The notes under the pieces were generated by a model. That model did not search any database and had not been told where the DNA came from. It saw only the letters and a list, made by a program, of their open reading frames with translations. This document shows, one piece after another, positions 1 to 64,000 of a stretch of DNA of 64,000 nucleotides (position 1 is the first letter of the stretch; each line of letters begins with the position of its first letter). Source of the DNA: an uncultured bacterium (lineage in GTDB: Bacteria; Bacteroidota; Rhodothermia; Rhodothermales; UBA10348); contig CALSQR010000001.1 in assembly GCA_943788505.1 (NCBI GenBank), forward strand, positions 434,001 through 498,000. The letters are read 5' to 3'. Made by a program: the position numbers and the translations under genes.

Positions 1-364
1 TTATTTCTTGCTTTGTCTGCTCGATTTCCTCCATTTGCACCACCTCTTGCCGAGCCAACGTGAAATCACCATCGTCATTAGACGGCCGGTAATCTGCACG
101 GAAAAGCAAGCTGACACCAGTCAGGGCAACGACAAACCCAACCATAAGGGTGGCACGGTAGGCAGTCTTAACGTCTTTGCCCTTTGCCTTATTCGGTCGT
201 CTTGGGTTTTCGAGTAGAATGGGTAGAATTCCTTTTGAACCATGCAATAGCGCCGGGGATAACCCTTTTTTGGTGCTTTTCGGCGATGGTTTGCCAATTG
301 GAGCCCGTTGATCACTCGTTGATTCTTTTGGGCGATGGAATTCTGGATGCTGGAAAGTCTTCAT
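1..364 (-). CDS. tonB: Energy transducer TonB, N-terminal part (cut by window edge)
   Basis: An open frame of 121 codons runs from an ATG at 364 off the left edge. It has a Lys/Pro-rich cytoplasmic head of about 70 residues, one membrane segment (LMVGFVVALTGVSLLF), and then a periplasmic start reading LARQEVVQMEEIEQTKQE. That last stretch is the pattern that precedes the proline-rich spacer in TonB proteins of Rhodothermota and Chlorobi. TonB carries energy from the proton-driven ExbB-ExbD complex to outer-membrane receptors. The C-terminal TonB domain lies outside the window, so the call rests on the N-terminal region. ExbB and ExbD candidates lie 13 kb away and a receptor at 61847-63838. 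A later start inside the polar head is possible. Confidence 0.72.
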   Translation of the reverse strand, partial: MKTFQHPEFHRPKESTSDQRAPIGKPSPKSTKKGLSPALLHGSKGILPILLENPRRPNKAKGKDVKTAYRATLMVGFVVALTGVSLLFRADYRPSNDDGDFTLARQEVVQMEEIEQTKQEI

Positions 365-540
365 GATGTCCTCGCAGGATGCATGCGAAAAACGTTGCTG
401 GAACCATGAAAAGTGTACAACACTCCAGCCTACCAGTCATCGGGCTATTGTCCGATGCGATGTAGTCCAAGAGAATCCTGATAAGAAGGAAAGCTGGAGG
501 CCTCAATTGTAGGGGGTTTCCTTACAGCCCCGATGCAGAC

Positions 541-1191
541 TTAGTCTGCTTTTTCGCCTTCCACCCACTGAACAGCATGCTGCATCAATTCTGCAGCATT
601 GTTCAAATTGAGCTTAGTTTTGATCCTAGCCCGGTAGCTTTCGACGGTTTTAACGGAGAGGTGGAGGCGCTCTGCAATATCGCGCGTTCCAAACCCTTTG
701 CCCGTTAACTCAAATACTTCCAACTCGCGATCACTTAATACATCAAGTGGCGATTGAGAAAGCATTTCGTGGCCTGACGCGATACCCATGAGCAGCCGCT
801 CATTAATATTGTCTGATACGTAAATACCGTTATTCATGACCCTTCGAACCGCTTTGACCATGACGTCAGCTGCCTCAAGTTTCATGATGTACCCTTTGGC
901 CCCTGCCCTTATAGCGCGTTCTGCATAAAGTGCTTCATCGTGCCGGCTGACCACAAGGGTCTTCATGTTTGGGCGAATTGCGTGGATCTGCTTGATCAGT
1001 TCAAGACCGCTCATTCCTGGTAGGGAAATATCCACCACAACCAAATCAGGGTTTTCGGTTTCGACGATGCCGATTGCGTCCTCCGCATTAGATGCCTGAG
1101 CACAAACCGTGAAATCTGATTCGCTTTCTAGCGACATGACCAGCCCCTTACGCATCAGAGGGTGATCATCTACTACAACAATACGAGTCAT
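541..1191 (-). CDS. NarL/FixJ-family response regulator
   Basis: A 216-residue two-domain regulator. Residues 1-120 form a receiver with the acidic pair D8-D9, phosphoacceptor D54 (VVVDIS) and K104 (YIMK). Residues 150-210 form a LuxR-type helix-turn-helix (LSDRELEVFELTGKG, then DIAERLHLSVKTVESYRARI). Phosphorylation should drive dimer binding to target promoters; targets cannot be read from the sequence. Its ATG overlaps the stop of the frameshifted kinase frame as ATGA. The normal kinase end would sit 23 bp upstream. The regulator is intact although its cognate kinase gene is broken, so it may be orphaned, use another kinase, or respond to small phosphodonors. Confidence 0.93.
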   Translation of the reverse strand: MTRIVVVDDHPLMRKGLVMSLESESDFTVCAQASNAEDAIGIVETENPDLVVVDISLPGMSGLELIKQIHAIRPNMKTLVVSRHDEALYAERAIRAGAKGYIMKLEAADVMVKAVRRVMNNGIYVSDNINERLLMGIASGHEMLSQSPLDVLSDRELEVFELTGKGFGTRDIAERLHLSVKTVESYRARIKTKLNLNNAAELMQHAVQWVEGEKAD

Positions 1192-2564
1192 GGTGTTGAG
1201 ATGTCTTTATTCACTATTTCCCAGGAGAAGATAGGACACAGGTGACGACTGTACCCCCCTTCTTGAGCACGAGAAATGTCTAGACGTGCATTAATCACCC
1301 TAGCCCGATGGCGCATAATGTCTACGCCCATTCCCCGATCTTTCTTTAATTCGTCTGGGAATCCAACCCCATTATCGGTCACTTTAAGAGTTAGACCTGA
1401 GCCCTTTCCAACAAGTGAAACATCGATTTTAGTCGCTCTACCGTGTTTTACAACATTACTCACACACTCTTGTGCAATTCTGTAGAGATTAGACGCAGCG
1501 CCGCCATCCTTGACAGAAACATCGCCTTCTTCAGAATACTCGCATTCGACAGAAAAGAATTTTCGCGCATTGTCGCAAAGTGCGCTTAAAGCAGCAGACA
1601 TTCCCTCCCCTTCCATTTCTACCGGCACTAAACCCCGCGCAATGTTGCGACTCAATCTGTCGGCATCCCGAATTAAATCGGTCATTTCTACCAGCTCATC
1701 TCCCATACTATGGCCTTCGAGTGTCAAGCGACGAGCAATATTGCCCGATATTAGGCTGATTCCAGTCAGCATCTGACCCAATCCATCGTGTAAGTCTTGA
1801 CCTACTCTGCGGCGCTCATGCTCGGATGTTCGAAGGGTTTCATGCTCCAGCCTTCTACGTACTGTGATGTCGCGCACGATACCCGCAAAGAACCGATCTC
1901 CTTCGGACTCAAACTAGCTCAACGCCAATTCCATTGGGAAGGTATCACCATTTTTACGCATGCCCTCCACTTCACGCCCGATCCCTATTACCTTTTTTCG
2001 ACCTGTTGTGACATAATTCGAGATATAGGAATCGTGTTCTCGCGAATAGCTATAAGGCATAAGCATCGAGACATTCTTTCCCATAACCTCGTCTGACAGG
2101 TAGCCAAAAATATTCTCCGCCGCCTTATTGAAGCGGTTAATAATGCCTCGCATGTTGATGATGATGATCGCATCAACAGCATGCTCAAAAATTGCAGTGA
2201 ACTGACGACGCCTAGAATCCCTGAGACGCAGTCTCTTCGTAATGAATGGTAGGCGCTCTTCGAGTTCTTCCACCGAACCGAATAAATCGTCAACATGTGG
2301 CTGAAGCTCAGTCCATTTCTCTTTCTCTTTTGTTTAGTCCCGCAACGCAATGCGCAAACTTTCCGGATGATGTTCAACGAATTGACGCAACCAATTCATA
2401 TCGAACCCATCCATGCTACAAAGAAGGACTATATCATAATCTTTCCCCTTCTCAAAGCGCCGATCTATCTGCCCAACGTCTCCTTGCTCGACAAATTTTG
2501 TAATCTCTTCAGCCTTGGCTCCCTTACCAAGCACCAAAAATGAGATGTCGTGTGACTGGTCCAT
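1188..2564 (-). pseudogene. PAS-domain sensor histidine kinase, broken by two in-frame stops and a C-terminal frameshift
   Basis: Three open pieces lie in one and the same frame. 2564-2334 is an N-terminal segment of 76 residues ending ESLRIALRD. 2273-1914 is a FixL-like PAS domain (IFEHAVDAIIIIN ... GREVEGMRKNGDTFPMELALS). 1877-1188 is HisKA_3 (RRRVGQDLHDGLGQ, phosphoacceptor His) plus HATPase_c (NVVKHGRA, DNGVGFP, GMGVDIMRHRA). They are separated only by TAA at 2334-2336 and TAG at 1914-1916. Reading through gives a continuous kinase of about 458 residues, and the sequence after the TAG (FESEGDRFFAGIVRDIT) is the usual end of such a PAS domain. At 1254-1259 a run of six G (minus strand) moves the end out of the usual GGTVV...P pattern; five G would restore it. 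Cytoplasmic, no membrane segment seen. The HATPase fragment alone could be made but would lack the sensor. Confidence 0.85.
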
Positions 2565-2572
2565 AAAATTGG

Positions 2573-3082
2573 CTAGGATAGGGTTCTGGGTAGAATATGG
2601 TCAATGAGCCTACCTGGGAGAACCCCAACTTCTGTCCATGAGGTAGCGGGACAATCCACGACAACTAAACAAGCAGTCGGCACGTCCAGCATGAGCCCAT
2701 CAAGTAGAAACGACGCAACAATAGATGTAAATGGTTGATGACCCACAACCAATACTGAGGATACCTCCTCCTGTATTGACTGAATCATGCGTAGCACAGA
2801 TTCCGGAGCCGCTAGATACAATTCGTCGTGATAGACAATTGTAGGATCTCTCCAACCGGCTGATGTGGATACCCGATCAATCGTTTGACGCGTTCTGGCA
2901 GCAGTACTGCAGAGAACTAGCTCAGGATTCCAATCACGTCCAGCCATAAGCTGCCCGATCATATCTGCATCCCGCCGTCCTCTGCTCGCAAGTGGGCGAC
3001 CATGGTCCATATCGCCGGTCTTCCAGTCCGACTTCCCATGTCGAAGTAGGAAGATTCTCTTGAGACCATTTCCGGACATCAT
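2573..3082 (-). CDS. sixA: SixA-type phosphohistidine phosphatase (histidine phosphatase superfamily)
   Basis: The protein starts with the catalytic RHG signature (IFLLRHGKSDW, nucleophile His) and has the second active-site histidine in VLVVGHQPF. It is about 170 residues, the short SixA form without the long insert of phosphoglycerate mutases. SixA removes phosphate from phosphohistidine in phosphotransfer domains. An upstream frame reaches 3130, but the ATG at 3082 (or the adjacent one at 3079) overlaps the folB stop as TAATG and puts the RHG motif at the usual distance from the start, so it is preferred. The gene sits directly upstream of the broken histidine kinase, separated by 8 bp. 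Confidence 0.85.
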   Translation of the reverse strand: MMSGNGLKRIFLLRHGKSDWKTGDMDHGRPLASRGRRDADMIGQLMAGRDWNPELVLCSTAARTRQTIDRVSTSAGWRDPTIVYHDELYLAAPESVLRMIQSIQEEVSSVLVVGHQPFTSIVASFLLDGLMLDVPTACLVVVDCPATSWTEVGVLPGRLIDHILPRTLS

Positions 3083-3456
3083 TAAACACCCGCTCTTATT
3101 GCTTCGTAAACCGCTTCTGCACAGTCGCATGGGCCTCCAACTGGGGGATTGGCCTTTCTGACAGTTACTTCGACATGAGATGCCATGTCCTCGCGTTCCA
3201 GAATTCGATGTGCAATGAGATAAGAAAGTCTCTCGATGAGGAAAAACTTATTTCCCATGATGATCTCTTTGACCTCACTATAAACCCGTTCATAATCGAC
3301 CGTACGGGCGAGATCATCCTCGAGGGCTGCAGCTTCGAAGTCTACCTTCATCGCTATATCAACCTCGTACCGACCACCGATGCGATGCTCTTCCTGCATC
3401 ACCCCGTGATGGGCGTAAAAAACGGCGTTGGTAAGGCGAACGGTTCCGACGGACAT
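3082..3456 (-). CDS. folB: Dihydroneopterin aldolase
   Basis: A 124-residue protein of normal FolB length. It has the family start (VRLTNAVFYAHHGVMQEE), the inner strand VDIAMKVDF, a conserved region around LIERLSYLIAHRIL and the C-terminal K-x-N-P-P motif (VRKANPPVGG). FolB converts 7,8-dihydroneopterin to 6-hydroxymethyl-dihydropterin in folate synthesis and works as a cytoplasmic octamer. It overlaps the following sixA start by one base, so the two are probably cotranslated. folD at 35756 is the only other folate gene in the window. Confidence 0.93.
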   Translation of the reverse strand: MSVGTVRLTNAVFYAHHGVMQEEHRIGGRYEVDIAMKVDFEAAALEDDLARTVDYERVYSEVKEIIMGNKFFLIERLSYLIAHRILEREDMASHVEVTVRKANPPVGGPCDCAEAVYEAIRAGV

Positions 3457-3480
3457 AGCATCTCTGGGTGTTGCTAGAAA

Positions 3481-4536
3481 CTACTGCGAGGCAGACTCAA
3501 TTCCGAACTTGAAGGCTAGACCTATTTCTTCTGAGGTGGCTTCGCCTCGAGATATCCTCTGAGCAATTTCTGAGAGATAGATAGTTCCATAAAGCCCAAG
3601 AAGGATGTCGCTTCGTTTTGCATGCTCCTGTAATGTAGAAACGATGCTAGCGTTACGTAGCCCTTCAGCAACCTCGATAAATCGAGGACCGTCAGGACCA
3701 TCTTCAACTCTTGCCGGGAAGCTCCGCTCAGGTTCATATTGCCTCGTTCCGAAATGACAACCTGTACATCGGATTGGAACCATCATGTCGTCGGGTTGCT
3801 TCTGAACTCTGTCAACCAATTGCCCCTCATCGTCATAGGCAAAGAAATCCCAGAAACCATCTGATCGCTTCTGCATGATAGTCGTTTCCACGACGAAGCC
3901 GTTAGAAAAGTGCTCCCCAATGACAGCAGTTCCAACCGGATACAGGATGGGGGATTCAATTTCTTCAACCTGGTTTAGCGCACTTAACACGGCGCTTCGC
4001 TTAATGGCAACGCGGCGAGGAAATGGTGACATACTACCTTTAACATCAATAGAGAGCCATTTCTCCAAGCTAGTCCAATCTCCAAGGTTCTCTCTCCACA
4101 CTTCGATAGCCTGAGGCGCCCTTCGAGCAAAGTAATACGAGCTCATCAAAAAACTGTCCATTAAGTCCTTTGAGATTTCCTCCGCACTCAAGCCATCCCG
4201 ATACAGTTGCTGCAGGCTTGTATCTACTTCCTGCCAGAATGATGGATGCCGCAAAAACCACGAATTTTCCCGTTCTTCCAAGACACCGGCGAGTACAGGA
4301 TCTCCTCCCGTTTCACCCACATAACTGCCTACATAGAATCGCAATAACCGTTCAGGGTCACCACGTTCCAATCGGATAGGAATCGCTCCTGATATGTCTT
4401 CTGCCTGCGGGCTCGAACATCCAGCAATACATGCAATCATGACGACCCATATCAGCATACTATGTGTGGCACTGTCGACTGTGACGGTTGCAAGGCTGCG
4501 TCCTGCGACAGTAAGTCGTGTTAGTAAGGGGTTCAT
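3481..4536 (-). CDS. Lipoprotein with cytochrome P460-like domain and one CxxCH heme motif
   Basis: 351 residues. Near the N-terminus a hydrophobic stretch ends in a lipobox (IACIAGC), with the lipidated Cys at about residue 40 from the 4536 start. An internal ATG at 4458 would give a much shorter signal. The C-terminal half contains GFWDFFAYDDEG followed by IRCTGCHFG, matching the end of cytochrome P460-type domains, in which a c-type heme is bound by CxxCH. The middle of the protein is not recognised. It should sit in the periplasm on a membrane. The substrate is unknown; other P460 proteins act in detoxifying reduced nitrogen compounds, but the fit is by motif only. Confidence 0.62.
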   Translation of the reverse strand: MNPLLTRLTVAGRSLATVTVDSATHSMLIWVVMIACIAGCSSPQAEDISGAIPIRLERGDPERLLRFYVGSYVGETGGDPVLAGVLEERENSWFLRHPSFWQEVDTSLQQLYRDGLSAEEISKDLMDSFLMSSYYFARRAPQAIEVWRENLGDWTSLEKWLSIDVKGSMSPFPRRVAIKRSAVLSALNQVEEIESPILYPVGTAVIGEHFSNGFVVETTIMQKRSDGFWDFFAYDDEGQLVDRVQKQPDDMMVPIRCTGCHFGTRQYEPERSFPARVEDGPDGPRFIEVAEGLRNASIVSTLQEHAKRSDILLGLYGTIYLSEIAQRISRGEATSEEIGLAFKFGIESASQ

Positions 4537-4607
4537 ATCGAAAGCAACTGTTTGTCAGACTACGGTGACGCAAACGGCATCATGGGGTAAAACGGTTCCT
4601 TGCTAAC

Positions 4608-5582
4608 GTGAGCAATTCATTGATCATAGCAATTTCTTTGGCATGTGCAGCTATCGGGACCGGCCTTGGTTTCTTGTTGGCTCGTTATCGGCATGCTCTA
4701 TGCGTTCAATCCCTCGCTGAAAAAGAGAGGCAAATCCGACACATGCGGGTCCAGTTACATCAGGATAGCCGCCATGAATCCACTGCTCAGGGTCCAACAC
4801 TCAATCAAGAGGATTCAATACTCGCTCAGGACCCTAAGGAGGAATTGGAGCAGGCCCGTCTAGATCTACTTCTATTGCGGGAAGACAAACGCATCGAGTT
4901 GGCCCTTTTTCGAGAGGAAAACGAACAATTGCGTTCGGACCTAGATCGTTTCAATTCCGCATCTGCCCAATTTGTCGACGTCGTTCCATCTGATCATAAA
5001 GAGCCGCAAGAACCGGATGTGATTGTCGGTGCTGGATGGGTCGAAGAGCCAGAGGTAATCTCGATTGCGGCTGAAAAGGATTCAGATTCCGCCATCAAAC
5101 CGCCAAACGAGGTCATACCAGATTCTGAACCAGTGTCTGCAGAAACAGAACCTTCGGAAGAATCAACAGAATTAGCCATTCATTGGGAGCCTCCCTCTCG
5201 AAAACTCAGCCCGATTCTTGACTCACCCAACGAGAGAATAGAGGGCGACCGAATGGGTAGTGATCATACATCCACCAACCCTCTTCCTGTCTACCAGCCA
5301 CTTTCGATAATAATGAAGCATTGGGCTACACCGAACGTGATCGACTCAGGGCCAGAATCAGGTATTAGAACGGAATCAACCCTAATTCGGAGCATTGTGC
5401 AGCTTTCAGACGACGGGTTCGAGTTACTCAGCGAGTTAGGCTATGCCACGCTGGATAAACTGGCTGACCTGTCACCTAGTGAAATTCGCCGTCTCGCAGC
5501 CATATTTAGAATCAACGAGATGGACATAGATCAAGGATGGATGCCTGCGGCTAAGGCACATCGTAATAGGGAAACGTCGTGA
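4608..5582 (+). CDS. Membrane-anchored coiled-coil protein with C-terminal HhH-like motif
   Basis: 324 residues. One N-terminal membrane helix (IIAISLACAAIGTGLGFLLA) is followed by Arg, a Glu/Gln-rich coiled coil to about residue 115, then an acidic, Pro/Ser-rich linker (about 120-260). The end (LLSELGYATLDKLADLSPSEIRRLAAIF) resembles the helix-hairpin-helix-like module in which a short protein 'finds' a partner through repeated Leu and Ala; a similar C-terminus is common in Bacteroidota coiled-coil proteins and ends with an I-x-x-x-W-x-x-Q/A-A-K-like tail (WMPAAKAH). Function not known. It is transcribed divergently from the P460 lipoprotein with a 71-bp gap and converges on the sugar kinase. 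Confidence 0.6.
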   Translation: MSNSLIIAISLACAAIGTGLGFLLARYRHALCVQSLAEKERQIRHMRVQLHQDSRHESTAQGPTLNQEDSILAQDPKEELEQARLDLLLLREDKRIELALFREENEQLRSDLDRFNSASAQFVDVVPSDHKEPQEPDVIVGAGWVEEPEVISIAAEKDSDSAIKPPNEVIPDSEPVSAETEPSEESTELAIHWEPPSRKLSPILDSPNERIEGDRMGSDHTSTNPLPVYQPLSIIMKHWATPNVIDSGPESGIRTESTLIRSIVQLSDDGFELLSELGYATLDKLADLSPSEIRRLAAIFRINEMDIDQGWMPAAKAHRNRETS

Positions 5583-5619
5583 GATGTTAACGCCGTATGA
5601 TCAGCAGGTCGCCTGATCA

Positions 5620-5675
5620 GCACATCGAACCGTCAGGACCTCGAACCATCTGCACATCGAACCGTCAGGACGTCG
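5620..5675. repeat. Direct repeat of 24 bp with 32-bp period
   Basis: Copies at 5620-5643 and 5652-5675 differ at one position (both begin gcacatcgaaccgtcagga). Between them is a partial third copy (tcgaaccatct). The second copy overlaps the stop of the sugar kinase gene. Just upstream, 5599-5618 forms a short inverted pair (gatcag ... ctgatc). This small patch lies between two converging genes. Confidence 0.8.
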
Positions 5676-6600
5676 TAATCTCAGCAATCGGCATCGGGAT
5701 CGTAGTGAGGTCCCTGAAAGCATCAATTCTCTGCCCGATTTCGCTCCTTGTAAGTTCATAGAGTGCTTCGGGACCAAATTTCTCAACCGTAAACGAAGCA
5801 ATAACGCTACCGTAGACCAAGGCGTGTTTGAGCGAATCAAGATTAATTTCCTTACATCCGGATAGAAAACCAGCAAAGCCGCCCATAAACGCGTCTCCTG
5901 CGCCCGTTGGATCCTGAATGTCTTCCAAAGGAAAAGCCGGGACGGTAAATATTGAATCACCGGCGAACATCAATGCACCGTGCTCTCCCTTCTTGATGAT
6001 TAATACCTTAGGCCCCAGCTCCCGAATTCGACGTGCACAAACAATCAGGTTGGGCTCTCCTGCTAGCTCTCGGGCCTCAGAATCATTGATCACAAGGCAA
6101 TCCACGCGACCCAACAATTGTGTGAGCGAATCTGGTGTGTGTTCGATCCAGAAATTCATTGTGTCGCACAGAACTATCTCGGGAGCCGAAATCTGATCCA
6201 TCACACTCGCCTGGACGGTTGGGTCCAAGTTGCCCAGACACACTATTCTAGAATCGGTATAGGAAGCCGGTAAAACAGGATTGAAACTCGAAAGAACATT
6301 CAAGTCGGTATAGAGCGTGTCCCGATTGTTCAGGTCGTAATGATACTTTCCTCCCCAAGCGAACGTTAATTCGTCAGGTCGGCTTTCCAACCCCTCGAGG
6401 TCAATGTTTCGAGATCTCATCACCTCCACGTACTCTTCCGGGAAGTCGTGTCCAACCACTGCGACAAGCCTGACGTCGTCGCTCATGAAGCGGGAGGCCA
6501 GCGTGATATATGTGGCGCTGCCGCCCAAGGCACGATCGCGTTTACCAAAGGGTGTTTCAATGTGGTCGAAAGCGACTGTTCCTACGGCAAGTACACTCAT
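5665..6600 (-). CDS. PfkB-family carbohydrate or nucleoside kinase
   Basis: 311 residues, the typical length. The N-terminus (VLAVGTVAFDHIETPFG) and GGSATYITLA match the substrate-binding half. DPTGAGDAFMGGF near residue 235 is the PfkB signature 2, containing the catalytic Asp and the anion hole. ATP-dependent phosphorylation of a sugar or nucleoside is expected; the substrate is not identifiable. Adenosine-kinase- or ribokinase-like members are both possible. The start at 6600 is the first ATG and aligns with the family start. The gene stands alone, divergent from the TPR protein across about 200 bp in which no further gene is seen. Confidence 0.87.
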   Translation of the reverse strand: MSVLAVGTVAFDHIETPFGKRDRALGGSATYITLASRFMSDDVRLVAVVGHDFPEEYVEVMRSRNIDLEGLESRPDELTFAWGGKYHYDLNNRDTLYTDLNVLSSFNPVLPASYTDSRIVCLGNLDPTVQASVMDQISAPEIVLCDTMNFWIEHTPDSLTQLLGRVDCLVINDSEARELAGEPNLIVCARRIRELGPKVLIIKKGEHGALMFAGDSIFTVPAFPLEDIQDPTGAGDAFMGGFAGFLSGCKEINLDSLKHALVYGSVIASFTVEKFGPEALYELTRSEIGQRIDAFRDLTTIPMPIAEITTS

Positions 6601-6799
6601 GATTACGGGGTCGTTCTGAGAAATTTACGGCCTGAAGATACGTCCGCTCATCTCCATTGTCATCCAATTACTTCCTCTAGCGGACTACGACTGGAAACGT
6701 AGCGTCCGGACACGGGTTTAGACGCTCGATTGACACCAACTTCTTCCGATGTGCCAACCACCTGCGCCTCGGATTCACTGTTTTCTCAGATTGCCTCGC

Positions 6800-9700
6800 A
6801 TGAACGTATTCGGAAGGTCCCGCACTCGCGATAGGCTAGTTTCTGTTCCGCTGACGCTTTCCGCGCTATGCTTTTCGGTCCTATTTCTCCTTAGCACGTT
6901 GCCTGTTATGGCACAAATGGTGGACCGCAGTGGTGTTGAGTGGTATGCCGATGGGCTACATGAGTTTAATAACAATCTCTTTTCCGACGCAGCCGCTACA
7001 TTCCGAGAGTTTCGATCAGCATACCCTGACCACCCGCGGGCTCCGGATGCAATGTATCATGAAGCGGAGTCATACCTCGCGCTGGGTCGTGAGTATGATG
7101 CGATCCGGCTCCTTAGTGCCTTTGAAAGACGCTACCCACGGCATCCTTATGCATTTGGATCTAGACTCTCTTTAGGAAAGTATTTTTTCGAAACGGGTGA
7201 TTACGACCGAGCTATTTTGACCTTAGAACAGGTCATGGAGCGGACTCCGACACCTCAACAAGCAGCCCTCGCTCTATACTGGATGGGCGAATCAGCCCAC
7301 CGCCTTCGACGTGAAGACGAGGCTATCTCATATTTCGAGGAAGTAGTAAGGGACTACCCGCAGACCGAAACCGCGCCGCGCGCCGCATATGCCATTGCAT
7401 ACAATCAGGTAGAATTAGGCCGCTACGACGCTGCAGCGGCCTCTTTTGAACGTCTTGACCGTCAGTTTGCCGGTTCGTCTTGGGCTAACAACATGGGCTT
7501 AGCATTAGCTGAAGTCTATTACGAAATCAGTGAATATGGGCGTGCCGCTGCGGAGATCGAACGTCGGCTTCCCAACATGCAGGGTGAGGCTCGCGACCGA
7601 GCCATTTTTCTACTAGCCGAGTCCTATAACCAAACCCGCAATAGTGATGGTGCGATTGTCAACTATCGCCACTTCACGGAAGGCGATACCATTTCACCCT
7701 ATTTCGAACGGGCGTTGTATGGTCTTGCGTGGAACTACCATCATGAAGGGGCCTGGCAATGGGCTGCAGACAACTTTTCAATGGTCAGGGACAGTGGTCA
7801 TGAAAGTCTTGCGGGCGAGTCCGCTTATTACGTTGGCACTAATCTCAGACTGGCCGAGGATGCTGCAGGATCGATAAGTGCTTATCAGCAGTTTCTTTCC
7901 AACTTCAAAGGACATCGTCTCGCTGACCACGGGTGGTATGAACTGGGCATCGTGTTTTACGAAGAGCGTCAATGGCAGAGCGCCCGAGATGCATTCCGGC
8001 AATTAGTGAACGGCTACCCCTCGTCAGAGCTTCGGGGAGATGGACTCAAGCATCTTGGCAATACCGAGATTGCTCTAGGTAATTTTGAAGCAGCTCACGA
8101 AGCGTTTGACCAAGCAATTGACGAAGGAACCGTATCTGTCGAACTCCTTGAAGAGATCATCTTTCAAAAGGCATGGTTGAATTACCGAAATCGGGAATAC
8201 AACGCATCTGCTGTGGAGTTTATGGAGCTGTTTTCGTCGAACCCCTCCTCTGCAGGTGCATCCGAGACGCTATTTTGGGCCGCTGAGAGTAATTTCCAGA
8301 TAGGCCAGTTCGCCATCGCTGAGCAGCTTTTTACACGCTATTTGCGTGATTACCCAGGAGCTCGGCATGCTGATGCAGCTCAATATGCATTGGGCTGGAC
8401 GTATTTCAAGCAGGGCAACTACGGAGCCGCTATTCCACGCTTCGAAGCATTTTTAGACGCTTATCGTGATGAGACTGGCACCGTGCCCTACCGCTCCGAC
8501 GCTAGGCTTCGATTAGCTGACAGCTACTTTGCTTTAAAGCGCTATCCAGAAGCAGTGCGAGTTTATGGCCGAATGGCAGCTAATGGAGACGACTATTCGA
8601 TGTACCAGATCGGGCAGGCTTACTCCAACTCCGGAGATGCATTTGAGGCCTCATCAACATTCCGACAACTACTGGAAGCCTTTCCCTTGAGCGAATGGCG
8701 CGAAGAGGCTCAATATTCGCTTGGATACCTGTTTTTTCTCAATCAGGAATACGAGCAGGCTATAGTTGAGTATCAGCACCTCATTGATTCCTACCCACTG
8801 GATCCTCTTGCGGCCAAAGCCCAGTACGGAAAGGGAGATGCACGGTTTAATGGCGGGGATATAAACGCGGCGGTTAAGGAATACGAACGTGTGTTGACCA
8901 ACTACCCGACGAGTCCATTTGTCGCAGACGCAGCTGCCGGAATTCAGTTTGCTTTGTTAGCCACTGGGCAGGAAGACCGCGCTGATTCGGTTGTTGATTC
9001 GCTAGCTCTTGTCCTGCAGGGTACACCGGCTGCTGAGCAACTTCGCTTTCGTCAGGCAGAGGCCAAGTATCAAGCCGGATTGATTGATCCGTCGATGGCC
9101 GATTTCATGCGATTCCTAGAGTTTGCCCAGGACGAAGATCTAAGATCCGAAACCCATTTTTACTTGGCTCAGGCGTTTGAGCAAAAAAACGAATCGACTT
9201 TTGCCCAACAGCACTACCGGACCATTGTGGACGATCATCCAACTAGTGCACGCTCCGCTGACGCGGCTGGTAACCTGGGTCATTTAGTGCTCGGATCTGG
9301 CAATGCCGACGAGGCCGAGCGCCTATTTAGGCTCATGGAGGAGCGATCAAACGGTGAAGCGAGGACTATTTCTCTTGCTCGATATGGACTCTCTTTAGCA
9401 TTGAGTGCACAAGGACGTGACCTAGAGGCTGAATCCCTGTTACAAGAAGCAGTTGAGGTGGCTCCCATGAGCGAGGCATCTTGGCCAGCTTACCTTGGTC
9501 TAGCGCGAATTGCAGAGCAGAGGCAAGAGCTTAGCGAGGCGGAACGGCTTTATGACGTAGTGACTTCTCGATCCCGCGATGAAACAGGTGCCGAGGCGCT
9601 CTTCTTGCTTGGTGAATTACAGCTCGAAAGCGGACGCGTTAATCAAGGGATTGAAACCCATTCTAGAATGCAGGCCCTTTTCGCTGGTTATCCGCAATGG

Positions 9701-9850
9701 CTAGCTCGAAGCACATTTTCTCAGGGTCAGGCTTTCGAATCCCTCGGTGACCGAGGTCAGGCGATAAGGCTCTATCAAATGATTCAATCTATGTATCCTG
9801 AATCTGACGTCGCCGTATTGGCCGCAGCAAGGTTGGAGGACCTTCAGTAG
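6800..9850 (+). CDS. Large secreted TPR-repeat protein
   Basis: About 1016 residues from the ATG at 6800, which is chosen because it opens a clean signal peptide (basic start, SALCFSVLFLLSTLPVMAQ); the frame is open from 6749. The rest is a solenoid of tetratricopeptide repeats of about 35 residues, many with the pattern of YbgF/CpoB and BamD-type repeats (YxxAxxxFxxFLxxYPxSxxAxxAxYxxG). A periplasmic scaffold is the likely role. It is followed after one base by a beta-barrel gene and then by HU/SPOR, exbB and exbD, so it may be the CpoB-like part of an envelope energisation complex. The function is inferred from neighbours. Ends in TAG. Confidence 0.8.
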   Translation: MNVFGRSRTRDRLVSVPLTLSALCFSVLFLLSTLPVMAQMVDRSGVEWYADGLHEFNNNLFSDAAATFREFRSAYPDHPRAPDAMYHEAESYLALGREYDAIRLLSAFERRYPRHPYAFGSRLSLGKYFFETGDYDRAILTLEQVMERTPTPQQAALALYWMGESAHRLRREDEAISYFEEVVRDYPQTETAPRAAYAIAYNQVELGRYDAAAASFERLDRQFAGSSWANNMGLALAEVYYEISEYGRAAAEIERRLPNMQGEARDRAIFLLAESYNQTRNSDGAIVNYRHFTEGDTISPYFERALYGLAWNYHHEGAWQWAADNFSMVRDSGHESLAGESAYYVGTNLRLAEDAAGSISAYQQFLSNFKGHRLADHGWYELGIVFYEERQWQSARDAFRQLVNGYPSSELRGDGLKHLGNTEIALGNFEAAHEAFDQAIDEGTVSVELLEEIIFQKAWLNYRNREYNASAVEFMELFSSNPSSAGASETLFWAAESNFQIGQFAIAEQLFTRYLRDYPGARHADAAQYALGWTYFKQGNYGAAIPRFEAFLDAYRDETGTVPYRSDARLRLADSYFALKRYPEAVRVYGRMAANGDDYSMYQIGQAYSNSGDAFEASSTFRQLLEAFPLSEWREEAQYSLGYLFFLNQEYEQAIVEYQHLIDSYPLDPLAAKAQYGKGDARFNGGDINAAVKEYERVLTNYPTSPFVADAAAGIQFALLATGQEDRADSVVDSLALVLQGTPAAEQLRFRQAEAKYQAGLIDPSMADFMRFLEFAQDEDLRSETHFYLAQAFEQKNESTFAQQHYRTIVDDHPTSARSADAAGNLGHLVLGSGNADEAERLFRLMEERSNGEARTISLARYGLSLALSAQGRDLEAESLLQEAVEVAPMSEASWPAYLGLARIAEQRQELSEAERLYDVVTSRSRDETGAEALFLLGELQLESGRVNQGIETHSRMQALFAGYPQWLARSTFSQGQAFESLGDRGQAIRLYQMIQSMYPESDVAVLAAARLEDLQ

Positions 9851-9851
9851 A

Positions 9852-11588
9852 ATGAAACAATTCGCACTTCTGGTCCTGTTTCTTGCTGCTCATTCAATCC
9901 CTGCTTTCGCGAGACAGGACACGGTTCTTCCGGATCTGGCGCCTCGCGAAGTTGAGATCACAGGCGATTTGACGATTGCATTCCCCACGTTGAGAAGACA
10001 ACCCATTGTTGGGTTCAATCCTCCGCCTCGGGTTCCTGATATCGACTCAAACCGAAGGCCATTTACGGAGGCGTATGGGCAAGCCAGTGCTGACCTGCCT
10101 CCGAGTCCGCTTCAAGCTCCTGAACCACCGAGTGTCTCGGCTATTGAGCGTAGGTTGCCGGCAACTGGGCTGCTGGACATTCGGCTTGGCGCCCATCTTG
10201 ACAGAAGTGCAGATGCAGATATCGCGCTTTTAGAGACTCCGACAACTACAGCGCTATTTGATTTCTCTTATTTCGGAACGGACGGTCATGATGTAGTCAC
10301 GGCTGGCAACAACCTCGATTCAGGTCGTGATCTCCTCTCTGGCGCCCTCTCAATTGAACAACGTGCAGGACCACTTGTACTCGGATTGGGGGTAGACGGC
10401 TTTCGCAACCAATACACATTGTTTGGAGCCGAGCCTTCCCTAGCCAGCCCCGCTCAAATTGATCCCGAACGGACTTTTTCCGGCCTTGAAGGAAACATTT
10501 CGCTCAAGAATCGCCCCGGTTCAAGGATTCGCCTGAGCCTAGAAACCGTTGCTGGTCAGTCTCATGCCAAAACAGGATTATATGATCCGGACGTTAGAAT
10601 TGACCCAGCTACAGAACGTGATGAGTCCTATTTAAAACTGACTTCTTCTGCCGTAATCCCCATCCGGGATGGAACCGTACGCATCGAGGCGCGAGGCACC
10701 TCATCAGGTCTCGATGCTTCAGGTTTTCCTGGTTCGACCATTAAGTTGGGCATGACAGGAGGATACCTGACATGGCTTTACTCAAGCAAAATGGAGATAC
10801 GAGCCGGAGCCTACTTTATGGGCTTTGACTCTGATTCTCAGACCGGTACCGATCCCGCCCGAAGTCTTACGTGGGTTGCTCCCCTAGCCCGGATCGACTA
10901 TTTGCTTTCTAGATCCATTACGGTAACAGCGGGCACAGCGCCAAGCATTGGTGAGGCATTGCAGCGTGATGCTATTCAAACTAGCCCGTATTTGATGGAT
11001 GAGCCTCGACTTCTTCCGACTCTTACATCCATTGATGCATCAGTGGGCATTATTGTTCAGTCAGACTTTGTGTCGGCCTCGGTGAAAGCTGGATGGCGGG
11101 ATCAGCCATTCCGACGCTACTCCTTCCAGCCTGCGAGTCCAAACCGGGGCTATTCAAGGGGATACCCAGCCCTAGCATATGATGACGCCCGTGTGATGTA
11201 TTCATTAGTAGATCTAAGCGTCATTCCATTTAGAGGTCTTCAGGTCGGACTCGACGCCTTGGTTCAACAGACCCAATTGGACGCAGCTGATGTAAAGGCT
11301 CCTTATGTGTCTCCCATCTCCCTTGGAGGATTCGTAGCACTCAGTTTACTGGATGGAGACCTGGAGTCTCGCGTGGACTTCGTTCATGAAACCGCACGGT
11401 CTTCAGATGTAACAGAATCCAATGACATTTCGGCCATTACCCGGGTCGATCTAATGGTTTCCTGGTTTTTCCATCCGAATTATGGGATGACAACAGGGGT
11501 CCGCAGCCTTGGGTCAACGCAGGAGTTTTGGTCGGGCTATCCTCTTGAAAGCAATGCCTTCTTCCTGGGCTTCCGATATCGATGGTGA
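9852..11588 (+). CDS. Outer-membrane beta-barrel protein of unknown function
   Basis: 578 residues with a signal peptide (MKQFALLVLFLAAHSIPAFA). After a proline-rich head (about residues 50-100: IVGFNPPPRVPD, PPSPLQAPEPPSV) come alternating strands typical of a barrel, ending in FFLGFRYRW with a C-terminal aromatic residue as recognised by BamA. No TonB plug was recognised. The head contains DLAPREVEITGDLTI, which resembles a short extension seen before barrels in this group. Start follows the TPR gene stop by one base (TAGA-ATG), so cotranscription is likely. It may bind the TPR protein; this is inference. Confidence 0.7.
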   Translation: MKQFALLVLFLAAHSIPAFARQDTVLPDLAPREVEITGDLTIAFPTLRRQPIVGFNPPPRVPDIDSNRRPFTEAYGQASADLPPSPLQAPEPPSVSAIERRLPATGLLDIRLGAHLDRSADADIALLETPTTTALFDFSYFGTDGHDVVTAGNNLDSGRDLLSGALSIEQRAGPLVLGLGVDGFRNQYTLFGAEPSLASPAQIDPERTFSGLEGNISLKNRPGSRIRLSLETVAGQSHAKTGLYDPDVRIDPATERDESYLKLTSSAVIPIRDGTVRIEARGTSSGLDASGFPGSTIKLGMTGGYLTWLYSSKMEIRAGAYFMGFDSDSQTGTDPARSLTWVAPLARIDYLLSRSITVTAGTAPSIGEALQRDAIQTSPYLMDEPRLLPTLTSIDASVGIIVQSDFVSASVKAGWRDQPFRRYSFQPASPNRGYSRGYPALAYDDARVMYSLVDLSVIPFRGLQVGLDALVQQTQLDAADVKAPYVSPISLGGFVALSLLDGDLESRVDFVHETARSSDVTESNDISAITRVDLMVSWFFHPNYGMTTGVRSLGSTQEFWSGYPLESNAFFLGFRYRW

Positions 11589-11677
11589 AAGCTATTGGTA
11601 GATCCTCGTATCTTCCGAACAAATGGTTGGCATCTCCAACCTAAAAGCCTACTAACTAGAACAGCCGAATCCCTGAC

Positions 11678-11887
11678 GTGGAAAACAGGATTACCATTGG
11701 TAGACTTATTGCACGTGCCCTTCTGGAGGGCAAGAATGTTGAAGTGCCCGGTCTCGGTACGTTCACTCGCAAACATGTCCCTGCTCAAAAACACCTTAAT
11801 GGCGACAGGGTGATCTGGACGCCTCCATCGACCAACGTCAATCTCCTGAGCGGAGCCGTCACCAAGGAGGAGACTGGCGATGACTGA
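11678..11887 (+). CDS. Small HU-like domain protein
   Basis: 69 residues from a GTG start: ITIGRLIARALLEGKNVEVPGLGTFTRKHVPA, ending in a polar tail. IxxLIxxxLxxGKxVxVPGLGTF is the core of the bacterial HU-CCDC81-like fold, a relative of the DNA-bending HU proteins found in Bacteroidota wall-associated SPOR proteins. It overlaps the next gene by 8 bp. In relatives the two HU-like domains often sit in one polypeptide before a SPOR domain, so this could be a split form. DNA binding is not shown; the basic residues typical of true HU arms are few. Confidence 0.65.
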   Translation: MENRITIGRLIARALLEGKNVEVPGLGTFTRKHVPAQKHLNGDRVIWTPPSTNVNLLSGAVTKEETGDD

Positions 11888-13160
11888 GAAAACGATTGAC
11901 CTTGCTGAACTTCTCTTCGAACTCAGTCCGTTAAACCGACGACATGCCGAGTTGCTTTCTGAGCGTTGGGCAAAAGACGTGATTCAGGAGCTTCAGGACA
12001 CAGGAGTTAGTGTGATAAGTGGCCTTGGCACTCTTTCTGCCGGATTAGATGGAATCACGTTCCAATTGGACAAAGACTTGCCAATTGCACCGGAGTTGCC
12101 CGGTGTCGAAGGCTTCAGTGAAACGGGTGCACTTGCTCACGCAGCCTTGATTGCATCTACCCACCATGTACACCCCGAATCGGGGCCATCCCTCTCAGAT
12201 GGGACGTCTCAGGCACCAGAGGTACCTGTAGTGTCGGAATCGTCGTCTACAGTAACACCAGAGCCAGAGCCCGGCTTATCCAGCAACGTTGAAGAGACAT
12301 CAACTGACGAGGATTCACTGAACGAACCACAGACCTCCGACGAGTCAACTGATGAAGCGGCACCCCTCCCGCCAGAGCCGACAGGAAGTAAACCATCATC
12401 TGACTCACCATCATCTCGACTAGCCCCCGATAATGCACCTATTCCTGGAGGCGCCTCCTCAGACGATTCCAGCAAGAAGACTATCAAGTCAGATACTTCA
12501 GATCAAGAGACTAACCAACCGACCACGGCCAAGGAAGCGGCCGCCAGAAGACGGGAAGCCTCTGCACGGATACCTTCCCGAGGTGGAAGAAGGCGCGCGG
12601 GTGTGGGCGCCCATCAAAATCAACAAGATCGTGGCGGCCTGATAATTGCCGCTGGTCTATTAGTTGTTTTGATTATCTCTATTGTTGCAGTTTGGGCTAT
12701 ACGGCCCTCGGATGACTCGATGTCTACTGATCCAATTACTGCAGCTGAAGCACAAGAGAGTGCGGAGGTGAATGTCGGGGATCTTGACGTAGATAGTGGC
12801 AGGGACATCGACAAAAATCTTTCCACAGATGAAACAGAAGGCAATCCTGAGGCACCGGCCTCAACTGCCCCTTCGGAGTCTGATGAGTCTGGCTCTGCGG
12901 TTTATCAAGAAATAACAGCTGATACTCCCGGCTACATGCTAGTTGTCGGTTCGAGCCTAGAGCTACAAGGAGCGCAACAATCCCTAACTCAATTTGCAAA
13001 TTTAGGGGTGCCTCTTGGTGTTATTGCATACGAAGAGGATGGTATAACCCGTTATCGTATGGGTGTCGGCATTTATGAAACAGCCGCTATTGCTGACGAA
13101 GCAAGAATAAAGCTATCTGAAGAGCTTCCCGAGGGAACTTGGGTGAAACGAATACGCTAA
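11880..13160 (+). CDS. HU-like/SPOR-domain membrane protein
   Basis: 426 residues. N-terminal 75 residues (LAELLFELSPLNRRHAELLS ... VSVISGLGTLSAG) look like a second HU-CCDC81-type domain. There follows a long acidic Ser/Pro/Thr linker (about 80-220), a basic patch, one membrane helix (LIIAAGLLVVLIISIVAVWAI, about 257-277), another acidic linker and a C-terminal SPOR domain (YMLVVGSSLELQGAQQ ... YRMGVGIYETAAIADEARIKL). SPOR domains bind denuded glycan strands at division sites. Cytoplasmic HU-like head and periplasmic SPOR domain are the likely topology. It overlaps the preceding HU-like gene and precedes exbB by 42 bp. Confidence 0.82.
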   Translation: MTEKTIDLAELLFELSPLNRRHAELLSERWAKDVIQELQDTGVSVISGLGTLSAGLDGITFQLDKDLPIAPELPGVEGFSETGALAHAALIASTHHVHPESGPSLSDGTSQAPEVPVVSESSSTVTPEPEPGLSSNVEETSTDEDSLNEPQTSDESTDEAAPLPPEPTGSKPSSDSPSSRLAPDNAPIPGGASSDDSSKKTIKSDTSDQETNQPTTAKEAAARRREASARIPSRGGRRRAGVGAHQNQQDRGGLIIAAGLLVVLIISIVAVWAIRPSDDSMSTDPITAAEAQESAEVNVGDLDVDSGRDIDKNLSTDETEGNPEAPASTAPSESDESGSAVYQEITADTPGYMLVVGSSLELQGAQQSLTQFANLGVPLGVIAYEEDGITRYRMGVGIYETAAIADEARIKLSEELPEGTWVKRIR

Positions 13161-13202
13161 AGGCTGACCTAACATTACTAACCTCTATTCTTTTGAATTC
13201 GC

Positions 13203-13922
13203 ATGAGGCTCCAAGCCCTTCAAGAAGTCGGCGCAGCGTCTGACAGCCTGATAAGCGTCACTGACCCGACGTCCTCCCAGCTTGATATCATCTTGCAGGC
13301 TGGATGGATCATGGTTCCAATCTTTTTCCTGTCCATTCTGACCATTTACCTTTTGGTCGAGAGGTTGATGACGATTCGGCGCTCGGTTACGGATCGAGAT
13401 GAGTTTATGGGAAGAATTCGTGAGTATGTCGGAGTCGGTAATATCCATGGCGCACAGGCGTACTGTGAAGTACAAGACAAACCTCTTACCCGAATTCTGA
13501 AGCATGGATTGGAACGTCTTGGGCGACCAATTTCCGAAATTCAAGATGCAGTAAACGCAGCGGGAAAACACGAGGCGTTCGAACTTGAAAAACGAATGGA
13601 CATTTTGGCAAGTATTGCAGGGATCGCGCCGATGCTTGGTTTCCTGGGTACAGTTACCGGAATGATCTCTGCGTTCCAGGAAATCCAAAACCTACAAGGC
13701 AATGTCAACCCAAGCGTACTAGCTGGGGGGATCTGGGAAGCCCTTGTTTCGACCGCCGCCGGACTCGTTGTGGGTATTTTGGCCCTGTTTTTCTACAATT
13801 TCCTGTTGGGTAGGATCAACAGGCTTGTGAATGACATGGAACAGTCGGCTACTGAATTCATCGATTTGCTGCAGACACCTGCTTCAGGAAGCAGATCGCA
13901 GGATTACCCATCAAGCTTCTGA
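13203..13922 (+). CDS. exbB: ExbB/TolQ/MotA-family proton channel subunit
   Basis: 239 residues with three membrane segments: VPIFFLSILTIYLLVERL near residue 40, then, after the cytoplasmic loop, ASIAGIAPMLGFLGTVTGMISAF and LVSTAAGLVVGILALFFYNFLL. These carry the conserved Gly, Pro and Thr residues of the channel-lining helices. The protein forms a pentamer around ExbD/TolR and uses proton flow to power TonB or Tol-Pal. It is followed by ExbD after 3 bp. Whether the pair serves TonB or a Tol-like system is not resolved; the neighbouring TPR and SPOR proteins are more Tol-like, and a tonB-like gene sits at the window's left edge. Confidence 0.9.
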   Translation: MRLQALQEVGAASDSLISVTDPTSSQLDIILQAGWIMVPIFFLSILTIYLLVERLMTIRRSVTDRDEFMGRIREYVGVGNIHGAQAYCEVQDKPLTRILKHGLERLGRPISEIQDAVNAAGKHEAFELEKRMDILASIAGIAPMLGFLGTVTGMISAFQEIQNLQGNVNPSVLAGGIWEALVSTAAGLVVGILALFFYNFLLGRINRLVNDMEQSATEFIDLLQTPASGSRSQDYPSSF

Positions 13923-13925
13923 TCG

Positions 13926-14333
13926 ATGTCTCTCAACTTCTCAACAGAACGAAAGCCCCTGATGGCCTTCAGCCAGGCTGGCCTGGCTGATATCGTGCTA
14001 CTGCTTTTGATTTTCTTTCTGCTGACGAGCAGCTTTATTCCACAGTTCGGAATTCAGGTCACCTTACCGCGCACTGAAGCTGCAGCTCCAACATCAGGGC
14101 AGTTCATTTCTGTTGCTGTAACAGCGGATGGCACTTTTTACGTAGAACAGGAGCGTGTGGGTCGCGAAGGTCTTCTTTCAGCACTTCAACGTGATCTGAA
14201 TGGACGTACCGCTCTAGTCCTCCGCGCTGATGAAAATGCTCTCGTCAAGCATTTGGCCTCTGTTGCTGATGCCGCCCGCGCGCTTAATCTGCGCGTTCTG
14301 ATGGCGACAGATCAGACCTCGATGACCCCTTAG
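13926..14333 (+). CDS. exbD: ExbD/TolR-family protein
   Basis: 135 residues. The N-terminal membrane helix GLADIVLLLLIFFLLTSSFI holds the essential Asp (D22), which carries protons in the motor. The remainder is the periplasmic TolR/ExbD fold (VAVTADGTFYVEQERVGREGLL ... LVLRADENALVKHLASVAD), ending about at the usual point. It lies 3 bp after exbB and ends TAG, and is the last gene of the plus-strand cluster that begins with the TPR protein. comM converges on it from the other strand. Confidence 0.9.
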   Translation: MSLNFSTERKPLMAFSQAGLADIVLLLLIFFLLTSSFIPQFGIQVTLPRTEAAAPTSGQFISVAVTADGTFYVEQERVGREGLLSALQRDLNGRTALVLRADENALVKHLASVADAARALNLRVLMATDQTSMTP

Positions 14334-14415
14334 ACGATTAAGCCTTGGTTCGTAGAGACGCCAAAAAAGGCACGAGTCTCGCCCAAGCGGCTCTCACTTT
14401 GCAAAGATCTCTCAG

Positions 14416-15930
14416 CTAACTCACCCATCGGGGTCGATATTGCAACGCCTTTGACAGGTGCCTTGGCAGTACGAGATGATCGCCATTCAAGGCAGCGATG
14501 GTCCGGGATACTTTCATCATTCGGTTGCGCCCTCTCATTGAAAGTCGTAGCGAGTTGATTGATCGGTTTAGCATCTCTTCGGCCTCCGCTGAGAACCAAG
14601 GCGGCCGACCTGCATGTTCTAAACTTTTTCCGCTATCCACCAGGTTTTGGTCTTCCTTCTTGACGAGACTCCATGCTTGCTCCGCTCGCTGCCTGATTGC
14701 ATCAGATGTCCTTGATGCAACAAACGACACCACCTCTGGATCAACAGGCTGCATAAAGACGAACATATCGATACGATCCAAAAGCGGACCACTAATGCGT
14801 GCCCTATATCGTACTACTTCGGCCTGAGTGCATTCACATGTACTGCCCTGCACCCCCGAATATCCACACGGGCATGGATTCATCGCCGCGATTAATTGGA
14901 AATTAGCTGGGTAGCGGACTGGACCGCCGGCACGAGCAATTGTAACAGCGCCTTCTTCTAAGGGCTCACGTAATCCTTCAAGGACGGAGCGAGAGTATTC
15001 GGCAATCTCGTCCAGAAAAAGCACGCCTTGATGCGCAAGAGATACTTCTCCGGGAAGTACAGGACGACCTCCTCCTAGCATACCCGCTGTATTGATGGAA
15101 TGATGTGGAGCGCGGAATGGGCGAAATGGCATCAGCCCGATCCCTGGACGCCGCAAAGAATGAATGCTAGTTGTTTCAAGAGCTTCGGCTCCTTCCCAAG
15201 CAGGGATAATTCCCGGTATTCTTTTTGAAAGCATTGTCTTTCCGCACCCGGGAGGCCCAACCAGCATAAGATTATGCCCCCCCGCGGCAGCCACTTCCAA
15301 TGCATCGATTGCGCCAAACTGTCCAAGAACCTCTGAATAGTCCAGATCAAAACTCTAACAACGCTGCTGCGCCTGCACAGGCCTTTCCGGAATGCGCTTC
15401 CCCGTTACGACATCTATTGCCTCAGCCAGGTGTGATACACAGTGAATGTGCGTGTCTTCGAGTAGCAATGCCTCATTACGATTTCCTTCAGGCACGATAA
15501 AGTGTGTGATTCCAACCGCTGAGGCAGACGCAATCGCTGGCAACACACCACGTACTGATCTGACACCTCCGTCTAGTGTTAGCTCGCCCATCACAACGAA
15601 TGAGCTAACATCGTGCTCACACTCAATCTGACCATCAGCCAAAAGCATACCTAACGCGATCGGAAGGTCGAATGATGATCCTTCTTTTCGTGTGTCTGCT
15701 GGTGCTAAGTTGATCGTGATCGCTCCTCGTGGAAAGGAAAGACCAACTGCAGCAATGGCGGCTCGGATGCGGTCCATTGCCTCCCGAATGGCTCCATTTG
15801 CAAGACCTACAACTGTATGGCGAGGTATACCAGAAATGATTGATATTTCAATGAGCACGGGTGGTGTGTCCATTCCAGCGGGACTGCACCCGTTAAGTCG
15901 ACTATACCTGAGCACAGCTCCCATGAACAT
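14416..15930 (-). pseudogene. comM: ComM/YifB-family Mg chelatase-like AAA+ protein, interrupted by an in-frame TAG
   Basis: The N-terminal piece (15930-15355, 191 codons) has the Lon-protease-like ChlI domain (VVGLANGAIREAMDRIRAAI, FDLPIALGML, VVMGELTLDGGVRSVRG). The C-terminal piece is in the same frame and holds Walker A GPPGCGKTML, Walker B FLDEIAEY and the Zn-like motif CPCGYSG. Between them is only TAG at 15355-15357, after which FDLDYSEVLGQ takes the place of the usual family D-F-x-D-V-x-G-Q. Read through, the product would be 504 residues, exactly normal for ComM, a helicase in natural transformation. The C-terminal piece (from an internal start near 15300) would lack the head. Point mutation or error; no frameshift is needed. 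Confidence 0.88.
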
Positions 15931-16080
15931 ATAAAAATCAGTTATTGCATCCTCCTACCCGGGATTCGAATAAAGACCCGACAAACGGCAATACGTAACC
16001 GATCCAACCAACATGAATTGGTACGTTCATGATTCCGCACGTAGTTTGCCATCCCGACCTTCCCTGACCTTCTACTCCTC

Positions 16081-16959
16081 ATGCGCTTCGGTATTACTGG
16101 AAATCCTGGCAAAGACACTTTGTGGCAACCCCTCGAAGAAGTCCTGCAGATTCTCAACGAATCGTCCTATTCCTATGTCTTGCATCCTGATATGCATGAC
16201 GGGCTTGTCTCCCGAGGGATGATCGCACCTCCCACAAGGATATCCGATGTCAGGACATTCATTGATTCCGCTGACATCATCCTTTCCTTCGGTGGAGATG
16301 GGACGCTGCTGAAAACAGTCGCTGAGCTTGGAGATACTCCCAAGCCCATCCTGGGAGTAAACCACGGACGCTTAGGCTTCCTCGCCAATGTTGAAGGCAC
16401 TGAACTGAATGGGCGTCTCGACAAATTAGAGAGAGGCGATTTCATTGTCGAAGAGCGCCTAGTATTGCAAGCCACAAAGTCCTCAGGCAAGGCCTTCCCT
16501 CTGGCCCAGGCAATGAATGAATTCACGGTCCAACGCGCCGGCGATGCAGGTTTAATAAGCCTGGAAGTTTCCATTGATGGCGTAGCGATGAATACATACT
16601 GGTCAGACGGATTGATCATCTCCACTCCAACAGGTTCTACGGCTTACTCTCTTGCCTTGGGTGGCCCGATAATGGTTCCTGGGTGTGGATCCATCCTAAT
16701 CACTCCCATTGCCCCTCACAGCCTCACGGTACGCCCAGTAGTGTTGTCTGAAGACTCAGTGGTCAGCATCAGAATTCTAGACGAGGAACGTTCGCATATC
16801 TTCACGGCCGACGGTGTCAGTTCAGATGACTCCTTAATTGGAGAATCCATCACGGTTAAGAAGGCTGACTACAAGGTTCGCCTAATTCGTTTTCATGATC
16901 AGGATTATTTTTCCACATTGCGGACTAAATTGATGTGGGGAGCTAGAAAGACTACTTAA
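16081..16959 (+). CDS. nadK: NAD kinase
   Basis: 292 residues, the family length. It contains the signature FGGDGTLLKTV (GGDGT at 71-75), GVNHGRLGFLANVE, the NE motif (AMNEFTV) and TPTGSTAYSLALGGPI with SxxAGGP-like ATP and NAD binding. It phosphorylates NAD to NADP in the cytoplasm. It is flanked by comM on the other strand and by tRNA genes, and seems to be transcribed singly. The start ATG at 16081 matches the family start. Confidence 0.95.
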   Translation: MRFGITGNPGKDTLWQPLEEVLQILNESSYSYVLHPDMHDGLVSRGMIAPPTRISDVRTFIDSADIILSFGGDGTLLKTVAELGDTPKPILGVNHGRLGFLANVEGTELNGRLDKLERGDFIVEERLVLQATKSSGKAFPLAQAMNEFTVQRAGDAGLISLEVSIDGVAMNTYWSDGLIISTPTGSTAYSLALGGPIMVPGCGSILITPIAPHSLTVRPVVLSEDSVVSIRILDEERSHIFTADGVSSDDSLIGESITVKKADYKVRLIRFHDQDYFSTLRTKLMWGARKTT

Positions 16960-17046
16960 AATGTCTTCATGGTAGTTTTATCAGTACGACGAGGCGGTCA
17001 TAGTTTGTCAACTAGGTGTGAAACTGGAGAAGGATCTCAGTGATTG

Positions 17047-17076
17047 TTGACTACAGCGAAAACACAGCCGTATATT
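17047..17076 (+). promoter_or_regulatory. Sigma70-type promoter of tRNA-Phe
   Basis: TTGACT at 17047-17052, an 18-bp spacer, then TATATT at 17071-17076, with the tRNA starting 14 bp downstream of the -10 box. Five of six bases match the -35 consensus and five of six the -10. Confidence 0.75.
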
Positions 17077-17089
17077 CGTCGGCTAGGCC

Positions 17090-17162
17090 GGTCAGGTAGC
17101 TCAGTTGGTAGAGCAATGGACTGAAAATCCATGTGTCGGGGGTTCAATTCCCTCCCTGACCA
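17090..17162 (+). tRNA. tRNA-Phe (GAA)
   Basis: Seven-base acceptor stem GGTCAGG (17090-17096) pairs with CCTGACC (17155-17161), discriminator A at 17162. The D arm is TAGCTCAGTTGGTAGAGCA, the anticodon stem-loop has CTGAAAA with anticodon GAA at 17123-17125, and the T loop reads GGTTCAATTCC. CCA is not encoded. Confidence 0.97.
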
Positions 17163-17240
17163 CACCGAATCGTACGGACATATAGTCGAGATTCAGTTCT
17201 GAGAAATGTCGCACTACACGGATTCCTCAAAATCTTGTAG

Positions 17241-17270
17241 TTGCACACCGCTCGGAGGGGGACGTATCTT
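17241..17270 (+). promoter_or_regulatory. Sigma70-type promoter of tRNA-Asp
   Basis: TTGCAC at 17241-17246, an 18-bp spacer, and TATCTT at 17265-17270, 26 bp before the tRNA. The spacer length equals that of the other two tRNA promoters in the window. Confidence 0.65.
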
Positions 17271-17295
17271 TGCGTCTGCTTCGAGAGGGTCATAA

Positions 17296-17373
17296 GGTCC
17301 GGTAGTTCAGTTTGGTTAGAACGCCTGCCTGTCACGCAGGAGGTCGCGAGTTCGAGTCTCGTCCGGACCGCCA
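17296..17373 (+). tRNA. tRNA-Asp (GTC)
   Basis: Acceptor GGTCCGG (17296-17302) pairs with CCGGACC (17363-17369), discriminator G at 17370 and encoded CCA at 17371-17373. The anticodon stem CCTGC/GCAGG encloses CTGTCAC with anticodon GTC at 17331-17333. The T arm is GCGAGTTCGAGTCTCGT. In contrast to tRNA-Phe, CCA is in the gene. Confidence 0.97.
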
Positions 17374-17375
17374 TT

Positions 17376-17411
17376 AAAACCCCGATTCATCACACGATGA
17401 GTTGGGGTTTT
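17376..17411 (+). terminator. Intrinsic terminator after tRNA-Asp
   Basis: AAAACCCC, then a short interior part with CATC/GATG, and the complementary GGGGTTTTTTT close the loop around 17376-17414. A T run follows the stem. The left arm is unique; the right arm is repeated (next entry). Confidence 0.75.
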
Positions 17412-17471
17412 TTTATGGAGTTGGGGTTTTTTTATGGAGTTGGGGTTTTTTATGGAGTTGGGATTTTTATG
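17399..17471 (+). repeat. Four tandem copies of a terminator 3' arm
   Basis: Copies at 17399-17417, 17418-17436, 17437-17454 and 17455-17471, 17-19 bp each, consensus gagttggggtttttttatg. The T runs are 7, 7, 6 and 5 long, and the last copy has gggatt. Each copy contains the arm that can pair with the single AACCCC left arm, so alternative hairpins are possible. It probably arose by slippage. Confidence 0.9.
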
Positions 17472-17617
17472 GCCTAGAATAAATGATTCGCGCTGGATAG
17501 CGCACGCATAGCGACCCTGTTTTCCGGCACTAGGAAAAGGTCCTATTTTGTCTTTCCTGCTGCCACCTCAGAATGGAGTGAATACCGCTGCCCTTCAAAC
17601 TACCTAGAGCTACGACA

Positions 17618-18037
17618 ATGGCCACCCCCAAAACAGTCCCCCACGATGCCTCCGTAGTCGATTTTCTGAATGCGGTAGAGAATCCTGAGCGAAAAGCAGA
17701 TGCTATGAAGGCTCTTGATATCATGATGGAGGTCACGGGCGAAAAGCCCAAAATGTGGGGTCCTAGCATTGTTGGCTTTGGCTCCTATCACTACGTTTAT
17801 GCCTCAGGACGAGAAGGTGACTGGCCGCTGACTGGCTTTTCGCCTCGCAAACAGGCGCTAACTCTTTACATTATGGCAGGGTTTGGTCACTACGATGAGC
17901 TCATGTCACGACTAGGTAAACACAAAACTGGAAAGTCTTGCCTGTATGTCAAGCGTCTTTCCGATATTGACGAATCAGTTCTCAGGGAACTGATTGCTGC
18001 ATCCGTCGACCACATGAAATCCACCTACGGCCAATGA
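17618..18037 (+). CDS. DUF1801 / YdhG-like protein
   Basis: 139 residues. The N-terminus (ASVVDFLNAVENPERKADAMKALDIM) and the conserved centre MWGPSIVGFGSYHYVYASGREGDWPLTGFSPRKQALTLY (split here into domain landmarks MWGPSIVGFG and GFSPRKQALTLY) are those of the DUF1801 fold, which is near an iron-binding frataxin-like structure. Function unknown, cytoplasmic. The stop overlaps the sulfatase start as ATGA, so the two are coupled in expression, although no functional link is known. Confidence 0.8.
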   Translation: MATPKTVPHDASVVDFLNAVENPERKADAMKALDIMMEVTGEKPKMWGPSIVGFGSYHYVYASGREGDWPLTGFSPRKQALTLYIMAGFGHYDELMSRLGKHKTGKSCLYVKRLSDIDESVLRELIAASVDHMKSTYGQ

Positions 18038-19506
18038 AACGCCTCCTCACCTTCCTAGTAGCTGTATTCCTTCTTCAAGGATGTGCGCAGGAATCGACGC
18101 CGCCAAACATCATCTACATCCTGGCTGACGATCTGGGGTACAATGAGTTAGGATCCTATGGACAGACCATCATCCAGACCCCAAGGCTTGACCAATTGGC
18201 TAACCAGGGCGTGCGCTTCACACAGCACTATTCTGGTAGTCCCGTCTGCGCTCCATCGAGAGGAACCCTTCTGACAGGTAAGCACACCGGCAACGCCTAT
18301 GTAAGGGACAATTTGGAAATGGGCGGATGGGGTCCGGATGAACCGGAGGGACAACTTCCCCTCCTCGATGCAGAAATCACAATTGCCGAGATGCTAAAGC
18401 CGAAGGGGTATGCTACCGGCTTCATCGGCAAATGGGGACTTGGCGGACCCGATTCTGAAGGTCACCCCAATAACCAGGGTTTTGATGAGTTTTACGGTTA
18501 TCTGTGTCAACGCGTGGCCCATAACTACTACCCCACACATCTCTGGGACAACGCTGACCCCGATTCCTTGGAGGGCAACACGTATTTCGCGTCGCATCAG
18601 CAAATCGACGAGCCTCTTGCGACCGAGCAGGACTATTACGACCGATTTTCGGGTGAGCGGTACGCTCCTGATTTGATGCTCGATGCTGCCCTCGGCTTTC
18701 TTGATGAAAACCAGGACAACCCCTTTTTCCTTGTTTTTGCCACACCCGTTCCGCATCTAGCCCTCCAGGTCCCGGAAGAATCTCTTTCTGAGTACCCAGA
18801 CTCGATGGACACCGAGCCGTTTCTAGGCCGTCCCTATCTGCCCCATCCTCGGCCAAAGGCCGCCTACGCTGCCATGATCTCGCGTATGGATCGAGACATC
18901 GGGCAGATTCTCGATAGATTGGAAGAGCTTGGCGTATCCGATAACACGATCGTCATGTTTTCCTCCGATAACGGCACCACGTATTCCGGTGGCACCCATG
19001 CAGACTATTTCCAAAGCGTTGGGGACCTCCGGGGGCTGAAGGGAAGCGTATTCGAAGGCGGCGTCCGCGTACCCATGATCGTGCGCTGGCCCGGCACCGT
19101 TGAACCTGGCACAGTTACCGATCATGTGTCGGCCTTCTGGGATATCATGCCAACCATTGCTGACATAACAGGAGCTGAAGCGCCGACAGGCATTGACGGT
19201 AATTCATTCCTGCCAACTCTTACGGGCATTGGTGAACAGCTCCAAGATGGGCCGCTTTACTGGGAGTACCATGCCTTTGGCGGTATGCAAGCGGTCCGGA
19301 TGGGCTCTTGGAAAGGCGTTCGCCTCGAAATTCGTCGGCAAGAAGACTCGCCTGTACTGTTATTTGATCTCGCCAATGATCCCATCGAGTCATTGGATAT
19401 AGCGGCAGAGCACCCGGACGTTGTAGCCGAGATACGGCGCATCATGGACTCAAGACGATCTTCAGAGATTGCTGAATGGAATTTCGTCAGGGAATCTACG
19501 CCCTGA
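18034..19506 (+). CDS. Lipoprotein sulfatase (arylsulfatase family, formylglycine type)
   Basis: 490 residues. The signal peptide ends in the lipobox LLQGC, so the protein should be lipid-anchored. The catalytic core starts IIYILADDLGYNELGSYG (metal-binding Asp pair), and C72 in VCAPSRGTLLTG is the Cys-type motif CxPSR that a sulfatase-maturing enzyme converts to formylglycine. A second core motif is DNTIVMFSSDNG, and FIGKWGLGG is conserved. It cleaves sulfate esters, probably from marine polysaccharides. No maturase is visible in the window, so it must be encoded elsewhere. The closest genes are the coupled DUF1801 protein and a converging PHP lipoprotein. Confidence 0.92.
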   Translation: MKRLLTFLVAVFLLQGCAQESTPPNIIYILADDLGYNELGSYGQTIIQTPRLDQLANQGVRFTQHYSGSPVCAPSRGTLLTGKHTGNAYVRDNLEMGGWGPDEPEGQLPLLDAEITIAEMLKPKGYATGFIGKWGLGGPDSEGHPNNQGFDEFYGYLCQRVAHNYYPTHLWDNADPDSLEGNTYFASHQQIDEPLATEQDYYDRFSGERYAPDLMLDAALGFLDENQDNPFFLVFATPVPHLALQVPEESLSEYPDSMDTEPFLGRPYLPHPRPKAAYAAMISRMDRDIGQILDRLEELGVSDNTIVMFSSDNGTTYSGGTHADYFQSVGDLRGLKGSVFEGGVRVPMIVRWPGTVEPGTVTDHVSAFWDIMPTIADITGAEAPTGIDGNSFLPTLTGIGEQLQDGPLYWEYHAFGGMQAVRMGSWKGVRLEIRRQEDSPVLLFDLANDPIESLDIAAEHPDVVAEIRRIMDSRRSSEIAEWNFVRESTP

Positions 19507-19534
19507 TTCCCGCTCTGCACAAAAACTCCCCGGA

Positions 19535-20803
19535 TCAATCTAGCTCAGGAATCGCAGGTTGCGTCCAAGCGCGCTCCTTTTCGCCCTCTGAGGTAGGATT
19601 TGCCTTGACCTTCGATGACGTCACACGTGCGCGAACGTATAGCTCCTCGCCCGTGTAATGGTACACCGCCTCGTTGCCGGTTGTGCGCTGCAGCACTCGT
19701 CCGATGTCATCGCTGTAGCGATAGGTCAGTAACTCGCCTGATTCAGAGTTCAATACTTCGACAGGCGAAGGATTGTGATCTCTGTCTGTTCCAATGAACT
19801 CAATGACATACTCGACGCCGTCCTCAACCTCAACCGAAACGGCGTAGCGCTCCCCTTCGACAGATAATTCAGATAAGGTCACACCGGATGAGGCGTAGAA
19901 TCTTCCTTGGTCCATGGATTCGAGAAGTGCATCTGCAGATAGATCAGCAGACTCCACCATCACCCATCCCCTGCCGGTATTGGCTCGGTTTATGGCTTGC
20001 TCCTGATAGTTGTGAGCGTCGTCGGTGCCAATACCGAACATCATCGGGCGCCCATCTTGCAGACGGATTGTGTTGACCACATCCCACATCTTCTCCATTC
20101 CCATGCGCAAAGAATCGCCATAATTATTTACAGCTGGATGACCGTTGTAGACTTCAAAGAAACGCTCTCCATCGATCATTGCTAGTTGATCAGCCCGCAT
20201 GGCCCATCCGAAGTTGGGATGATTGATGTGGGGCATTACACGCTGCTGGAGCCGTTCTCCCTGCTCGAGAATTGCATTAACGTTTGCTTGCATGACCTCT
20301 ACCAGACTATTCCCACTTCTCGGCTCAATGTATTCAGCCACATTCGACGCGTTGATGTGAATCGGTTTACGCTCAAAACTGGAGGTAACTTCCTCTGCGC
20401 GAATCATCAGGAACGAGCCTGGGGCATTGAAACGCGAAGAGTACTCTTCGTACGTTTTCAAGCGCACTTGAACCGTATCATCGGCTTCGCTGAACTCAAC
20501 CCACCCATCCGGACTAGAGGCCAGGTAATCCTGAAAAACGTCATAGCGAGCGTGCGATGCTGGAATAGTCAACCAACGCTCCCCTTCAGCAATGGTGTTG
20601 TGATCTGAAATTGCCAGGAAGTTGTATCCGTTCTCAACGTACCACGTTGTAATTGTCTCTGGGAAGTCGTCCCCATCACTCCAAAACGAGTGGGTGTGCA
20701 GATTACCTTTATACCATGATGTGTTGGACTCAGGCGCACACGATGACAAGGCAGGAAGCAGGACCAATACGATCAGTCCGTTGAGCAATTGGCGTGTAAG
20801 CAT
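19535..20803 (-). CDS. PHP-domain lipoprotein (putative phosphoesterase)
   Basis: 422 residues with a lipobox (LPALSSC). The PHP metal-binding signature is clear: GNLHTHSFWSDGDD (HxH) early on, AISDHNTI (DH), then IRAEEVTS and, further on, MPHINHPNFGWAM and GIGTDDAHN. These supply the His/Asp/Glu ligands of a trinuclear metal site. Beta-rich C-terminal 100 residues may be an Ig-like extension. Outer- or inner-membrane location is expected. Substrate unknown; a phosphodiester is likely. It converges on the sulfatase with only 28 bp between them. Confidence 0.82.
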   Translation of the reverse strand: MLTRQLLNGLIVLVLLPALSSCAPESNTSWYKGNLHTHSFWSDGDDFPETITTWYVENGYNFLAISDHNTIAEGERWLTIPASHARYDVFQDYLASSPDGWVEFSEADDTVQVRLKTYEEYSSRFNAPGSFLMIRAEEVTSSFERKPIHINASNVAEYIEPRSGNSLVEVMQANVNAILEQGERLQQRVMPHINHPNFGWAMRADQLAMIDGERFFEVYNGHPAVNNYGDSLRMGMEKMWDVVNTIRLQDGRPMMFGIGTDDAHNYQEQAINRANTGRGWVMVESADLSADALLESMDQGRFYASSGVTLSELSVEGERYAVSVEVEDGVEYVIEFIGTDRDHNPSPVEVLNSESGELLTYRYSDDIGRVLQRTTGNEAVYHYTGEELYVRARVTSSKVKANPTSEGEKERAWTQPAIPELD

Positions 20804-20824
20804 GAGAGGTTGATTAGTTGGGTA

Positions 20825-21415
20825 TCAGGGTTGTAGAAGTCGCACAGCCTCTGGACCGTGGTTAAACAATATATCCAGAACGCTCATTCCCGGTATAAAT
20901 CCTTCAAAATTCTGTCGATATGCGTATTCCTGACGTGGATCCAGCTCGAATGATGGCGACTCACTCGCCAAAAAAGCCTCGTCTGACTCTGCAATCCGAA
21001 AAGATACCCCTAGCCCAAGTAGCTTGGCACTTAGCTTAACCGAAGCAACAGTAAGTGGGCCTAGCCTATCATGGGCCGTCCTAATCAACTCCTCAACTTC
21101 ATCTATGTAGTGCAGATGGAACGGGGACGTGGAGTAATTGAACTTTAGGCCTTTCAGATGACGAGTTGCCCACTCGCTTGCTGGCAAAATTGCCGTGTCA
21201 GCTATCGCATCTCCTAGATGCCGCGCTTCTAGTGGCACCGTAAGCCATTGCCAGCCATCGGGATTTCGGATTTTCGTCCTGTTTTGCCAAGACTGTCGGC
21301 TGTATTGGACCTCGGGATGCAGAACACACTCCGACACACCCACTAACCGCATCATCGTCGAGACGCGCGGAAAGTACTCAGGGATAAGGTGGATGATTTT
21401 TCCTGCTTCCTGCAT
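20825..21415 (-). CDS. WbqC-like family protein
   Basis: 196 residues. YFPRVSTMMRLVGVSECVLHPEVQYSRQSWQNRTKIRNPDGW (shown as landmarks YFPRVSTMMRL and SRQSWQNRTKI) and LTVPLEARHLGDAI are the WbqC family pattern, linked in other bacteria to O-antigen or surface polysaccharide loci. Catalytic role unknown. It ends 21 bp before the PHP gene; the pair probably forms an operon. The divergent LD-carboxypeptidase begins on the other strand at 21500. Confidence 0.78.
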   Translation of the reverse strand: MQEAGKIIHLIPEYFPRVSTMMRLVGVSECVLHPEVQYSRQSWQNRTKIRNPDGWQWLTVPLEARHLGDAIADTAILPASEWATRHLKGLKFNYSTSPFHLHYIDEVEELIRTAHDRLGPLTVASVKLSAKLLGLGVSFRIAESDEAFLASESPSFELDPRQEYAYRQNFEGFIPGMSVLDILFNHGPEAVRLLQP

Positions 21416-21499
21416 GGTGCCAGTTAGGTATATTCGATCGAGTGAACCATCCGCCTCGCGTCAGGTTCGACAACGGACCTCTAATTGAACAGCTCTGAC

Positions 21500-22435
21500 A
21501 TGAACGTCCACAAGGCGCCATCACTTATCCGTCCAGCGAAAGTCGGTATTATCGCACCGGCCTCTGCTCCGCGAGCTGATCACCGCTATGATGAGGGGCT
21601 CAATGGCTTGCGCTCAGTTGGTCTTGAGCCGGTGTTCAAACGATCGTCCATCGCGCATGACGGGTATTTGGCGGGAACGGATGAAGAGCGTCTGAATGAG
21701 CTTAACAGCTTTCTCGCCGATGCAGACGTCGACACCCTGATCTGCGTTCGTGGAGGCTATGGAGTTCTACGAATACTTGATCAGGTCGATTACGACATGG
21801 CGCGTCAGCACCCCAAGCTGCTGGTAGGCTATTCGGATATCACCGCTCTGCAATTGGCTCTTTTTGCCCATGCAGGGTGGGTATCCATATCCGGGCCGAT
21901 GGTGGCCGTGGAATGGCATGACCCAAAGGGGTTGGCTTGTTCAGATTTCCTCGCACTTGCCGGTTCTGACTTACCTACTGGCCCACTTGACCCTGATTCG
22001 CCACTCACCACGTTCGTGCCCGGTTCTGCAGAAGGCGTTTTGTTGGGAGGTAATCTCTCGCTTATTACCCGATTGATTGGAACGCCTCACCTTCCTGACC
22101 TCTCTGGAGCGATTCTATTTCTAGAAGAAGTGGGAGAATCCCCCTATCGAGTCGATGGTTTGCTGGCTCATTTACAATTAGCAGGTATTCTGGAATCCTT
22201 GGCAGGAGTCGTTCTAGGTGGTTTTACAGAATCAGATGCTGAGCCAGATAAACCATCTCTAACCATGGAACAGGTTTTTGATGACTACTTCGGTGACCTA
22301 GGCATCCCAGTATGTTCGGGCCTTCGGTACGGCCACTTTCATGAGAAAATTGCGGTCCCCATAGGCGTAAAATGTCGGCTAGAGGCTGGTGCGGAAACTG
22401 GAACGATTATGTTACTCGAGTCGCCAACCGCATAA
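21500..22435 (+). CDS. ldcA: LD-carboxypeptidase (S66 family, LdcA-like)
   Basis: About 311 residues from the ATG at 21500; a TTG five codons upstream is also open but the ATG is preferred. KVGIIAPASAPR starts the domain, LICVRGGYGVLRIL follows, and VGYSDITALQLAL carries the nucleophile Ser (GYSD). FLEEVGESPYRVDGLLAHL has the Glu and GLRYGHFHEK the His of the S66 triad. It removes the terminal D-Ala from the tetrapeptide of recycled or cytoplasmic muropeptides. It opens a plus-strand run of cell-wall and purine genes. Confidence 0.88.
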   Translation: MNVHKAPSLIRPAKVGIIAPASAPRADHRYDEGLNGLRSVGLEPVFKRSSIAHDGYLAGTDEERLNELNSFLADADVDTLICVRGGYGVLRILDQVDYDMARQHPKLLVGYSDITALQLALFAHAGWVSISGPMVAVEWHDPKGLACSDFLALAGSDLPTGPLDPDSPLTTFVPGSAEGVLLGGNLSLITRLIGTPHLPDLSGAILFLEEVGESPYRVDGLLAHLQLAGILESLAGVVLGGFTESDAEPDKPSLTMEQVFDDYFGDLGIPVCSGLRYGHFHEKIAVPIGVKCRLEAGAETGTIMLLESPTA

Positions 22436-22595
22436 GCCAAGTTTTTTGCTTTGCCTCGTGTTTTTCATCTCCTATTTCAAGATCCGGACTGCTCGATTTC
22501 GTAGGTTGTTTAGCTCTTGCAAATAGTCCGTTGGGCCGGTAATTCACTGCGCTTTTTCGGTCTGCTTCCTTCGTCATTGACGACCTGATCCTCGC

Positions 22596-23198
22596 ATGAA
22601 CCTAGCGGTTTTCGCCTCCGGCGGCGGTTCCAATTTTCAGGCCATAGCGGATGCCATCTTCTCGGGTGAGCTTCCCGCATCCTTGGCGCTATGCGTGGCA
22701 AGTAGACCTGACGCGGGAGTGATCGAGAGGGCTAATCGGCTGTCCATCCCCGTGCACGTGCTTTCAGGGTCGCAAGATGACTGGTTACCTCAGCTTTTGA
22801 CGCAATTATCAGAGCGTAACGTTGATTTTATTGCGCTAGCCGGGTTTATGAAGATGATTCCATCCTCCCTGGTAGCAGTCTTTCGACATCGAATTATCAA
22901 CATCCACCCTGCCCTGCTTCCTGATTTTGGTGGCAAGGGTATGTACGGGATGAACGTACATCGAGCAGTTATCGCGTCCGGTACCAAAAAAACGGGTGCA
23001 ACAGTTCACCTAGTCGACGAGCAGTACGACACGGGGCCGATCGTGATGCAGGCCTCAGTGGATGTACTTCCTGACGACACCGCAGAGTCTCTTGCCGCTC
23101 GGGTTCTGGATGTAGAGCATCGTTTGTATCCGAGCGCCCTCAAATCGTTTGCAGAGAACCGCGTTAACATAGACGGCTCCATCGTTTCCATCCTTTGA
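22596..23198 (+). CDS. purN: Phosphoribosylglycinamide formyltransferase
   Basis: 200 residues. The start VFASGGGSNFQAIADAI holds the phosphate-binding GGGSN, and the catalytic region is INIHPALLPDFGGKGMYGMNVHRAV, here ending in HPALLP (with Asn, His, Asp of the active site: N at NIHPA, H in HPA, and D in VDEQYDTG). It transfers a formyl group from 10-formyl-THF to GAR. purH is 26 bp downstream, and folD and folB elsewhere in the window support the folate supply. Confidence 0.95.
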   Translation: MNLAVFASGGGSNFQAIADAIFSGELPASLALCVASRPDAGVIERANRLSIPVHVLSGSQDDWLPQLLTQLSERNVDFIALAGFMKMIPSSLVAVFRHRIINIHPALLPDFGGKGMYGMNVHRAVIASGTKKTGATVHLVDEQYDTGPIVMQASVDVLPDDTAESLAARVLDVEHRLYPSALKSFAENRVNIDGSIVSIL

Positions 23199-23224
23199 AC
23201 AGCTTATTGAATTCCATCTGATCT

Positions 23225-24811
23225 ATGATCCACGTAAAAGACTTGCCTGCTCCCTCAGATCACTATCCTATCCGACGCGCGCTACTCTCCGTATTCGATA
23301 AGAATGGCGTCACAGAGTTTGCCCGCGAACTACATCGGCACGGTGTCGAACTCGTATCGACAGGTGGAACAGCCCGCGCGCTTACTGAGGCTGGGCTTCC
23401 CGTTGTTTCAGTTGATGATTTGACCGGATACCCCGAGATCCTAGGGGGACGAGTTAAGACGCTGCATCCTGCGGTCCATGGTGGGCTCCTTTCGCGTCGT
23501 ACAGACCCCGAGGATCAGGCTGAGTTGCGAGAACAGTCTATTACAGAAATCGACCTTGTGGTTGTTAACCTCTATCCATTTTCACAGGCTACTGCAGGCG
23601 CTGATGTAACGGATGCCACTGCTATCGAAAACATTGATATTGGTGGCCCGACCATGATCCGAGCAGCCGCGAAGAATTTCTTTTTCGTAGGGGTTGCCAG
23701 TTCTCCTGATCAGTATACTAAAATAATTGCCGAAATGGATCAAACGGGTGGAGCCCTTTCAATGGCTACCCGTCGTGGATTAGCTGCTGCAGCGTTCGAT
23801 CATACCGCACTCTACGACACAGCCGTTTCAGCTTACTTTCAACGTGCACATGGAGGTTCTAGCGACAGATTCCGTCTGGACCTACCGCTTCAGCAGACGC
23901 TGCGATACGGCGAAAACCCTCACCAAGAGGCTGCACTTTACGGAGATACCTCCTCCCTTTTCGAAACGCTTCACGGAAAGGACCTCTCGTTCAACAATCT
24001 GCTTGATCTCAGTGCTGCGCTCTGCCTTATCGACGAGTTCAAGGATGCCCAGCCCACCGTGGCAATCCTCAAGCATACGAATCCATGTGGCGTCGGAACC
24101 GCAGAAACACTTACCGAGGCGTATCGCAAAGCTTTTTCCACGGATAGGCAGTCGCCGTTCGGTGGAATTGTGGTCGTAAACCGAACGTTAGACCTTGCTA
24201 CGGCCCAGGCTATCGACAAAGTGTTCACCGAAATAATCATTGCCCCTGACTTCGAAGAGGATGTCTTGGACTTTCTCATGCAGAAAAAGAACCGTCGTCT
24301 GGTTAGGACCCTAGCAGCCGCCTCTACAGATCGAACGCGCGACGTGCGCTCTGTTATCGGAGGGTTTTTGGTTCAGGATCGCGATGCAGCGCTTCCTTCT
24401 TTCGCTGATTTGAAGGCACGTTGTACGGTTGTCACAAAGCGACAGCCAACCGATGAGGAATGGAGAGATCTAGACTTCGCGTGGCGTGTAGCGAAAAACG
24501 TGAAAAGTAACGCAATCGTGTACGCTCGCGATGGACAAACTATTGGGGTCGGAGCGGGTCAGATGAGCCGCATCGATTCGTCGGAAATAGCGGTATCTAA
24601 AGGTCAGAAATCAGGGCTTTCCTTCGAAAACAGCGTCATAGCATCTGATGCTTTTTTCCCGTTCGCAGATGGCTTACTCGAAGCCGCATCAAATGGAGCT
24701 CGAGCTGCTATCCAACCAGGTGGGTCCATCCGGGACGAAGAAGTGATCGCTGCTGCCGATGAACATGAAGTCGCAATGGTCTTCACGGGGAACCGCCACT
24801 TCCGTCACTGA
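23225..24811 (+). CDS. purH: Bifunctional AICAR transformylase / IMP cyclohydrolase
   Basis: 528 residues, the usual PurH size. N-terminal MGS-like cyclohydrolase domain: [43 protein letters not shown]-terminal transformylase domain: [22 protein letters not shown] (the Lys-His catalytic pair), [10 protein letters not shown] and QPGGSIRD. It carries out the last two steps of IMP synthesis. The gene follows purN and precedes mreC with 29 bp. In many Bacteroidota purH stands next to mreB, which is missing here. Confidence 0.95.
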
Positions 24812-24840
24812 TTCTACGAGTTCTCCTCTGTGCTTCAATC

Positions 24841-25659
24841 ATGAACCGATTCTCGGAAAGTATTCACGAGTGGGTGCTTTTAGGCATTCTACTCGCTATT
24901 TCGTTAGGCGTCTTGTTGACGGCAAACGAACCTATGCTTCGTGGTTTACGAGCGCGTTCCCTTGAAGCCACATCCTCCGTTGAAGGTTTATTTGCTGGTT
25001 TAGGTAGATATGTCCGCGCATTGGACGAAAATGAGGCACTAAGAACACAGAACATTGATTTAGCTAATCAAGTGGCTTTGATGCGCACATCTCAGGCTGA
25101 GAACCAGCGCCTTGAGGCACTACTTCAGCTACAAGATTCGCTTTCTTTCGACGTTGTCGCCGCACGCGTTGCGTCCAAAGACATTACTGCAGAACGTAAT
25201 TTCATCACGCTCGATGTTGGTGCAGAAGATGGAATACGTGAAAACATGGCCGTCATCGACCCCTCGGGTATTGTTGGAAAAGTTGTTTTGGTTGCGCAGA
25301 AGTATTCCAAAGTCATGACGTACTTGAATACTGATTTTTTTGTACCCGCCAACGTGCTGCCTTCCATGACGGACGGCAGTATCAGATGGAATGGAGACCG
25401 TTTCGACAGGCTACTGCTTGAACACGTAGTTCAATCCTCCGACGTCAGCATCGGAGACCTGGTCGTTACAAATGGATATTCCACTATCTACCGTTCTGGC
25501 TACCCAATTGGCGTCGTTGATTCTTTGTTTGCCCTTCCCGGCTCTAGTACGTGGATGATTCACGTCAAGCCATCTGCCCGACTGGACAACTTGAGTCATG
25601 TTTTCGTCGTTATGACTACCCCATCAACGGCCCCGATCATCACTGTACCTGATTCCTGA
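24841..25659 (+). CDS. mreC: Rod shape-determining protein MreC
   Basis: 272 residues. The N-terminus has one membrane helix (WVLLGILLAISLGVLLT), then a coiled coil (about 60-95, ALDENEALRTQNIDLANQVAL), and the beta-rich MreC domain (RNFITLDVGAEDGIRENMAV, GIVGKVVLVAQKYSKVMTY, GDLVVTNGYSTIYRSGYPIGVV). It links MreB and PBP2 during cell-wall elongation in the periplasm. No mreB, mreD, pbpA/mrdA or rodA is present beside it, which is unusual. The following gene encodes PBP4. Confidence 0.92.
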   Translation: MNRFSESIHEWVLLGILLAISLGVLLTANEPMLRGLRARSLEATSSVEGLFAGLGRYVRALDENEALRTQNIDLANQVALMRTSQAENQRLEALLQLQDSLSFDVVAARVASKDITAERNFITLDVGAEDGIRENMAVIDPSGIVGKVVLVAQKYSKVMTYLNTDFFVPANVLPSMTDGSIRWNGDRFDRLLLEHVVQSSDVSIGDLVVTNGYSTIYRSGYPIGVVDSLFALPGSSTWMIHVKPSARLDNLSHVFVVMTTPSTAPIITVPDS

Positions 25660-25661
25660 CT

Positions 25662-27173
25662 ATGCGCCTTGCCACCCCGCTTCTCTTGCGTCATGTTTTT
25701 TGCCTTGTCATTCTGGCCACTGCAGCCTCCACTGTGATGGCACAGACCCGAACGCAAGAAGAACTTCGCGTAGCCATTGATGATGCTATTGCAAAGGCAG
25801 GTATGCCGAATGGCTGGTGGACAGTGAATGTCCAAGACGCTGAAACGGGTGCACCTCTGTATGAGCGGGACACGGCGCGAAGCTTCATTCCGGCCTCCAA
25901 CACGAAGTTGTACTCGTCAGCTGCAGCGCTGGATATTCTCGGACCCGATTACCGATTTGAAACGGAAATTTGGGCTATGGGGAGGGTTGAGAATGGTATT
26001 CTGAACGGACATCTCATTATTCGCGGCTCGGGGGATCCCGTAATCGGCGGACGGTTTACCGATGGTGATGTGACAGCCTATTTCAGAGCATGGGCTGACT
26101 CATTAAAAGCGGCAGGCATCACGACCATCCGAGGCGACATAATTGGTGATGATGATGCCTACGACGAAGAGGCCATTGGATATGGCTGGCAGTATGACGA
26201 CCTACCATACTGGTATGCGGCAGAGCTGAGCGCGTTGTCATTTAATGACAATGCGGTCGACTTCCGTCTTGAAGCTTCCACGCCTGGCTCCCCGGCCATT
26301 CTTTCCTGGGAGCCCATGATGACCTCTTACGTCACGGCCCGTAATGCCTCCATGACCACCGAAGCGGGAGGATCTATCGAGGAGGACTATTTCCGCCCTC
26401 AAGGGTCAAATGATTTTGTTTTAGGCTCTCTCGTGCCTGCCGGCCGCATAGATTATGAGTCTCTCTCGGTAGCTAATCCTACGAAGTATTTTCTTCATGT
26501 CCTTAGGGAAGTACTTGTAGCACAAGGTATTACTGTTTTGGGGAAAGGCATTGATATTGACGATCTGTCCATAAAGCCCGCATACGCACAGATGACTCAT
26601 TTATTCAGCCACTATTCGCCCAGCTTGGCTGAAATCGTTGTGCCTTTAAACAAAGACAGTCACAACCTCTATGCAGAAATGGCATTACGGGCAATTGCTG
26701 CGGATCATTTGCCGGAAAATGGTGAGCCCGCTGCAGGCTCCGTTGCGCTGGCGGTCTCTCGGGCCAGAAAAGTATTCGGAAGAGCGGGAGTTGACACCCT
26801 CCATATCCAATTGGTTGATGGATCCGGTTTAGCTCGTCAGAATCTCATCACTTCGTCCATGACAACAAGTCTTCTGAGGTATATGCGAACTCATCCCAAT
26901 GAAGCTACTCAGCGGGCTTTTATTGACTCCCTTCCTATTGGCGGCGTGGACGGCTCACTCTCATCAAGAATGAAGGGCACGGCGGCCGCAGGAAATGTCC
27001 AGGCCAAAACCGGCTCTATGGGAAATGTCAGTGCCTTGGCAGGATATGTAACCTCCGCCTCAGGCCGTGAATTGGTGTTTTCCATTATGGCCAATAATTA
27101 TCTGGGGTCCTCGTCAAGGCCCCGCAAAGTGCAAGATGAGATCGTCGTGATCCTTGCTTCGCATGGCAACTGA
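25662..27173 (+). CDS. dacB: D-Ala-D-Ala carboxypeptidase/endopeptidase (PBP4, S13 family)
   Basis: 503 residues with a signal peptide (HVFCLVILATAASTVMA). It has the three S13 active-site motifs: SxxK as PASNTKLYS (nucleophile S79, K82), SxN as KDSHNLYAEM, and KTG as AKTGSMGNVSALAGYV. The extra domain between SxxK and SxN is the usual PBP4 insertion. It trims peptide stems and cross-links in the periplasm. The gene starts 2 bp after mreC, so the two form a wall-synthesis pair. Confidence 0.93.
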   Translation: MRLATPLLLRHVFCLVILATAASTVMAQTRTQEELRVAIDDAIAKAGMPNGWWTVNVQDAETGAPLYERDTARSFIPASNTKLYSSAAALDILGPDYRFETEIWAMGRVENGILNGHLIIRGSGDPVIGGRFTDGDVTAYFRAWADSLKAAGITTIRGDIIGDDDAYDEEAIGYGWQYDDLPYWYAAELSALSFNDNAVDFRLEASTPGSPAILSWEPMMTSYVTARNASMTTEAGGSIEEDYFRPQGSNDFVLGSLVPAGRIDYESLSVANPTKYFLHVLREVLVAQGITVLGKGIDIDDLSIKPAYAQMTHLFSHYSPSLAEIVVPLNKDSHNLYAEMALRAIAADHLPENGEPAAGSVALAVSRARKVFGRAGVDTLHIQLVDGSGLARQNLITSSMTTSLLRYMRTHPNEATQRAFIDSLPIGGVDGSLSSRMKGTAAAGNVQAKTGSMGNVSALAGYVTSASGRELVFSIMANNYLGSSSRPRKVQDEIVVILASHGN

Positions 27174-27267
27174 GAGAGGCCTTACAGGAAACAAGGAGCA
27201 CTTCTCCCGGTACGCCCTTTAGAAATTGTTTTGTTCGAAAATCATTGCAGTATTGGTAGAATCAAGA

Positions 27268-27825
27268 GTGAAGTCGGACACACCCTCCTCCCGTATTAAA
27301 AGCACAACCGTTGTCGGCATCCGGCACCATGGACGCGTTGTACTGGGTTCAGATGGGCAGGCCACTATGGGCGATACCGTCATGAAGAGGCATGTCAAAA
27401 AGGTCCGGACACTATATAACGGACAGATTCTGGCCGGCTTTGCGGGTGCAACGGCAGATGCGTTCACACTTTTTGAGCGTTTCGAAGAGAAGCTCCAGCA
27501 ATATGGAGGAAATATCACTCGCTCAGCCGTGGAACTTGCCAAGGACTGGCGTACTGATCGGTATCTGCGAAAGCTAGAGGCTCTCCTAGCCGTTGCTTCT
27601 CACGATAAGTTGCTGTTGATTAGCGGAACGGGTGACGTGATTGAACCTGATGATGAAATTCTAGCCATTGGGTCTGGTGGTTCCTATGCCCTTGCCGCAG
27701 CGAGAGCAATGCTCAAACACGCGCCCCAATTGGACACCCGCACCATGGTGGAAGAGTCTCTACTGATCGCCTCTGACATCTGTATTTATTCGAATGACAA
27801 TTTGACCATCCTCGAACTTGAGTAA
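27268..27825 (+). CDS. hslV: ATP-dependent protease subunit HslV (ClpQ)
   Basis: The core [24 protein letters not shown] contains the catalytic N-terminal Thr pair (TTVVG) and, farther on, RRALLAV-like and [14 protein letters not shown] motifs. The rest follows the family to [22 protein letters not shown] at 27268 is chosen because it leaves an 11-12-residue prefix ([12 protein letters not shown]) before the catalytic Thr; the frame is open from a TTG at 27226. In E. coli the Thr directly follows Met, so here a propeptide must be removed. hslU lies one gene downstream, separated by a NYN gene. Confidence 0.9.
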
Positions 27826-27887
27826 AGGTTCGATCCGAGTTTTTCCGGGCCTTTTTATTTTTGCTTTTCATTTACTGAGAATTGACC

Positions 27888-28904
27888 ATGGCATCTCGCA
27901 AGTCATCCTATCTTCCGCGCAGCCGGAATGCAGTTATTTTGATCGATTACACCAATGTTTTCGGTGTAATCTCTGAACGAATCGATAACGACCAGCCCGA
28001 TGCAGTCGTGTTGGACTTGGTCGCGTCACTCAAACGACACGTTTCAGACCATTTACATCTTAAACCGCTCAGAACGCTTGCTTTCGCCAACCTGCCGCCT
28101 GGAAATACTGGTGGACACCGTGCGACAGGAGCCTGGCTATCTGCGGGCATAGAACCGCGCTTTTCCTACGCCCGCTCCACCGATGAGGCGTCTGCTATCG
28201 ACCTAGCAATGGAGGCCATGGAGCTATCCGCTGAGCTGGGTCAAGCAACAGCATTTGTGGTTCTATCAGGAAACCAGTGGTTCGTACCACTCGTGCAGCG
28301 ACTCTATGGGAAAGGGCATTTTGTATTGATGTCCACACTCGAATCCCCTTCGCAACCTGATGACCTACCATCCGATTGCCAGGATTTGTATTTGAATGCG
28401 GAATTCCTGCTTGGCGGCCCAGGACGTAAGATGGATTTAGTTCGGTCTGAAAACGATGATAATGACACATCTAGCGAGTCTCAGCGTCCGACTGAAACAA
28501 CACCTTTGGGTGATTCGGCCGCGCGACGCACACTGGAATCAATTGATTCTTACTTCGGACAGTATGAAGAGATTTACCTCACCCCTTTGCTTCGCAAGTT
28601 GTCTGAGGTTATGGACGAGCCGGACGATGAACCCAAGATTTTGATCAATGATCTCGAAGAAGCTGGTGCTGTTTGGCTTGAGAAAAGACGCGGCTTTCCC
28701 CACAACTACACGGTGCTCATGATGAATCTTAAGCATCCGGATGTCGCTGAAATCAAGGAATCAAACGCCTCTAGCACATTCTTAGAGGAGGAAGACGATG
28801 ATTTCGACGATTATGATCGCGATGGGTACGACGATTACGACGACGAATCTGACGACACAAACAACACGGACGCGGACGATACCGACGATTATCGCGCATC
28901 TTGA
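27888..28904 (+). CDS. NYN-domain protein with C-terminal winged-helix-like region and acidic tail
   Basis: About 338 residues from ATG 27888 (a TTG two codons earlier is open too). Residues 15-170 resemble the NYN/LabA fold: ILIDYTNVFGV (first Asp), DEASAIDLAMEAME (second Asp), FVVLSGNQWFVPLVQRLYGKG. In NYN nucleases the last motif normally has SGDxDF, but here both acidic positions are N and W, so activity is doubtful. Then comes a OST-HTH-like stretch (YEEIYLTPLLRKLSEVM ... GAVWLEKRRGFP) and an Asp-rich tail (about 300-338). RNA binding is possible. The gene sits between hslV and hslU, where normally nothing intervenes. Confidence 0.75.
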   Translation: MASRKSSYLPRSRNAVILIDYTNVFGVISERIDNDQPDAVVLDLVASLKRHVSDHLHLKPLRTLAFANLPPGNTGGHRATGAWLSAGIEPRFSYARSTDEASAIDLAMEAMELSAELGQATAFVVLSGNQWFVPLVQRLYGKGHFVLMSTLESPSQPDDLPSDCQDLYLNAEFLLGGPGRKMDLVRSENDDNDTSSESQRPTETTPLGDSAARRTLESIDSYFGQYEEIYLTPLLRKLSEVMDEPDDEPKILINDLEEAGAVWLEKRRGFPHNYTVLMMNLKHPDVAEIKESNASSTFLEEEDDDFDDYDRDGYDDYDDESDDTNNTDADDTDDYRAS

Positions 28905-28927
28905 AACGCATTCAATAAGGCATCCCC

Positions 28928-30400
28928 ATGGGACTCCAGCAGGAAATGACACCGCATGAGGTCGTAGCTGAACTAGATCGCTATGTGATCGGGCAGCACG
29001 ATGCGAAAAAGAGCGTTGCAATCGCTCTTCGCAACCGGTGGAGACGGCTAAACGCCTCACTGGAGTTGCGTGATGAGATCATGCCGAACAACATCATCAT
29101 GATCGGTCCAACGGGCGTTGGGAAAACAGAGATAGCCCGTCGATTGGCTAAGCTCTCTGGCGCCCCATTTATCAAGGTCGAGGCCACCAAGTTTACAGAG
29201 GTGGGTTACGTCGGACGAGACGTCGATGCGATGATTAGAGACCTGTGCGATATCGCGATCAACATGGTTCGCGAAGAGCACACCGAATCCGTTCAGGAGA
29301 AGGCGCAGAAAAGAGCCGAGGAACGGATACTTGATATCCTGATTCCTCCCGCACCTCCAAAACCACCTGTTCGTCCCAATTTAGGCTCTACACGCCCTAG
29401 TATGTCGCCCGACACTGCAGGAGCTACATCTGGCGCCCCAGCAGCGACTGATGCGAACATGTCCCTAGGTGGATCCAATACTAATGGTGCCGCAGAGGAA
29501 GACGCCCTTCGGTCTCGAACCCGGGAAAAATTCCGAAAGATGCTGCTTGCCGGTGAATTAGATGAACGGGAGGTCGAAGTTGACGTTGCCGCCGACCAGT
29601 CCTCGATGCTACAGGTCTTTGGGCCTATGGGAATGGAGGAGATGGGCGTCAACCTTCAAGATCTTTTCGGCCAAATGGGTGGAAAAAAGAGCAAGAAACG
29701 CCGTCTTCCGGTCTCAGAGGCTCGTGAGTTACTCGCTCAAGAGGAAGCCCAGAAGCTCATAGATATGGATAAGGTGACCAAGCAAGCCCTCGAACGGGTG
29801 CAGCAGTCTGGTATTGTGTTCATCGACGAAATTGACAAAGTGGCTACCCGAAGTAACGGCGGCAAGAGCGGACCCGATGTATCTCGAGAAGGTGTTCAGC
29901 GAGACCTCTTGCCAATCGTTGAAGGATCTGGCGTCATGACCAAATACGGAATGGTCAAGACGGATCACATCCTGTTCATCGCATCGGGTGCATTCCATAT
30001 TGCAAAACCAAGTGATCTCATCCCGGAATTGCAGGGTCGTTTTCCAATTCGGGTGGAGCTGCAAAGCTTGACTGAGGAGGATTTTTTCAAGATCCTTACC
30101 GTCCCAAAAAATGCTCTGATAAAGCAATATGTCGCACTCATGGCATCGGAGGGAGTAAAAGTAGACTTTACCGAAGGCGCTGTTCGCGAAGTTGCTAGAA
30201 TGGCAGCTGCCGTAAATGAGGAAGTAGAAAATATTGGTGCACGTCGGCTTCACACCATTCTTACGACATTGCTCGAGGATCTACTCTTTGATGTCCCAGA
30301 TGCGATGCGTGATGATTCCTTCGCCGTTGACGAAGCGTTGGTTCAGGCCAAGCTTGCCGACGTAGTCGAAAACAGGGATCTCAGTCAGTATATCCTCTGA
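28928..30400 (+). CDS. hslU: ATP-dependent protease ATPase subunit HslU (ClpY)
   Basis: 490 residues, some 45 longer than E. coli HslU. Walker A is GPTGVGKTE (60-68), Walker B VFIDEIDK (about 298-305), and the sensor region [28 protein letters not shown] is present. GYVGRD is the pore motif. The intermediate (I) domain (about 110-255) carries a Pro/Ser/Gly-rich insert (about 138-190). C-terminal LSQYIL is the tail that docks in HslV. It unfolds and feeds substrates to HslV in the cytoplasm. TGATG overlap with the next gene. Confidence 0.95.
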
Positions 30401-31371
30401 TGGCTCTGCAAGTAGTCAGAGACGCGAAGGTCATTGAGCAGGAATGGAGTCGATGGCTTGATCTTGAGGAGGATCCCTCCCCCTTCTGTCAGCCACAGGT
30501 TTTAGCTGGACTGAACCATCTGTTCGGCTGGGAGAATGTACTGCTTCAGGTCAATAACGAGTTATCTGCATGGTGCTCTCTTCGTAAGAGAGGTCCCCTA
30601 GCCGATCTAGTCGTTCCTCCATTGACGCAGTTCACGCCCATCCTAGCCCGTCCGGAGCTAAAAAATGGAGATGTTGAGGAGATCGTAAGCACATTGATGC
30701 TGCCTCACGCAGAACTGCCGTACTCGAGATTTTTCTCCTTACCCCCATCCTTCGGCAGCGCATTTCCCGGCCATCCGGATCGGCGCGTTCAGCAAGTCAC
30801 CAAAAAGACCTTTCATGTAGCATGTGCGCCTCTAGAAGAAGCGTTGTCTTCATGGTCCTCCTCTCACAGACGAACGTTTCGTCACGAAAATGAGCGTTTC
30901 CAATTCCACGTAGACGAAGGAAACCCAATTGAAATAGCGCAATTGACGGATGCAGCGTACCGCAGAGGAGGCTCACGTCTTGCCGTAGAGCCGAAAAGAC
31001 TCCATCCCTTCGTACAGCAGCTGACGGATGATGGATTGGTGAGGACCGTCCACGTAACCGACACCTCGGGCGATCTGAAGGCTGGAATCATCTTACTTGT
31101 TAACAAGGAGAAGGCGTGGTACTGGGTTGCGGGAAGCCACCGAGGGCCTGCTATGACTGTTTTGCTGGCACACACCCTGGCCTTCTTGCATGAACAAGGA
31201 ATCAAAACCTTGGATATGGTTGGTGCCAATACACCGGCCATCGCTGAATTCAAGCGTCGTTTTGGAGGCATTGGAGTAGACTATCTCCATGTTTCTCGTC
31301 GTAGTCTGGTCGTTGAACTAGCTGAAAAAGCAGGAAGCCGCCTTCGCTCAAAGGGAGGAAAGGGATCTTAA
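30400..31371 (+). CDS. GNAT / FemAB-like acyltransferase
   Basis: 323 residues. The C-terminal half has the fold of BioF2-like GNAT proteins: RRTFRHENERFQF, LTDAAYRRGGSRLAVEP, AGIILLVNKEKAWYWVAGSH, LLAHTLAFLHEQGIKTLDMVGANTPAIAEFKRRFGG. The last block, ending in KRRFGG, is a typical terminal motif. Substrate unknown; aminoacyl or acyl transfer to a cell-wall or surface glycan is possible given the following GT-C-like and flippase genes. Overlaps hslU by 1 bp and the next gene by 1 bp. Confidence 0.72.
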   Translation: MALQVVRDAKVIEQEWSRWLDLEEDPSPFCQPQVLAGLNHLFGWENVLLQVNNELSAWCSLRKRGPLADLVVPPLTQFTPILARPELKNGDVEEIVSTLMLPHAELPYSRFFSLPPSFGSAFPGHPDRRVQQVTKKTFHVACAPLEEALSSWSSSHRRTFRHENERFQFHVDEGNPIEIAQLTDAAYRRGGSRLAVEPKRLHPFVQQLTDDGLVRTVHVTDTSGDLKAGIILLVNKEKAWYWVAGSHRGPAMTVLLAHTLAFLHEQGIKTLDMVGANTPAIAEFKRRFGGIGVDYLHVSRRSLVVELAEKAGSRLRSKGGKGS

Positions 31372-33071
31372 TGGATCAAACAACCCCTCCAATCTCACCT
31401 TCGCATGATGCTCTTTCGGACGAGGGGCCTCCTTCTTCCCCTGCATCTAGGCGTAATCTTACCGTTTCCTCAAATCTGCTAGCTTGGGGAACGGCATCAG
31501 CTGTTGTCGGGCTCTTTATTCTGCGCTTCGGTTACCATGTGGGCTGGAGTGACCAGGATGAGTTCCTACCACTAATCCAGCACTGGATAGACCCCAATCT
31601 GTTCACACACGACTGGTTCGTGATGATGCAAACAAGCACGTTCGGCATCAGGACGGCGTTTGCGACCGCGCTGTGGGGACTTTCGAACCTCGCGAGTCTG
31701 GAACTGGCCGTACTCATAGTCCAACTTGGAAGCGCCTTTGCCATTTGTTTGGCCATATTCAGGATTTCGGAGCGATTAAGTCCAGTTCCGTGGATGCCAG
31801 TCGTTTCGACCATCGTGGCAGTCTTGATTACTGCTCGGATGAATCCGGGTGGTAACGACGTCCTCCATGCATTTCTGGTACCAAGTAGTGTAGGCTGGGC
31901 GGCAGCGTTATGGGCTCTTTATCACGTTCTGGCAGGGCGAGCAATCCTAGCGGGACTATTCATTGCAGGAGCGCTTTGGATGCATCCGTTAGTCGGACTT
32001 CAGACGGGAAGTGTTCTTTGCCTAGTTGCGTTGATGGCTAGCGGATGGAAGCTGAAGCAAGTGTGGCCTACTCTTTTGCTATTCGCCTCCAGTGCAATCC
32101 CCTTGATTCTCTTGCTTGCGAACTTAGGGGCGCCTTCAGCACCATCTACTAGTCTTGTAACAGAGGCTTTGCCAATGCTTAGTATGGATCCAGCTTGGAT
32201 CCTGACTGAGGTGAGGTCACCGCACCATTATCTTCCTACCACTTTTCCATTGCAGGACTGGCTTTGGTTCTTCGCTATCGTCCTAACTGCTGGGGGATTT
32301 CTGATCGCTAGCAGCAGAATGGGAAGCAAACTAGCTGCCAATGATAATGGCTCCATGCAGCTATTATTCGTCGTACTACTGTGCGTTTTGGGCGGAGCTT
32401 TTCTGGTAACAGGATGGCCATGGCAGATTCCGTTCCTCGTGAGGCTTCAGCCTTTTCACCTCAGCCCTCTTCTGCGCATAGTCTCCGTCCTACTTATTAC
32501 TGCTGGTGTTTCCCGACTGCTCGCTCGCTTTGCATTCGTTGCCTCTCTATCACGCCTTTTGCCACTGGTTATGCCCATCGCTGGAGGATTGCTACTGGTT
32601 ATAGGCTTGTGGAAAATCCAGCCCAACGGATACCTAGACCGAAGTGCCGACGCCCAGCTCCACCGTTGGGTTGCAAGTTCGACGTCTGAAGACGCTGTTT
32701 TTGCTATTCCGCCGTCCATGTCAGGGTTTCAGTATGGCACCGGCCGAGCCCAGTTTATTTCTTTTAAGAGCTTTCCATTTACCCCAGATGGCTCGAAAGA
32801 ATGGATACACCGCCTCCATGAACTAGCGCCTGTTTCATCCTGGCTCCCTGGAGGTACACCTCTGCTGGATCGTTTAGACGAGTCTTGGTCCAACCGTTCG
32901 ATTAGTGACATGGCCAAAGTTTTGCTTTCTCAAGACATCGACTATTTAGTACGACCGGTCCCCGACCCTGCAAACTGGGATAAAGTCCTTGAGCCACAGT
33001 GGTGTTCGGAAACGTGGTGCGTTTATTGGGCGGGTCGTATTCTCATGCGACCTAGCGAACCAACATCGTGA
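31371..33071 (+). CDS. Multi-pass membrane protein, GT-C-like
   Basis: 566 residues, with an N-terminal cytoplasmic head of about 35 residues and roughly ten to twelve membrane helices (for example LGSAFAICLAIF, VGWAAALWALYHVL, LLFVVLLCVLGGAFLV). Some 130 residues at the C-terminus are soluble (VFAIPPSMSGFQYGTGRAQFISFKSFPFT is characteristic). Such a layout is seen in GT-C glycosyltransferases and DUF6798-type proteins. An acidic residue pair near the first loop (SDQDEF) fits a catalytic Asp site. Possible role: adding sugars to a lipid-linked glycan, for export by the adjacent flippase. No family was recognised with certainty. Confidence 0.65.
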   Translation: MDQTTPPISPSHDALSDEGPPSSPASRRNLTVSSNLLAWGTASAVVGLFILRFGYHVGWSDQDEFLPLIQHWIDPNLFTHDWFVMMQTSTFGIRTAFATALWGLSNLASLELAVLIVQLGSAFAICLAIFRISERLSPVPWMPVVSTIVAVLITARMNPGGNDVLHAFLVPSSVGWAAALWALYHVLAGRAILAGLFIAGALWMHPLVGLQTGSVLCLVALMASGWKLKQVWPTLLLFASSAIPLILLLANLGAPSAPSTSLVTEALPMLSMDPAWILTEVRSPHHYLPTTFPLQDWLWFFAIVLTAGGFLIASSRMGSKLAANDNGSMQLLFVVLLCVLGGAFLVTGWPWQIPFLVRLQPFHLSPLLRIVSVLLITAGVSRLLARFAFVASLSRLLPLVMPIAGGLLLVIGLWKIQPNGYLDRSADAQLHRWVASSTSEDAVFAIPPSMSGFQYGTGRAQFISFKSFPFTPDGSKEWIHRLHELAPVSSWLPGGTPLLDRLDESWSNRSISDMAKVLLSQDIDYLVRPVPDPANWDKVLEPQWCSETWCVYWAGRILMRPSEPTS

Positions 33072-33107
33072 TATAGTGACCCAGCGCTCCAGTGACCCAG
33101 TGATATT

Positions 33108-34550
33108 TTGACTCTTCGCGATCGCATACTTTCTGTTTTCAGTGACTCCGCATTCCGGGCTCCTGTCCTGAAGCTACTATCTGGCACTGGCGTCGCATTT
33201 ATTGTTGCCTATCTAGCCAATATTGTGCTTCTGAGGCTCTATCCAGACGAATTCTGGGGGGTCGCTGATTACATCATTGCGTGGGTCAGCATATTGGCAC
33301 CAGTCGCTTCCTTGCGATACGAAGACGCCCTTATGTTGCCAAAAGACCGCAGGCAAGCGGCGCACGCCTTTATACTTGCTATTGCGGCGGTCCTGGTGTC
33401 CGCGACACTTCTATTCACCTTCTTGGCCCTTTCTGATTCCGCTCTCGCCTTCTTCGAAGAAAAGAAGGCTGGTAGATGGATGCTTCTTGTACCGTTAGCC
33501 CTGATGGCAAACCGGTTTGCCAAGATCAGCGAGCTATGGCTGTCACGCCAAGAGTCCTTTGGCAATATTTCTGCCGCCCAAGTAGTCCAAAGTACCTCCA
33601 TGGTAAGCGTGCGAATCGGCACAGGCCTATCTACGCCGGGGCCTGGTGGGCTGATCTGGGGTTTCATCGCTGGTTTTGGACTGTCCACATTAGGTATGTC
33701 CAGACGAGTAGTACTGACTCTGAGGGCATCCCTCGAACATCGACCAACCTTGAGGGAGTTTAGGGAGGTCGCATCTCGATATCGCCGGTTTCCACAGTTC
33801 ACTATGCCCGCCGCTCTTATAAGCGGATTGATCACCCGATTACCCATCCTGCTCATTCCAGAATTTTTTGATATGGGTGTGGCCGGACAGTATTCGCGAG
33901 GCTTCAGCATCCTTTTTGTCCCCCTAAGCCTGCTAGCAGCTGCTGTAGCGCAGGTATTCTTCGTACGAGCGGTGGAGGCTAACCGGTCAGGAACGCTCGG
34001 TGCGTTCGCAGGCAACGTGCATGCGCGCCTTGTCCTCATGTGTTTCTGGCCTACCGTGATCCTGATGACGGCAGGTGCAGACATTTTTCAGGTGCTTTTT
34101 GGTGAAGCCTGGCGCGATTCTGCCTCTTACCTCGGCTTCGTTGCTCCCTGGATACTCTTTTCCGTCGTTGCCTCTCCCTTGACTCGCCTATTCGATGTAC
34201 TAGAGCGACAACGTCTAGAATTGCTGGCAACCGTCTTAATGCTTGCCGTCATTTCAGCTACTCTATTCTATGGTGGACAGACAGGTGACATCAAGGTGAC
34301 TCTTCTCGCCCTCGGCATTGGTGGAACGGTCATACGACTGGGTCAGATCATGCTCTTACTGCACCTCGCAGGCACGTCACTTACTGCCATGATCCGCCCG
34401 TATCTGTCCTATATCGTATGGTCTCTTCCGTTGCTTGGCGGCATATTCTGGATTGCAACGTTGGGAATGCCCATTCTTACTACCATCGCGGGGACTATTG
34501 GTGGGCTCATCTTCTATGCCTTTATAGCATTCCGAGAAAAACTGATTTAA
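33108..34550 (+). CDS. Wzx-like polysaccharide or lipid flippase (MATE-fold)
   Basis: 480 residues from a TTG; no ATG lies close. Twelve to fourteen membrane helices, e.g. LKLLSGTGVAFIVAYLANIVL, YIIAWVSILAPVASLRYEDAL, AHAFILAIAAVLVSATLL. Start and periodicity match Wzx/oligosaccharide flippases, in which RYEDALML is a characteristic patch. It moves lipid-linked sugar units across the inner membrane. The gene comes after the GT-C-like protein in the same orientation and may work with it. The 37-bp gap holds two short repeats (gtgacccag). Confidence 0.78.
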   Translation: MTLRDRILSVFSDSAFRAPVLKLLSGTGVAFIVAYLANIVLLRLYPDEFWGVADYIIAWVSILAPVASLRYEDALMLPKDRRQAAHAFILAIAAVLVSATLLFTFLALSDSALAFFEEKKAGRWMLLVPLALMANRFAKISELWLSRQESFGNISAAQVVQSTSMVSVRIGTGLSTPGPGGLIWGFIAGFGLSTLGMSRRVVLTLRASLEHRPTLREFREVASRYRRFPQFTMPAALISGLITRLPILLIPEFFDMGVAGQYSRGFSILFVPLSLLAAAVAQVFFVRAVEANRSGTLGAFAGNVHARLVLMCFWPTVILMTAGADIFQVLFGEAWRDSASYLGFVAPWILFSVVASPLTRLFDVLERQRLELLATVLMLAVISATLFYGGQTGDIKVTLLALGIGGTVIRLGQIMLLLHLAGTSLTAMIRPYLSYIVWSLPLLGGIFWIATLGMPILTTIAGTIGGLIFYAFIAFREKLI

Positions 34551-34553
34551 GCT

Positions 34554-35426
34554 ATGCCCCTCTTCCCTACTCGCCATCTCCCGGCGTTATGCACGGTTCT
34601 TTCTCTAACGGTTTTTGGCTGTTCGCCATCGCAGGATACCATTGTAGAGCGTCCTGATATGGTGATCGATGTGATGTCATTCAACATTAGATACGATAAT
34701 CCCGCGGATGGACAGGATGCGTGGCCTCTGAGAACAGATTGGGTTGCCCATCTGATTGATAGCTCAGGAGCTGATGTCGTGGGTCTCCAAGAGGCACTAT
34801 ACCATCAATTACTGGATATCGTGATGGTAGCCAGCCGTTTTGAATGGGTCGGAGTTGGACGAGATGATGGAGCCATGTCAGGAGAATTTTCGCCCGTTCT
34901 GTATGATCGTGAGCGCTTCGAGCTACTTGACGTAGATACTCGCTGGCTTTCAGAAACCCCTGATTCGGTAGGATCTGTAGGATGGGACGCTGCACTCCCG
35001 CGCATTGCCACCATCGTAACATTGCGCCAAAGAAGCGATGGTCGAACACTGCGAGTATTGAATACTCATTTTGACCACCGCGGCGAACTGGCCAGAGCCA
35101 ATAGTGCCACACTTGTCAAACAATGGATGAGTGATTCTGACATCGCAATGGGCGATTTCAATTTCCAGCCAGATGAAGCACCATGGGATTCCGTAACGGC
35201 TGGCGGACTGGTGGATGTCGCTCTCATGATGGAAAAAGGTGAGGAAGGGACCTTCAGAAGCTTTGATCCGGAGGCGGGTATATCAAACCGAATCGACTAC
35301 GTCTTTCTGAATCCAGCGCATCAGGCTCAAAAAGTCGATATTCTTGCTACCATTCGCAATGGTCGTTTTCCGTCCGATCACTTGCCAGTCTTGGCCTCTA
35401 TACGGCTCAAAAGCGATACTAAATAG
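34554..35426 (+). CDS. Lipoprotein of the endonuclease/exonuclease/phosphatase family
   Basis: 290 residues. The lipobox is LTVFGC; the signal is LPALCTVLSLTVFG. Core EEP motifs: VMSFNIRYDNPADGQDAW (Asn and Asp), VVGLQEALYHQ (metal Glu), LNTHFDHRG (His), MGDFNFQPDE (Asp-Asn) and PSDHLPVLASI (catalytic Asp-His). It is a Mg-dependent phosphoesterase or nuclease acting in the periplasm or outside. Substrate not known; relatives include a group with sphingomyelinase- or inositol-phosphatase-like activity. The gene starts 3 bp after the flippase and is followed by a strong terminator. Confidence 0.85.
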   Translation: MPLFPTRHLPALCTVLSLTVFGCSPSQDTIVERPDMVIDVMSFNIRYDNPADGQDAWPLRTDWVAHLIDSSGADVVGLQEALYHQLLDIVMVASRFEWVGVGRDDGAMSGEFSPVLYDRERFELLDVDTRWLSETPDSVGSVGWDAALPRIATIVTLRQRSDGRTLRVLNTHFDHRGELARANSATLVKQWMSDSDIAMGDFNFQPDEAPWDSVTAGGLVDVALMMEKGEEGTFRSFDPEAGISNRIDYVFLNPAHQAQKVDILATIRNGRFPSDHLPVLASIRLKSDTK

Positions 35427-35450
35427 CTTTTGGAGCCTTTGGCATAGAAA

Positions 35451-35485
35451 AAGGGGCGCCGGTCTTTGACCGGCGCCCCTTTCTT
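35451..35485. terminator. Strong bidirectional intrinsic terminator
   Basis: A 14-bp perfect stem: AAGGGGCGCCGGTC (35451-35464), loop TTT, GACCGGCGCCCCTT (35468-35481). On the plus strand it is followed by TTCTTTT and on the minus strand by TTTTTCTATG. It ends the lipoprotein gene and, on the other strand, follows tRNA-Gly. Confidence 0.93.
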
Positions 35486-35490
35486 TTCTG

Positions 35491-35562
35491 AGCGGGTGAT
35501 GAGATTCGAACTCACGACCCTCACGTTGGCAACGTGATGCTCTACCACTGAGCTACACCCGC
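35491..35562 (-). tRNA. tRNA-Gly (GCC)
   Basis: Acceptor GCGGGTG (minus strand, from 35562) pairs with CACCCGC at the 3' end, discriminator T at 35491. The anticodon loop TTGCCAA gives GCC (35528-35530). The T arm reads GTGAGTTCGAATCTCAT. CCA is not encoded. Confidence 0.96.
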
Positions 35563-35577
35563 TTTTCACAGCGTGCA

Positions 35578-35607
35578 ATAATACGTTGGATACGTCTCTC
35601 CGATCAA
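35578..35607 (-). promoter_or_regulatory. Sigma70-type promoter of tRNA-Gly
   Basis: On the minus strand TTGATC (35607-35602), an 18-bp spacer and TATTAT (35583-35578). The tRNA begins 15 bp downstream. Same spacer length as for the other two tRNA promoters. Confidence 0.75.
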
Positions 35608-35755
35608 CCCCTTTTGCCACCTTTACATGAAGCTCACAGATATTTATCGCTTCACCCAAAGTTGACGACCTTGCCGGCCGCATATCACCTTATTCCGGAT
35701 CTAGCTTGTTATTTTACAGCGCTATTCCTTTCAATCGTTTCCACAAGGCACCCCA

Positions 35756-36631
35756 ATGGCTCACTTAATAGACGGCAAAGCTCTTTCTGCCCAGATCCGC
35801 GAAGAAGTCAAACAGGCGGTGACGCAGCGTACTTCTGAAGGTCATCGTGCGCCATACCTCGCCGTTGTACTCGTGGGTGAGGACCCTGCTTCCGCTTCCT
35901 ACGTCAGAGGTAAAGCTAAGGCATCGGCTGAAGTTGGAATTGGAAGTGATACCATGACCTACCCGGACGATATCGGCGAAAACGAGCTCCTTGACATTGT
36001 TAAGGGGCTAAACGAAGACCCTGAAGTAGATGGCATTTTGGTTCAATTGCCGCTACCTAAGCACATTGATGATCGAAAAGTGATTAACGCGATCGATCCA
36101 AAGAAAGATGTTGATTGCTTCCACCCCGAATCTGTTGGAAACCTCGTGATCGGTCTAGACGGCTTTCAACCAGCCACGCCAGCGGGAATTGTTGAGATGC
36201 TGCGACGCTCTAACATCGAAACGAGTGGCAAGCACTGCGTGATTATCGGACGGTCCAACATCGTCGGTAAACCACTTGCCAACCTGATGCTCAAGAAAGG
36301 GATGGATTCTACTGTCACGGTTTGCCATAGCCGAACGAAAGACCTCCCAAGCATAGCCCGGCAAGCTGACATCCTTGTCGCTGCCATAGGGTGGGCTAAT
36401 TTCGTCACAGCTGACATGGTAAAACCTGGCGCAGTGGTCATCGATGTTGGCATCAACCGCGTGGATGACGAAACTCGTGAGCGTGGATACCGCCTTGTCG
36501 GAGATGTTGATTTTGAAGCGGTGGAACCCATCGCCAGCCACATCACTCCCGTCCCAGGAGGCGTTGGACCGATGACAATTGCAGTGCTTCTACAGAATAC
36601 ATTGAAGGCAGCAGTAGATCACTCCGCATAA
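35756..36631 (+). CDS. folD: Bifunctional methylenetetrahydrofolate dehydrogenase/cyclohydrolase
   Basis: 291 residues. Typical features are SASYVRGKAKASAEVGI (catalytic Lys and Tyr), DGILVQLPLPKHI, VDCFHP, PATPAGIVEML, IGRSNIVGKPLA (NADP-binding), VCHSRTKDL and PVPGGVGPMTIA. It interconverts methylene-, methenyl- and formyl-THF, giving the one-carbon donor for PurN and PurH. No operon partner. About 190 bp upstream hold only the tRNA-Gly promoter and no clear promoter for folD itself. Confidence 0.96.
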   Translation: MAHLIDGKALSAQIREEVKQAVTQRTSEGHRAPYLAVVLVGEDPASASYVRGKAKASAEVGIGSDTMTYPDDIGENELLDIVKGLNEDPEVDGILVQLPLPKHIDDRKVINAIDPKKDVDCFHPESVGNLVIGLDGFQPATPAGIVEMLRRSNIETSGKHCVIIGRSNIVGKPLANLMLKKGMDSTVTVCHSRTKDLPSIARQADILVAAIGWANFVTADMVKPGAVVIDVGINRVDDETRERGYRLVGDVDFEAVEPIASHITPVPGGVGPMTIAVLLQNTLKAAVDHSA

Positions 36632-36840
36632 TGTTTTGGATTACTTGTATTGCACTAAAGTGTTGCACTGCTTGGTTTTTGGGCAGTCCGTGTAATGTAT
36701 GTTTTAGCTCATGTTTTTTTGACGTCATGACTTGAGGAAGCCCAATCGGGGACGATCCTACACGTGCGGGCAGGTGCGCGCATCATTTAGTTGCGCACTC
36801 TTGCCAGCAAGGACAAACCCCAATCAGCCTTTTTTTCGTT

Positions 36841-38595
36841 ATGCAGTTTCCTACCAGGCCTCCCGCCGCTTCGCACATCAGCCGTCGTGCTGCAAGCGTT
36901 CTCTTACTGCTCATTTTTTCGGCAACCTTGCTCGCCCCTTTCGTTAGCGCCCAATCCCTTGGAGATTTCCAGACACGAGGTAGTGGTAATTGGAATAAGA
37001 GCAACACCTGGGAAGAATGGAATGGGTCTCCTTGGATCAATAATAAAGTGGTTCCTGACTTTAGCAGTGGTCAAATCACGATCCGTTTGGGACACAGTGT
37101 GAATGGGAATGCAATTGGTGACTACGATCAGGTCGTCATTGAGGCAGGTGCCACACTGTCTCTTAGTAAGTCATTCACCATCCTCGACGGCCCAGGAACT
37201 GACTTACATGTCTTTGGCACGCTTGTCGTCGGCTCTAATGTGATTTTGCAAGGGGCAGCAACGGCCATTTCTGAGCCTAATTCAGCGCTAGACATCGGAC
37301 GTTTAGGCAGTTTTGCGGTACTGGGTACATCTTCTGTACAGTTTTTAAGTCCAGTTACGATAGCATCTACCAGTGACTTCATCGTGGGGGACGCTGCGAC
37401 GGCCACTCTCGCATCAGGCTCAATATTGACCAATGGTACTCAAGGAGTAATAGACGTATCCATCAGCGGGTCTCTTTCATTTGCAGGTTCAACGGTCATC
37501 AATGAAGGGCTGATAACTACGGGCGGTAGTGGCACCATTTCGTTTGACGCAACGTCTGAATACGTCCATGCGCAAGATGGAGGCAGCTTTCCACCAGCAT
37601 CATCCACAACCTGGGCTACAGGCTCAACCGCATCAATTACGGGTGCTGATAGAAATACAACCTCCGGCTTGGATGCTTCTTTTTCCAATTTTGTTTGGAA
37701 TAGTCCTGCGCAGTCCAAGGAAATTGATCTTCAAGGTGTGTTGATCTCCGTTTCTGGCGACCTAACGATTTCCAGCACTGGAAGCGGCTCAATCATGTTC
37801 AGTGCCGCTGGAACAGCACTAAATATCGGTGGAAACTACACGCAAGACGGTGGCAACGTCGTTTTTCAGGATACCGGAAGTGCTGCCATGACTGTTGGCG
37901 GCGATTTTCAACTCAACGTTGGCACCTTCAATTTAGCTGCTACCGGAGGCACACCTGTCCTCGACGTTAACGGAGACCTACTCATTGCTGGAGCGCTCGA
38001 AAACACGGGATCAGGTACGGCAACCATCTCGCTTTCTTCAGCATCGACCCAAATAATCGACGTTTCCGGCTCGCTTTCGGGGTTGATTAACCTTGAGCTT
38101 AATGGATCTGGCGGGATACTGCTCGCCAACGACCTGACGTTACCAGGTAGCCTCACAGAAACCATTGGCGGGCTCGATCTGAACGGTTTCAATTTGACAC
38201 TTTCCGGGAGCTTGACCCTTGCCTCTCTCCTTCAGAATGCAGGTTTACTCACCTTCAACGGTCCCGACCCATCTACCCTATCAGCTCCTTCACCTTTTCA
38301 GGTAGAGGAAATGGTCATCGACAAAGCACCGTCCACCCTCACGCTGCTCTCAGACTTGGAGATCGGCACGAGCCTGATTATCCGAAGCGGGGATTTCGAC
38401 GTGGACGGGTTTAACGTGATCTTAGCACCTAGAGCAACGTTTTATAACGCCAGCGGAGCACCATTTCCTGGTACTGTTACAATCGAGCGCTCCTGGACGG
38501 ACTCGAGCGATGGCTGGCTCAGTTTGCTACGATTTCTTTCGACATCATTCCCGTCTACGCTAGAGTCCGACCGAAGGCAGCCAATGCACCGCTAA
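36841..38595 (+). CDS. Secreted surface protein head, Bacteroidota type (truncated by a frame change)
   Basis: 584 codons with signal peptide (VLLLLIFSATLLAPFVSA) and the usual opening QSLGDFQTRGSGNWNKSNTWEEWNG of T9SS-type surface proteins (landmarks RGSGNWNKSNTWE). Then come many short beta-helix-like repeats rich in Ser, Gly, Thr and Asn (for example ISGSLSFAGST). FPGTVTIERSWTDSSDGW is where related proteins continue with 'RLLSSPV...'; here the frame goes on with about 20 unrelated residues to a stop. From 38448 another frame is open and continues into the next gene. So the tail (and any sorting signal) is lost. The frame change lies near 38510-38525. See the finding on this junction. Confidence 0.65.
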   Translation: MQFPTRPPAASHISRRAASVLLLLIFSATLLAPFVSAQSLGDFQTRGSGNWNKSNTWEEWNGSPWINNKVVPDFSSGQITIRLGHSVNGNAIGDYDQVVIEAGATLSLSKSFTILDGPGTDLHVFGTLVVGSNVILQGAATAISEPNSALDIGRLGSFAVLGTSSVQFLSPVTIASTSDFIVGDAATATLASGSILTNGTQGVIDVSISGSLSFAGSTVINEGLITTGGSGTISFDATSEYVHAQDGGSFPPASSTTWATGSTASITGADRNTTSGLDASFSNFVWNSPAQSKEIDLQGVLISVSGDLTISSTGSGSIMFSAAGTALNIGGNYTQDGGNVVFQDTGSAAMTVGGDFQLNVGTFNLAATGGTPVLDVNGDLLIAGALENTGSGTATISLSSASTQIIDVSGSLSGLINLELNGSGGILLANDLTLPGSLTETIGGLDLNGFNLTLSGSLTLASLLQNAGLLTFNGPDPSTLSAPSPFQVEEMVIDKAPSTLTLLSDLEIGTSLIIRSGDFDVDGFNVILAPRATFYNASGAPFPGTVTIERSWTDSSDGWLSLLRFLSTSFPSTLESDRRQPMHR

Positions 38596-38666
38596 GTCTT
38601 GCACTTGCAACTGTAGGAGACGAAGGTGGAGCGATTCCCCAGGCTACGATTACCGCAAACGGCAAA

Positions 38667-40019
38667 ATGCTGGGCGGTTCGGTCTTTGTTTCCGCGACAC
38701 TAGCCGAAATGCCACGTCAAAAGTTCTACGGAGAAGACGCTAACCTCAAGGCTACGTACGTTTCCGAAGATGTTATTGTCCAGCTCGGCGATCACAGTCA
38801 GGCGATTTCCCCCTTAACACTCACCGGTGAAAAAGGCCTCGGAGCCTCTGCTGATGTTTCCACTGGCAATTGGAATATCAAAGCTACTGCACAGCGCGCA
38901 CGATACATTTTTCCGGTTCAAGAACGCCTAGCTTTTTCGGTAGGATATGCGACATCTTCTACCTCAACAGCTAGCGTTAACCTCATGCACCGCAATGGTT
39001 ATTACCAGGGCAGCATCATGTCTCTTCGCACGTTGTCTAGCCCATTCGGCCCAACGTCAAAACTGGACTTGGAATGTGGTATGGATAATGCAGAGGCCCT
39101 TAGGGACCCATCATGCTCCATGCAGTTCTCCAATAGCTCTCGTCGCTTATCCTATCGTTTAGGAGCTCAGCGCGGGTCTACTTCGTTTCCAGGGGCGATT
39201 GCAGGAGCGACGCAGTTTTCAGAGTATTTATCGTTTCGCCTTTCACGATCGATTCGTTTAGACAATAACCTGAATGTGACCAAACGATCATTAGGCGGTG
39301 GTTTTGAACGCTCCAATTTGTTTGCCAAGGTTGGAGTTACGTGGTCAACACGCGTTTTAGGCGGATCACTCTATGTAAGCGCGCACGGTGTTCATACCCA
39401 GAATGCGTATACAACCCTAGCCTCCTCTTCCGATAGAACGGATAACACCTTACGCTCTTCGCTGGGTTATCATCTGCGCCGCATGGGCTTAACAGTTTCT
39501 GTTGAACAAGGTACTTCACGTTCTTCAAGCGAGGGAACGTCTGGTGGATTATCTAGAATTAAGTCAAACTACCGTTACAGCCCAACTCAAAGCTGGTCTA
39601 TTAACGGTTCATGGGAGATGTCCAGCGGTAATCTGTCAGCAATGGCTCTTAAACAGACGCAACACCAGATTGGCTTAGGGTCGACTTTAGCGTTAGCCAA
39701 AGGATGGACGGCCAGTGCTACAGCGTTTAGAAGCACTGTCGAAGCTACCATACGCCAGCAGTATGCTTCCCTACGAGGCAGTATAACACGTACATTCAAA
39801 ACTGGAAGGACTCTCTCGGCCAGGATTCAGATGAATCACTCAGCTGGACGGCAGGAGATCAGAGCCTCGGATTATCGCCTTGCCTTCACTACTCCCCTGG
39901 CTTCGCCTTTTAACCGAGCTCAATCTGAAGCTAATATTCTTCGAGGGCGTCTCATCGATCAGGATACGGGTGCCCCCATTACGGGTATTATGATGTTTTC
40001 GGCAACGACCTCGCTATGA
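38667..40019 (+). CDS. Outer-membrane beta-barrel domain, reading frame continuous with 38448 upstream
   Basis: The first ATG is at 38667, but coding continues upstream without it (AQFATISFDIIPVYARV ... NAPLSLALATVGD), so the true start is not in this frame. The body is an alternating-strand barrel (IVQLGDHSQAISPLTLTGEKGLG, ATAQRARYIF, LAFSVGYATS). VQLGDHSQAISPLTLTGEKGLG has a shape seen in a Bacteroidota barrel family of unknown function. The end is GRLIDQDTGAPITGIMMF, the beginning of a carboxypeptidase-regulatory-like domain, then out of frame. ATGA overlap with the next gene. Confidence 0.6.
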   Translation: MLGGSVFVSATLAEMPRQKFYGEDANLKATYVSEDVIVQLGDHSQAISPLTLTGEKGLGASADVSTGNWNIKATAQRARYIFPVQERLAFSVGYATSSTSTASVNLMHRNGYYQGSIMSLRTLSSPFGPTSKLDLECGMDNAEALRDPSCSMQFSNSSRRLSYRLGAQRGSTSFPGAIAGATQFSEYLSFRLSRSIRLDNNLNVTKRSLGGGFERSNLFAKVGVTWSTRVLGGSLYVSAHGVHTQNAYTTLASSSDRTDNTLRSSLGYHLRRMGLTVSVEQGTSRSSSEGTSGGLSRIKSNYRYSPTQSWSINGSWEMSSGNLSAMALKQTQHQIGLGSTLALAKGWTASATAFRSTVEATIRQQYASLRGSITRTFKTGRTLSARIQMNHSAGRQEIRASDYRLAFTTPLASPFNRAQSEANILRGRLIDQDTGAPITGIMMFSATTSL

Positions 40020-41794
40020 CTGATGATAAAGGTCGTTTCATATTTGCTAGAAATCCTGAGAATACATCCTTCCTGCGAGTCGACCAGCAGACTCTCGGAT
40101 ACGATCGTATTCCTGAAATGTCTATGCCGATTCAGATTGGTCCTACCGACTGGACAGGAAGCGAGCTTATCATTCCTATTTCGAAGGCATCCCGCGTTTC
40201 AGGTATTCTGGAGTCCTTTAGAACGTCTGCATCTGCCGACATTCTCATGGGTGTCACGTCAGATTCTCTCGTTCTGGAAAAAGGAATCGGTGGTGCTGTA
40301 CTACAAATAGAAAACGATCGTATTCGCTTGCGCACAAGAACCTCCCCGTCAGGACGATTCGAGTTTACGCAGCTACCTCCAGGGACCTACGAGGTAAGTA
40401 TACTAAAGGCTAAGACCAATGAATACCAACGACTTGAACTCACTTCTATTAAAGTGATACTAGAGGAGGGAGCGGATAAAGAATTGGAGTTTAGAATTAT
40501 CCCTGCTCGTAAAAAGATCCGGATGATCTCAACATCAAGCCTGTTTCTAAATGGCAGTTCCTCTGGACTTTCAAGTGAATCAACGACTCCTTCTCCAGTT
40601 TCGCTGAACGAATCTGCTTCAATTGAGAAGCAGGTCGCAATCGAGGACCAAAAAGCATCCTCCCCAGCAGCGCCTGTATCACCTATTTCAAACGCGAAAA
40701 AGGATACTAGCCACCAAACGCCTGTCGAATCCGCTCCTTCAACGGTAGCTGTTGTATCCGCAACGTCTAGCGTTCAGGAAGTAAGCTCTCTATATGAGAG
40801 CGACACACCCAAAAGCAAGGACACTATTGAAAGACCTAAGTGGTTTCAGTTGCTTAAGCAGGCAGCGCTTGAAGTATCGAAGCATAATGATGCATCACAG
40901 CGTCTATCAGAGGCGGCGGGACCGGCCCCTTTCATTCCTTACTATATCCATCGGATGACACCAGAAAGTGGTAGCAATCGAGCCATGCTCAATGGACTAT
41001 TGTTCGTTCTCTGCTTGCTGTTTCTATTGGTCGATATTGATCTGTTGGTCCGTTTTGCGGTGACCCGCAAAAAGAACGGTATTCGTTCTCTGAAGGACCC
41101 CGTATGGTTCGCACTTTGGCGGCAGCTCATCATCTACTTGTTCGCAATCACGGTTGCAACCGTGTCATGGGGATTACTTGCAGGAATCTCTGTTTCCCTA
41201 GCACTTAGTGGTATTTCAGTGGCAATTGAGACGCGAGATACCTATCGAGCGATCTGGAATATTGCTCAACTCTACGGACGTGGTGTAAAGGTAGATACTT
41301 GGGTTGTCTGGCGTGATAGTGCTGTATGTATCAAAGGTATTGGACTCGAAGCTGTACAAGCCTCAACACTTGAAGGACAACGAATTGAGATCCCAACGCA
41401 TTTGACACACCTGCTTATTGGGCAGATTTTTTCTACTGAAGATGCTCAGGATAGTCAGTTCACTTTCGAAATTTCTCGTATGGCCAATCTGAGTCACGTG
41501 AGGTCGTTGATCCAAGATTCACTTCGGCCACTTTCACCTTCTGGGCTCAACAGCAACGCTAGCATTGAGTTCGAAGACATCGACGCCCAGCGTACGCTTG
41601 TTTGTATTACTCTTCTTTCGATGCCATCTCATCCAGCTCATGTTCTGGCACCTGGCCTCTGTGAGAAATCATTGAACGCAGCCGGAATACCTGGTATTTC
41701 AACCAAGAGAGATGGGCCAATAAGTGGCTCCGCACATCGGGGTGGTAAAGCCTATGGACCCTTGAAGCTTATTAAAGGAAACAGAGCCGTTTAA
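40016..41794 (+). CDS. Regulatory-like domain, Ser/Thr linker, and MscS-like membrane domain
   Basis: 592 codons. Residues 1-45 (MTDDKGRFIFARNPENTSFL) complete the domain cut off in the preceding frame. A second such domain is at about 105-160 (SPSGRFEFTQLPPGTYEVSI). A Ser/Thr/Pro-rich linker follows (about 180-290), then two or three membrane helices (LLFVLCLLFLLVDIDLLV at about 325; IIYLFAITVATVSWGLLAGI at about 370) and a C-terminal region with the MscS beta-domain look (GVKVDTWVVWRDSAV ... IGLEAVQASTLEGQRIEIPTH). The MscS match is by pattern only. Joining an outer-membrane-type domain with an inner-membrane channel-like one is odd. Confidence 0.5.
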   Translation: MTDDKGRFIFARNPENTSFLRVDQQTLGYDRIPEMSMPIQIGPTDWTGSELIIPISKASRVSGILESFRTSASADILMGVTSDSLVLEKGIGGAVLQIENDRIRLRTRTSPSGRFEFTQLPPGTYEVSILKAKTNEYQRLELTSIKVILEEGADKELEFRIIPARKKIRMISTSSLFLNGSSSGLSSESTTPSPVSLNESASIEKQVAIEDQKASSPAAPVSPISNAKKDTSHQTPVESAPSTVAVVSATSSVQEVSSLYESDTPKSKDTIERPKWFQLLKQAALEVSKHNDASQRLSEAAGPAPFIPYYIHRMTPESGSNRAMLNGLLFVLCLLFLLVDIDLLVRFAVTRKKNGIRSLKDPVWFALWRQLIIYLFAITVATVSWGLLAGISVSLALSGISVAIETRDTYRAIWNIAQLYGRGVKVDTWVVWRDSAVCIKGIGLEAVQASTLEGQRIEIPTHLTHLLIGQIFSTEDAQDSQFTFEISRMANLSHVRSLIQDSLRPLSPSGLNSNASIEFEDIDAQRTLVCITLLSMPSHPAHVLAPGLCEKSLNAAGIPGISTKRDGPISGSAHRGGKAYGPLKLIKGNRAV

Positions 41795-41900
41795 TTCTGC
41801 TGCAGACAAAGCTCAAAGACCAAACGTGTCGCTCCTCGTTCTGCCCCAGTTTGGATCCGATTTGACTAGCGTGACTAAGCAAGCGTGGACCCGAAGTAGG

Positions 41901-42356
41901 TCAATCGAAGGTTGCTCCACCATGGTCAGTGCCATTGACCGTGTAGCGATAGGAGATCTGCGCTGATTTCTCCAATATTCTAGACACTGAGCAATACTTG
42001 CCCAGACTCAGTTCGATGGCACGTTTTACCCGGGCAGGATCAAGATTCCCTTCCAGTTTGAAGTGTAGTTCGATGGTTTCGTAGATCGATGGAGATACTC
42101 CATCTGGCTTGAACCCGTCCACTTCTACCGTCATCGATGTAATGTCCTGTCGCCCCTTCTTCAAAATGGAGACCACATCTACGCTACTGCACCCACCAAT
42201 AGCCATGACAACAAGCTGCATCGGACCGACACCATTGCCCTTTCCATCTTCGTAGGCCGTGGCATCATCGATATCCACAAATTGGCCGGCTGTGTTAAAG
42301 GCTCTGAAATGAAAATCAGCTTCCTGTTTTTCTAGTTTGGCGATTACATGTCCCAT
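41901..42356 (-). CDS. OsmC-family protein
   Basis: About 151 residues from the ATG at 42356 (the frame is open to 42398). The N-terminal strands (MGHVIAKLEKQEADFHFRAF), GPMQLVVMAIGGCSSVDVVSIL (redox Cys, about 60) and KYCSVSRILEKSAQISYRY (second Cys) match the OsmC/Ohr fold, with the two cysteines that reduce organic hydroperoxides. It is probably a thiol peroxidase, though the simple OsmC group may have other substrates. It stands alone, converging on the MscS-like gene; the 106-bp gap shows no clear terminator. Confidence 0.85.
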   Translation of the reverse strand: MGHVIAKLEKQEADFHFRAFNTAGQFVDIDDATAYEDGKGNGVGPMQLVVMAIGGCSSVDVVSILKKGRQDITSMTVEVDGFKPDGVSPSIYETIELHFKLEGNLDPARVKRAIELSLGKYCSVSRILEKSAQISYRYTVNGTDHGGATFD

Positions 42357-42453
42357 GAAGATGCGATTAGTTGGTAGACGACAGCGTCCAGACTGCACTT
42401 AAATCGAATTAATGGCCCTCGGACGAATACTGTATGTTCTGGTCTGGGCCAAT

Positions 42454-43266
42454 TCAATTGATCGAGTCGATGTTCCAGTCTCTGAGAGACAACTCATCCA
42501 TAACACGGTAAGCAGTCAGGTCATGTAAGATGGGTGTTATGGAAACCCACCCATTCTCAACCGCCCACAGATCAGTATTCTCTCCCTTATCCATATTGAC
42601 AAATGTCCCAGAAAGCCAGTAATAAGGCTTATCGAAAGGGTCTAGGCGCTCTGCAAACTGCTCTTCCCAACGCGCTTGCGCCTGCCTCGTGATAAGACAA
42701 CCTTTGATCTTTTCTATGGGCAGATCTGGGATGTTCACATTCAATAGAATTCCTGGAGGAGGCGCTTGCTTAAGGACGTTTTCGACGATTTGGCGGGCCA
42801 CCCGACCAGATGCTTCAAAATCGCCCCCTCCCCACCTACAATGTGAAAAAGCGACTGCTGGAATACCAAGGATGGACGCCTCAGTAGCTGCGCTTACCGT
42901 GCCTGAATAGATTACATTCACGGCCGTGTTTGGGCCATGGTTGATCCCTGAAACCACTAGATCGGGTTTACGCGGTACAAGCTTATCAAGAGCGAGCTTT
43001 ACACAGTCAGCAGGCGTTCCTGAGACGGCAAATGCTGTTAGCTGGCCAGAGGGCCCTCGAAATGGCCAAGGACGCGCCCTTACCGGGTCTCGCATTGTTA
43101 TTGCGTGCCCAACTGCACTCATTTCGTGCAGTGGTGCCACAATAATCACCTCAGCTACTGCATCGAGAGCTGAAGCCAAGGATAAAATTCCCGCTGCTTC
43201 GATACCGTCGTCATTGCTGATCAAAATCAGCGGTCGTTCCGAATCCTTCACGTAATTGCTGGTCAA
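42454..43266 (-). CDS. surE: 5'-nucleotidase SurE
   Basis: 270 residues. [19 protein letters not shown] has the metal pair (N18, D19, D20), [13 protein letters not shown] follows, [37 protein letters not shown] (landmarks VSGINHG and YSGTVSAA) contains the Asn and Ser ligands, and NVNIPDLP is typical. It dephosphorylates nucleoside monophosphates. The start TTG at 43266 overlaps the panB stop (TTGA), so translation is coupled. Confidence 0.94.
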
Positions 43267-44096
43267 TAACTTTCGTCGTCCGATGGAAATGCTCCTGAAC
43301 GTACATCATCTATGTACTGCTGCACCATGCTGCTGATCTGTTGATCTAGATGCCCATAACGCCGGACAAAACGGGGATTGAAGTCAGTAGTTAGCCCCAA
43401 TGCATCGTGGGTAACTAGAACCTGACCATCACAAGAAATTCCCGCGCCGATGCCAATCGTTGGGATAGATACGGACGCTGTCACTTCAGCTGCCAAATGT
43501 GCTGGGATCTTCTCTAGCACAATGGCAAATACTCCGGCCTGTTCCAGCAGTTTTGCATCCTCTCGCAATTCCTCTGCCTCGACTTCATCGCGAGCCCTGA
43601 CTTGGTACGAACCAAAACGATAAATACTCTGCGGAGTGAGCCCAAGATGGCCCATCACCGGGATGCCAGCCTCAAGGATTCGTTCAACAGTCGGCACGAT
43701 TGAGCGGCCCCCTTCTACCTTCACTGCATGAGCTCCTGACTCCTTCATCACTCTTACAGCAGATGAAAGTGCCTCTTTTGTATTTCCTTGATAGGTACCA
43801 AAAGGTAGATCTACTACTACTAAGGATCTTTGTACCCCGCGCACGACGCACTGCGCGTGATACACCATCTGATCAAGCGTAATGGGCAGCGTCGTTTCAT
43901 GACCTGCCATCACGTTCGAGGCTGAGTCCCCAACAAGCAAGACGTCAACGCCGGCCGCATCTAGGATGCGCGCGGACGTGTAGTCGTATGCTGTCAGCAT
44001 GGCAATACGGACCCCTGACCCCTTCATGTCTTGAAGTGTCCGAGTGGTAACCCGAGCAACCTGTTCGGGTGAAGGCATTGAGGTACGAGTACTCAT
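43263..44096 (-). CDS. panB: 3-methyl-2-oxobutanoate hydroxymethyltransferase
   Basis: 277 residues. [35 protein letters not shown] (landmarks [19 protein letters not shown]), THETLPIT-like [36 protein letters not shown] and IGIGAG are the PanB pattern, including metal ligands D and E and the catalytic Glu. It makes ketopantoate with 5,10-methylene-THF (linking to folD). It overlaps surE by 4 bp, and a strong terminator lies upstream of it, on the same strand, between it and ompH. Confidence 0.95.
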
Positions 44097-44175
44097 GCTG
44101 CTAGAACTCCATGAATCAGGACGGTTTTAAGTAACGACAATCGCTGCATTAACGTCCGCAGAAGAGGCAATATAT

Positions 44176-44210
44176 AAAAAGGCGGGCGCCCGCTGGGCGC
44201 CCGCCTTTTT
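44176..44210. terminator. Strong bidirectional terminator after ompH
   Basis: 11-bp perfect stem GGCGGGCGCCC (44181-44191), loop GCT, GGGCGCCCGCC (44195-44205), with TTTTT on the plus strand and TTTTTATAT on the minus strand. It ends the minus-strand dxr-rseP-uppS-bamA-ompH-ompH run and separates it from panB-surE. Confidence 0.93.
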
Positions 44211-44227
44211 CGCAATAAACGCCAGAG

Positions 44228-44776
44228 CTAGTTGATCGACTGGGAATCTTCCTCGTCAATCTCGATGCCGAGACGAAGGGCAATATCCACATTGATGTTG
44301 ATCACCGTTTCCGTGTTCACGTATAGAAGCGCGGGCGAACGCATGACGATGTCCAATCCTTGTTCCTGGGCGATTGCATCGATCGCATCCTGGACACTCT
44401 GCAAAAGGGGAGCCATCAGTTGATCCTGACGGTCGGCTAGTTCCTGATCTTTTGCAGCTGCAGATGTCTGAATCTCGTTCTGAAGCTGTGCAAGCTCATT
44501 TTCTCGTTCAGCTTGACGCTCTGCCGTAAGAAGAGGCTGCTGCTTCTGGTAGCGATCGACTCTTTCCTGAAAATCTTCAGCCAATGCCTGAAGCGCTTCC
44601 TGGCTCGTACGGTATTCAACCGCCATCTGCTGCTGCACGCCTTGATACTCAGGCATATAGGTAATGATAATCTCCGGATCGGCATAACCGACCTTAAGCG
44701 CCTGAGCCGCTGTATCCTGATGGAACGTACCCACGAGGAGGAGTGCAAGGAGAATACTAAATAAGGACTTTTTCAT
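44228..44776 (-). CDS. OmpH/Skp-family periplasmic chaperone (second copy)
   Basis: 182 residues with a signal peptide (LFSILLALLLVGTF ... AAQA). The mature part begins LKVGYADPEIIITYMPEYQGVQQQM and goes on as a long helical hairpin rich in Gln, Glu and Arg (about 55-130), the tentacles of Skp. The end (VVNINVDIALRLGIEID-like) closes the core. Skp/OmpH binds unfolded outer-membrane proteins for BamA. It follows the first copy (44866-45417) in the same direction with a gap of about 90 bp, and shares its layout. Probably an old duplication. Confidence 0.88.
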   Translation of the reverse strand: MKKSLFSILLALLLVGTFHQDTAAQALKVGYADPEIIITYMPEYQGVQQQMAVEYRTSQEALQALAEDFQERVDRYQKQQPLLTAERQAERENELAQLQNEIQTSAAAKDQELADRQDQLMAPLLQSVQDAIDAIAQEQGLDIVMRSPALLYVNTETVININVDIALRLGIEIDEEDSQSIN

Positions 44777-44865
44777 TTGTTGTTCTGAACGTCCGGTATC
44801 TGAGACCGGATGAATTGATGGAATGACTCAGGAGAGCCAGCCGGGTTCATGGTTGTAAAGGGGTT

Positions 44866-45417
44866 CTACCTTTGTTCACTATCAACGTCTATGCCAAGTT
44901 CTTGGAGCACCTCGATTGAAACGTCGTACTGTTCGCGTTTGAACATGAATAGGAACTCGCCGCTCGAATCAAAAATGTAATCATAACCTTCTGAATCAGC
45001 GACCTCGTTTATAGCCTGGAGAATCTTTTCTTGTACAGGCCGCATGAGCTGTTCTTGCTGAAGAAATATATCTCCTTCTGGACCAAAATACTTAACCCGT
45101 AAACGCTCAAGCGCCTCCTCTGCCTGAAGAATTTCCTGACGTCGTCGCTGACGCTCTTCATTGGTGTAAAGTAACTCACGGGCTTGATATTCGCGGAATT
45201 GGCCATCCAAATCCTCTTTCGTCTGATCAAGCTCATCTTGCCATGTTTGTGCAATCCGGTCGAGCTGCTGCTGTATCGTTGCATACTCAGGCATCTGCTC
45301 AAGCACATAGTCTGAATTTACATACCCAATTTTCTGCTGTGCTTGCGCGGGCGAAGCTAAGAGAAACAGGATCACTGCCAGGCTAAAAGCCCCTACGATT
45401 TGATTGGTTCGTTTCAT
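44866..45417 (-). CDS. OmpH/Skp-family periplasmic chaperone (first copy)
   Basis: About 183 residues from an ATG at 45417 that begins a typical signal (MKRTNQIVGAFSLAVILFLL ... AQA); the frame is open to 45492. Mature start QQKIGYVNSDYVLEQMPEYATIQQQ, then a helical hairpin (about 55-120), then EGYDYIFDSSGEFLFMFKREQYDVSIEVLQELGID at the end. It is 82 bp downstream of bamA, in the classical bamA-skp order. It binds unfolded barrels in the periplasm. Alternative ATG at 45420 is adjacent. Confidence 0.9.
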   Translation of the reverse strand: MKRTNQIVGAFSLAVILFLLASPAQAQQKIGYVNSDYVLEQMPEYATIQQQLDRIAQTWQDELDQTKEDLDGQFREYQARELLYTNEERQRRRQEILQAEEALERLRVKYFGPEGDIFLQQEQLMRPVQEKILQAINEVADSEGYDYIFDSSGEFLFMFKREQYDVSIEVLQELGIDVDSEQR

Positions 45418-45498
45418 CATGGCCGAAAGACGATTGACCGTCATTGGAGGAAGGAAGGTGTCTCGGAAACTGTACTTAAAAGTGGACTCCAATCAGGA

Positions 45499-47973
45499 TT
45501 ACTGTCCGAAACCCTGACCTAGACTGAACTGAAAGGTCCATTTCTTGGATCCGTCATGCTTGTTATTAATCGGCTCGAACTCGTCGTAATTGTATCCATA
45601 AGCCATTTCTACCATCCCAAGAATTGGAAGGAAGAATCGCATCCCAAAGCCTGCAGAACGATACAAGTCAGTTGGGTTGTAGGACGAGAACGAATTCCAC
45701 GCGTTCGCGGCATCTATAAACAGGTACGGTGCAGCCTGCAACTGCTCAGATTGAATAGCAATCCATCGTAGTTCTGCTGAGTACTTATTTAACAAACGCC
45801 CGCCAAATGGATCATTCTCGGTGCTACGAGGACCAAGTGCACCCAAAGGATACCCACGCATATAAACGATGTCCTTGCCAAAATAGCTATAGAATCCTTG
45901 CGTTTCGAAAGGTGAGCCACCAACAATAAACCGTTCGAACTGGACTTCATCCCCAGTCAAAGACCCTATATATCCGTAATCAGCACTAAACCCGAATGCA
46001 ATTTTGGGAGCAACCGGTGTATTCCAGGAACTGCTCATCCGCCATTTGTGGTACTGAATTAAGTTGCCTAACGGTGGAGCAATCTCAAGAGAGAGAAGGA
46101 ATTTTGACCCAGACGCAGGAAATAACGGGTGGCTTAGGTTATTGCGAAGCAACGTCTGCTTGAATGTGACCTCTTGGCTCACTCCGTTCGGAAGGGTTGA
46201 AATCCAGTCCTTGTTGTTATAGTACTGGAATCCAACTTGGGTCGACGTGCTAAACCACGGATCTGGCCATTTCAATCGTTGCTCGTAGAATACTCGCTGA
46301 GAAAACGTTAGGAGCTGGCCACTATCTGAATCGATATATGTGTACCCTGAAATCCTCGAGAAGGACGTGGAAAATCCGAGCTGACGGGGTCTTCCTTTGA
46401 ACCACGGCTCAGTAAAGGAGAGTGAATACTGTTGGTACCGACGCCCGTTTGTCTGAATTCCAACTGAGAAGCGTTGTCCATCACCGGCGGGAAGCGGCTT
46501 CCACTCCTCACCTTTAAGGAAATTCTGAGCCGAGAAGTTATTGAAGTTGAAGCGCAGCATCAGGATGAGGCCAAATCGCCCCCAAGTACCTGAAAGTTCT
46601 AGCTGATCCGTTCCCGTTTCCTCGAGGACATAGGACAGGTCCACTGTTTTGCTTTCTTCACGAACATCCACGCCTGGACCACCTGCAAGCGACTCCTGCG
46701 TGAAGTAGTTCAATTGCATCAGGCGACGAATGGATTCCTGGATCTGCGTCCTACTGAACCTATCGCCTGGGATTGTTCTCAGTTCGCGCCTAACGACATG
46801 GTCCTTTGTCTTCGTGTTTCCTGCGATCGACACCGTACCGTACTCGTATACATCTCCTTCAAAGATATCGAAGACAAAATCCAAGCTGTCTTGATCAACC
46901 GTAATCTTGGGCTGCACATTGAAGCGCATGTGCCCAGAATTATAGTAGAGGCTTGAGACATCGTTATTCTTGCCAACTCCGTATAGATTCTCAGTCAACT
47001 TACTGGAGTTATAGGCATCACCAACGAAGAAGCCCAAGCGTTCCGTTAGCTGAGCATCAGAGAACAGCGTGTTTCCTTCCCAATCTATATTGCGAATATG
47101 ATAGAGCGGGCCTTCGCGGACCTCGATTTCTACTACCATCGATGGCTTGTCCAAGTCTTGACCAACGATGTAGACAGAATCGCTTAGAACTTCGGCGTCG
47201 TAATAGCCCTTTTCGTTATACCGGTCCGTTACGCGCGCCATGTCCTTTTCGTACTCGGCACGGTCCAACTTTCCGCTTCGCCAGAAACGCCAACCACCCT
47301 TGGGCTTTGTTTCCATTGCTTTGACAATCGCAGCATCATCAAGACCTTCATTTCCATTGACGATAACCTCCTTGACCTTCACTTTTGGGCCTCTGGCCAC
47401 ATTAAAGGTGAGAGACTGCGTGTTGTCTTCGTGCTCTTCTCGCTGAACATCAATCGCTGCTAGCGGGAAGCCTTTTTCTGCATAGAATTGCTCAATAATC
47501 TGAATACTGCGAGCAATACTGTTTTCGTGAACCGGTCCTCGAGCAATCAATGGGACCTCTTTTCTCAAATCTTTGGCCTGGCTTTTTTTGATCCCTTCAA
47601 ACTCATAGGCCCTGAGCTTAGGCACCTCCCGAACCTTAATGACTAGATACAGGCCTGTACCAACTCGTCGTTCTTCCACAATCTGAACATCTTCGTATGT
47701 ACGCAGGCGATAAATCGCCCGGATAGCATCTCCTAGGGCCGGATCACCAGGGAGGGTCATCTTCTGACCGATTCTCAGACGTGATGTCTGTTGGACGAAG
47801 CTATTGGAATATTCGTCGGTCGTTCCCTCAACGGAGATTCCGAGAATTTCCACGATTTCCGGTGCCACACCAGGAATTCCAGCCTGCGCCACCGATCCAT
47901 TCCGGTTTTGAGCATCAGCAGTGCCGATACCCGCAAGGAGGATAGCTATTAGTAATAGGGCTCTAGGGCGCAT
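45499..47973 (-). CDS. bamA: Outer-membrane protein assembly factor BamA
   Basis: About 824 residues from an ATG at 47973, chosen because it opens a signal peptide (RALLLIAILLAGIGTADAQ); the frame is open to 48066. Five POTRA domains can be followed (for example VPKLRAYEFEGIKKS, VKEVIVNGNEGLDDAAIV, YHIRNIDWEGNTLFSDAQL, YGTVSIAGNTKTKDHVVRREL). Then comes the Omp85 barrel, with the hallmark YSLSFTEPWFKGRP and MRGYPLGALGPR (the VRGF-like loop-6 motif), and a C-terminal barrel end FQFSLGQGFGQ. It is essential for inserting beta-barrels. It precedes two ompH genes. Confidence 0.96.
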   Translation of the reverse strand: MRPRALLLIAILLAGIGTADAQNRNGSVAQAGIPGVAPEIVEILGISVEGTTDEYSNSFVQQTSRLRIGQKMTLPGDPALGDAIRAIYRLRTYEDVQIVEERRVGTGLYLVIKVREVPKLRAYEFEGIKKSQAKDLRKEVPLIARGPVHENSIARSIQIIEQFYAEKGFPLAAIDVQREEHEDNTQSLTFNVARGPKVKVKEVIVNGNEGLDDAAIVKAMETKPKGGWRFWRSGKLDRAEYEKDMARVTDRYNEKGYYDAEVLSDSVYIVGQDLDKPSMVVEIEVREGPLYHIRNIDWEGNTLFSDAQLTERLGFFVGDAYNSSKLTENLYGVGKNNDVSSLYYNSGHMRFNVQPKITVDQDSLDFVFDIFEGDVYEYGTVSIAGNTKTKDHVVRRELRTIPGDRFSRTQIQESIRRLMQLNYFTQESLAGGPGVDVREESKTVDLSYVLEETGTDQLELSGTWGRFGLILMLRFNFNNFSAQNFLKGEEWKPLPAGDGQRFSVGIQTNGRRYQQYSLSFTEPWFKGRPRQLGFSTSFSRISGYTYIDSDSGQLLTFSQRVFYEQRLKWPDPWFSTSTQVGFQYYNNKDWISTLPNGVSQEVTFKQTLLRNNLSHPLFPASGSKFLLSLEIAPPLGNLIQYHKWRMSSSWNTPVAPKIAFGFSADYGYIGSLTGDEVQFERFIVGGSPFETQGFYSYFGKDIVYMRGYPLGALGPRSTENDPFGGRLLNKYSAELRWIAIQSEQLQAAPYLFIDAANAWNSFSSYNPTDLYRSAGFGMRFFLPILGMVEMAYGYNYDEFEPINNKHDGSKKWTFQFSLGQGFGQ

Positions 47974-48142
47974 GTAGGGGTCTTTCTCTTTTCCTTCAGG
48001 ATCTTCATCACATAGAAGCGGATGAACGGCCAGCGTCCTGCAGGGGTTTCCAATTGAGCGAGGCATTCCGGCGTACGGCAGGAACGCGCTACGAAACTAG
48101 TTATTGTCTGGACGTCTGATTGCGTCTTTCAGTAAAGCCTTA

Positions 48143-48898
48143 TCAGGTTTCGCTTAACACACCTCCAAACCGCCGCTCTCTGTCCTGAAAATCTCGGATA
48201 GCGGCATATAGGTGCTGTCTCCTGAAATCAGGCCAAAAAACAGGTGAGAAGTGTAATTCCGAATAGGCCATTTGCCAGAGCATGAAATTAGAAATACGCC
48301 GTTCCCCTCCTGTGCGAATCAGAAGGTCCGGATCGGACATTCCTGCGGTGGAAAGATGAGCATTGATCACTTCTTCATCTACGCCATCTGCATTCAGTTG
48401 TCCATCTTCAACACTGTTGGCTATTGACTGAACGGCTTTCGTTAGGTCCCACCTTCCGCTATAGGACAGAGCCAAAGTGAGCGTCATTCTAGAGTATGAC
48501 GACGTGTCACTAATTAGTGACTGCAATTCTTCCTGGCAGACATCCGGCAGGTGGCTAACATCGCCAATTGCATTCAGCCGAATGTCGTTTTCATGAAACG
48601 TTGCAGCCTCCTTTCTGAGTGCATTGATCAAAAGCTGCATTAGCGCATTGATCTCGGGGAGCGGCCGACTCCAATTTTCGGTGGAAAACGTGTAGAGTGT
48701 AAGGTTTGGAACGCCAAGTTCAGCACAGCTTTCAGTTATGTCCCTGACAGAGTGTACTCCTTGACGATGCCCTTTGACGCGCGCAAAGCCTTTATTCTTG
48801 GCCCAACGGCCATTCCCATCCATGATAACGGCAATGTGCTCGGGCAAGGCTCCTCCCTCAACCAGTTCCTTCTGTATGTCAGCGTCCGATCGGCTCAA
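48143..48898 (-). CDS. uppS: Undecaprenyl pyrophosphate synthase
   Basis: 251 residues, starting with TTG at 48898. HIAVIMDGNGRWAKNKG holds the catalytic Asp (D27). GVHSVRDITESCAELGV, LTLYTFSTENWSRP (F-S-x-E-N-W-x-R-P), LALSYSGRWDLTKAV, DLLIRTGGERRISNFMLWQMAYSEL and the final part are the UppS family. It makes the C55 lipid carrier for wall and surface glycans. It lies 13 bp after rseP and 170 bp before bamA, in the conserved order. Confidence 0.94.
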   Translation of the reverse strand: MSRSDADIQKELVEGGALPEHIAVIMDGNGRWAKNKGFARVKGHRQGVHSVRDITESCAELGVPNLTLYTFSTENWSRPLPEINALMQLLINALRKEAATFHENDIRLNAIGDVSHLPDVCQEELQSLISDTSSYSRMTLTLALSYSGRWDLTKAVQSIANSVEDGQLNADGVDEEVINAHLSTAGMSDPDLLIRTGGERRISNFMLWQMAYSELHFSPVFWPDFRRQHLYAAIRDFQDRERRFGGVLSET

Positions 48899-48911
48899 GA
48901 ACGTCCCTGCC

Positions 48912-50297
48912 TCAGAGTTTCAACAGGTCATTAAAAATGACGAAAACCATAAATGCCAGCAGGATGACCATCCCAACCTGCTGAAGGACCATCCTGATTT
49001 TGAGGGATGGCTCTTTTCGTGCGATGGCTTCGTAGATAAGGAAAACCAAATGCCCTCCATCTAACGCAGGAATTGGCAAGATGTTGATGATGGCCAACGT
49101 AATTGACAACATGGCGACAATCTGCCAAAAGAATGGGGCACCCATGTCTGCAGCCTCTCTCGTGACCTTGGCAATCATTACCGGGCCGCCAATGTTCTCA
49201 CGGAAATTATCCTGACCAACGAAAATGCGTTTTAAACTGGACGCCACCATTCGTGTGTTTAACCACGTATCTGACGTACCGCTAATAATAGCTTCACCCA
49301 GCGAGTAGTTTTTCAGTCGTACGTATTGCTGAATGCCGAGTACAACCTGTCCATCAGCTGACCCAGAACCAGCGATTGAAACCTCCCATGAGGTCCCTCC
49401 AACTGTCTGCAGCGAGTCTGGGAGCCGAACAGCCCCGGATGAAACGGCCGTATTTACTGAATCAGGTCGCAGGAACCGCAGCGTAAAGGACTCTCCCGCC
49501 GTTGCTTGTAAGACTGGCGTGATCTGCTGGAAATACGTGATGGTCGAATCTCCGATCGCTAGAATATGGTCACCCGGAAGTAGTCCAGCTTGATCTGCGG
49601 CTGAAGCGCCGCTGACATATCCGATAATTGACGGATCGAAATCAATCCCAAAGTCCCCACCTGACTGATTCAAGCGAGTCATGATGTCTCGCGGTCCTTC
49701 GAGGCGAATCAACTCCCCTTCCCTGTCTACATCTATAATCAATGGGTCGGAGAGCAGTAGCTCTTCCATGCCACTGAGACCTTCAAGGACATCAACAGGC
49801 TTGCCATTAACTGCCGATATCATATCTCCTGTGCGCAGACCCATCTCGTAAGCAACGGATGACTCGTTCACGAGGACAGCACCAACGGCAGGGTCGTATG
49901 CTTCTCCGTAGGTAGCCTTTAGCGTAATGAATATGATGGCAGCGAGAATGATGTTGAATAGCACTCCCCCGGTAATGACGAGCATGCGCTGCCAGACGGG
50001 TTTAGAGCGGAATTCCCAAGGTTTTGGCTCTTCTGCCAACTCATCGGCATCCATGCTCTCATCGACCATACCAGCGATTTTTACATACCCGCCTAGCGGA
50101 GTCAATCCAATGACATATTCAGTTCCACCGACGGTCGCCCCAATCACTTTCGGTGGAAATCCAACAGAAAACTTGTCTACCCGCATCTTGAAGAGCTTGG
50201 CAAACAGAAAATGCCCCAACTCGTGAATGAACACGAGAATCATGATGGCAAGCAGGACCCAGCCGATATACGGCAGGAAATTCAGGATCGCATCCAT
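48912..50297 (-). CDS. rseP: Site-2 protease RseP (M50 family)
   Basis: 461 residues. MILVFIHELGHFLFAKLF gives the HExxH zinc motif (H25-E26-H29) in the first membrane helix. Then GFPPKVIG, GGYVKIAG, two PDZ-like regions (YEMGLRTGDMISAVNGKPV; AADQAGLLPGDHILAIGDS), and INILPIPALDGGHLVFLIYE (the third Zn ligand, NxxPxPxLDGG). It cuts anti-sigma factors inside the membrane, releasing an envelope stress sigma factor. Between dxr and uppS; cdsA, often present here, is absent. Confidence 0.95.
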   Translation of the reverse strand: MDAILNFLPYIGWVLLAIMILVFIHELGHFLFAKLFKMRVDKFSVGFPPKVIGATVGGTEYVIGLTPLGGYVKIAGMVDESMDADELAEEPKPWEFRSKPVWQRMLVITGGVLFNIILAAIIFITLKATYGEAYDPAVGAVLVNESSVAYEMGLRTGDMISAVNGKPVDVLEGLSGMEELLLSDPLIIDVDREGELIRLEGPRDIMTRLNQSGGDFGIDFDPSIIGYVSGASAADQAGLLPGDHILAIGDSTITYFQQITPVLQATAGESFTLRFLRPDSVNTAVSSGAVRLPDSLQTVGGTSWEVSIAGSGSADGQVVLGIQQYVRLKNYSLGEAIISGTSDTWLNTRMVASSLKRIFVGQDNFRENIGGPVMIAKVTREAADMGAPFFWQIVAMLSITLAIINILPIPALDGGHLVFLIYEAIARKEPSLKIRMVLQQVGMVILLAFMVFVIFNDLLKL

Positions 50298-50346
50298 GGA
50301 GCGCGGGGTTGAGGCTGTTCTTCAAGGGGGGGTCGTAGGATGCGCT

Positions 50347-51525
50347 CTAATTCCCGCCTGCACCTGCTAGTTCCTTCGCGACCATTCGGGCTTCACGATC
50401 GGCCTCGAGACGTGATTCAAGCGACATAGCCGAAGCAGCTGGCACTAGATCGAGTGTTTTTTCGAGAAGGTGCGGAATGTCGACGAAGCTGACCGACCCT
50501 TTTAGAAAGCCGGCTACGATCTCTTCGTTTGCCGCATTCAGCACCGCACTCGCCCCTCCTCCTTCCTCCAAAACGCGGTATGCAAGATTTAAACACGGAT
50601 ATCTTTTCGGATCAGGCGCCTCGAACGTGAGGGTTTGATTGACCGTCCAGTCTATCCGAGGATGGTGGGCGCTCCATCGATCGGGATACGACAGTGCTAC
50701 CTGAATTGGGACCTTCATATCTGGAGGGCCCAGTTGCGCTTTTGAAGAACCATCAACGAACTGCACCATCGAATGGATTACAGACTGGGGATGAATGACT
50801 ACGTCAATCTTTTCGGGCGCTACATCGAACAACCAGCGCGCCTCTATGACCTCAAGCCCTTTGTTCATCATCGAGGCTGAGTCAATCGTGATTTTGGGGC
50901 CCATATCCCAATTAGGGTGATTCAATGCTTCTGTAAGAGAAATAGCAGCAAAGGTATCCAAGGGGCGATTACGGAAAGGGCCTCCGGACGCCGTAAGAAT
51001 AATTTTTTCAATGGAGGATGAAGGCTCCCCAAAAAGGCATTGAAAGATAGCTGAGTGTTCGCTGTCGACTGGGATAATCTCGGCCCCATGCGTTTCACAC
51101 AGCCCCTTGATCAAGTCGCCGGCTATCACCATTGTTTCTTTGTTGGCTAAGGCTATCCTGCGCCCACGCTCAACAGCAGCAAGCGTAGGCAACAAGCCCG
51201 CTGCACCAACCATACCAGTAACTACCACGTCCACATCGTCTAGTGCAGCTATCTCGCAGACTCCTTCTGCACCCGAAAGTACGCGGCAATCTACCTGGCC
51301 CCTTAGAGAAGAGGCGGCCTGTTCATTGGCCAATGCGACAAATGAAGGCTTGAATTCTTGTGCCTGCATGGCGAGCAACGTCGCATTTGATCTGGCCGCT
51401 AGCCCTACAATCCGTATTCGGTCCGGAAAACTCCGGGCAATATCCAAAGTTTGTGTGCCGATTGAGCCGGTGGACCCGAGTACGACCAAACGCAATGGAG
51501 ATCCTTCGATGTTGATTGCAGACAT
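50347..51525 (-). CDS. dxr: 1-deoxy-D-xylulose 5-phosphate reductoisomerase
   Basis: About 392 residues from the ATG at 51525; the frame is open to 51576. RLVVLGSTGSIGTQTLDIARSFPDR (GSTGSIG, NADPH binding), ALANKETMVIAGDLI, PVDSEHSAIFQCL (metal: D, E), LTASGGPFR, GPKITIDSASMMNKGLEVIEARWLF (landmarks TIDSASMMNKGLE) and VIHPQSVIHSMV follow. It makes MEP for isoprenoids, including the UppS substrate. The gene starts the minus-strand operon dxr-rseP-uppS-bamA-ompH-ompH. Confidence 0.95.
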   Translation of the reverse strand: MSAINIEGSPLRLVVLGSTGSIGTQTLDIARSFPDRIRIVGLAARSNATLLAMQAQEFKPSFVALANEQAASSLRGQVDCRVLSGAEGVCEIAALDDVDVVVTGMVGAAGLLPTLAAVERGRRIALANKETMVIAGDLIKGLCETHGAEIIPVDSEHSAIFQCLFGEPSSSIEKIILTASGGPFRNRPLDTFAAISLTEALNHPNWDMGPKITIDSASMMNKGLEVIEARWLFDVAPEKIDVVIHPQSVIHSMVQFVDGSSKAQLGPPDMKVPIQVALSYPDRWSAHHPRIDWTVNQTLTFEAPDPKRYPCLNLAYRVLEEGGGASAVLNAANEEIVAGFLKGSVSFVDIPHLLEKTLDLVPAASAMSLESRLEADREARMVAKELAGAGGN

Positions 51526-51638
51526 GGATAGCCAAACGTTCTCAAGGAGAGGGCAATTAGAAGCCGCTCGAAACATACGGGGCTCCGCCGCGATATTAAA
51601 GCGCCCGGCATTGTACTTCCTTCAACTCCCCGACTGGC

Positions 51639-53489
51639 TTGAAATATTTCGCTCTTTTTCTGGCCCTTGTTCTTTCGATGGTATCGCCTGTTCAGGCACA
51701 AACAGTCGAAGAATCCCAGGTTGGCCGTTTTGAATTAGCTCAGTCTTTCCTACGAGCAGCGCAGTATGAGCGTGCCATCTCCCTTTTGGAGGGGCTGCAC
51801 GAGGAAAGCCCAGCGACCCACGTTTTCTATGAACGCCTTCGCGAAGCGTATGAGAGCGTGAAACGATATGATGCGGCGATTGCCTTGGTAGACTCGAAGA
51901 TCAAATCAGAAACCTCGCCTACGTCCTATTTAACGGAAAAGGCACGCCTCCTATTCCTCAAGGGCGACGAAGCAGGAGCAAGGGTTCAATGGGATCAAGC
52001 CATTAAGACCAATCCAGAATCACCAAGCGTGTACTTGCTGGTTTATCGCTCGCTAATGCAACTGCGGCTTTTCGATTATGCAATCGATGTTCTGGAGGAA
52101 GGACGAGAAAAGGGAGATAATCAAGCTCTATTCCAGACTGATCTAGCTCAACTTTATAACCTCACTTCTCAGCACGGCAAAGCCGTAATACAGTACCTAG
52201 AGTTGCTTTCATTGAATCAGAATCAGCTAAGCTATGTCAAGAGCCAGCTGGGACAGTTCTTGACGTCACCCGAAGCAATCGAAGAGAGCAGAAAAGAGGC
52301 CGAAGCCGGAGTGGCTAGAGAGCCTTTAAATCGAGCCTACCGAGAGCTTTTAGGCTGGTTATATGTTGAGGGAGACCAGTACTCAGAGGCACTCGATACA
52401 TATCGCGCGATAGACCGTTTGGAAAAAGAAGAAGGCCGAATGTTATTCGGTTTCGGACTGATTGCAGCCGACGGAGGAGCTTATGGCGTTGCCTTGGAAT
52501 CCTTCGATGAAGTATTACGCCGCTATCCTGATTCGCCCTCGGCACCTGACGCCATGCGCGGCCTAGGCATGATGCAAGAAAAATGGGCTGAGATGTTGGG
52601 CGAGCGTGTGTTTGACGTTTCCGGAACGAGGCTCGAGCGAAATCATTGGGATGAAGCCCTAGAGACCTATCAACGCTTCCTTGTTGAATACCCCCAACAT
52701 CCACAGTTTCCGGATGTTTTGCGGCGCATTGGAGTTCTGCAACAGAATGTGTTTTTCGATTTTGAAGCAGCTGAAAAGGTGCTGCTAGAAGTTGCTGCCA
52801 GGTATCCACAAACGGACGCTGCAAATCAGGCCGCTTACGATCTAGGCCGCTTAGCCGTTACGCAGAACCGCCTCGAAGATGCACGCATTCGATTTAGCCG
52901 ACTGCTTACTCGATTACGCACCGGAGAACTAGCCGATCTTGCACGATATGAACTTGCGATGCTGCACTTCTACCAGGGAGATTTCGATGCGGCCGACAGT
53001 TTCACACGCGCCATGCAGGAGAACACATCGACCGACGTAGCCAACGATGCCATCTCCATGAAAGTAATGCTCATCGAAAGCAAGGGCCCCGATTCGCTTA
53101 ACACTCCCCTTCGCCGATTTGCAAGGATTCAACTCTTATCGAGACAGCGTGAGTGGGAATCTGCTAGGCACCAGCTGGAAGACTTGATGAACGAGTTCGG
53201 TCAGCATCCGCTAGCTGATGATATGCTTCTTGAAAAAGCAGGCCTGCAAGCGCGAACCGGCGACCTTCTCGGTGCTGTTCAATCGTACCTTGAGCTGCCC
53301 TTGTTATATCCCCGCAGTTTCCTGGGGCCACGAAGCCTCCTAGAAGCTGCTCTTATCCAGGCAGAAGCGTTGGATGACCCGGAGGCTGCAATCGCTACCT
53401 ATCAACGCATCCTTCAGGAATTCCCAGGATCACTCCTCATTCCGCAAGTAAGGGATGCAATCCGCCTTCTACGGGGCGATCAAGTTTGA
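51639..53489 (+). CDS. Secreted TPR-repeat protein
   Basis: 616 residues from TTG at 51639, selected because it is followed directly by a perfect signal peptide (KYFALFLALVLSMVSPVQA). The rest is a TPR solenoid (LAQSFLRAAQYERAISLLEGL ... ALETYQRFLVEYPQHPQFPDVL and so on) of at least eight repeats, resembling the larger protein at 6800. Likely a periplasmic scaffold. It overlaps the next gene by 1-4 bp (TGATG), an unknown but apparently obligate partner. Divergent from dxr, with starts 113 bp apart. Confidence 0.75.
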   Translation: MKYFALFLALVLSMVSPVQAQTVEESQVGRFELAQSFLRAAQYERAISLLEGLHEESPATHVFYERLREAYESVKRYDAAIALVDSKIKSETSPTSYLTEKARLLFLKGDEAGARVQWDQAIKTNPESPSVYLLVYRSLMQLRLFDYAIDVLEEGREKGDNQALFQTDLAQLYNLTSQHGKAVIQYLELLSLNQNQLSYVKSQLGQFLTSPEAIEESRKEAEAGVAREPLNRAYRELLGWLYVEGDQYSEALDTYRAIDRLEKEEGRMLFGFGLIAADGGAYGVALESFDEVLRRYPDSPSAPDAMRGLGMMQEKWAEMLGERVFDVSGTRLERNHWDEALETYQRFLVEYPQHPQFPDVLRRIGVLQQNVFFDFEAAEKVLLEVAARYPQTDAANQAAYDLGRLAVTQNRLEDARIRFSRLLTRLRTGELADLARYELAMLHFYQGDFDAADSFTRAMQENTSTDVANDAISMKVMLIESKGPDSLNTPLRRFARIQLLSRQREWESARHQLEDLMNEFGQHPLADDMLLEKAGLQARTGDLLGAVQSYLELPLLYPRSFLGPRSLLEAALIQAEALDDPEAAIATYQRILQEFPGSLLIPQVRDAIRLLRGDQV

Positions 53490-54763
53490 TGAACGACATG
53501 ATGCAACGTTTTCTACTGTTTGCCTTCTTACTTCTCATGACGGTCAGGACTTCTATGTCTCAGGACATTCTGGTCCCAATGGATGACACGCAGTCAGATC
53601 ATCTCAAGGCGTATGGTTTAACCTTTTGGGCGCTTGAGAGACAAATCGATGTAGACTGGCTGCTCAACTACAGAGGTGGGTCATTCCTATTTGTGCGTGA
53701 GCCTGAAATCGAATCCGAGTTGCGGATTAGAGGTGTTTCGTACGAGGTCATCAGTGGTTCGAGAACAGCAGCTATTATTTCTGAAGTCGAGAGCGATGCT
53801 GCCAACACTTCGATGGTTCGCCTAGAAAAACCACCAAGGATAGCCGTATACGCGCCCGATCAAACGCTACCCTGGGATGATGCCGTTTTGCTTGCTTTGA
53901 CGTATGCCGAAGTGCCCTACGAAATGATCTATGATGATGATGTCCTTACTGGCGCCCTAGATGAATATGATTGGTTACACCTTCATCATGAGGACTTTAC
54001 AGGACAATTCGGGAAGTTTTTCAACTACAGAGCAACGCCATGGTATGTCGAGCAACAACGAGCTGCTGAAGTTTCAGCGCGTAAGAACGGCTTCAGAAAG
54101 GTGAGTGAGCTAAAATTGGCAGTAGTCGAGCGCATCAGGGAATACGTCGGTGGAGGCGGTTTCCTGTTCGCCATGTGTTCTGGAACAGATACGTTCGATA
54201 TTGCGCTGGCCTCACATCAGACGGACATCGTTCCTCCGGAATATGATGGCGATCCGATAGATCCTGATGCGATGTCCCAATTAGACTTCTCTCATACGTT
54301 CGCTTTTACAGATTTTCGGCCCATTTTTAATGCTCGTGAATATGAGCACTCGAATATTGATGCCGGACCTCCGCCCCAACCACTTCGGAACCCAGCTGTT
54401 GATTACTTCACGTTGTTCGAATTCAGCGCTAAGTACGACCAAGTACCGACGATGTTGACCCAGAACCATGTCCCGACAATTAAGGGTTTTATTGGTCAAA
54501 CGACGAACTTTCGGAAATCAGTTGTCAAAACAGGTGTCGTCATTCTTGCCGAGGCACCGGGCCGCGACGAAGTCCGGTATCTACATGGTACGTTCGGAGA
54601 GGGCACATTCACCTTTTATGGTGGACACGATCCTGAGGATTATCAGCATTACGTTGGTGATCCCCCAACCGACCTTAGCCTACACAAGCACTCGCCAGGA
54701 TATCGCCTCATCCTGAACAATATTCTTTTTCCTGCCGCAAAGAAAAAGAAACAGAAAACTTGA
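53489..54763 (+). CDS. Secreted protein commonly auto-named 'asparagine synthetase B' (no synthetase domains)
   Basis: 424 residues from the ATG at 53489. A signal peptide (RFLLFAFLLLMTVRTSMS) is followed by VPMDDTQSDHLKAYGLTFWALE, IDVDWLLNYRGGSFLF, WDDAVLLALTYAEVPYEMIYDDD, WLHLHHEDFTGQFGKF and GGGFLFAMCSGTDTFDIAL. This is a Bacteroidota family that databases often call asparagine synthetase B, but none of that enzyme's glutaminase or ATP-binding motifs are present. The partial class-I glutaminase-like shape (MCSGTD) is not proof. It probably lies in the periplasm, with the TPR partner just upstream. Function unknown. Confidence 0.65.
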   Translation: MNDMMQRFLLFAFLLLMTVRTSMSQDILVPMDDTQSDHLKAYGLTFWALERQIDVDWLLNYRGGSFLFVREPEIESELRIRGVSYEVISGSRTAAIISEVESDAANTSMVRLEKPPRIAVYAPDQTLPWDDAVLLALTYAEVPYEMIYDDDVLTGALDEYDWLHLHHEDFTGQFGKFFNYRATPWYVEQQRAAEVSARKNGFRKVSELKLAVVERIREYVGGGGFLFAMCSGTDTFDIALASHQTDIVPPEYDGDPIDPDAMSQLDFSHTFAFTDFRPIFNAREYEHSNIDAGPPPQPLRNPAVDYFTLFEFSAKYDQVPTMLTQNHVPTIKGFIGQTTNFRKSVVKTGVVILAEAPGRDEVRYLHGTFGEGTFTFYGGHDPEDYQHYVGDPPTDLSLHKHSPGYRLILNNILFPAAKKKKQKT

Positions 54764-54766
54764 TCT

Positions 54767-55312
54767 ATGCCATCAACTACTCCACCGAACACTAAAACTC
54801 CTGCTGATTCACAAACGGTGATGAGCGAGTTGGTGCTTCCAAACGATACAAATGGTCTTGGAAATCTGATGGGAGGTCGGTTGCTACACTGGATGGACGT
54901 ATGTGCGGCTATCTCTGCCCAGCGGCATGCTGGAATGGTCTGTGTTACAGCATCAGTGGACTCCGTAGAATTTCATTCACCCATCTTGCAGTCCGAAATT
55001 GTTTCCCTTCGTAGCTGGGTAAACCGAGCATTCAGAACCTCCATGGAAATTGAGATCCAGGTCACGGCCGAGAATCCGCGGACGGGCAGCCATCGGGTGG
55101 CAAACAGTGCCTTTTTCACCTTTGTTGGCGTTGGAACAGATGGACGACCAACACCAATCCCTGCTCTTGAACCAGTTTCCGAGGAGGAAAAAGTAGCACA
55201 TGATGCTGCTGGCCGCAGACGCCAATTCAGGTTGTTCACCGCAGGAAGGTTGGAAACGGAAGACATTGAGAACCTCCAAGAATACATTGCATCCATCAAA
55301 AACAGACCTTGA
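54767..55312 (+). CDS. Acyl-CoA thioesterase (hot-dog fold)
   Basis: 181 residues. MSELVLPNDTNGLGNLMGGRLLHWMDVCAAISAQRHA (landmarks LPNDTNGLGN, GGRLLHWMDVCAA) carries the Asn/Asp and Gly-Gly of the YciA/BACH group; VTASVDSVEFHSPI and RTSMEIEIQVTAENPRTG follow. The cytoplasmic enzyme hydrolyses acyl-CoA. It starts 3 bp after the preceding gene and overlaps the next by about 26 bp. The alternative of an acyl-ACP substrate is less likely. Confidence 0.85.
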   Translation: MPSTTPPNTKTPADSQTVMSELVLPNDTNGLGNLMGGRLLHWMDVCAAISAQRHAGMVCVTASVDSVEFHSPILQSEIVSLRSWVNRAFRTSMEIEIQVTAENPRTGSHRVANSAFFTFVGVGTDGRPTPIPALEPVSEEEKVAHDAAGRRRQFRLFTAGRLETEDIENLQEYIASIKNRP

Positions 55313-55901
55313 AGCGAGTCTGAATCGCAAGGCGCGGCAGTCTCGGACACAGGTTGTTGGATATATCCTGATTTTAGCGCTTGTGTCCTTGAATCTTGGC
55401 CAGGTAGCACTCGGGCAGGTCGTTTCCGAACATGGTCAAGACGAACAGACCCATAACAGACCGATCGCCTTTGCTCAGCACAGTACCCCGTACAGTACCT
55501 ATCCAGCCTCCCAGAACTTAACGAGACAAGGCATAGGTGTGCTGGCCGGCCCAACCAGTGGTGCCACCTTCAAATGGACACGATCTGATCGTTCAGGGCT
55601 ACCAGCGATCTCGAGCGTGGACGTAAATCTCAGTTTAAACCTAGAAGGCTTTTTGCTTGTGACATCTCACGTTCTCCGAGAAACCAAGCTTCCTGAATCT
55701 GCGATGGTCTTTTTCCTAGGTTCTGGAATGGCGTCCGGAACGGAGGATGGTCATCTTTTCTGGGGCGTTTCCACCAATATAGGTGGGTATTTCGTACTCT
55801 CTCGGTACGAGGTCTTCTTGCAATTAATGCCGCGCCTAACCGTATTACCTGAGCGAAAGGGTCGATTTGGAGCCTCCGTAGGCCTTCGCTATCTGTTCTA
55901 G
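55287..55901 (+). CDS. Small outer-membrane beta-barrel-like protein
   Basis: About 205 residues. The frame is open from 55200, inside the thioesterase gene. TTG at 55287 is the likeliest start, since it is followed by basic residues and a signal sequence (VVGYILILALVSLNLGQVALG). The mature part has several amphipathic strands (SVDVNLSLNLEGFLLVTSHVL, GGYFVLSRYEVFLQL) and ends FGASVGLRYLF, a barrel-type C-terminus. No family recognised. Overlapping genes imply translational coupling. Confidence 0.6.
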   Translation: MHPSKTDLEASLNRKARQSRTQVVGYILILALVSLNLGQVALGQVVSEHGQDEQTHNRPIAFAQHSTPYSTYPASQNLTRQGIGVLAGPTSGATFKWTRSDRSGLPAISSVDVNLSLNLEGFLLVTSHVLRETKLPESAMVFFLGSGMASGTEDGHLFWGVSTNIGGYFVLSRYEVFLQLMPRLTVLPERKGRFGASVGLRYLF

Positions 55902-56014
55902 TCCTTCTTGTTATCCGCAACGAAACTGCGCCTCAACCGAGCCGTATCTGCACGCCATCATCCGGCTCTTGAAGGAGTTTGGGATTCTCATTTTATCGTC
56001 CGCACAACCAATTG

Positions 56015-56950
56015 ATGAGCGAGCCAGTGTTCAATCGCGTTCTAATCACCGGAGCTAATGGACTCCTGGGCCAACACTTGGTCCAGCTGATGGGTCGCAT
56101 GCCGGAATATGATGTATTGGCCACAGGACGAGATCGTATGCCGCGATTTAGCGGTGGCTCATGCGGATATACTCAACTGGACATCACCGATCCTGCGGCC
56201 ATAGAACGCATATTTGCAGACTTCGCCCCTGACGTTGTCGTCAATTGCGCTGCGATGACCCAAGTTGATCAGTGTGAGTCAGAACGGGAAACGTGTTGGC
56301 AAGTCAACGCAACTGCCGTTGAGACGTTGGCACGAAATTGCCTGACAACCGGAGCCAAACTGGTTCAGATTTCTACAGATTTCGTATTTGATGGCACCGA
56401 TGGTCCATACCGTGAAGATGCCCGGCCAAATCCAGTGAGTTACTACGGCCGCTCGAAATTGGCCGGTGAAAACCACGCCCGTGGAGCCGGAACGGAGGCG
56501 TGGGCTATCATCCGAACTGTCCTTGTTTTTGGGGCCGCGGAGAACCTTAATAGAGGGAATTTTGTGACCTGGGTTAACGATAATCTCGAACAGGGAAAAC
56601 AGATAAGGGTTGTCACCGATCAATGGCGTACCCCTACTTATGTAGTGGATTTGGCATCAGCCGTCGAGAGACTAATTCGTTTCAGAAAGAGAGGAACGTT
56701 TCACGTTTCTGGTCGGGATTTTCTATCGATCAATGAATTTGCCCATTTGATTGCCAATACATTGGAGCTGGATGAATCGCTCATTCTTCCAGCAGATGGG
56801 ACAACGTTTTCTCAGCCAGCGCAGAGACCCCCAAAAACTGGCTTTATCGTTCTTAAGGCTGAAACAGAGCTAGGATATCACCCTCATCATACTGCCGATG
56901 CCATCAAGGACATGATGCGTCGTACCAAAGCCCTCCGTACTCAGGCCTGA
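56015..56950 (+). CDS. RmlD-like NAD(P)-dependent sugar dehydrogenase (SDR)
   Basis: About 311 residues from ATG 56015 (frame open to 55979). RVLITGANGLLGQHLVQLM is the Rossmann GxxGxxG. VVNCAAMTQVDQCE, STDFVFDGTDGPYREDA, the catalytic YYGRSKLAGE (YxxxK), and VVTDQWRTPTYVVDLA match RmlD (dTDP-4-dehydrorhamnose reductase), which makes dTDP-L-rhamnose; other Rml genes are not next to it, so the sugar is uncertain. It is cytoplasmic and stands between the small barrel and serS. Confidence 0.78.
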   Translation: MSEPVFNRVLITGANGLLGQHLVQLMGRMPEYDVLATGRDRMPRFSGGSCGYTQLDITDPAAIERIFADFAPDVVVNCAAMTQVDQCESERETCWQVNATAVETLARNCLTTGAKLVQISTDFVFDGTDGPYREDARPNPVSYYGRSKLAGENHARGAGTEAWAIIRTVLVFGAAENLNRGNFVTWVNDNLEQGKQIRVVTDQWRTPTYVVDLASAVERLIRFRKRGTFHVSGRDFLSINEFAHLIANTLELDESLILPADGTTFSQPAQRPPKTGFIVLKAETELGYHPHHTADAIKDMMRRTKALRTQA

Positions 56951-57039
56951 ATCACACGTTTTTCCAAGTAGACTGGCTATTGTCATCGTAATTTGGTCTA
57001 GCTGTTTCCGGATTCTCCCTTTCAACCGTTTTTCTTCCC

Positions 57040-58347
57040 ATGCTGGATCTCCAATTCATCCGAGATAATCAGGACCGTGTTCGCAAAGCTATGGTCGACA
57101 AAGGAATCGGAAACGACTCCATCGTCGATGCTCTGCTCAAAGCCGACGAAGAACGGCGAAATTTGATAACCCAAACTCAGGATACTCAGACCCGTGCCAA
57201 TGCGGCGGCAAAGGAGATTGGGATTCTGATGAAAGATGGGCGCAAAGAGGAGGCACAGGAGGCCATTATCGAAAATAGCCGATTGAAGGCTGAGTTGAAG
57301 TCGCTAGAAGATGGGCTGCGCTCTGCACAGGAGGTGGTCGATCAGTTGCAACTTGAAATACCAAATGTGCCGCACGAGTCAGTTCCTGTTGGACGCACGC
57401 CCGACGATAACGTAGTCGACGAGGAATGGGGCGAGAAGCCAATATTTGGTTTCGACGCTCTTGCTCACTGGGAATTGATCGACACATTGAATCTGGTTGA
57501 CTTCGATCGCGGCTCCAAGGTATCTGGCGCTGGATTTCCTTTCTACTTGGGTGCAGGCGCACGCATTCAACGAGCTTTGACAAATTTCTTTCTCGATGAA
57601 GCTATCAAGGCAGGCTACCTCGAAGTCCAGGCACCGTTGGTAGTCAATGAGGACTCCGCCCGAGGTACCGGACAGCTTCCGGATAAGGAAGACCTGATGT
57701 ATGAAGCGCAGCGAGATGGTCTTTATCTCATTCCAACTGCTGAAGTCCCGGTCACCAACTTTCACCGGGATGAAATATTCGCTGCAAAGGAGCTACCTAA
57801 GCGATATTGCGCCTATACGCCTTGCTTTCGTCGTGAGGCCGGTTCGTATGGAAAAGATGTTCGCGGGTTGAATAGGCTTCACCAGTTCGATAAAGTTGAA
57901 TTAGTCCATCTCGTGCGTCCGGAAGACTCGTATGCTGCTCTCGAAGATCTTCGCGAGCATGCTGAAAACTTACTTCGCAAGCTTGAACTTCCATTCCGCC
58001 GTCTCCTTATGTGTACAGGAGACATGGGGTTCACCCAGGCCAAGAAATACGATCTCGAGGTATGGAGCGCAGGACAGGAACGATGGTTAGAAGTCTCATC
58101 CATTTCCAACTTTGAGTCCTTTCAGGCTCGCAGGATGAAGATTCGATATCGAGATGAAGATGGTGGCAAACCCCAGATCATTCATACTATCAATGGGAGC
58201 GGGTTGGCCGTTCCACGTATCGTTGCTGCCTTATTGGAGAACAACCAGCAGCCCGACGGCACTATCCGCGTTCCTGATTGCTTAGTCTCGTACTTCGGTG
58301 CATCTTCCATCGGGCACGTACGTGGCTCAGATATCTCTGCCCACTAG
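57040..58347 (+). CDS. serS: Seryl-tRNA synthetase
   Basis: 435 residues, the full length. N-terminal coiled-coil arm (about 30-105), then class II motifs: GAGARIQRALTNFFLDEAIKAGYLEVQAP, motif 2 YCAYTPCFRREAGSYGKDVRGLNRLHQFDKVEL (landmarks TPCFRREAGSYG), and motif 3 NGSGLAVPRIVAALLEN. It charges tRNA-Ser. Uses ATG at 57040 and ends in TAG. It follows the RmlD-like gene after about 90 bp and converges with the acyl-CoA dehydrogenase. Confidence 0.96.
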   Translation: MLDLQFIRDNQDRVRKAMVDKGIGNDSIVDALLKADEERRNLITQTQDTQTRANAAAKEIGILMKDGRKEEAQEAIIENSRLKAELKSLEDGLRSAQEVVDQLQLEIPNVPHESVPVGRTPDDNVVDEEWGEKPIFGFDALAHWELIDTLNLVDFDRGSKVSGAGFPFYLGAGARIQRALTNFFLDEAIKAGYLEVQAPLVVNEDSARGTGQLPDKEDLMYEAQRDGLYLIPTAEVPVTNFHRDEIFAAKELPKRYCAYTPCFRREAGSYGKDVRGLNRLHQFDKVELVHLVRPEDSYAALEDLREHAENLLRKLELPFRRLLMCTGDMGFTQAKKYDLEVWSAGQERWLEVSSISNFESFQARRMKIRYRDEDGGKPQIIHTINGSGLAVPRIVAALLENNQQPDGTIRVPDCLVSYFGASSIGHVRGSDISAH

Positions 58348-58352
58348 AACGC

Positions 58353-58376
58353 TTACTCGAACCCTTGTTCTAGTAA
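58353..58376. terminator. Possible bidirectional stem-loop between converging genes
   Basis: Stem TTACT-c-GAAC (58353-58362), loop CCTT, GTTC-t-AGTAA (58367-58376), one mismatch. There is no T run, so it is weaker than the other two bidirectional hairpins in the window. Location between serS and the acyl-CoA dehydrogenase stop suits a shared terminator. Confidence 0.35.
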
Positions 58377-58395
58377 AGTAACCAGCCAGATTTAA

Positions 58396-60504
58396 TCAAG
58401 AGGCCGGATCTACGTCTGGCGTTGACAGACTCAAATCGTCGGCGCTGGTCACATTGGGAGCACCGTCTCCAGCCACTGTCGCTCCGGTTGCAACCGTATT
58501 TTGGGCTTTACCAGGTGTCTGAGCTATGGCGTCTTTAATGAATCCCTGTTTCATTGCTGGAAACTGTTTTACGAGATCCGTTCGGACTGTTTTCCCAGTT
58601 CCCGCAGCCGATGGAGATGATTCATGGATGTAAAAATCATTGTTCGGTAGAGAATCAGACCTGTCGCGTCCGGCTTTTGCCGCAGCCGCCATGGACTTAT
58701 CTGGGTTATCCTTGAGTTCTGTAAACAAGACGTTGATTCGGTGTTCGAGCAGATCAAAGGCATGCTCGAAATAGGCACGATCCTCAGCTGCACCGATCGA
58801 ACCGTCAGTTAGGGTCCGATCCATGCGCGTTAGCATCGTAGACATGGCGAAAAGGAACGAAGCCGTGTCTCCTAATCGAGCTTGAACCACCTGACGCACT
58901 ACGATTTCTTCGCGGTACCATTTTGAGGCCATCTTGAACCAGTGAGCCTGCCCCTGAACCAACTTTTCAATGCGTTTGGCATGAGGTGCAAGGGATGGAT
59001 GATTCACCTTCACCCGTGGTGCTGACGGGCGGTAACCCATAAATAGCTCCATTGCCAAAGGGATAGCCCTTTTCATGACCGTTGGGCGAAATGCATTTCC
59101 GAGCATGCGGGAGACATTCGAACCAAAGGACTCATCTGTATCCCAAGACAGCGCTTCACGGATAGAAATCATCTGTTCGGCAAGCTGCTTACCACCGTAA
59201 CCGAAAATGAACGGCTGCATGACTTCGTTTGAGCCCTCCACAATTCGGTGGATGCGGTTGTCGCGCCAGAGTCGTTCTAACTCGTTTTCGGTCATGTACC
59301 CTTCGCCACCCATAATCTCGAGCGCATCGTCGATTACTTCCCAGCCGATTTGCGAGCAAAACACCTTGGTCATAGCCGTCTCAACCATGATGTCCTCATC
59401 TCCCCTATCTAACATACCTGTCATCATGTATAAGACGGCATCCATCGCATAGATATTCGAATACATACGAGCAATGCGTTGCTGGACGAGTTCAAAGTCA
59501 GCCAAGGGCCGCTGGAACTGGTATCTGGTCTGGACCCATTTGGTGGCCTGATCTGCAGCACGCTTGGCCGCGCCAGTAATGCCAGCAGACAGTGTACAAC
59601 GCCCGAAATTCAGGCAGGTGAGCGCAACGTGAAGGCCTCTACCCTCCTTATGAAGCAGGTTTTCGAGAGGTATTTTCACATCCGTAAAGCGAAGCCGGGC
59701 TTGCCACGTGCCACGGATACCTGCTTTTGAACGATTGCTTTCAAAAATTTCGATTCCCGGCATATCTGGCGTGCAGATAAGCGCGGTTACTTTTTCTTTC
59801 TCCTTGCCCGTCTTGGGATCGACGACCATTTGCTTGGCCATCACCGTATACATTCCGCTTAACGCGCCTGAGGTACTCCACTTTTTCTCTCCATTGAGGA
59901 TATAATGGGAGCCGTCCTCAGACAACTTACACCTTGTCTCCTGTCCGGCGGCATCAGATCCGACTTGCGGCTCTGAGAGGCAAAAGGCCGACAAGTATTC
60001 ACGGGCAACGCCTGGAAGGAATCGTTTCTTCTGTTCCTCTGATCCAAAGAGCATTATCGCCTTGCAACCGATTGACTGGTGAGCAGACACCATCACAGAG
60101 GTAGAGCCACAGTAGGAGCCGATCTTCTCGAGCACACGATTGTAACTCGAAATCCCCAAGCCGAGACCGCCGTATTCCACAGGTACAGTCATCCCCATCA
60201 CACCCATGTCGAACAGACGGCGGATGGCCCATTCGGGAATCTCTTCGTCTCGATCGATTTCGATCGACGGATGCTCATTCTTGAGATACTCCTCTAGTTC
60301 AGCTACGAGCGCATCACACTTCTCACTCTCGGTCTTATCGACCATGGGGTAAGGAGCCACAAGGTCGTTTCTAAACCGTCCCCAAAACAGGTTCTTTGCA
60401 AAACCCATAGTCGTTGGCTCGGGGCCTATCATGACCTCGATGTCTCGGATCATTTTCTGATCTTCAGCGGAAACGTTCTTAAGTTTCAGGGTGTCGATGG
60501 CCAT
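58396..60504 (-). CDS. Acyl-CoA dehydrogenase, VLCAD-like
   Basis: About 702 residues from ATG 60504 (frame open to 60573). VEYGGLGLGISSYNRVLEKIG, AFCLSEPQVGSDAAG and GEKKWSTSGALSGMY (FAD site), ALTCLNFGRCTLSAGITGAA, RYQFQRPLADFELVQQRIA and EIMGGEGYMTENELERLWRDNRIHRIVEGSNEV (landmarks GGEGYM, DNRIHRIVEGSNE, catalytic Glu) are the family's motifs. The extra C-terminal 200 residues resemble VLCAD/ACAD9, with a low-complexity end. It starts fatty-acid beta-oxidation, perhaps with long chains, perhaps membrane-associated. Single gene, divergent from pyrF over about 200 bp. Confidence 0.9.
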   Translation of the reverse strand: MAIDTLKLKNVSAEDQKMIRDIEVMIGPEPTTMGFAKNLFWGRFRNDLVAPYPMVDKTESEKCDALVAELEEYLKNEHPSIEIDRDEEIPEWAIRRLFDMGVMGMTVPVEYGGLGLGISSYNRVLEKIGSYCGSTSVMVSAHQSIGCKAIMLFGSEEQKKRFLPGVAREYLSAFCLSEPQVGSDAAGQETRCKLSEDGSHYILNGEKKWSTSGALSGMYTVMAKQMVVDPKTGKEKEKVTALICTPDMPGIEIFESNRSKAGIRGTWQARLRFTDVKIPLENLLHKEGRGLHVALTCLNFGRCTLSAGITGAAKRAADQATKWVQTRYQFQRPLADFELVQQRIARMYSNIYAMDAVLYMMTGMLDRGDEDIMVETAMTKVFCSQIGWEVIDDALEIMGGEGYMTENELERLWRDNRIHRIVEGSNEVMQPFIFGYGGKQLAEQMISIREALSWDTDESFGSNVSRMLGNAFRPTVMKRAIPLAMELFMGYRPSAPRVKVNHPSLAPHAKRIEKLVQGQAHWFKMASKWYREEIVVRQVVQARLGDTASFLFAMSTMLTRMDRTLTDGSIGAAEDRAYFEHAFDLLEHRINVLFTELKDNPDKSMAAAAKAGRDRSDSLPNNDFYIHESSPSAAGTGKTVRTDLVKQFPAMKQGFIKDAIAQTPGKAQNTVATGATVAGDGAPNVTSADDLSLSTPDVDPAS

Positions 60505-60709
60505 GATGACAGTTGTTTTCTTGAGACCGGTAAATGGATCGTATGACCCGAACTTAACAGCGTTAATCGTCAATTTAGGGGGTTGGTTCCGCTATAAGAT
60601 ACGCCAAAACCTCTTCGGGTGAACAGTGTTAACCTAGAATAACAGAAAGCCCGACATAAGCGGTATATTCCGGGGTACTGACGCCACTTTTTCCTCTTTT
60701 CAATTTCCC

Positions 60710-61522
60710 GTGAAACTCTCCTTTTCTAGCCGACTCTCTACCCTTCGCCACCAGAAACAGTCAGTTCTGTGTGTAGGATTAGACCCAGATCCGGACCGTA
60801 TCCCCACTCACCTGCGTCCCCATCTTGACCTTCCTGCTGCCGTCATCCAGTTTTGCTCAGAGATTATTTCTGCCACATCTGACCTTGCAATTGCCTACAA
60901 GATCAACTTCGCTTTCTTTGAGGCCTTGGGAGATGAGGGGATAAAGGTCATGCGCGAAGTCCTCGGCAAAATACCTGACCATGTCCTAACGATCGCCGAC
61001 GCGAAGCGAGGCGATATCGGAAATTCAGCTTCTTTTTATGCTCGGTCCGTGTTTGATGATCTTAGTTTCGATTCAGTCACCGTCAGCCCATACATGGGAA
61101 AAGATTCTATTGTACCCTTCCTTTCCACTGAGGGTACGTGCGCTTTTGTTTTGGCCAGAACATCGAATCCTGGAGGCAATGACTTTCAGTTGTTGAAGTG
61201 CGATGATCAGCGTCTTTTTGAACGAGTAGCTGATCAGGTGGGCACATGGAGTTTTGATACGCCCGGTGAAGGAGGCCTTGTAGTTGGCGCAACGGATATC
61301 GACGACATGACTACCCTAAGAGAGAGGCATCCTGACATGCCTTTTCTAATTCCAGGAGTCGGGGCCCAAGGCGGATCAGCTGAAGATGTGATGCAGGCCG
61401 CGGGCTCAGGTCCGGTCTTGGTGAACAGCAGTAGAGCCATCCTATACGCTTCAGATGGACCTGATTTTGCCGAAAAAGCGGCGCAGGCAGCGGATAAAAC
61501 ACGAACTATACTCGGATCATGA
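60710..61522 (+). CDS. pyrF: Orotidine-5'-phosphate decarboxylase (group 2)
   Basis: 270 residues from GTG at 60710. LCVGLDPDPDRIP and KINFAFFEALGDEG are the substrate-binding parts. VLTIADAKRGDIGNSASFYA has the catalytic D-x-K-R-x-D motif, and VTVSPYMGKDSI and LIPGVGAQGGS are group 2 features. It forms UMP. It is coupled (ATGA overlap) with the following ABM-domain gene. Upstream, TATATT lies about 40 bp before the start, but no -35 box is clear. Confidence 0.94.
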   Translation: MKLSFSSRLSTLRHQKQSVLCVGLDPDPDRIPTHLRPHLDLPAAVIQFCSEIISATSDLAIAYKINFAFFEALGDEGIKVMREVLGKIPDHVLTIADAKRGDIGNSASFYARSVFDDLSFDSVTVSPYMGKDSIVPFLSTEGTCAFVLARTSNPGGNDFQLLKCDDQRLFERVADQVGTWSFDTPGEGGLVVGATDIDDMTTLRERHPDMPFLIPGVGAQGGSAEDVMQAAGSGPVLVNSSRAILYASDGPDFAEKAAQAADKTRTILGS

Positions 61523-61830
61523 TAAGACGAATCGTACATCTGCACATCGCCAACGATCACATTGACGACTTTCTAGTGCTCTTTGAAGGGTCAAAAGCAG
61601 CTATTCTTTCCATGGACGGCTGCCTTGAGCTACGGCTATTGCAGCAAATTGATGATCCAAGTCGATTTACCACCTTCAGTTCCTGGAAAAGTGACCAGCA
61701 TCTGCAGGACTACAGGGCATCAGACCTATTCCTTTCCACGTGGGGGCGCACCAAGGCGATGTTTTCCGACAAGGCCTGGGCTGCAACCTTCGAAGAACTG
61801 TATCGCGGCGGACCTGATAGAGGCAGTTAA
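61519..61830 (+). CDS. ABM-domain (antibiotic biosynthesis monooxygenase-like) protein
   Basis: 103 residues. IRRIVHLHIANDHIDDFLVLFEGSKAAILSMDGCLELRLL (landmarks GCLELRLLQQIDDPSRF and SSWKSDQHLQDYRAS) is the dimeric alpha/beta ABM fold found in heme-degrading and small-molecule monooxygenases. The catalytic residues are not conserved enough to choose a substrate. ATGA overlap with pyrF. Ends just before the converging TonB-dependent receptor (16 bp). Confidence 0.75.
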   Translation: MIRRIVHLHIANDHIDDFLVLFEGSKAAILSMDGCLELRLLQQIDDPSRFTTFSSWKSDQHLQDYRASDLFLSTWGRTKAMFSDKAWAATFEELYRGGPDRGS

Positions 61831-61846
61831 TTACTATCCAGTGCCA

Positions 61847-63838
61847 TCAGCGGGATAGATTCAATCCGAAACGGACACTACGACCCTCATCCGGAAGTCC
61901 AAGCTGCGACAAGTGAAGTTCATCAGTAACGTTGTTGATACCAGCGTATACCTGCGCAAAAACGTTCGAGCCCTTAAAATAGCGGGCTGCGGAAAGCCTA
62001 AGGTTTAATCGAACTGTGGTTGGGAGCTCGATTTGATCATTCTCGATGCCCAAACCGTACGACCTCCCCGTAAATACTCCGTCTGCATGAAGGACAAGCG
62101 TACCCGTCACATCAATTCGCGTCGTGAGGGTAGCAAGTAATTCAGGTTTTTCCGTTAAATGCCGATTTCCATCATCTGTGATAGCAACGGGACGTAACCA
62201 CGTGCCATGTCCTTCGAGCCTGACTCTTCGCGAGGCTATCAAAGAGCCCGTCATTTCAATACCAAGAACGCGACTACCATCCAGATTGATTCGTTTTCGC
62301 TTGTTCGTACCGTCGACTTGGACATTCACTTGGTCGATCGTCCCAATCGTTCGCTGGATGAACACGCCTCCCCCAATGCTCCATTCTTCGCGCGTCAGAT
62401 TCAGTGCGCCTTCGGCCAGCCAAGACCTCTCAGGAGTAAGGTCTGGATTGACAATGTACCTGTTTAGCGCCGTCCCGAAAAGCTCCCTCATGGTCGGAAA
62501 ACGGGGTTTGCTTCCTGCATTTAGATACAAAGAAACATCTTTACGTAGAGAACGGACCCATTCCGTGTTTACACTCCAGGCATAAAACCCATCTTGATCA
62601 TCGAATTTGCCGACCTCTGGTGTCAACATTCCGTCCAACGTTGCGCCGAACACCCAGTGCCCATCGTCCGTTGGCCGTGATGTTATTTCCATCCCGGTAG
62701 AATGAAGTACACTACGATATCGAACGCGGAGTGCCGATTTGATTTCAGGAACTAGTTCCTTGTCATCTTGCCGATGCCCGGAGATCGATACCAGGTGAAT
62801 ACCACGAACCAGGACCGGCCCAAGTTCAGATTCCGCTATTAGGCGAAGCCCGGCAGCGTCGTCGAGATCACGTTGAGACGCGGTTCGTTGATCATAGGTG
62901 ACATCAGAATAATTATCGATTTGTTGCCTAAATCGATTGAGCCACGCTGTTCCTGACAGCCGCCAATCATCCCTATCTGAGACGGCATTCAAAATGGCCA
63001 TGGTGTTTTGCCAGCGCGGGTAGCGCCAATAGCGCACATTTTCCATCGACGGGTCCAAATGACCTTCGGGAGGAACACCTTTTTCGGCAGACGCATGAAG
63101 GAGCGTAAAACCCCAGCGAGTTCGATCGCCAGTTAGATCATATCTGACGTAGATATTCCCTTCTCTACGATCGGAGTTAGCTCTCCTCGTCATCTCCGGC
63201 TCAAAGGGCAAATCTGCTCCTCTTGGAACAATCATGCCACCGGACTTGGCAATCGTAGCACCAACCAGAATGGAACTACGTTGCGTCCGATTAGCAAACA
63301 ATCCGCGGATCTGCCTCGATGATCCACTTCCTCCTTGAAGGGTCATTTCAGACAACCGACCGGGCGTTTGCAAGCGCCGACTCTGAAGATTTACCGCTCC
63401 ACCGGAAACGTTGGTACCGTAGGCGGCTCCTACTGCACCTTTCTCAATGGTCATTCCACCAATGATGTTAGCAGGCACCAAGCTGAGGTCGATTCGATTA
63501 TCCCAAGCAATATTCAGCGGTGCCCCATCGAGAAAAAGAGCGACTTGGCGTTCACCTGAAGCCCGAACATAGACCAACGCTTCTCCTCTTGAATTCGTTT
63601 GCACAGTGGCTCCCGGAAGCAATCGGAGCGTACCGGCAACATCTGGCGCATCTTGTCGAGCCAGATCAGCAAGGCTAACTCTGAATAATTGCTCTGCCCG
63701 GTCTGATTCTCTGCCCTCGCCACCAATAACTATCTCTGAAAGATCATAAGAGCGTAATGAATCCGATTGGACTTGGCCAAGCACGGTAAGTGGGGCAAGA
63801 AGGACCGTCGACAAAAAGAGAAGTAACCTTAAGGACAT
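61847..63838 (-). CDS. TonB-dependent outer-membrane receptor
   Basis: About 663 residues from ATG 63838, which opens a signal peptide (LRLLLFLSTVLLAPLTVLG); the frame is open to 63925. Next comes the TonB box region YDLSEIVIGGEG, and a plug (LARQDAPDVAGTLRLLPGATVQTNSRGEALVYVRASGERQVALFLDGAPL, landmarks LLPGATVQT and LFLDGAPLN). The remainder is a 22-strand barrel ending GRSVRFGLNLSR. It imports an iron complex, vitamin or other ligand using TonB. The ligand is unknown. The short region upstream (63839-64000) shows no clear operator. Confidence 0.9.
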   Translation of the reverse strand: MSLRLLLFLSTVLLAPLTVLGQVQSDSLRSYDLSEIVIGGEGRESDRAEQLFRVSLADLARQDAPDVAGTLRLLPGATVQTNSRGEALVYVRASGERQVALFLDGAPLNIAWDNRIDLSLVPANIIGGMTIEKGAVGAAYGTNVSGGAVNLQSRRLQTPGRLSEMTLQGGSGSSRQIRGLFANRTQRSSILVGATIAKSGGMIVPRGADLPFEPEMTRRANSDRREGNIYVRYDLTGDRTRWGFTLLHASAEKGVPPEGHLDPSMENVRYWRYPRWQNTMAILNAVSDRDDWRLSGTAWLNRFRQQIDNYSDVTYDQRTASQRDLDDAAGLRLIAESELGPVLVRGIHLVSISGHRQDDKELVPEIKSALRVRYRSVLHSTGMEITSRPTDDGHWVFGATLDGMLTPEVGKFDDQDGFYAWSVNTEWVRSLRKDVSLYLNAGSKPRFPTMRELFGTALNRYIVNPDLTPERSWLAEGALNLTREEWSIGGGVFIQRTIGTIDQVNVQVDGTNKRKRINLDGSRVLGIEMTGSLIASRRVRLEGHGTWLRPVAITDDGNRHLTEKPELLATLTTRIDVTGTLVLHADGVFTGRSYGLGIENDQIELPTTVRLNLRLSAARYFKGSNVFAQVYAGINNVTDELHLSQLGLPDEGRSVRFGLNLSR

Positions 63839-63947
63839 GCAGTCGATGATTATAAAAGAAACTCGAAAGGCCACGGCGGATTGAGGAACGTCCCCAACGG
63901 GCCCTTTATCAATCGGGTTCCACATGCTGGTTAGCCTTCAACGCCTT

Positions 63948-64000
63948 TCAGCCTCTGAGGGTAATAATTAGCGCAAGACTCATCATCATGAAACCCGCAC
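63948..64000 (-). CDS. Possible C-terminal end of a membrane protein (edge fragment)
   Basis: Sixteen codons at the right edge read AGFMMMSLALIITLRG followed by TGA. It is one hydrophobic helix, as in the last membrane segment of a transporter. If real, it would be cotranscribed with the receptor (110-bp gap). Too short for a firm call. Confidence 0.25.
   Translation of the reverse strand, partial: AGFMMMSLALIITLRG

Follow-up and report, generated by a model that had tools for sequence, protein, structure and literature searches.

The window, a stretch of 64,000 nucleotides from an uncultured member of the Rhodothermales, encodes on its forward strand the peptidase HslV (ClpQ; 27226..27825; Pfam Proteasome, E 1.1e-27, and reading of the sequence) and the AAA+ unfoldase HslU (ClpY; 28928..30400; ORF and Pfam). 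Between them, on the same strand, lies a gene for a protein of 338 aa (27888..28904, from the ATG at 27888 to a stop ending at 28904), separated from the hslV stop (27825) by 62 nt and from hslU by 23 nt. Its product consists of a NYN domain (residues 14-176; 27927..28415), a linker (residues 177-206; 28416..28505), a C-terminal winged helix (residues 207-290; 28506..28757) and a disordered acidic tail (residues 291-338; 28758..28901) in which 23 of the 48 residues are Asp or Glu. A sequence-only reading of the locus had placed a NYN-fold gene between hslV and hslU, all in one direction, and had given it a long Asp tail; the position and an acidic tail are borne out. The window hslV has no in-frame ATG start (27226-27300), the probable start being TTG 27253 or GTG 27268, and with either of these a short propeptide precedes the Thr-Thr pair. 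HslV requires an N-terminal Thr.

Pfam assigns the NYN domain (PF01936) with E 2.4e-6 and 28.6 bits against a curated cut-off of 24.2, and finds otherwise nothing notable in the protein. At E 0.1, PF01936 matches all 52 members of our alignment, which was built from 59 loci after seven had been skipped (partial, or start motif unmatched). An AlphaFold2 model from eight sequences predicts two folded domains, one NYN/PIN-like at residues 14-176 and one a winged helix at 210-300; the linker between them is disordered, and so is the tail (pLDDT below 50 from residue 297). The modelled NYN domain has the same fold as the NYN domain of MARF1 (5yaa, 6fdl) and as VPA0982 (2qip) over 146-148 residues: it matches 5yaa_C with a VIA Z of 15.9 (2.7 A, 146 residues), a second MARF1 structure with Z 15.8, and 2qip with Z 13.7 (3.1 A, 148 residues). 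The window protein differs from MARF1 in lacking the catalytic acids, and MARF1, as described in PMC6294520, instead carries RRMs and LOTUS domains.

The conserved core of the protein is the winged helix, which the sequence-only reading had overlooked. Mean pairwise identity is 60% in this domain, 32% in the NYN domain and 14% in the linker (residues 177-204), and over 100 genomes reaches 69% for HslU and 71% for HslV. No Pfam family matches the C-terminal domain. Modelled separately, it is predicted to be a winged helix (pLDDT 85) whose nearest solved folds include SarX at Z 9.6 (4.9 A, 92 residues), a MukBEF head-module chain at Z 9.4 (2.6 A, 83 residues) and regulators of the ArsR/MarR type. 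These matches to a model indicate a common fold and no family, as their Z scores barely exceed the background quoted for the tool. The C-terminus had been proposed to resemble an RNA-binding region; a distinct domain is indeed predicted there, but its net negative charge leaves the RNA-binding part of the proposal unsupported.

Bacterial proteins that join an LK-nuclease (DUF88/NYN) domain to OST-HTH are described in PMC2848206 and resemble the window protein in having a winged helix-turn-helix after a nuclease domain of NYN type. The NYN profiles match (hhalign 97%), whereas the window-order protein differs in its winged helix (hhalign about 1%), its decayed metal site and its acidic tail. 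According to the account in PMC2848206, the NYN-type nuclease and OST-HTH architecture is a predicted RNA binder, and the genes around the bacterial versions show no conserved association with other RNA-processing systems that are known; the fixed linkage to hslV and hslU in the window's order contrasts with these versions. An OST-HTH/LOTUS identity for the C-terminus was rejected at the profile level, on the hhalign value of about 1% against OST-HTH proteins of the same phylum (30 loci fetched, 16 readable, 14 dropped) and the absence of a PF12872 match in G000. No OST-HTH structure appeared among the structural matches listed. PF12872 matches were found in three of 60 relatives, all in genes other than the NYN-winged-helix gene. 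Three genomes of the order encode separate paralogues that combine NYN with OST-HTH, in frames of 272-310 codons (G015, L113; G022, L169; G045, L112). The NCBIfam model TIGR00288 does not match the window protein and matches 16 of the 52 aligned members weakly (best 1.8e-5).

The gene was detected in 56 of the 60 relatives searched and, using the 52-row profile on 244 genomes of the class, in 108 of 114 Rhodothermales genomes, which rules out a gene limited to one strain. The other orders of the class gave weak NYN-domain matches only, below 26 bits among the matches listed. HslV is present in 231 of the 244 genomes and in 112 of the 114 within the order; the two without it (G003, 62% complete, and G218, 84% complete) lack the NYN gene too. 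In four genomes of the order, three from family f4 (G029, G043, G053) and G203, hslV directly adjoins hslU without the NYN gene, and hslV is likewise next to hslU at every hslVU locus read in other orders, from five genomes in all. HslUV thus does not need the NYN protein, as these four genomes keep hslV and hslU without it. In G203 a short gap alone separates hslV from hslU (L098, 6080-6330), a natural deletion that offers a useful comparison. Our family set comprises 106 proteins in which a single frame encodes the two domains, from 105 genomes; G007 counts twice, with a second, truncated copy on a separate contig (L095, C72). In G198 (L105), hslV and the NYN gene each matched three times with identical scores, on three contigs; these are likely duplicates from the assembly. 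A role in anti-phage defence was rejected, as the PADLOC profiles returned no family at E 1. A mobile or viral origin was rejected as well, with no plasmid match and 27 pattern matches in viral contigs, none of them confirmed as a relative.

Conservation of the gene order among relatives, named in the sequence-only reading as a check, is high: 100 of 122 classed loci have hslV, the NYN gene and hslU on the same strand, nine have hslV-hslU, and the remainder are partial, mostly at contig ends. Adjacency to hslU holds at 99 of 103 loci (a count that leaves out G213), the four misses all being loci without the NYN gene, and adjacency to hslV at 96 of 102, one of the misses (G213) being an artefact of stop-to-stop frames in which the two genes are actually 32 nt apart. 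The corresponding values for the outer neighbours are 80 of 100 for dacB-hslV and 63 of 88 for hslU-GNAT; Fisher tests on these counts treat the genomes as independent, though they are related. The wider block purH-mreC-dacB-hslV-NYN-hslU-GNAT is largely conserved. Three loci, all in family f12, are disturbed. In G216 the NYN gene lies with hslU, and hslV is on a different contig beside dacB; in G213 it lies with hslV, and hslU is on a different contig; in G214 a TetR-type regulator gene of opposite orientation (L104, 6797-7417) stands between hslV and the NYN gene. They represent three of 11 informative loci in the clade with an intact metal site (see below) versus none of 91 with a decayed one, a post hoc comparison that concerns one clade. 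A frame of 1216 codons in G216 was discarded as a spurious upstream extension.

In a tree of HslU and HslV proteins from 109 genomes, family f4 clusters with the other orders and is separated from the remainder of the order (support 97). G203 falls inside this remainder, its exact place having a support of 33 by a quick method. Since the other orders and the earliest-branching family have hslV directly beside hslU, the simplest account is that the gene was probably inserted once between hslV and hslU, after f4 split off, and was later lost at least once, in G203.

The five acids of the 2qip site align with window positions 20, 103, 109, 129 and 131. The window protein retains Asp20 (27945..27947), the first metal-site acid, and has Glu at 109 (28212..28214), where intact members have Asp. 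Residue 103, equivalent to an Asp in 2qip, is Ala (28194..28196), and Asn-Gln-Trp replaces Asp-x-Asp at residues 129-131 (28272..28280). The altered last acidic motif noted earlier from the sequence (SGNQWF) is therefore present, as LSGNQWF at residues 126-132, and the predicted loss of metal-binding acids holds for positions 103, 129 and 131, with no obvious replacement. An intact acid at a shifted position was the alternative to be considered; the only candidate is D105, which lies on the helix of residue 103 two positions further along, and it is no evident substitute because position 105 is Gln in 64 of 106 members. Judged by its residues at the five positions, the window protein does not qualify as a catalytically competent NYN ribonuclease. 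As reported in PMC6294520, MARF1 has Asp358, 426, 427 and 452 as its active-site acids, and altering 426/427 strongly lowers activity. The same source describes the PIN domain of SMG5, which is without the metal acids, as inactive. SMG5 resembles the window protein as a PIN-like fold that persists after loss of metal acids and RNase activity, and differs in acting in eukaryotic mRNA surveillance, which is unrelated to HslUV.

Across the 106 aligned members, D20 is found in all 105 readable rows. Position 103 is acidic in 71 members and position 109 is Asp or Glu in 100; position 129 is Asp in 48 and Asn in 43, and position 131 is Asp in 12. Acids at 20, 103, 109 and 129 occur together in 40 of 105 genomes, and Asp at all five positions in 12 of 105, confined to families f9 and f12. 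The complete window-type site (D20-N23-A103-E109-N129-W131) is common to 12 genomes. In the window's own family the site is mostly SGNxW, and Trp131 occurs in 22 of 24 rows, so this change is fixed and not noise. The missing acids are a property of the clade and not of the strain. On the HslU and HslV tree (98 rows), the minimum number of changes is 15 for D129, five for the acid at 103 and one for D131. The NYN fold is still under purifying selection, since its dN/dS is 0.008-0.27 in close pairs (12 of 13 pairs estimable, G001/G006 being saturated; HslU values include upstream frame and were not used).

Homologues outside the operon provided an outgroup. A search with the winged helix alone in 394 genomes of the phylum returned 41 matches from the order itself and one other, G298, from another class. 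G298 is the only match among 149 genomes of its class; its family, f40, yielded eight matches among 60 genomes, all in genus g124. These eight proteins have the same two domains as the window protein, a NYN domain and the same winged helix (winged-helix profile match 99.4%), and differ from it in that the site is intact, the acidic tail is absent and the gene is not beside hslUV. All five acids are present in 8/8 (D-N-D-D-D-D), and hslV and hslU are absent from the 16-19 kb read around the gene; HslV is present elsewhere in the 11 of 11 g124 genomes searched. When the family tree is rooted on these homologues, the intact clade of f9 and f12 is sister to the 94 decayed members, in a tree for which the tool warned of long branches. 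This topology, with its intact outgroup, indicates that linkage to hslUV came first and that change then ran from intact to decayed sites. The motif alignment bears out the absence of acids in the window protein and limits it for the family, since they are intact in f9, f12 and the unlinked sister group. As the acids are intact in all eight unlinked homologues versus 12 of 105 linked genomes, the alignments indicate that repeated decay of the metal site followed the gene's entry into the hslUV operon.

The winged helix and the tail follow the linkage differently. Seventeen columns of the winged-helix alignment (41 rows) are invariant, including F223, Y226, L231-R236, P249-K250, R267, G269, P271, T275 and H283. 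Positions including R236, E265, R267, G269 and H283-P284 are common to the unlinked homologues, so the constraint on this domain dates in part from before the linkage to hslUV. The acidic tail is present in linked proteins, not in their unlinked relatives, and accompanies linkage: its median length and net charge are 52 aa and -16 in the 94 decayed members, compared with 36 aa and -14 among the 12 intact ones and 9 aa and -1 among the eight unlinked proteins. The net charge of the winged helix is -8 in decayed, -10 in intact linked and -1 in unlinked proteins, and such a negative charge fits protein contacts better than nucleic-acid binding. At pI 4.3 the window protein is the third lowest of the 50 window ORFs; the median is pI 5.2, so the window proteins are generally acidic and the charge argument is weakened. 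No HslU or HslV alignment column cleanly separates genomes with the NYN gene from those without it. A basic cluster in HslU was considered as a dock for the acidic tail and set aside as not specific to carriers, as it occurs in carriers and non-carriers alike.

The best reading, a tentative one, is that a former nuclease now serves HslUV as a non-catalytic partner, possibly in the role of an adaptor. It is favoured because the non-catalytic domain is constrained, the gene is locked between those of the protease and the unfoldase, and the tail was apparently acquired with this position. The same linkage could be that of a hitch-hiker, a protein with an independent job caught in a syntenic block without a functional tie to HslUV. 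The broad conservation of that block would suit such a protein, as would the unlinked homologues, which do not sit beside hslUV although g124 has HslV, and the four genomes that have hslVU without the gene. G213 and G216 point the same way, since they show that the triple is breakable, which counts against a partnership. We nevertheless consider a hitch-hiker unlikely, as linkage to hslV and hslU outlasts that of dacB and GNAT, and metal-site decay and the acidic tail are restricted to the linked clade. That the family still contains working nucleases, with four-acid members (20, 103, 109, 129) cutting RNA and decayed members using a rearranged site, seems very unlikely. The four acids found together in 40 of 105 genomes, the invariant D20 and the purifying selection on the NYN domain are consistent with it; the window group lacks acids at both 103 and 129, and the effect of changes at MARF1 Asp426/427 and the inactivity of SMG5, both as given in PMC6294520, argue against activity in such members.

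Rather unlikely, but to be weighed with these, is a nucleic-acid-binding regulator whose decayed NYN domain and winged helix would attach to RNA or DNA, the hslVU transcript being one possible target, and adjust expression with no cleavage involved. The retained NYN fold, the resemblance of the winged helix to bacterial transcription regulators (SarX and the ArsR/MarR types), the conserved basic positions R236, K250 and R267, and the RNA binding predicted in PMC2848206 for the NYN-type nuclease and OST-HTH architecture are in its favour. The net charge of -8 to -10 on the linked winged helices and the low pI of the whole protein speak against it, as does a winged helix that is not detectably OST-HTH. 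No Rfam element was matched near the locus, and promoter-like matches there are at chance level (four versus 3.5 expected).

The partnership with HslUV can be laid out as a series of steps. After the f4 split, an ancestor of the order would have acquired, between hslV and hslU, the gene for a NYN (PIN-like) ribonuclease with an attached winged helix. There it would have become a co-oriented, probably co-expressed gene whose product is mostly non-catalytic and acts together with HslUV. This protein may bind HslU or HslUV, the NYN fold and the winged helix forming a putative scaffold for clients or RNPs and contact to HslU coming from either the disordered tail with its acidic residues or the winged helix. 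Substrates might then be delivered or gated, as by adaptors of other AAA+ proteases. The most specific form of the proposal, a dedicated HslUV adaptor or gatekeeper in which the former RNase pocket became a binding surface, the winged helix and the new tail engage HslU and RNA-linked clients are fed in, is possible but doubtful. Adaptors exist for other AAA+ proteases; we know of no dedicated HslUV adaptor, and a search of the literature by title and abstract opening returned neither such an adaptor nor a linkage of NYN with hslVU. The gene has the conserved linkage to a protease that is expected of an adaptor, which is supportive, not sufficient. The earlier interpretation from the sequence is therefore partly supported: the conserved order and the loss of acids hold, and the roles it suggested, an adaptor or a dead nuclease used for RNA binding, are candidates.

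The family shows with unusual clarity an enzyme domain that appears to have lost its active site many times within one operon while its partner domain was held constant. As an order-wide third gene of the hslVU operon, with a series from intact to decayed nucleases and a natural loss, it makes the question of an HslUV adaptor testable.

Follow-up and report, generated by a model that had tools for sequence, protein, structure and literature searches.

A barrel protein gene with a predicted MscS-like C-terminal domain in the Rhodothermales, and its remnant in an uncultured bacterium

Among described systems, the chaperone-usher systems, and especially those of the CS1 type (CooC), resemble the locus analyzed here in that a large barrel is followed by a beta-sandwich domain, and in that the barrel gene comes after genes for a secreted chaperone-like protein of about 280 aa and for small secreted proteins. 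However, the barrel of this locus lacks the usher family domain PF00577, more strands are predicted for it (about 26 versus 24, in a model of moderate confidence), and its chaperone-like protein is unrelated by profile to known chaperones. The MscS family (E. coli MscS, PDB 2OAU/6RLD; PF00924) shares with the C-terminus of the encoded protein a predicted topology of three helices followed by a beta and an alpha/beta domain, with the third helix (TM3) and both these domains aligning end to end. Here, in contrast, the MscS-like domain is fused behind an outer-membrane-type barrel, and its pore helix is altered at the positions of A102, A106, A110 and G113. A third likeness, a link between an outer-membrane pore and the inner membrane, is to GspB/OutB, the scaffolding protein of type 2 secretion, which ties the pore to both the inner membrane and peptidoglycan (PMC9239104). 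GspB/OutB is a separate protein outside the pore chain, whereas the MscS-like tail described here sits in the barrel chain itself. To our knowledge, GspB/OutB is not MscS-like. Searches of the open PMC literature returned no usher-MscS proteins, no LysM-ended ushers and no chain with both a barrel and inner-membrane helices, and the joining of a barrel to an MscS-like domain in a single protein was not found described there.

The open frame in the window and the intact gene in relatives

The window, by which we mean the whole 64-kb stretch of DNA analyzed, contains at 40016-41794 (+) one open frame of 592 aa. As the first-pass annotation of this DNA had noted, a CarboxypepD_reg-type domain, a Ser/Thr-rich linker and an MscS-like part do share this frame (Table 1), and the barrel that it placed upstream is indeed encoded just before, by an ORF at 38448-40019 (+) in a different frame. 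The CarboxypepD_reg profile PF13620 scores 31.6 bits against the window ORF, just below its cut-off of 32.3, which the intact relatives exceed. The linker is 30% Ser and Thr, compared with 15% elsewhere in the ORF, and is poorly conserved (alignment A1). As the loop between the first two membrane helices holds seven K/R against one D/E, TM1 is predicted to enter the cytoplasm with its N-terminus outside, and hydropathy together with this charge bias points to an inner-membrane location for the C-terminus.

Table 1. Features of the barrel locus and its borders, in window coordinates.
Feature	Coordinates	Strand	Basis or remark
folD-like flanking gene	35756..36631	+	Left border; same neighbour in L016-L018 and genus mates; FolD name rests on sequence and conservation
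5' half of secreted beta-solenoid gene	36841..38517	+	Signal peptide and about 560 aa; tblastn, L016 aa 7-585 of 1038
Deletion junction	38514..38523		Solenoid (frame 1) joined out of frame to barrel (frame 0)
Barrel region, without signal peptide or Ig-like domains	38518..40005	+	46-49% identity to intact relatives
Second frame break (frame 0 to 2)	39998..40008		Inside first CarboxypepD_reg-like domain, beside short T run
CarboxypepD_reg-like beta-sandwich domain, second	40283..40528	+	PF13620, residues 90-140, E 2e-7
Ser/Thr-rich low-complexity linker	40532..40915	+	Residues 173-300
TM1 of MscS-like domain	40991..41056	+	Residues 326-347, hydropathy; helix 57-85 in relative's model
TM2	41114..41179	+	Residues 367-388, hydropathy
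TM3, pore-type helix	41171..41272	+	Residues 386-419; hydropathy and alignment to MscS
MscS-like beta domain	41285..41434	+	hhalign and PDB profile search; strands 163-193 in relative's model
MscS-like alpha/beta domain	41456..41695	+	Alignment to MscS up to residue 268; model elements 211-289
OsmC-like flanking gene	41901..42398	-	Right border; same in relatives and genus mates

In six related Rhodothermales genomes, all of one family (G005, G011, G016, G017, G020 and G026), the gene is intact as a single stop-free ORF of 1246-1344 codons. It encodes, in order, a signal peptide, two Ig-like regions (with weak NPCBM_assoc, CARDB or FixG_C-like matches), the barrel, two CarboxypepD_reg-type domains, the linker and the MscS-like domain. 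The arrangement read from the window by the first-pass annotation therefore exists uninterrupted elsewhere, and the opposite possibility that it raised, of a channel part always encoded alone, does not hold: no complete gene for the MscS-like domain by itself is present in 114 genomes of the order or in 394 of the phylum, and an alignment of eight orthologous C-termini reveals no conserved start codon ahead of TM1. In these samples the MscS-like tail is confined to a single family: nine of the 114 order genomes carry it, and the 394 phylum genomes add no further group. The barrel family is broader, with 26 of the 114 order genomes and 17 of the 394 sampled from the phylum.

Upstream of the intact gene lie, in this order, genes for a beta-solenoid of about 1000 aa, three small secreted proteins and the chaperone-like protein. 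The beta-solenoid of L016 carries a T9SS sorting tail (Por_Secre_tail, PF18962, E 7e-9). In the relatives checked, the whole cluster is bordered by folD and an osmC-like gene. No family match was found for the chaperone-like and small secreted proteins, and neither these nor the barrel protein gave a significant PDB profile match; hits to integrin alpha-X (E 0.03) and to ciliary Ig-repeat chains were dismissed as noise from beta structure.

A model of the Ig-barrel-CarboxypepD part of a relative has about 26 strands in residues 233-670, at moderate confidence (five sequences, mean pLDDT 63.6, pTM 0.39). Its best VIA-align match is MtrB (Z 19.1, 418 residues, 4.9 Å), behind which follow other outer-membrane barrels, including the PapC usher (Z 14.5). 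On the strength of this model the barrel is predicted to insert in the outer membrane. PF00577 has no match at E ≤ 1 in 15 barrel sequences, and one distant member of the barrel family has a sub-threshold match to CooC_C (25.5 bits versus 29). Together, the gene order, the barrel fold and this single CooC_C match suggest an usher-like role for the barrel protein.

Relation of the C-terminus to MscS

The MscS family profile PF00924 finds nothing in the window ORF alone at E ≤ 5, and an NCBIfam scan is likewise empty; the relative L016 reaches 16.4 bits, below the cut-off of 20.2, and at E ≤ 1 four of the eight orthologues are matched (best 9.2e-5). The relation becomes apparent with a family profile, which was needed to show it: built from the eight orthologous C-termini, this profile matches in the PDB MscS-type chains only, among them a YnaI-MscS chimera (E 5e-10) and E. 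coli MscS (E about 1e-8), over TM3, the beta domain and the alpha/beta domain from end to end. The MscS similarity proposed by the first-pass annotation is borne out in this way. Comparison with ordinary MscS proteins of the same genome by hhalign gives a probability of 95 and E 3e-8; a whole-genome search identified six other MscS-type genes of normal size in the window genome.

A model of the C-terminus of a relative shows three helices followed by strands and helices in MscS order, and matches MscS by both Foldseek (E 4e-11) and VIA-align (Z about 10.9). Because the confidence of this model is moderate (five sequences, mean pLDDT 65.1, pTM 0.44), these matches serve only to back up the profile result. 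Judged by these comparisons, the window ORF ends in a divergent MscS-like domain with three predicted membrane helices, a beta domain and an alpha/beta domain.

The canonical MscS pore helix, with small residues at 98-108 and the hinge glycine G113, is absent from all eight copies: A102 is replaced by Leu, A106 by Ser and A110 by Glu in every copy, and G113 by D, E, Q, S or T. The constriction residues L105 and L109 remain aliphatic in the family, and the window TM3 has I/I at these positions, E at A110 and D at G113. The invariant Ile-Glu pair (MscS 109-110) and Ser 106, found in 8/8 copies, make up a family-specific pore signature immediately below the constriction.

Between L020 and L021, dN/dS is 0.29 for the MscS part, 0.52 for the linker and 0.10 for the barrel, rough figures given that synonymous sites are near saturation. 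As far as these estimates go, purifying selection acts on the MscS part in intact genes.

Exchangeable C-termini and the role of the MscS-like part

The C-termini of 34 barrel sequences fall into several types: 12 end in LysM, six in SPOR, two in a single TM helix, seven in an MscS-like domain (the window copy included), and seven have no such addition. In a tree of the barrel, the MscS type forms one clade (support 98/96) with neighbours that end in SPOR or nothing; by this topology, the MscS-like version arose once. The LysM- and SPOR-ended sisters share the Ig-barrel-CarboxypepD_reg core and, in the cases examined, also the chaperone-like neighbour, but terminate in wall-binding domains, and the linker is shorter in most LysM cases. 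Where the linker could be measured, it covers 96-116 residues up to TM1 in the MscS type versus 40-74 up to LysM (nine of ten cases), a difference that fits a need to reach the inner membrane rather than the wall. Since sister proteins end in LysM, SPOR, a TM helix or nothing, the C-terminus has the appearance of an exchangeable envelope anchor.

Further members of the barrel family were seen in other contexts. A second, paralogous LysM-ended barrel gene is found elsewhere in G005, G016, G017, G020 and G026 (L038, L040, L041, L091 and L092), and in L040 and L041 it lies between response-regulator-like and sigma-factor-like genes. In L086 (G045), an ORF of 1117 aa (1826-5176, -) contains a stretch resembling the N-lobe of a Ser/Thr kinase, YRILDKAGTRGVGEVYTAFDAEDG, before a single C-terminal TM helix; the Pfam kinase family has no match in this stretch at E ≤ 0.05.

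The explanation towards which we lean, if only slightly, is that the MscS-like part serves mainly as the inner-membrane anchor of an usher-like outer-membrane platform. The intact gene would give rise to one exported protein, whose barrel and periplasmic Ig-like and CarboxypepD_reg-type domains would form an assembly or secretion platform for the adjoining small secreted proteins, assisted by the neighbouring chaperone-like protein. The linker, of about 100 residues, would cross the cell wall, and the MscS-derived domain would be embedded in the inner membrane, its beta and alpha/beta parts projecting into the cytoplasm, in place of the wall-binding LysM or SPOR domains of the sister proteins. 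It is the presence of those domains at the same position in relatives that favours anchoring as the probable function.

Several points weigh against this explanation. Both structure models are of moderate confidence, and family matches are lacking for the barrel (PF00577) as well as for the chaperone-like and small proteins. We know of no single-chain protein with a beta barrel as well as inner-membrane helices, which makes biogenesis of a chain running between two membranes a difficulty, and the chain may undergo cleavage. MscS folds assemble into heptamers, and a heptamer would tie seven barrels together. The retention under purifying selection of the whole cytoplasmic MscS-type part also exceeds the needs of a plain anchor. 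An anchor derived from MscS may keep some channel property.

The first-pass annotation had gone further, suggesting that one protein reaching from the surface to an inner-membrane channel domain may sense envelope strain across the periplasm. We consider it unlikely that, in a single polypeptide inserted in both membranes, load borne by the surface assembly gates or otherwise regulates an MscS-type inner-membrane channel. The same low standing goes to the intact protein as a genuine mechanosensitive channel whose sensor lies in the outer membrane, in which strain between the two membranes, or a pull on a surface fibre once assembled, would be passed by the linker to TM1 and open the pore. All three MscS parts are retained, the constriction positions L105 and L109 are aliphatic, the domain is under apparent purifying selection, and the model predicts a pore helix continuous with the beta domain; however, the substitutions of the pore helix, with an invariant Glu at A110, Leu at A102 and the loss of G113 in 8/8 copies, argue against a standard channel, sister proteins bear wall-binding domains instead, and the window genome still has its six ordinary MscS-type proteins despite the loss of this system.

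Another possibility, which we rate lower still, is that the chain is cut in the linker into separate barrel and MscS-like proteins, and the fusion merely co-ordinates their expression. A long, low-complexity and fast-evolving linker would suit such processing, but the lack of any complete lone MscS-like gene among the 114 order and 394 phylum genomes speaks against it, and a LysM or SPOR domain released from that position would serve no purpose.

If the MscS-like part does act mainly as an anchor, a channel fold would have been turned into a structural tether, or coupled with one. The barrel family offers a natural series of one barrel with different attachments, to the wall through LysM or SPOR, to the inner membrane through a single helix or the MscS-like domain, or with none, so that the anchoring of outer-membrane assembly platforms becomes testable by tail swaps.

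Decay of the gene in the window

The first-pass annotation supposed that repair of a frameshift would yield the complete protein. Breaks in the frame do exist, but there are two rather than one, and the first marks the join left by a deletion instead of a point frameshift. An ORF that reads open over 36841-38595, in a third frame relative to the barrel and window ORFs, holds the solenoid, of which the C-terminal half and T9SS sorting tail are missing. Homology to the relative stops for the solenoid at 38517, and begins for the barrel at 38514-38523 with aa 237 of 1278; about 4.6 kb of L016 (roughly 3062-7674) are missing between the two. With this deletion went the second half of the solenoid and the genes for the small and chaperone-like proteins, and the barrel protein was left without its export signal and Ig domains. 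At the second break, homology changes frame at 39998, within the first CarboxypepD_reg-like domain, which starts at the 3' end of the window barrel region. The chaperone-like gene was not found anywhere in the window genome by a search that succeeds in seven of seven intact-barrel genomes tested; G000, G010 and G024, whose copies are truncated, all lack it. A single uninterrupted protein is thus the case in the six relatives but not in the window, where repairing one frameshift would not restore it, because the export signal, Ig domains, chaperone-like gene and small genes are gone. Programmed frameshifting was considered and is rejected on the ground that the first break results from a deletion.

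Loss is also seen in related genomes. G010 retains only about the last 107 residues, and in four genus mates nothing of the gene is present between folD and osmC. In G024 (L017, 3156-6023, +), an independent in-frame deletion leaves 956 aa in which half of the beta-solenoid leads into the MscS-like domain, with the barrel absent. The motif GWLSLLR is identical at the window and G024 junctions, a coincidence, as the parent segments differ. By comparison with these genomes, the gene in the window has decayed and its 3' part survives as the window ORF, a remnant representing one stage of repeated loss.

It is very improbable that the frame breaks are sequencing or assembly errors in a gene intact in the organism: the second involves one base beside a T run and both ORFs are still long and open, but the first is a 4.6 kb loss including a chaperone-like gene found nowhere else in the genome, the neighbouring conserved genes are intact, and sister genomes have independent deletions of their own (G024, G010) or have lost the locus altogether. 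We give as little credence to the fused solenoid-barrel-channel arrangement of the window being a new functional gene rather than a remnant, for although G024 has its in-frame solenoid-MscS-like fusion and G000 joins these parts too, the window junction is out of frame and followed by a second break, G010 has only its short terminal piece and the genus mates have none.

The folD-osmC site carries other genes as well. In the genus mates (L071, L072, L073 and L074) it is occupied by an alpha-amylase/pullulanase-like gene, which is shortened in L071 and L074; G005 has this gene together with the whole cluster, whereas the window lacks it at this site. Just beyond panB and surE, at 44228-48066 (-), the window holds two adjoining OmpH/Skp-like genes beside a BamA-like gene, a group of outer-membrane assembly genes near the barrel cluster that is kept in the relatives examined.
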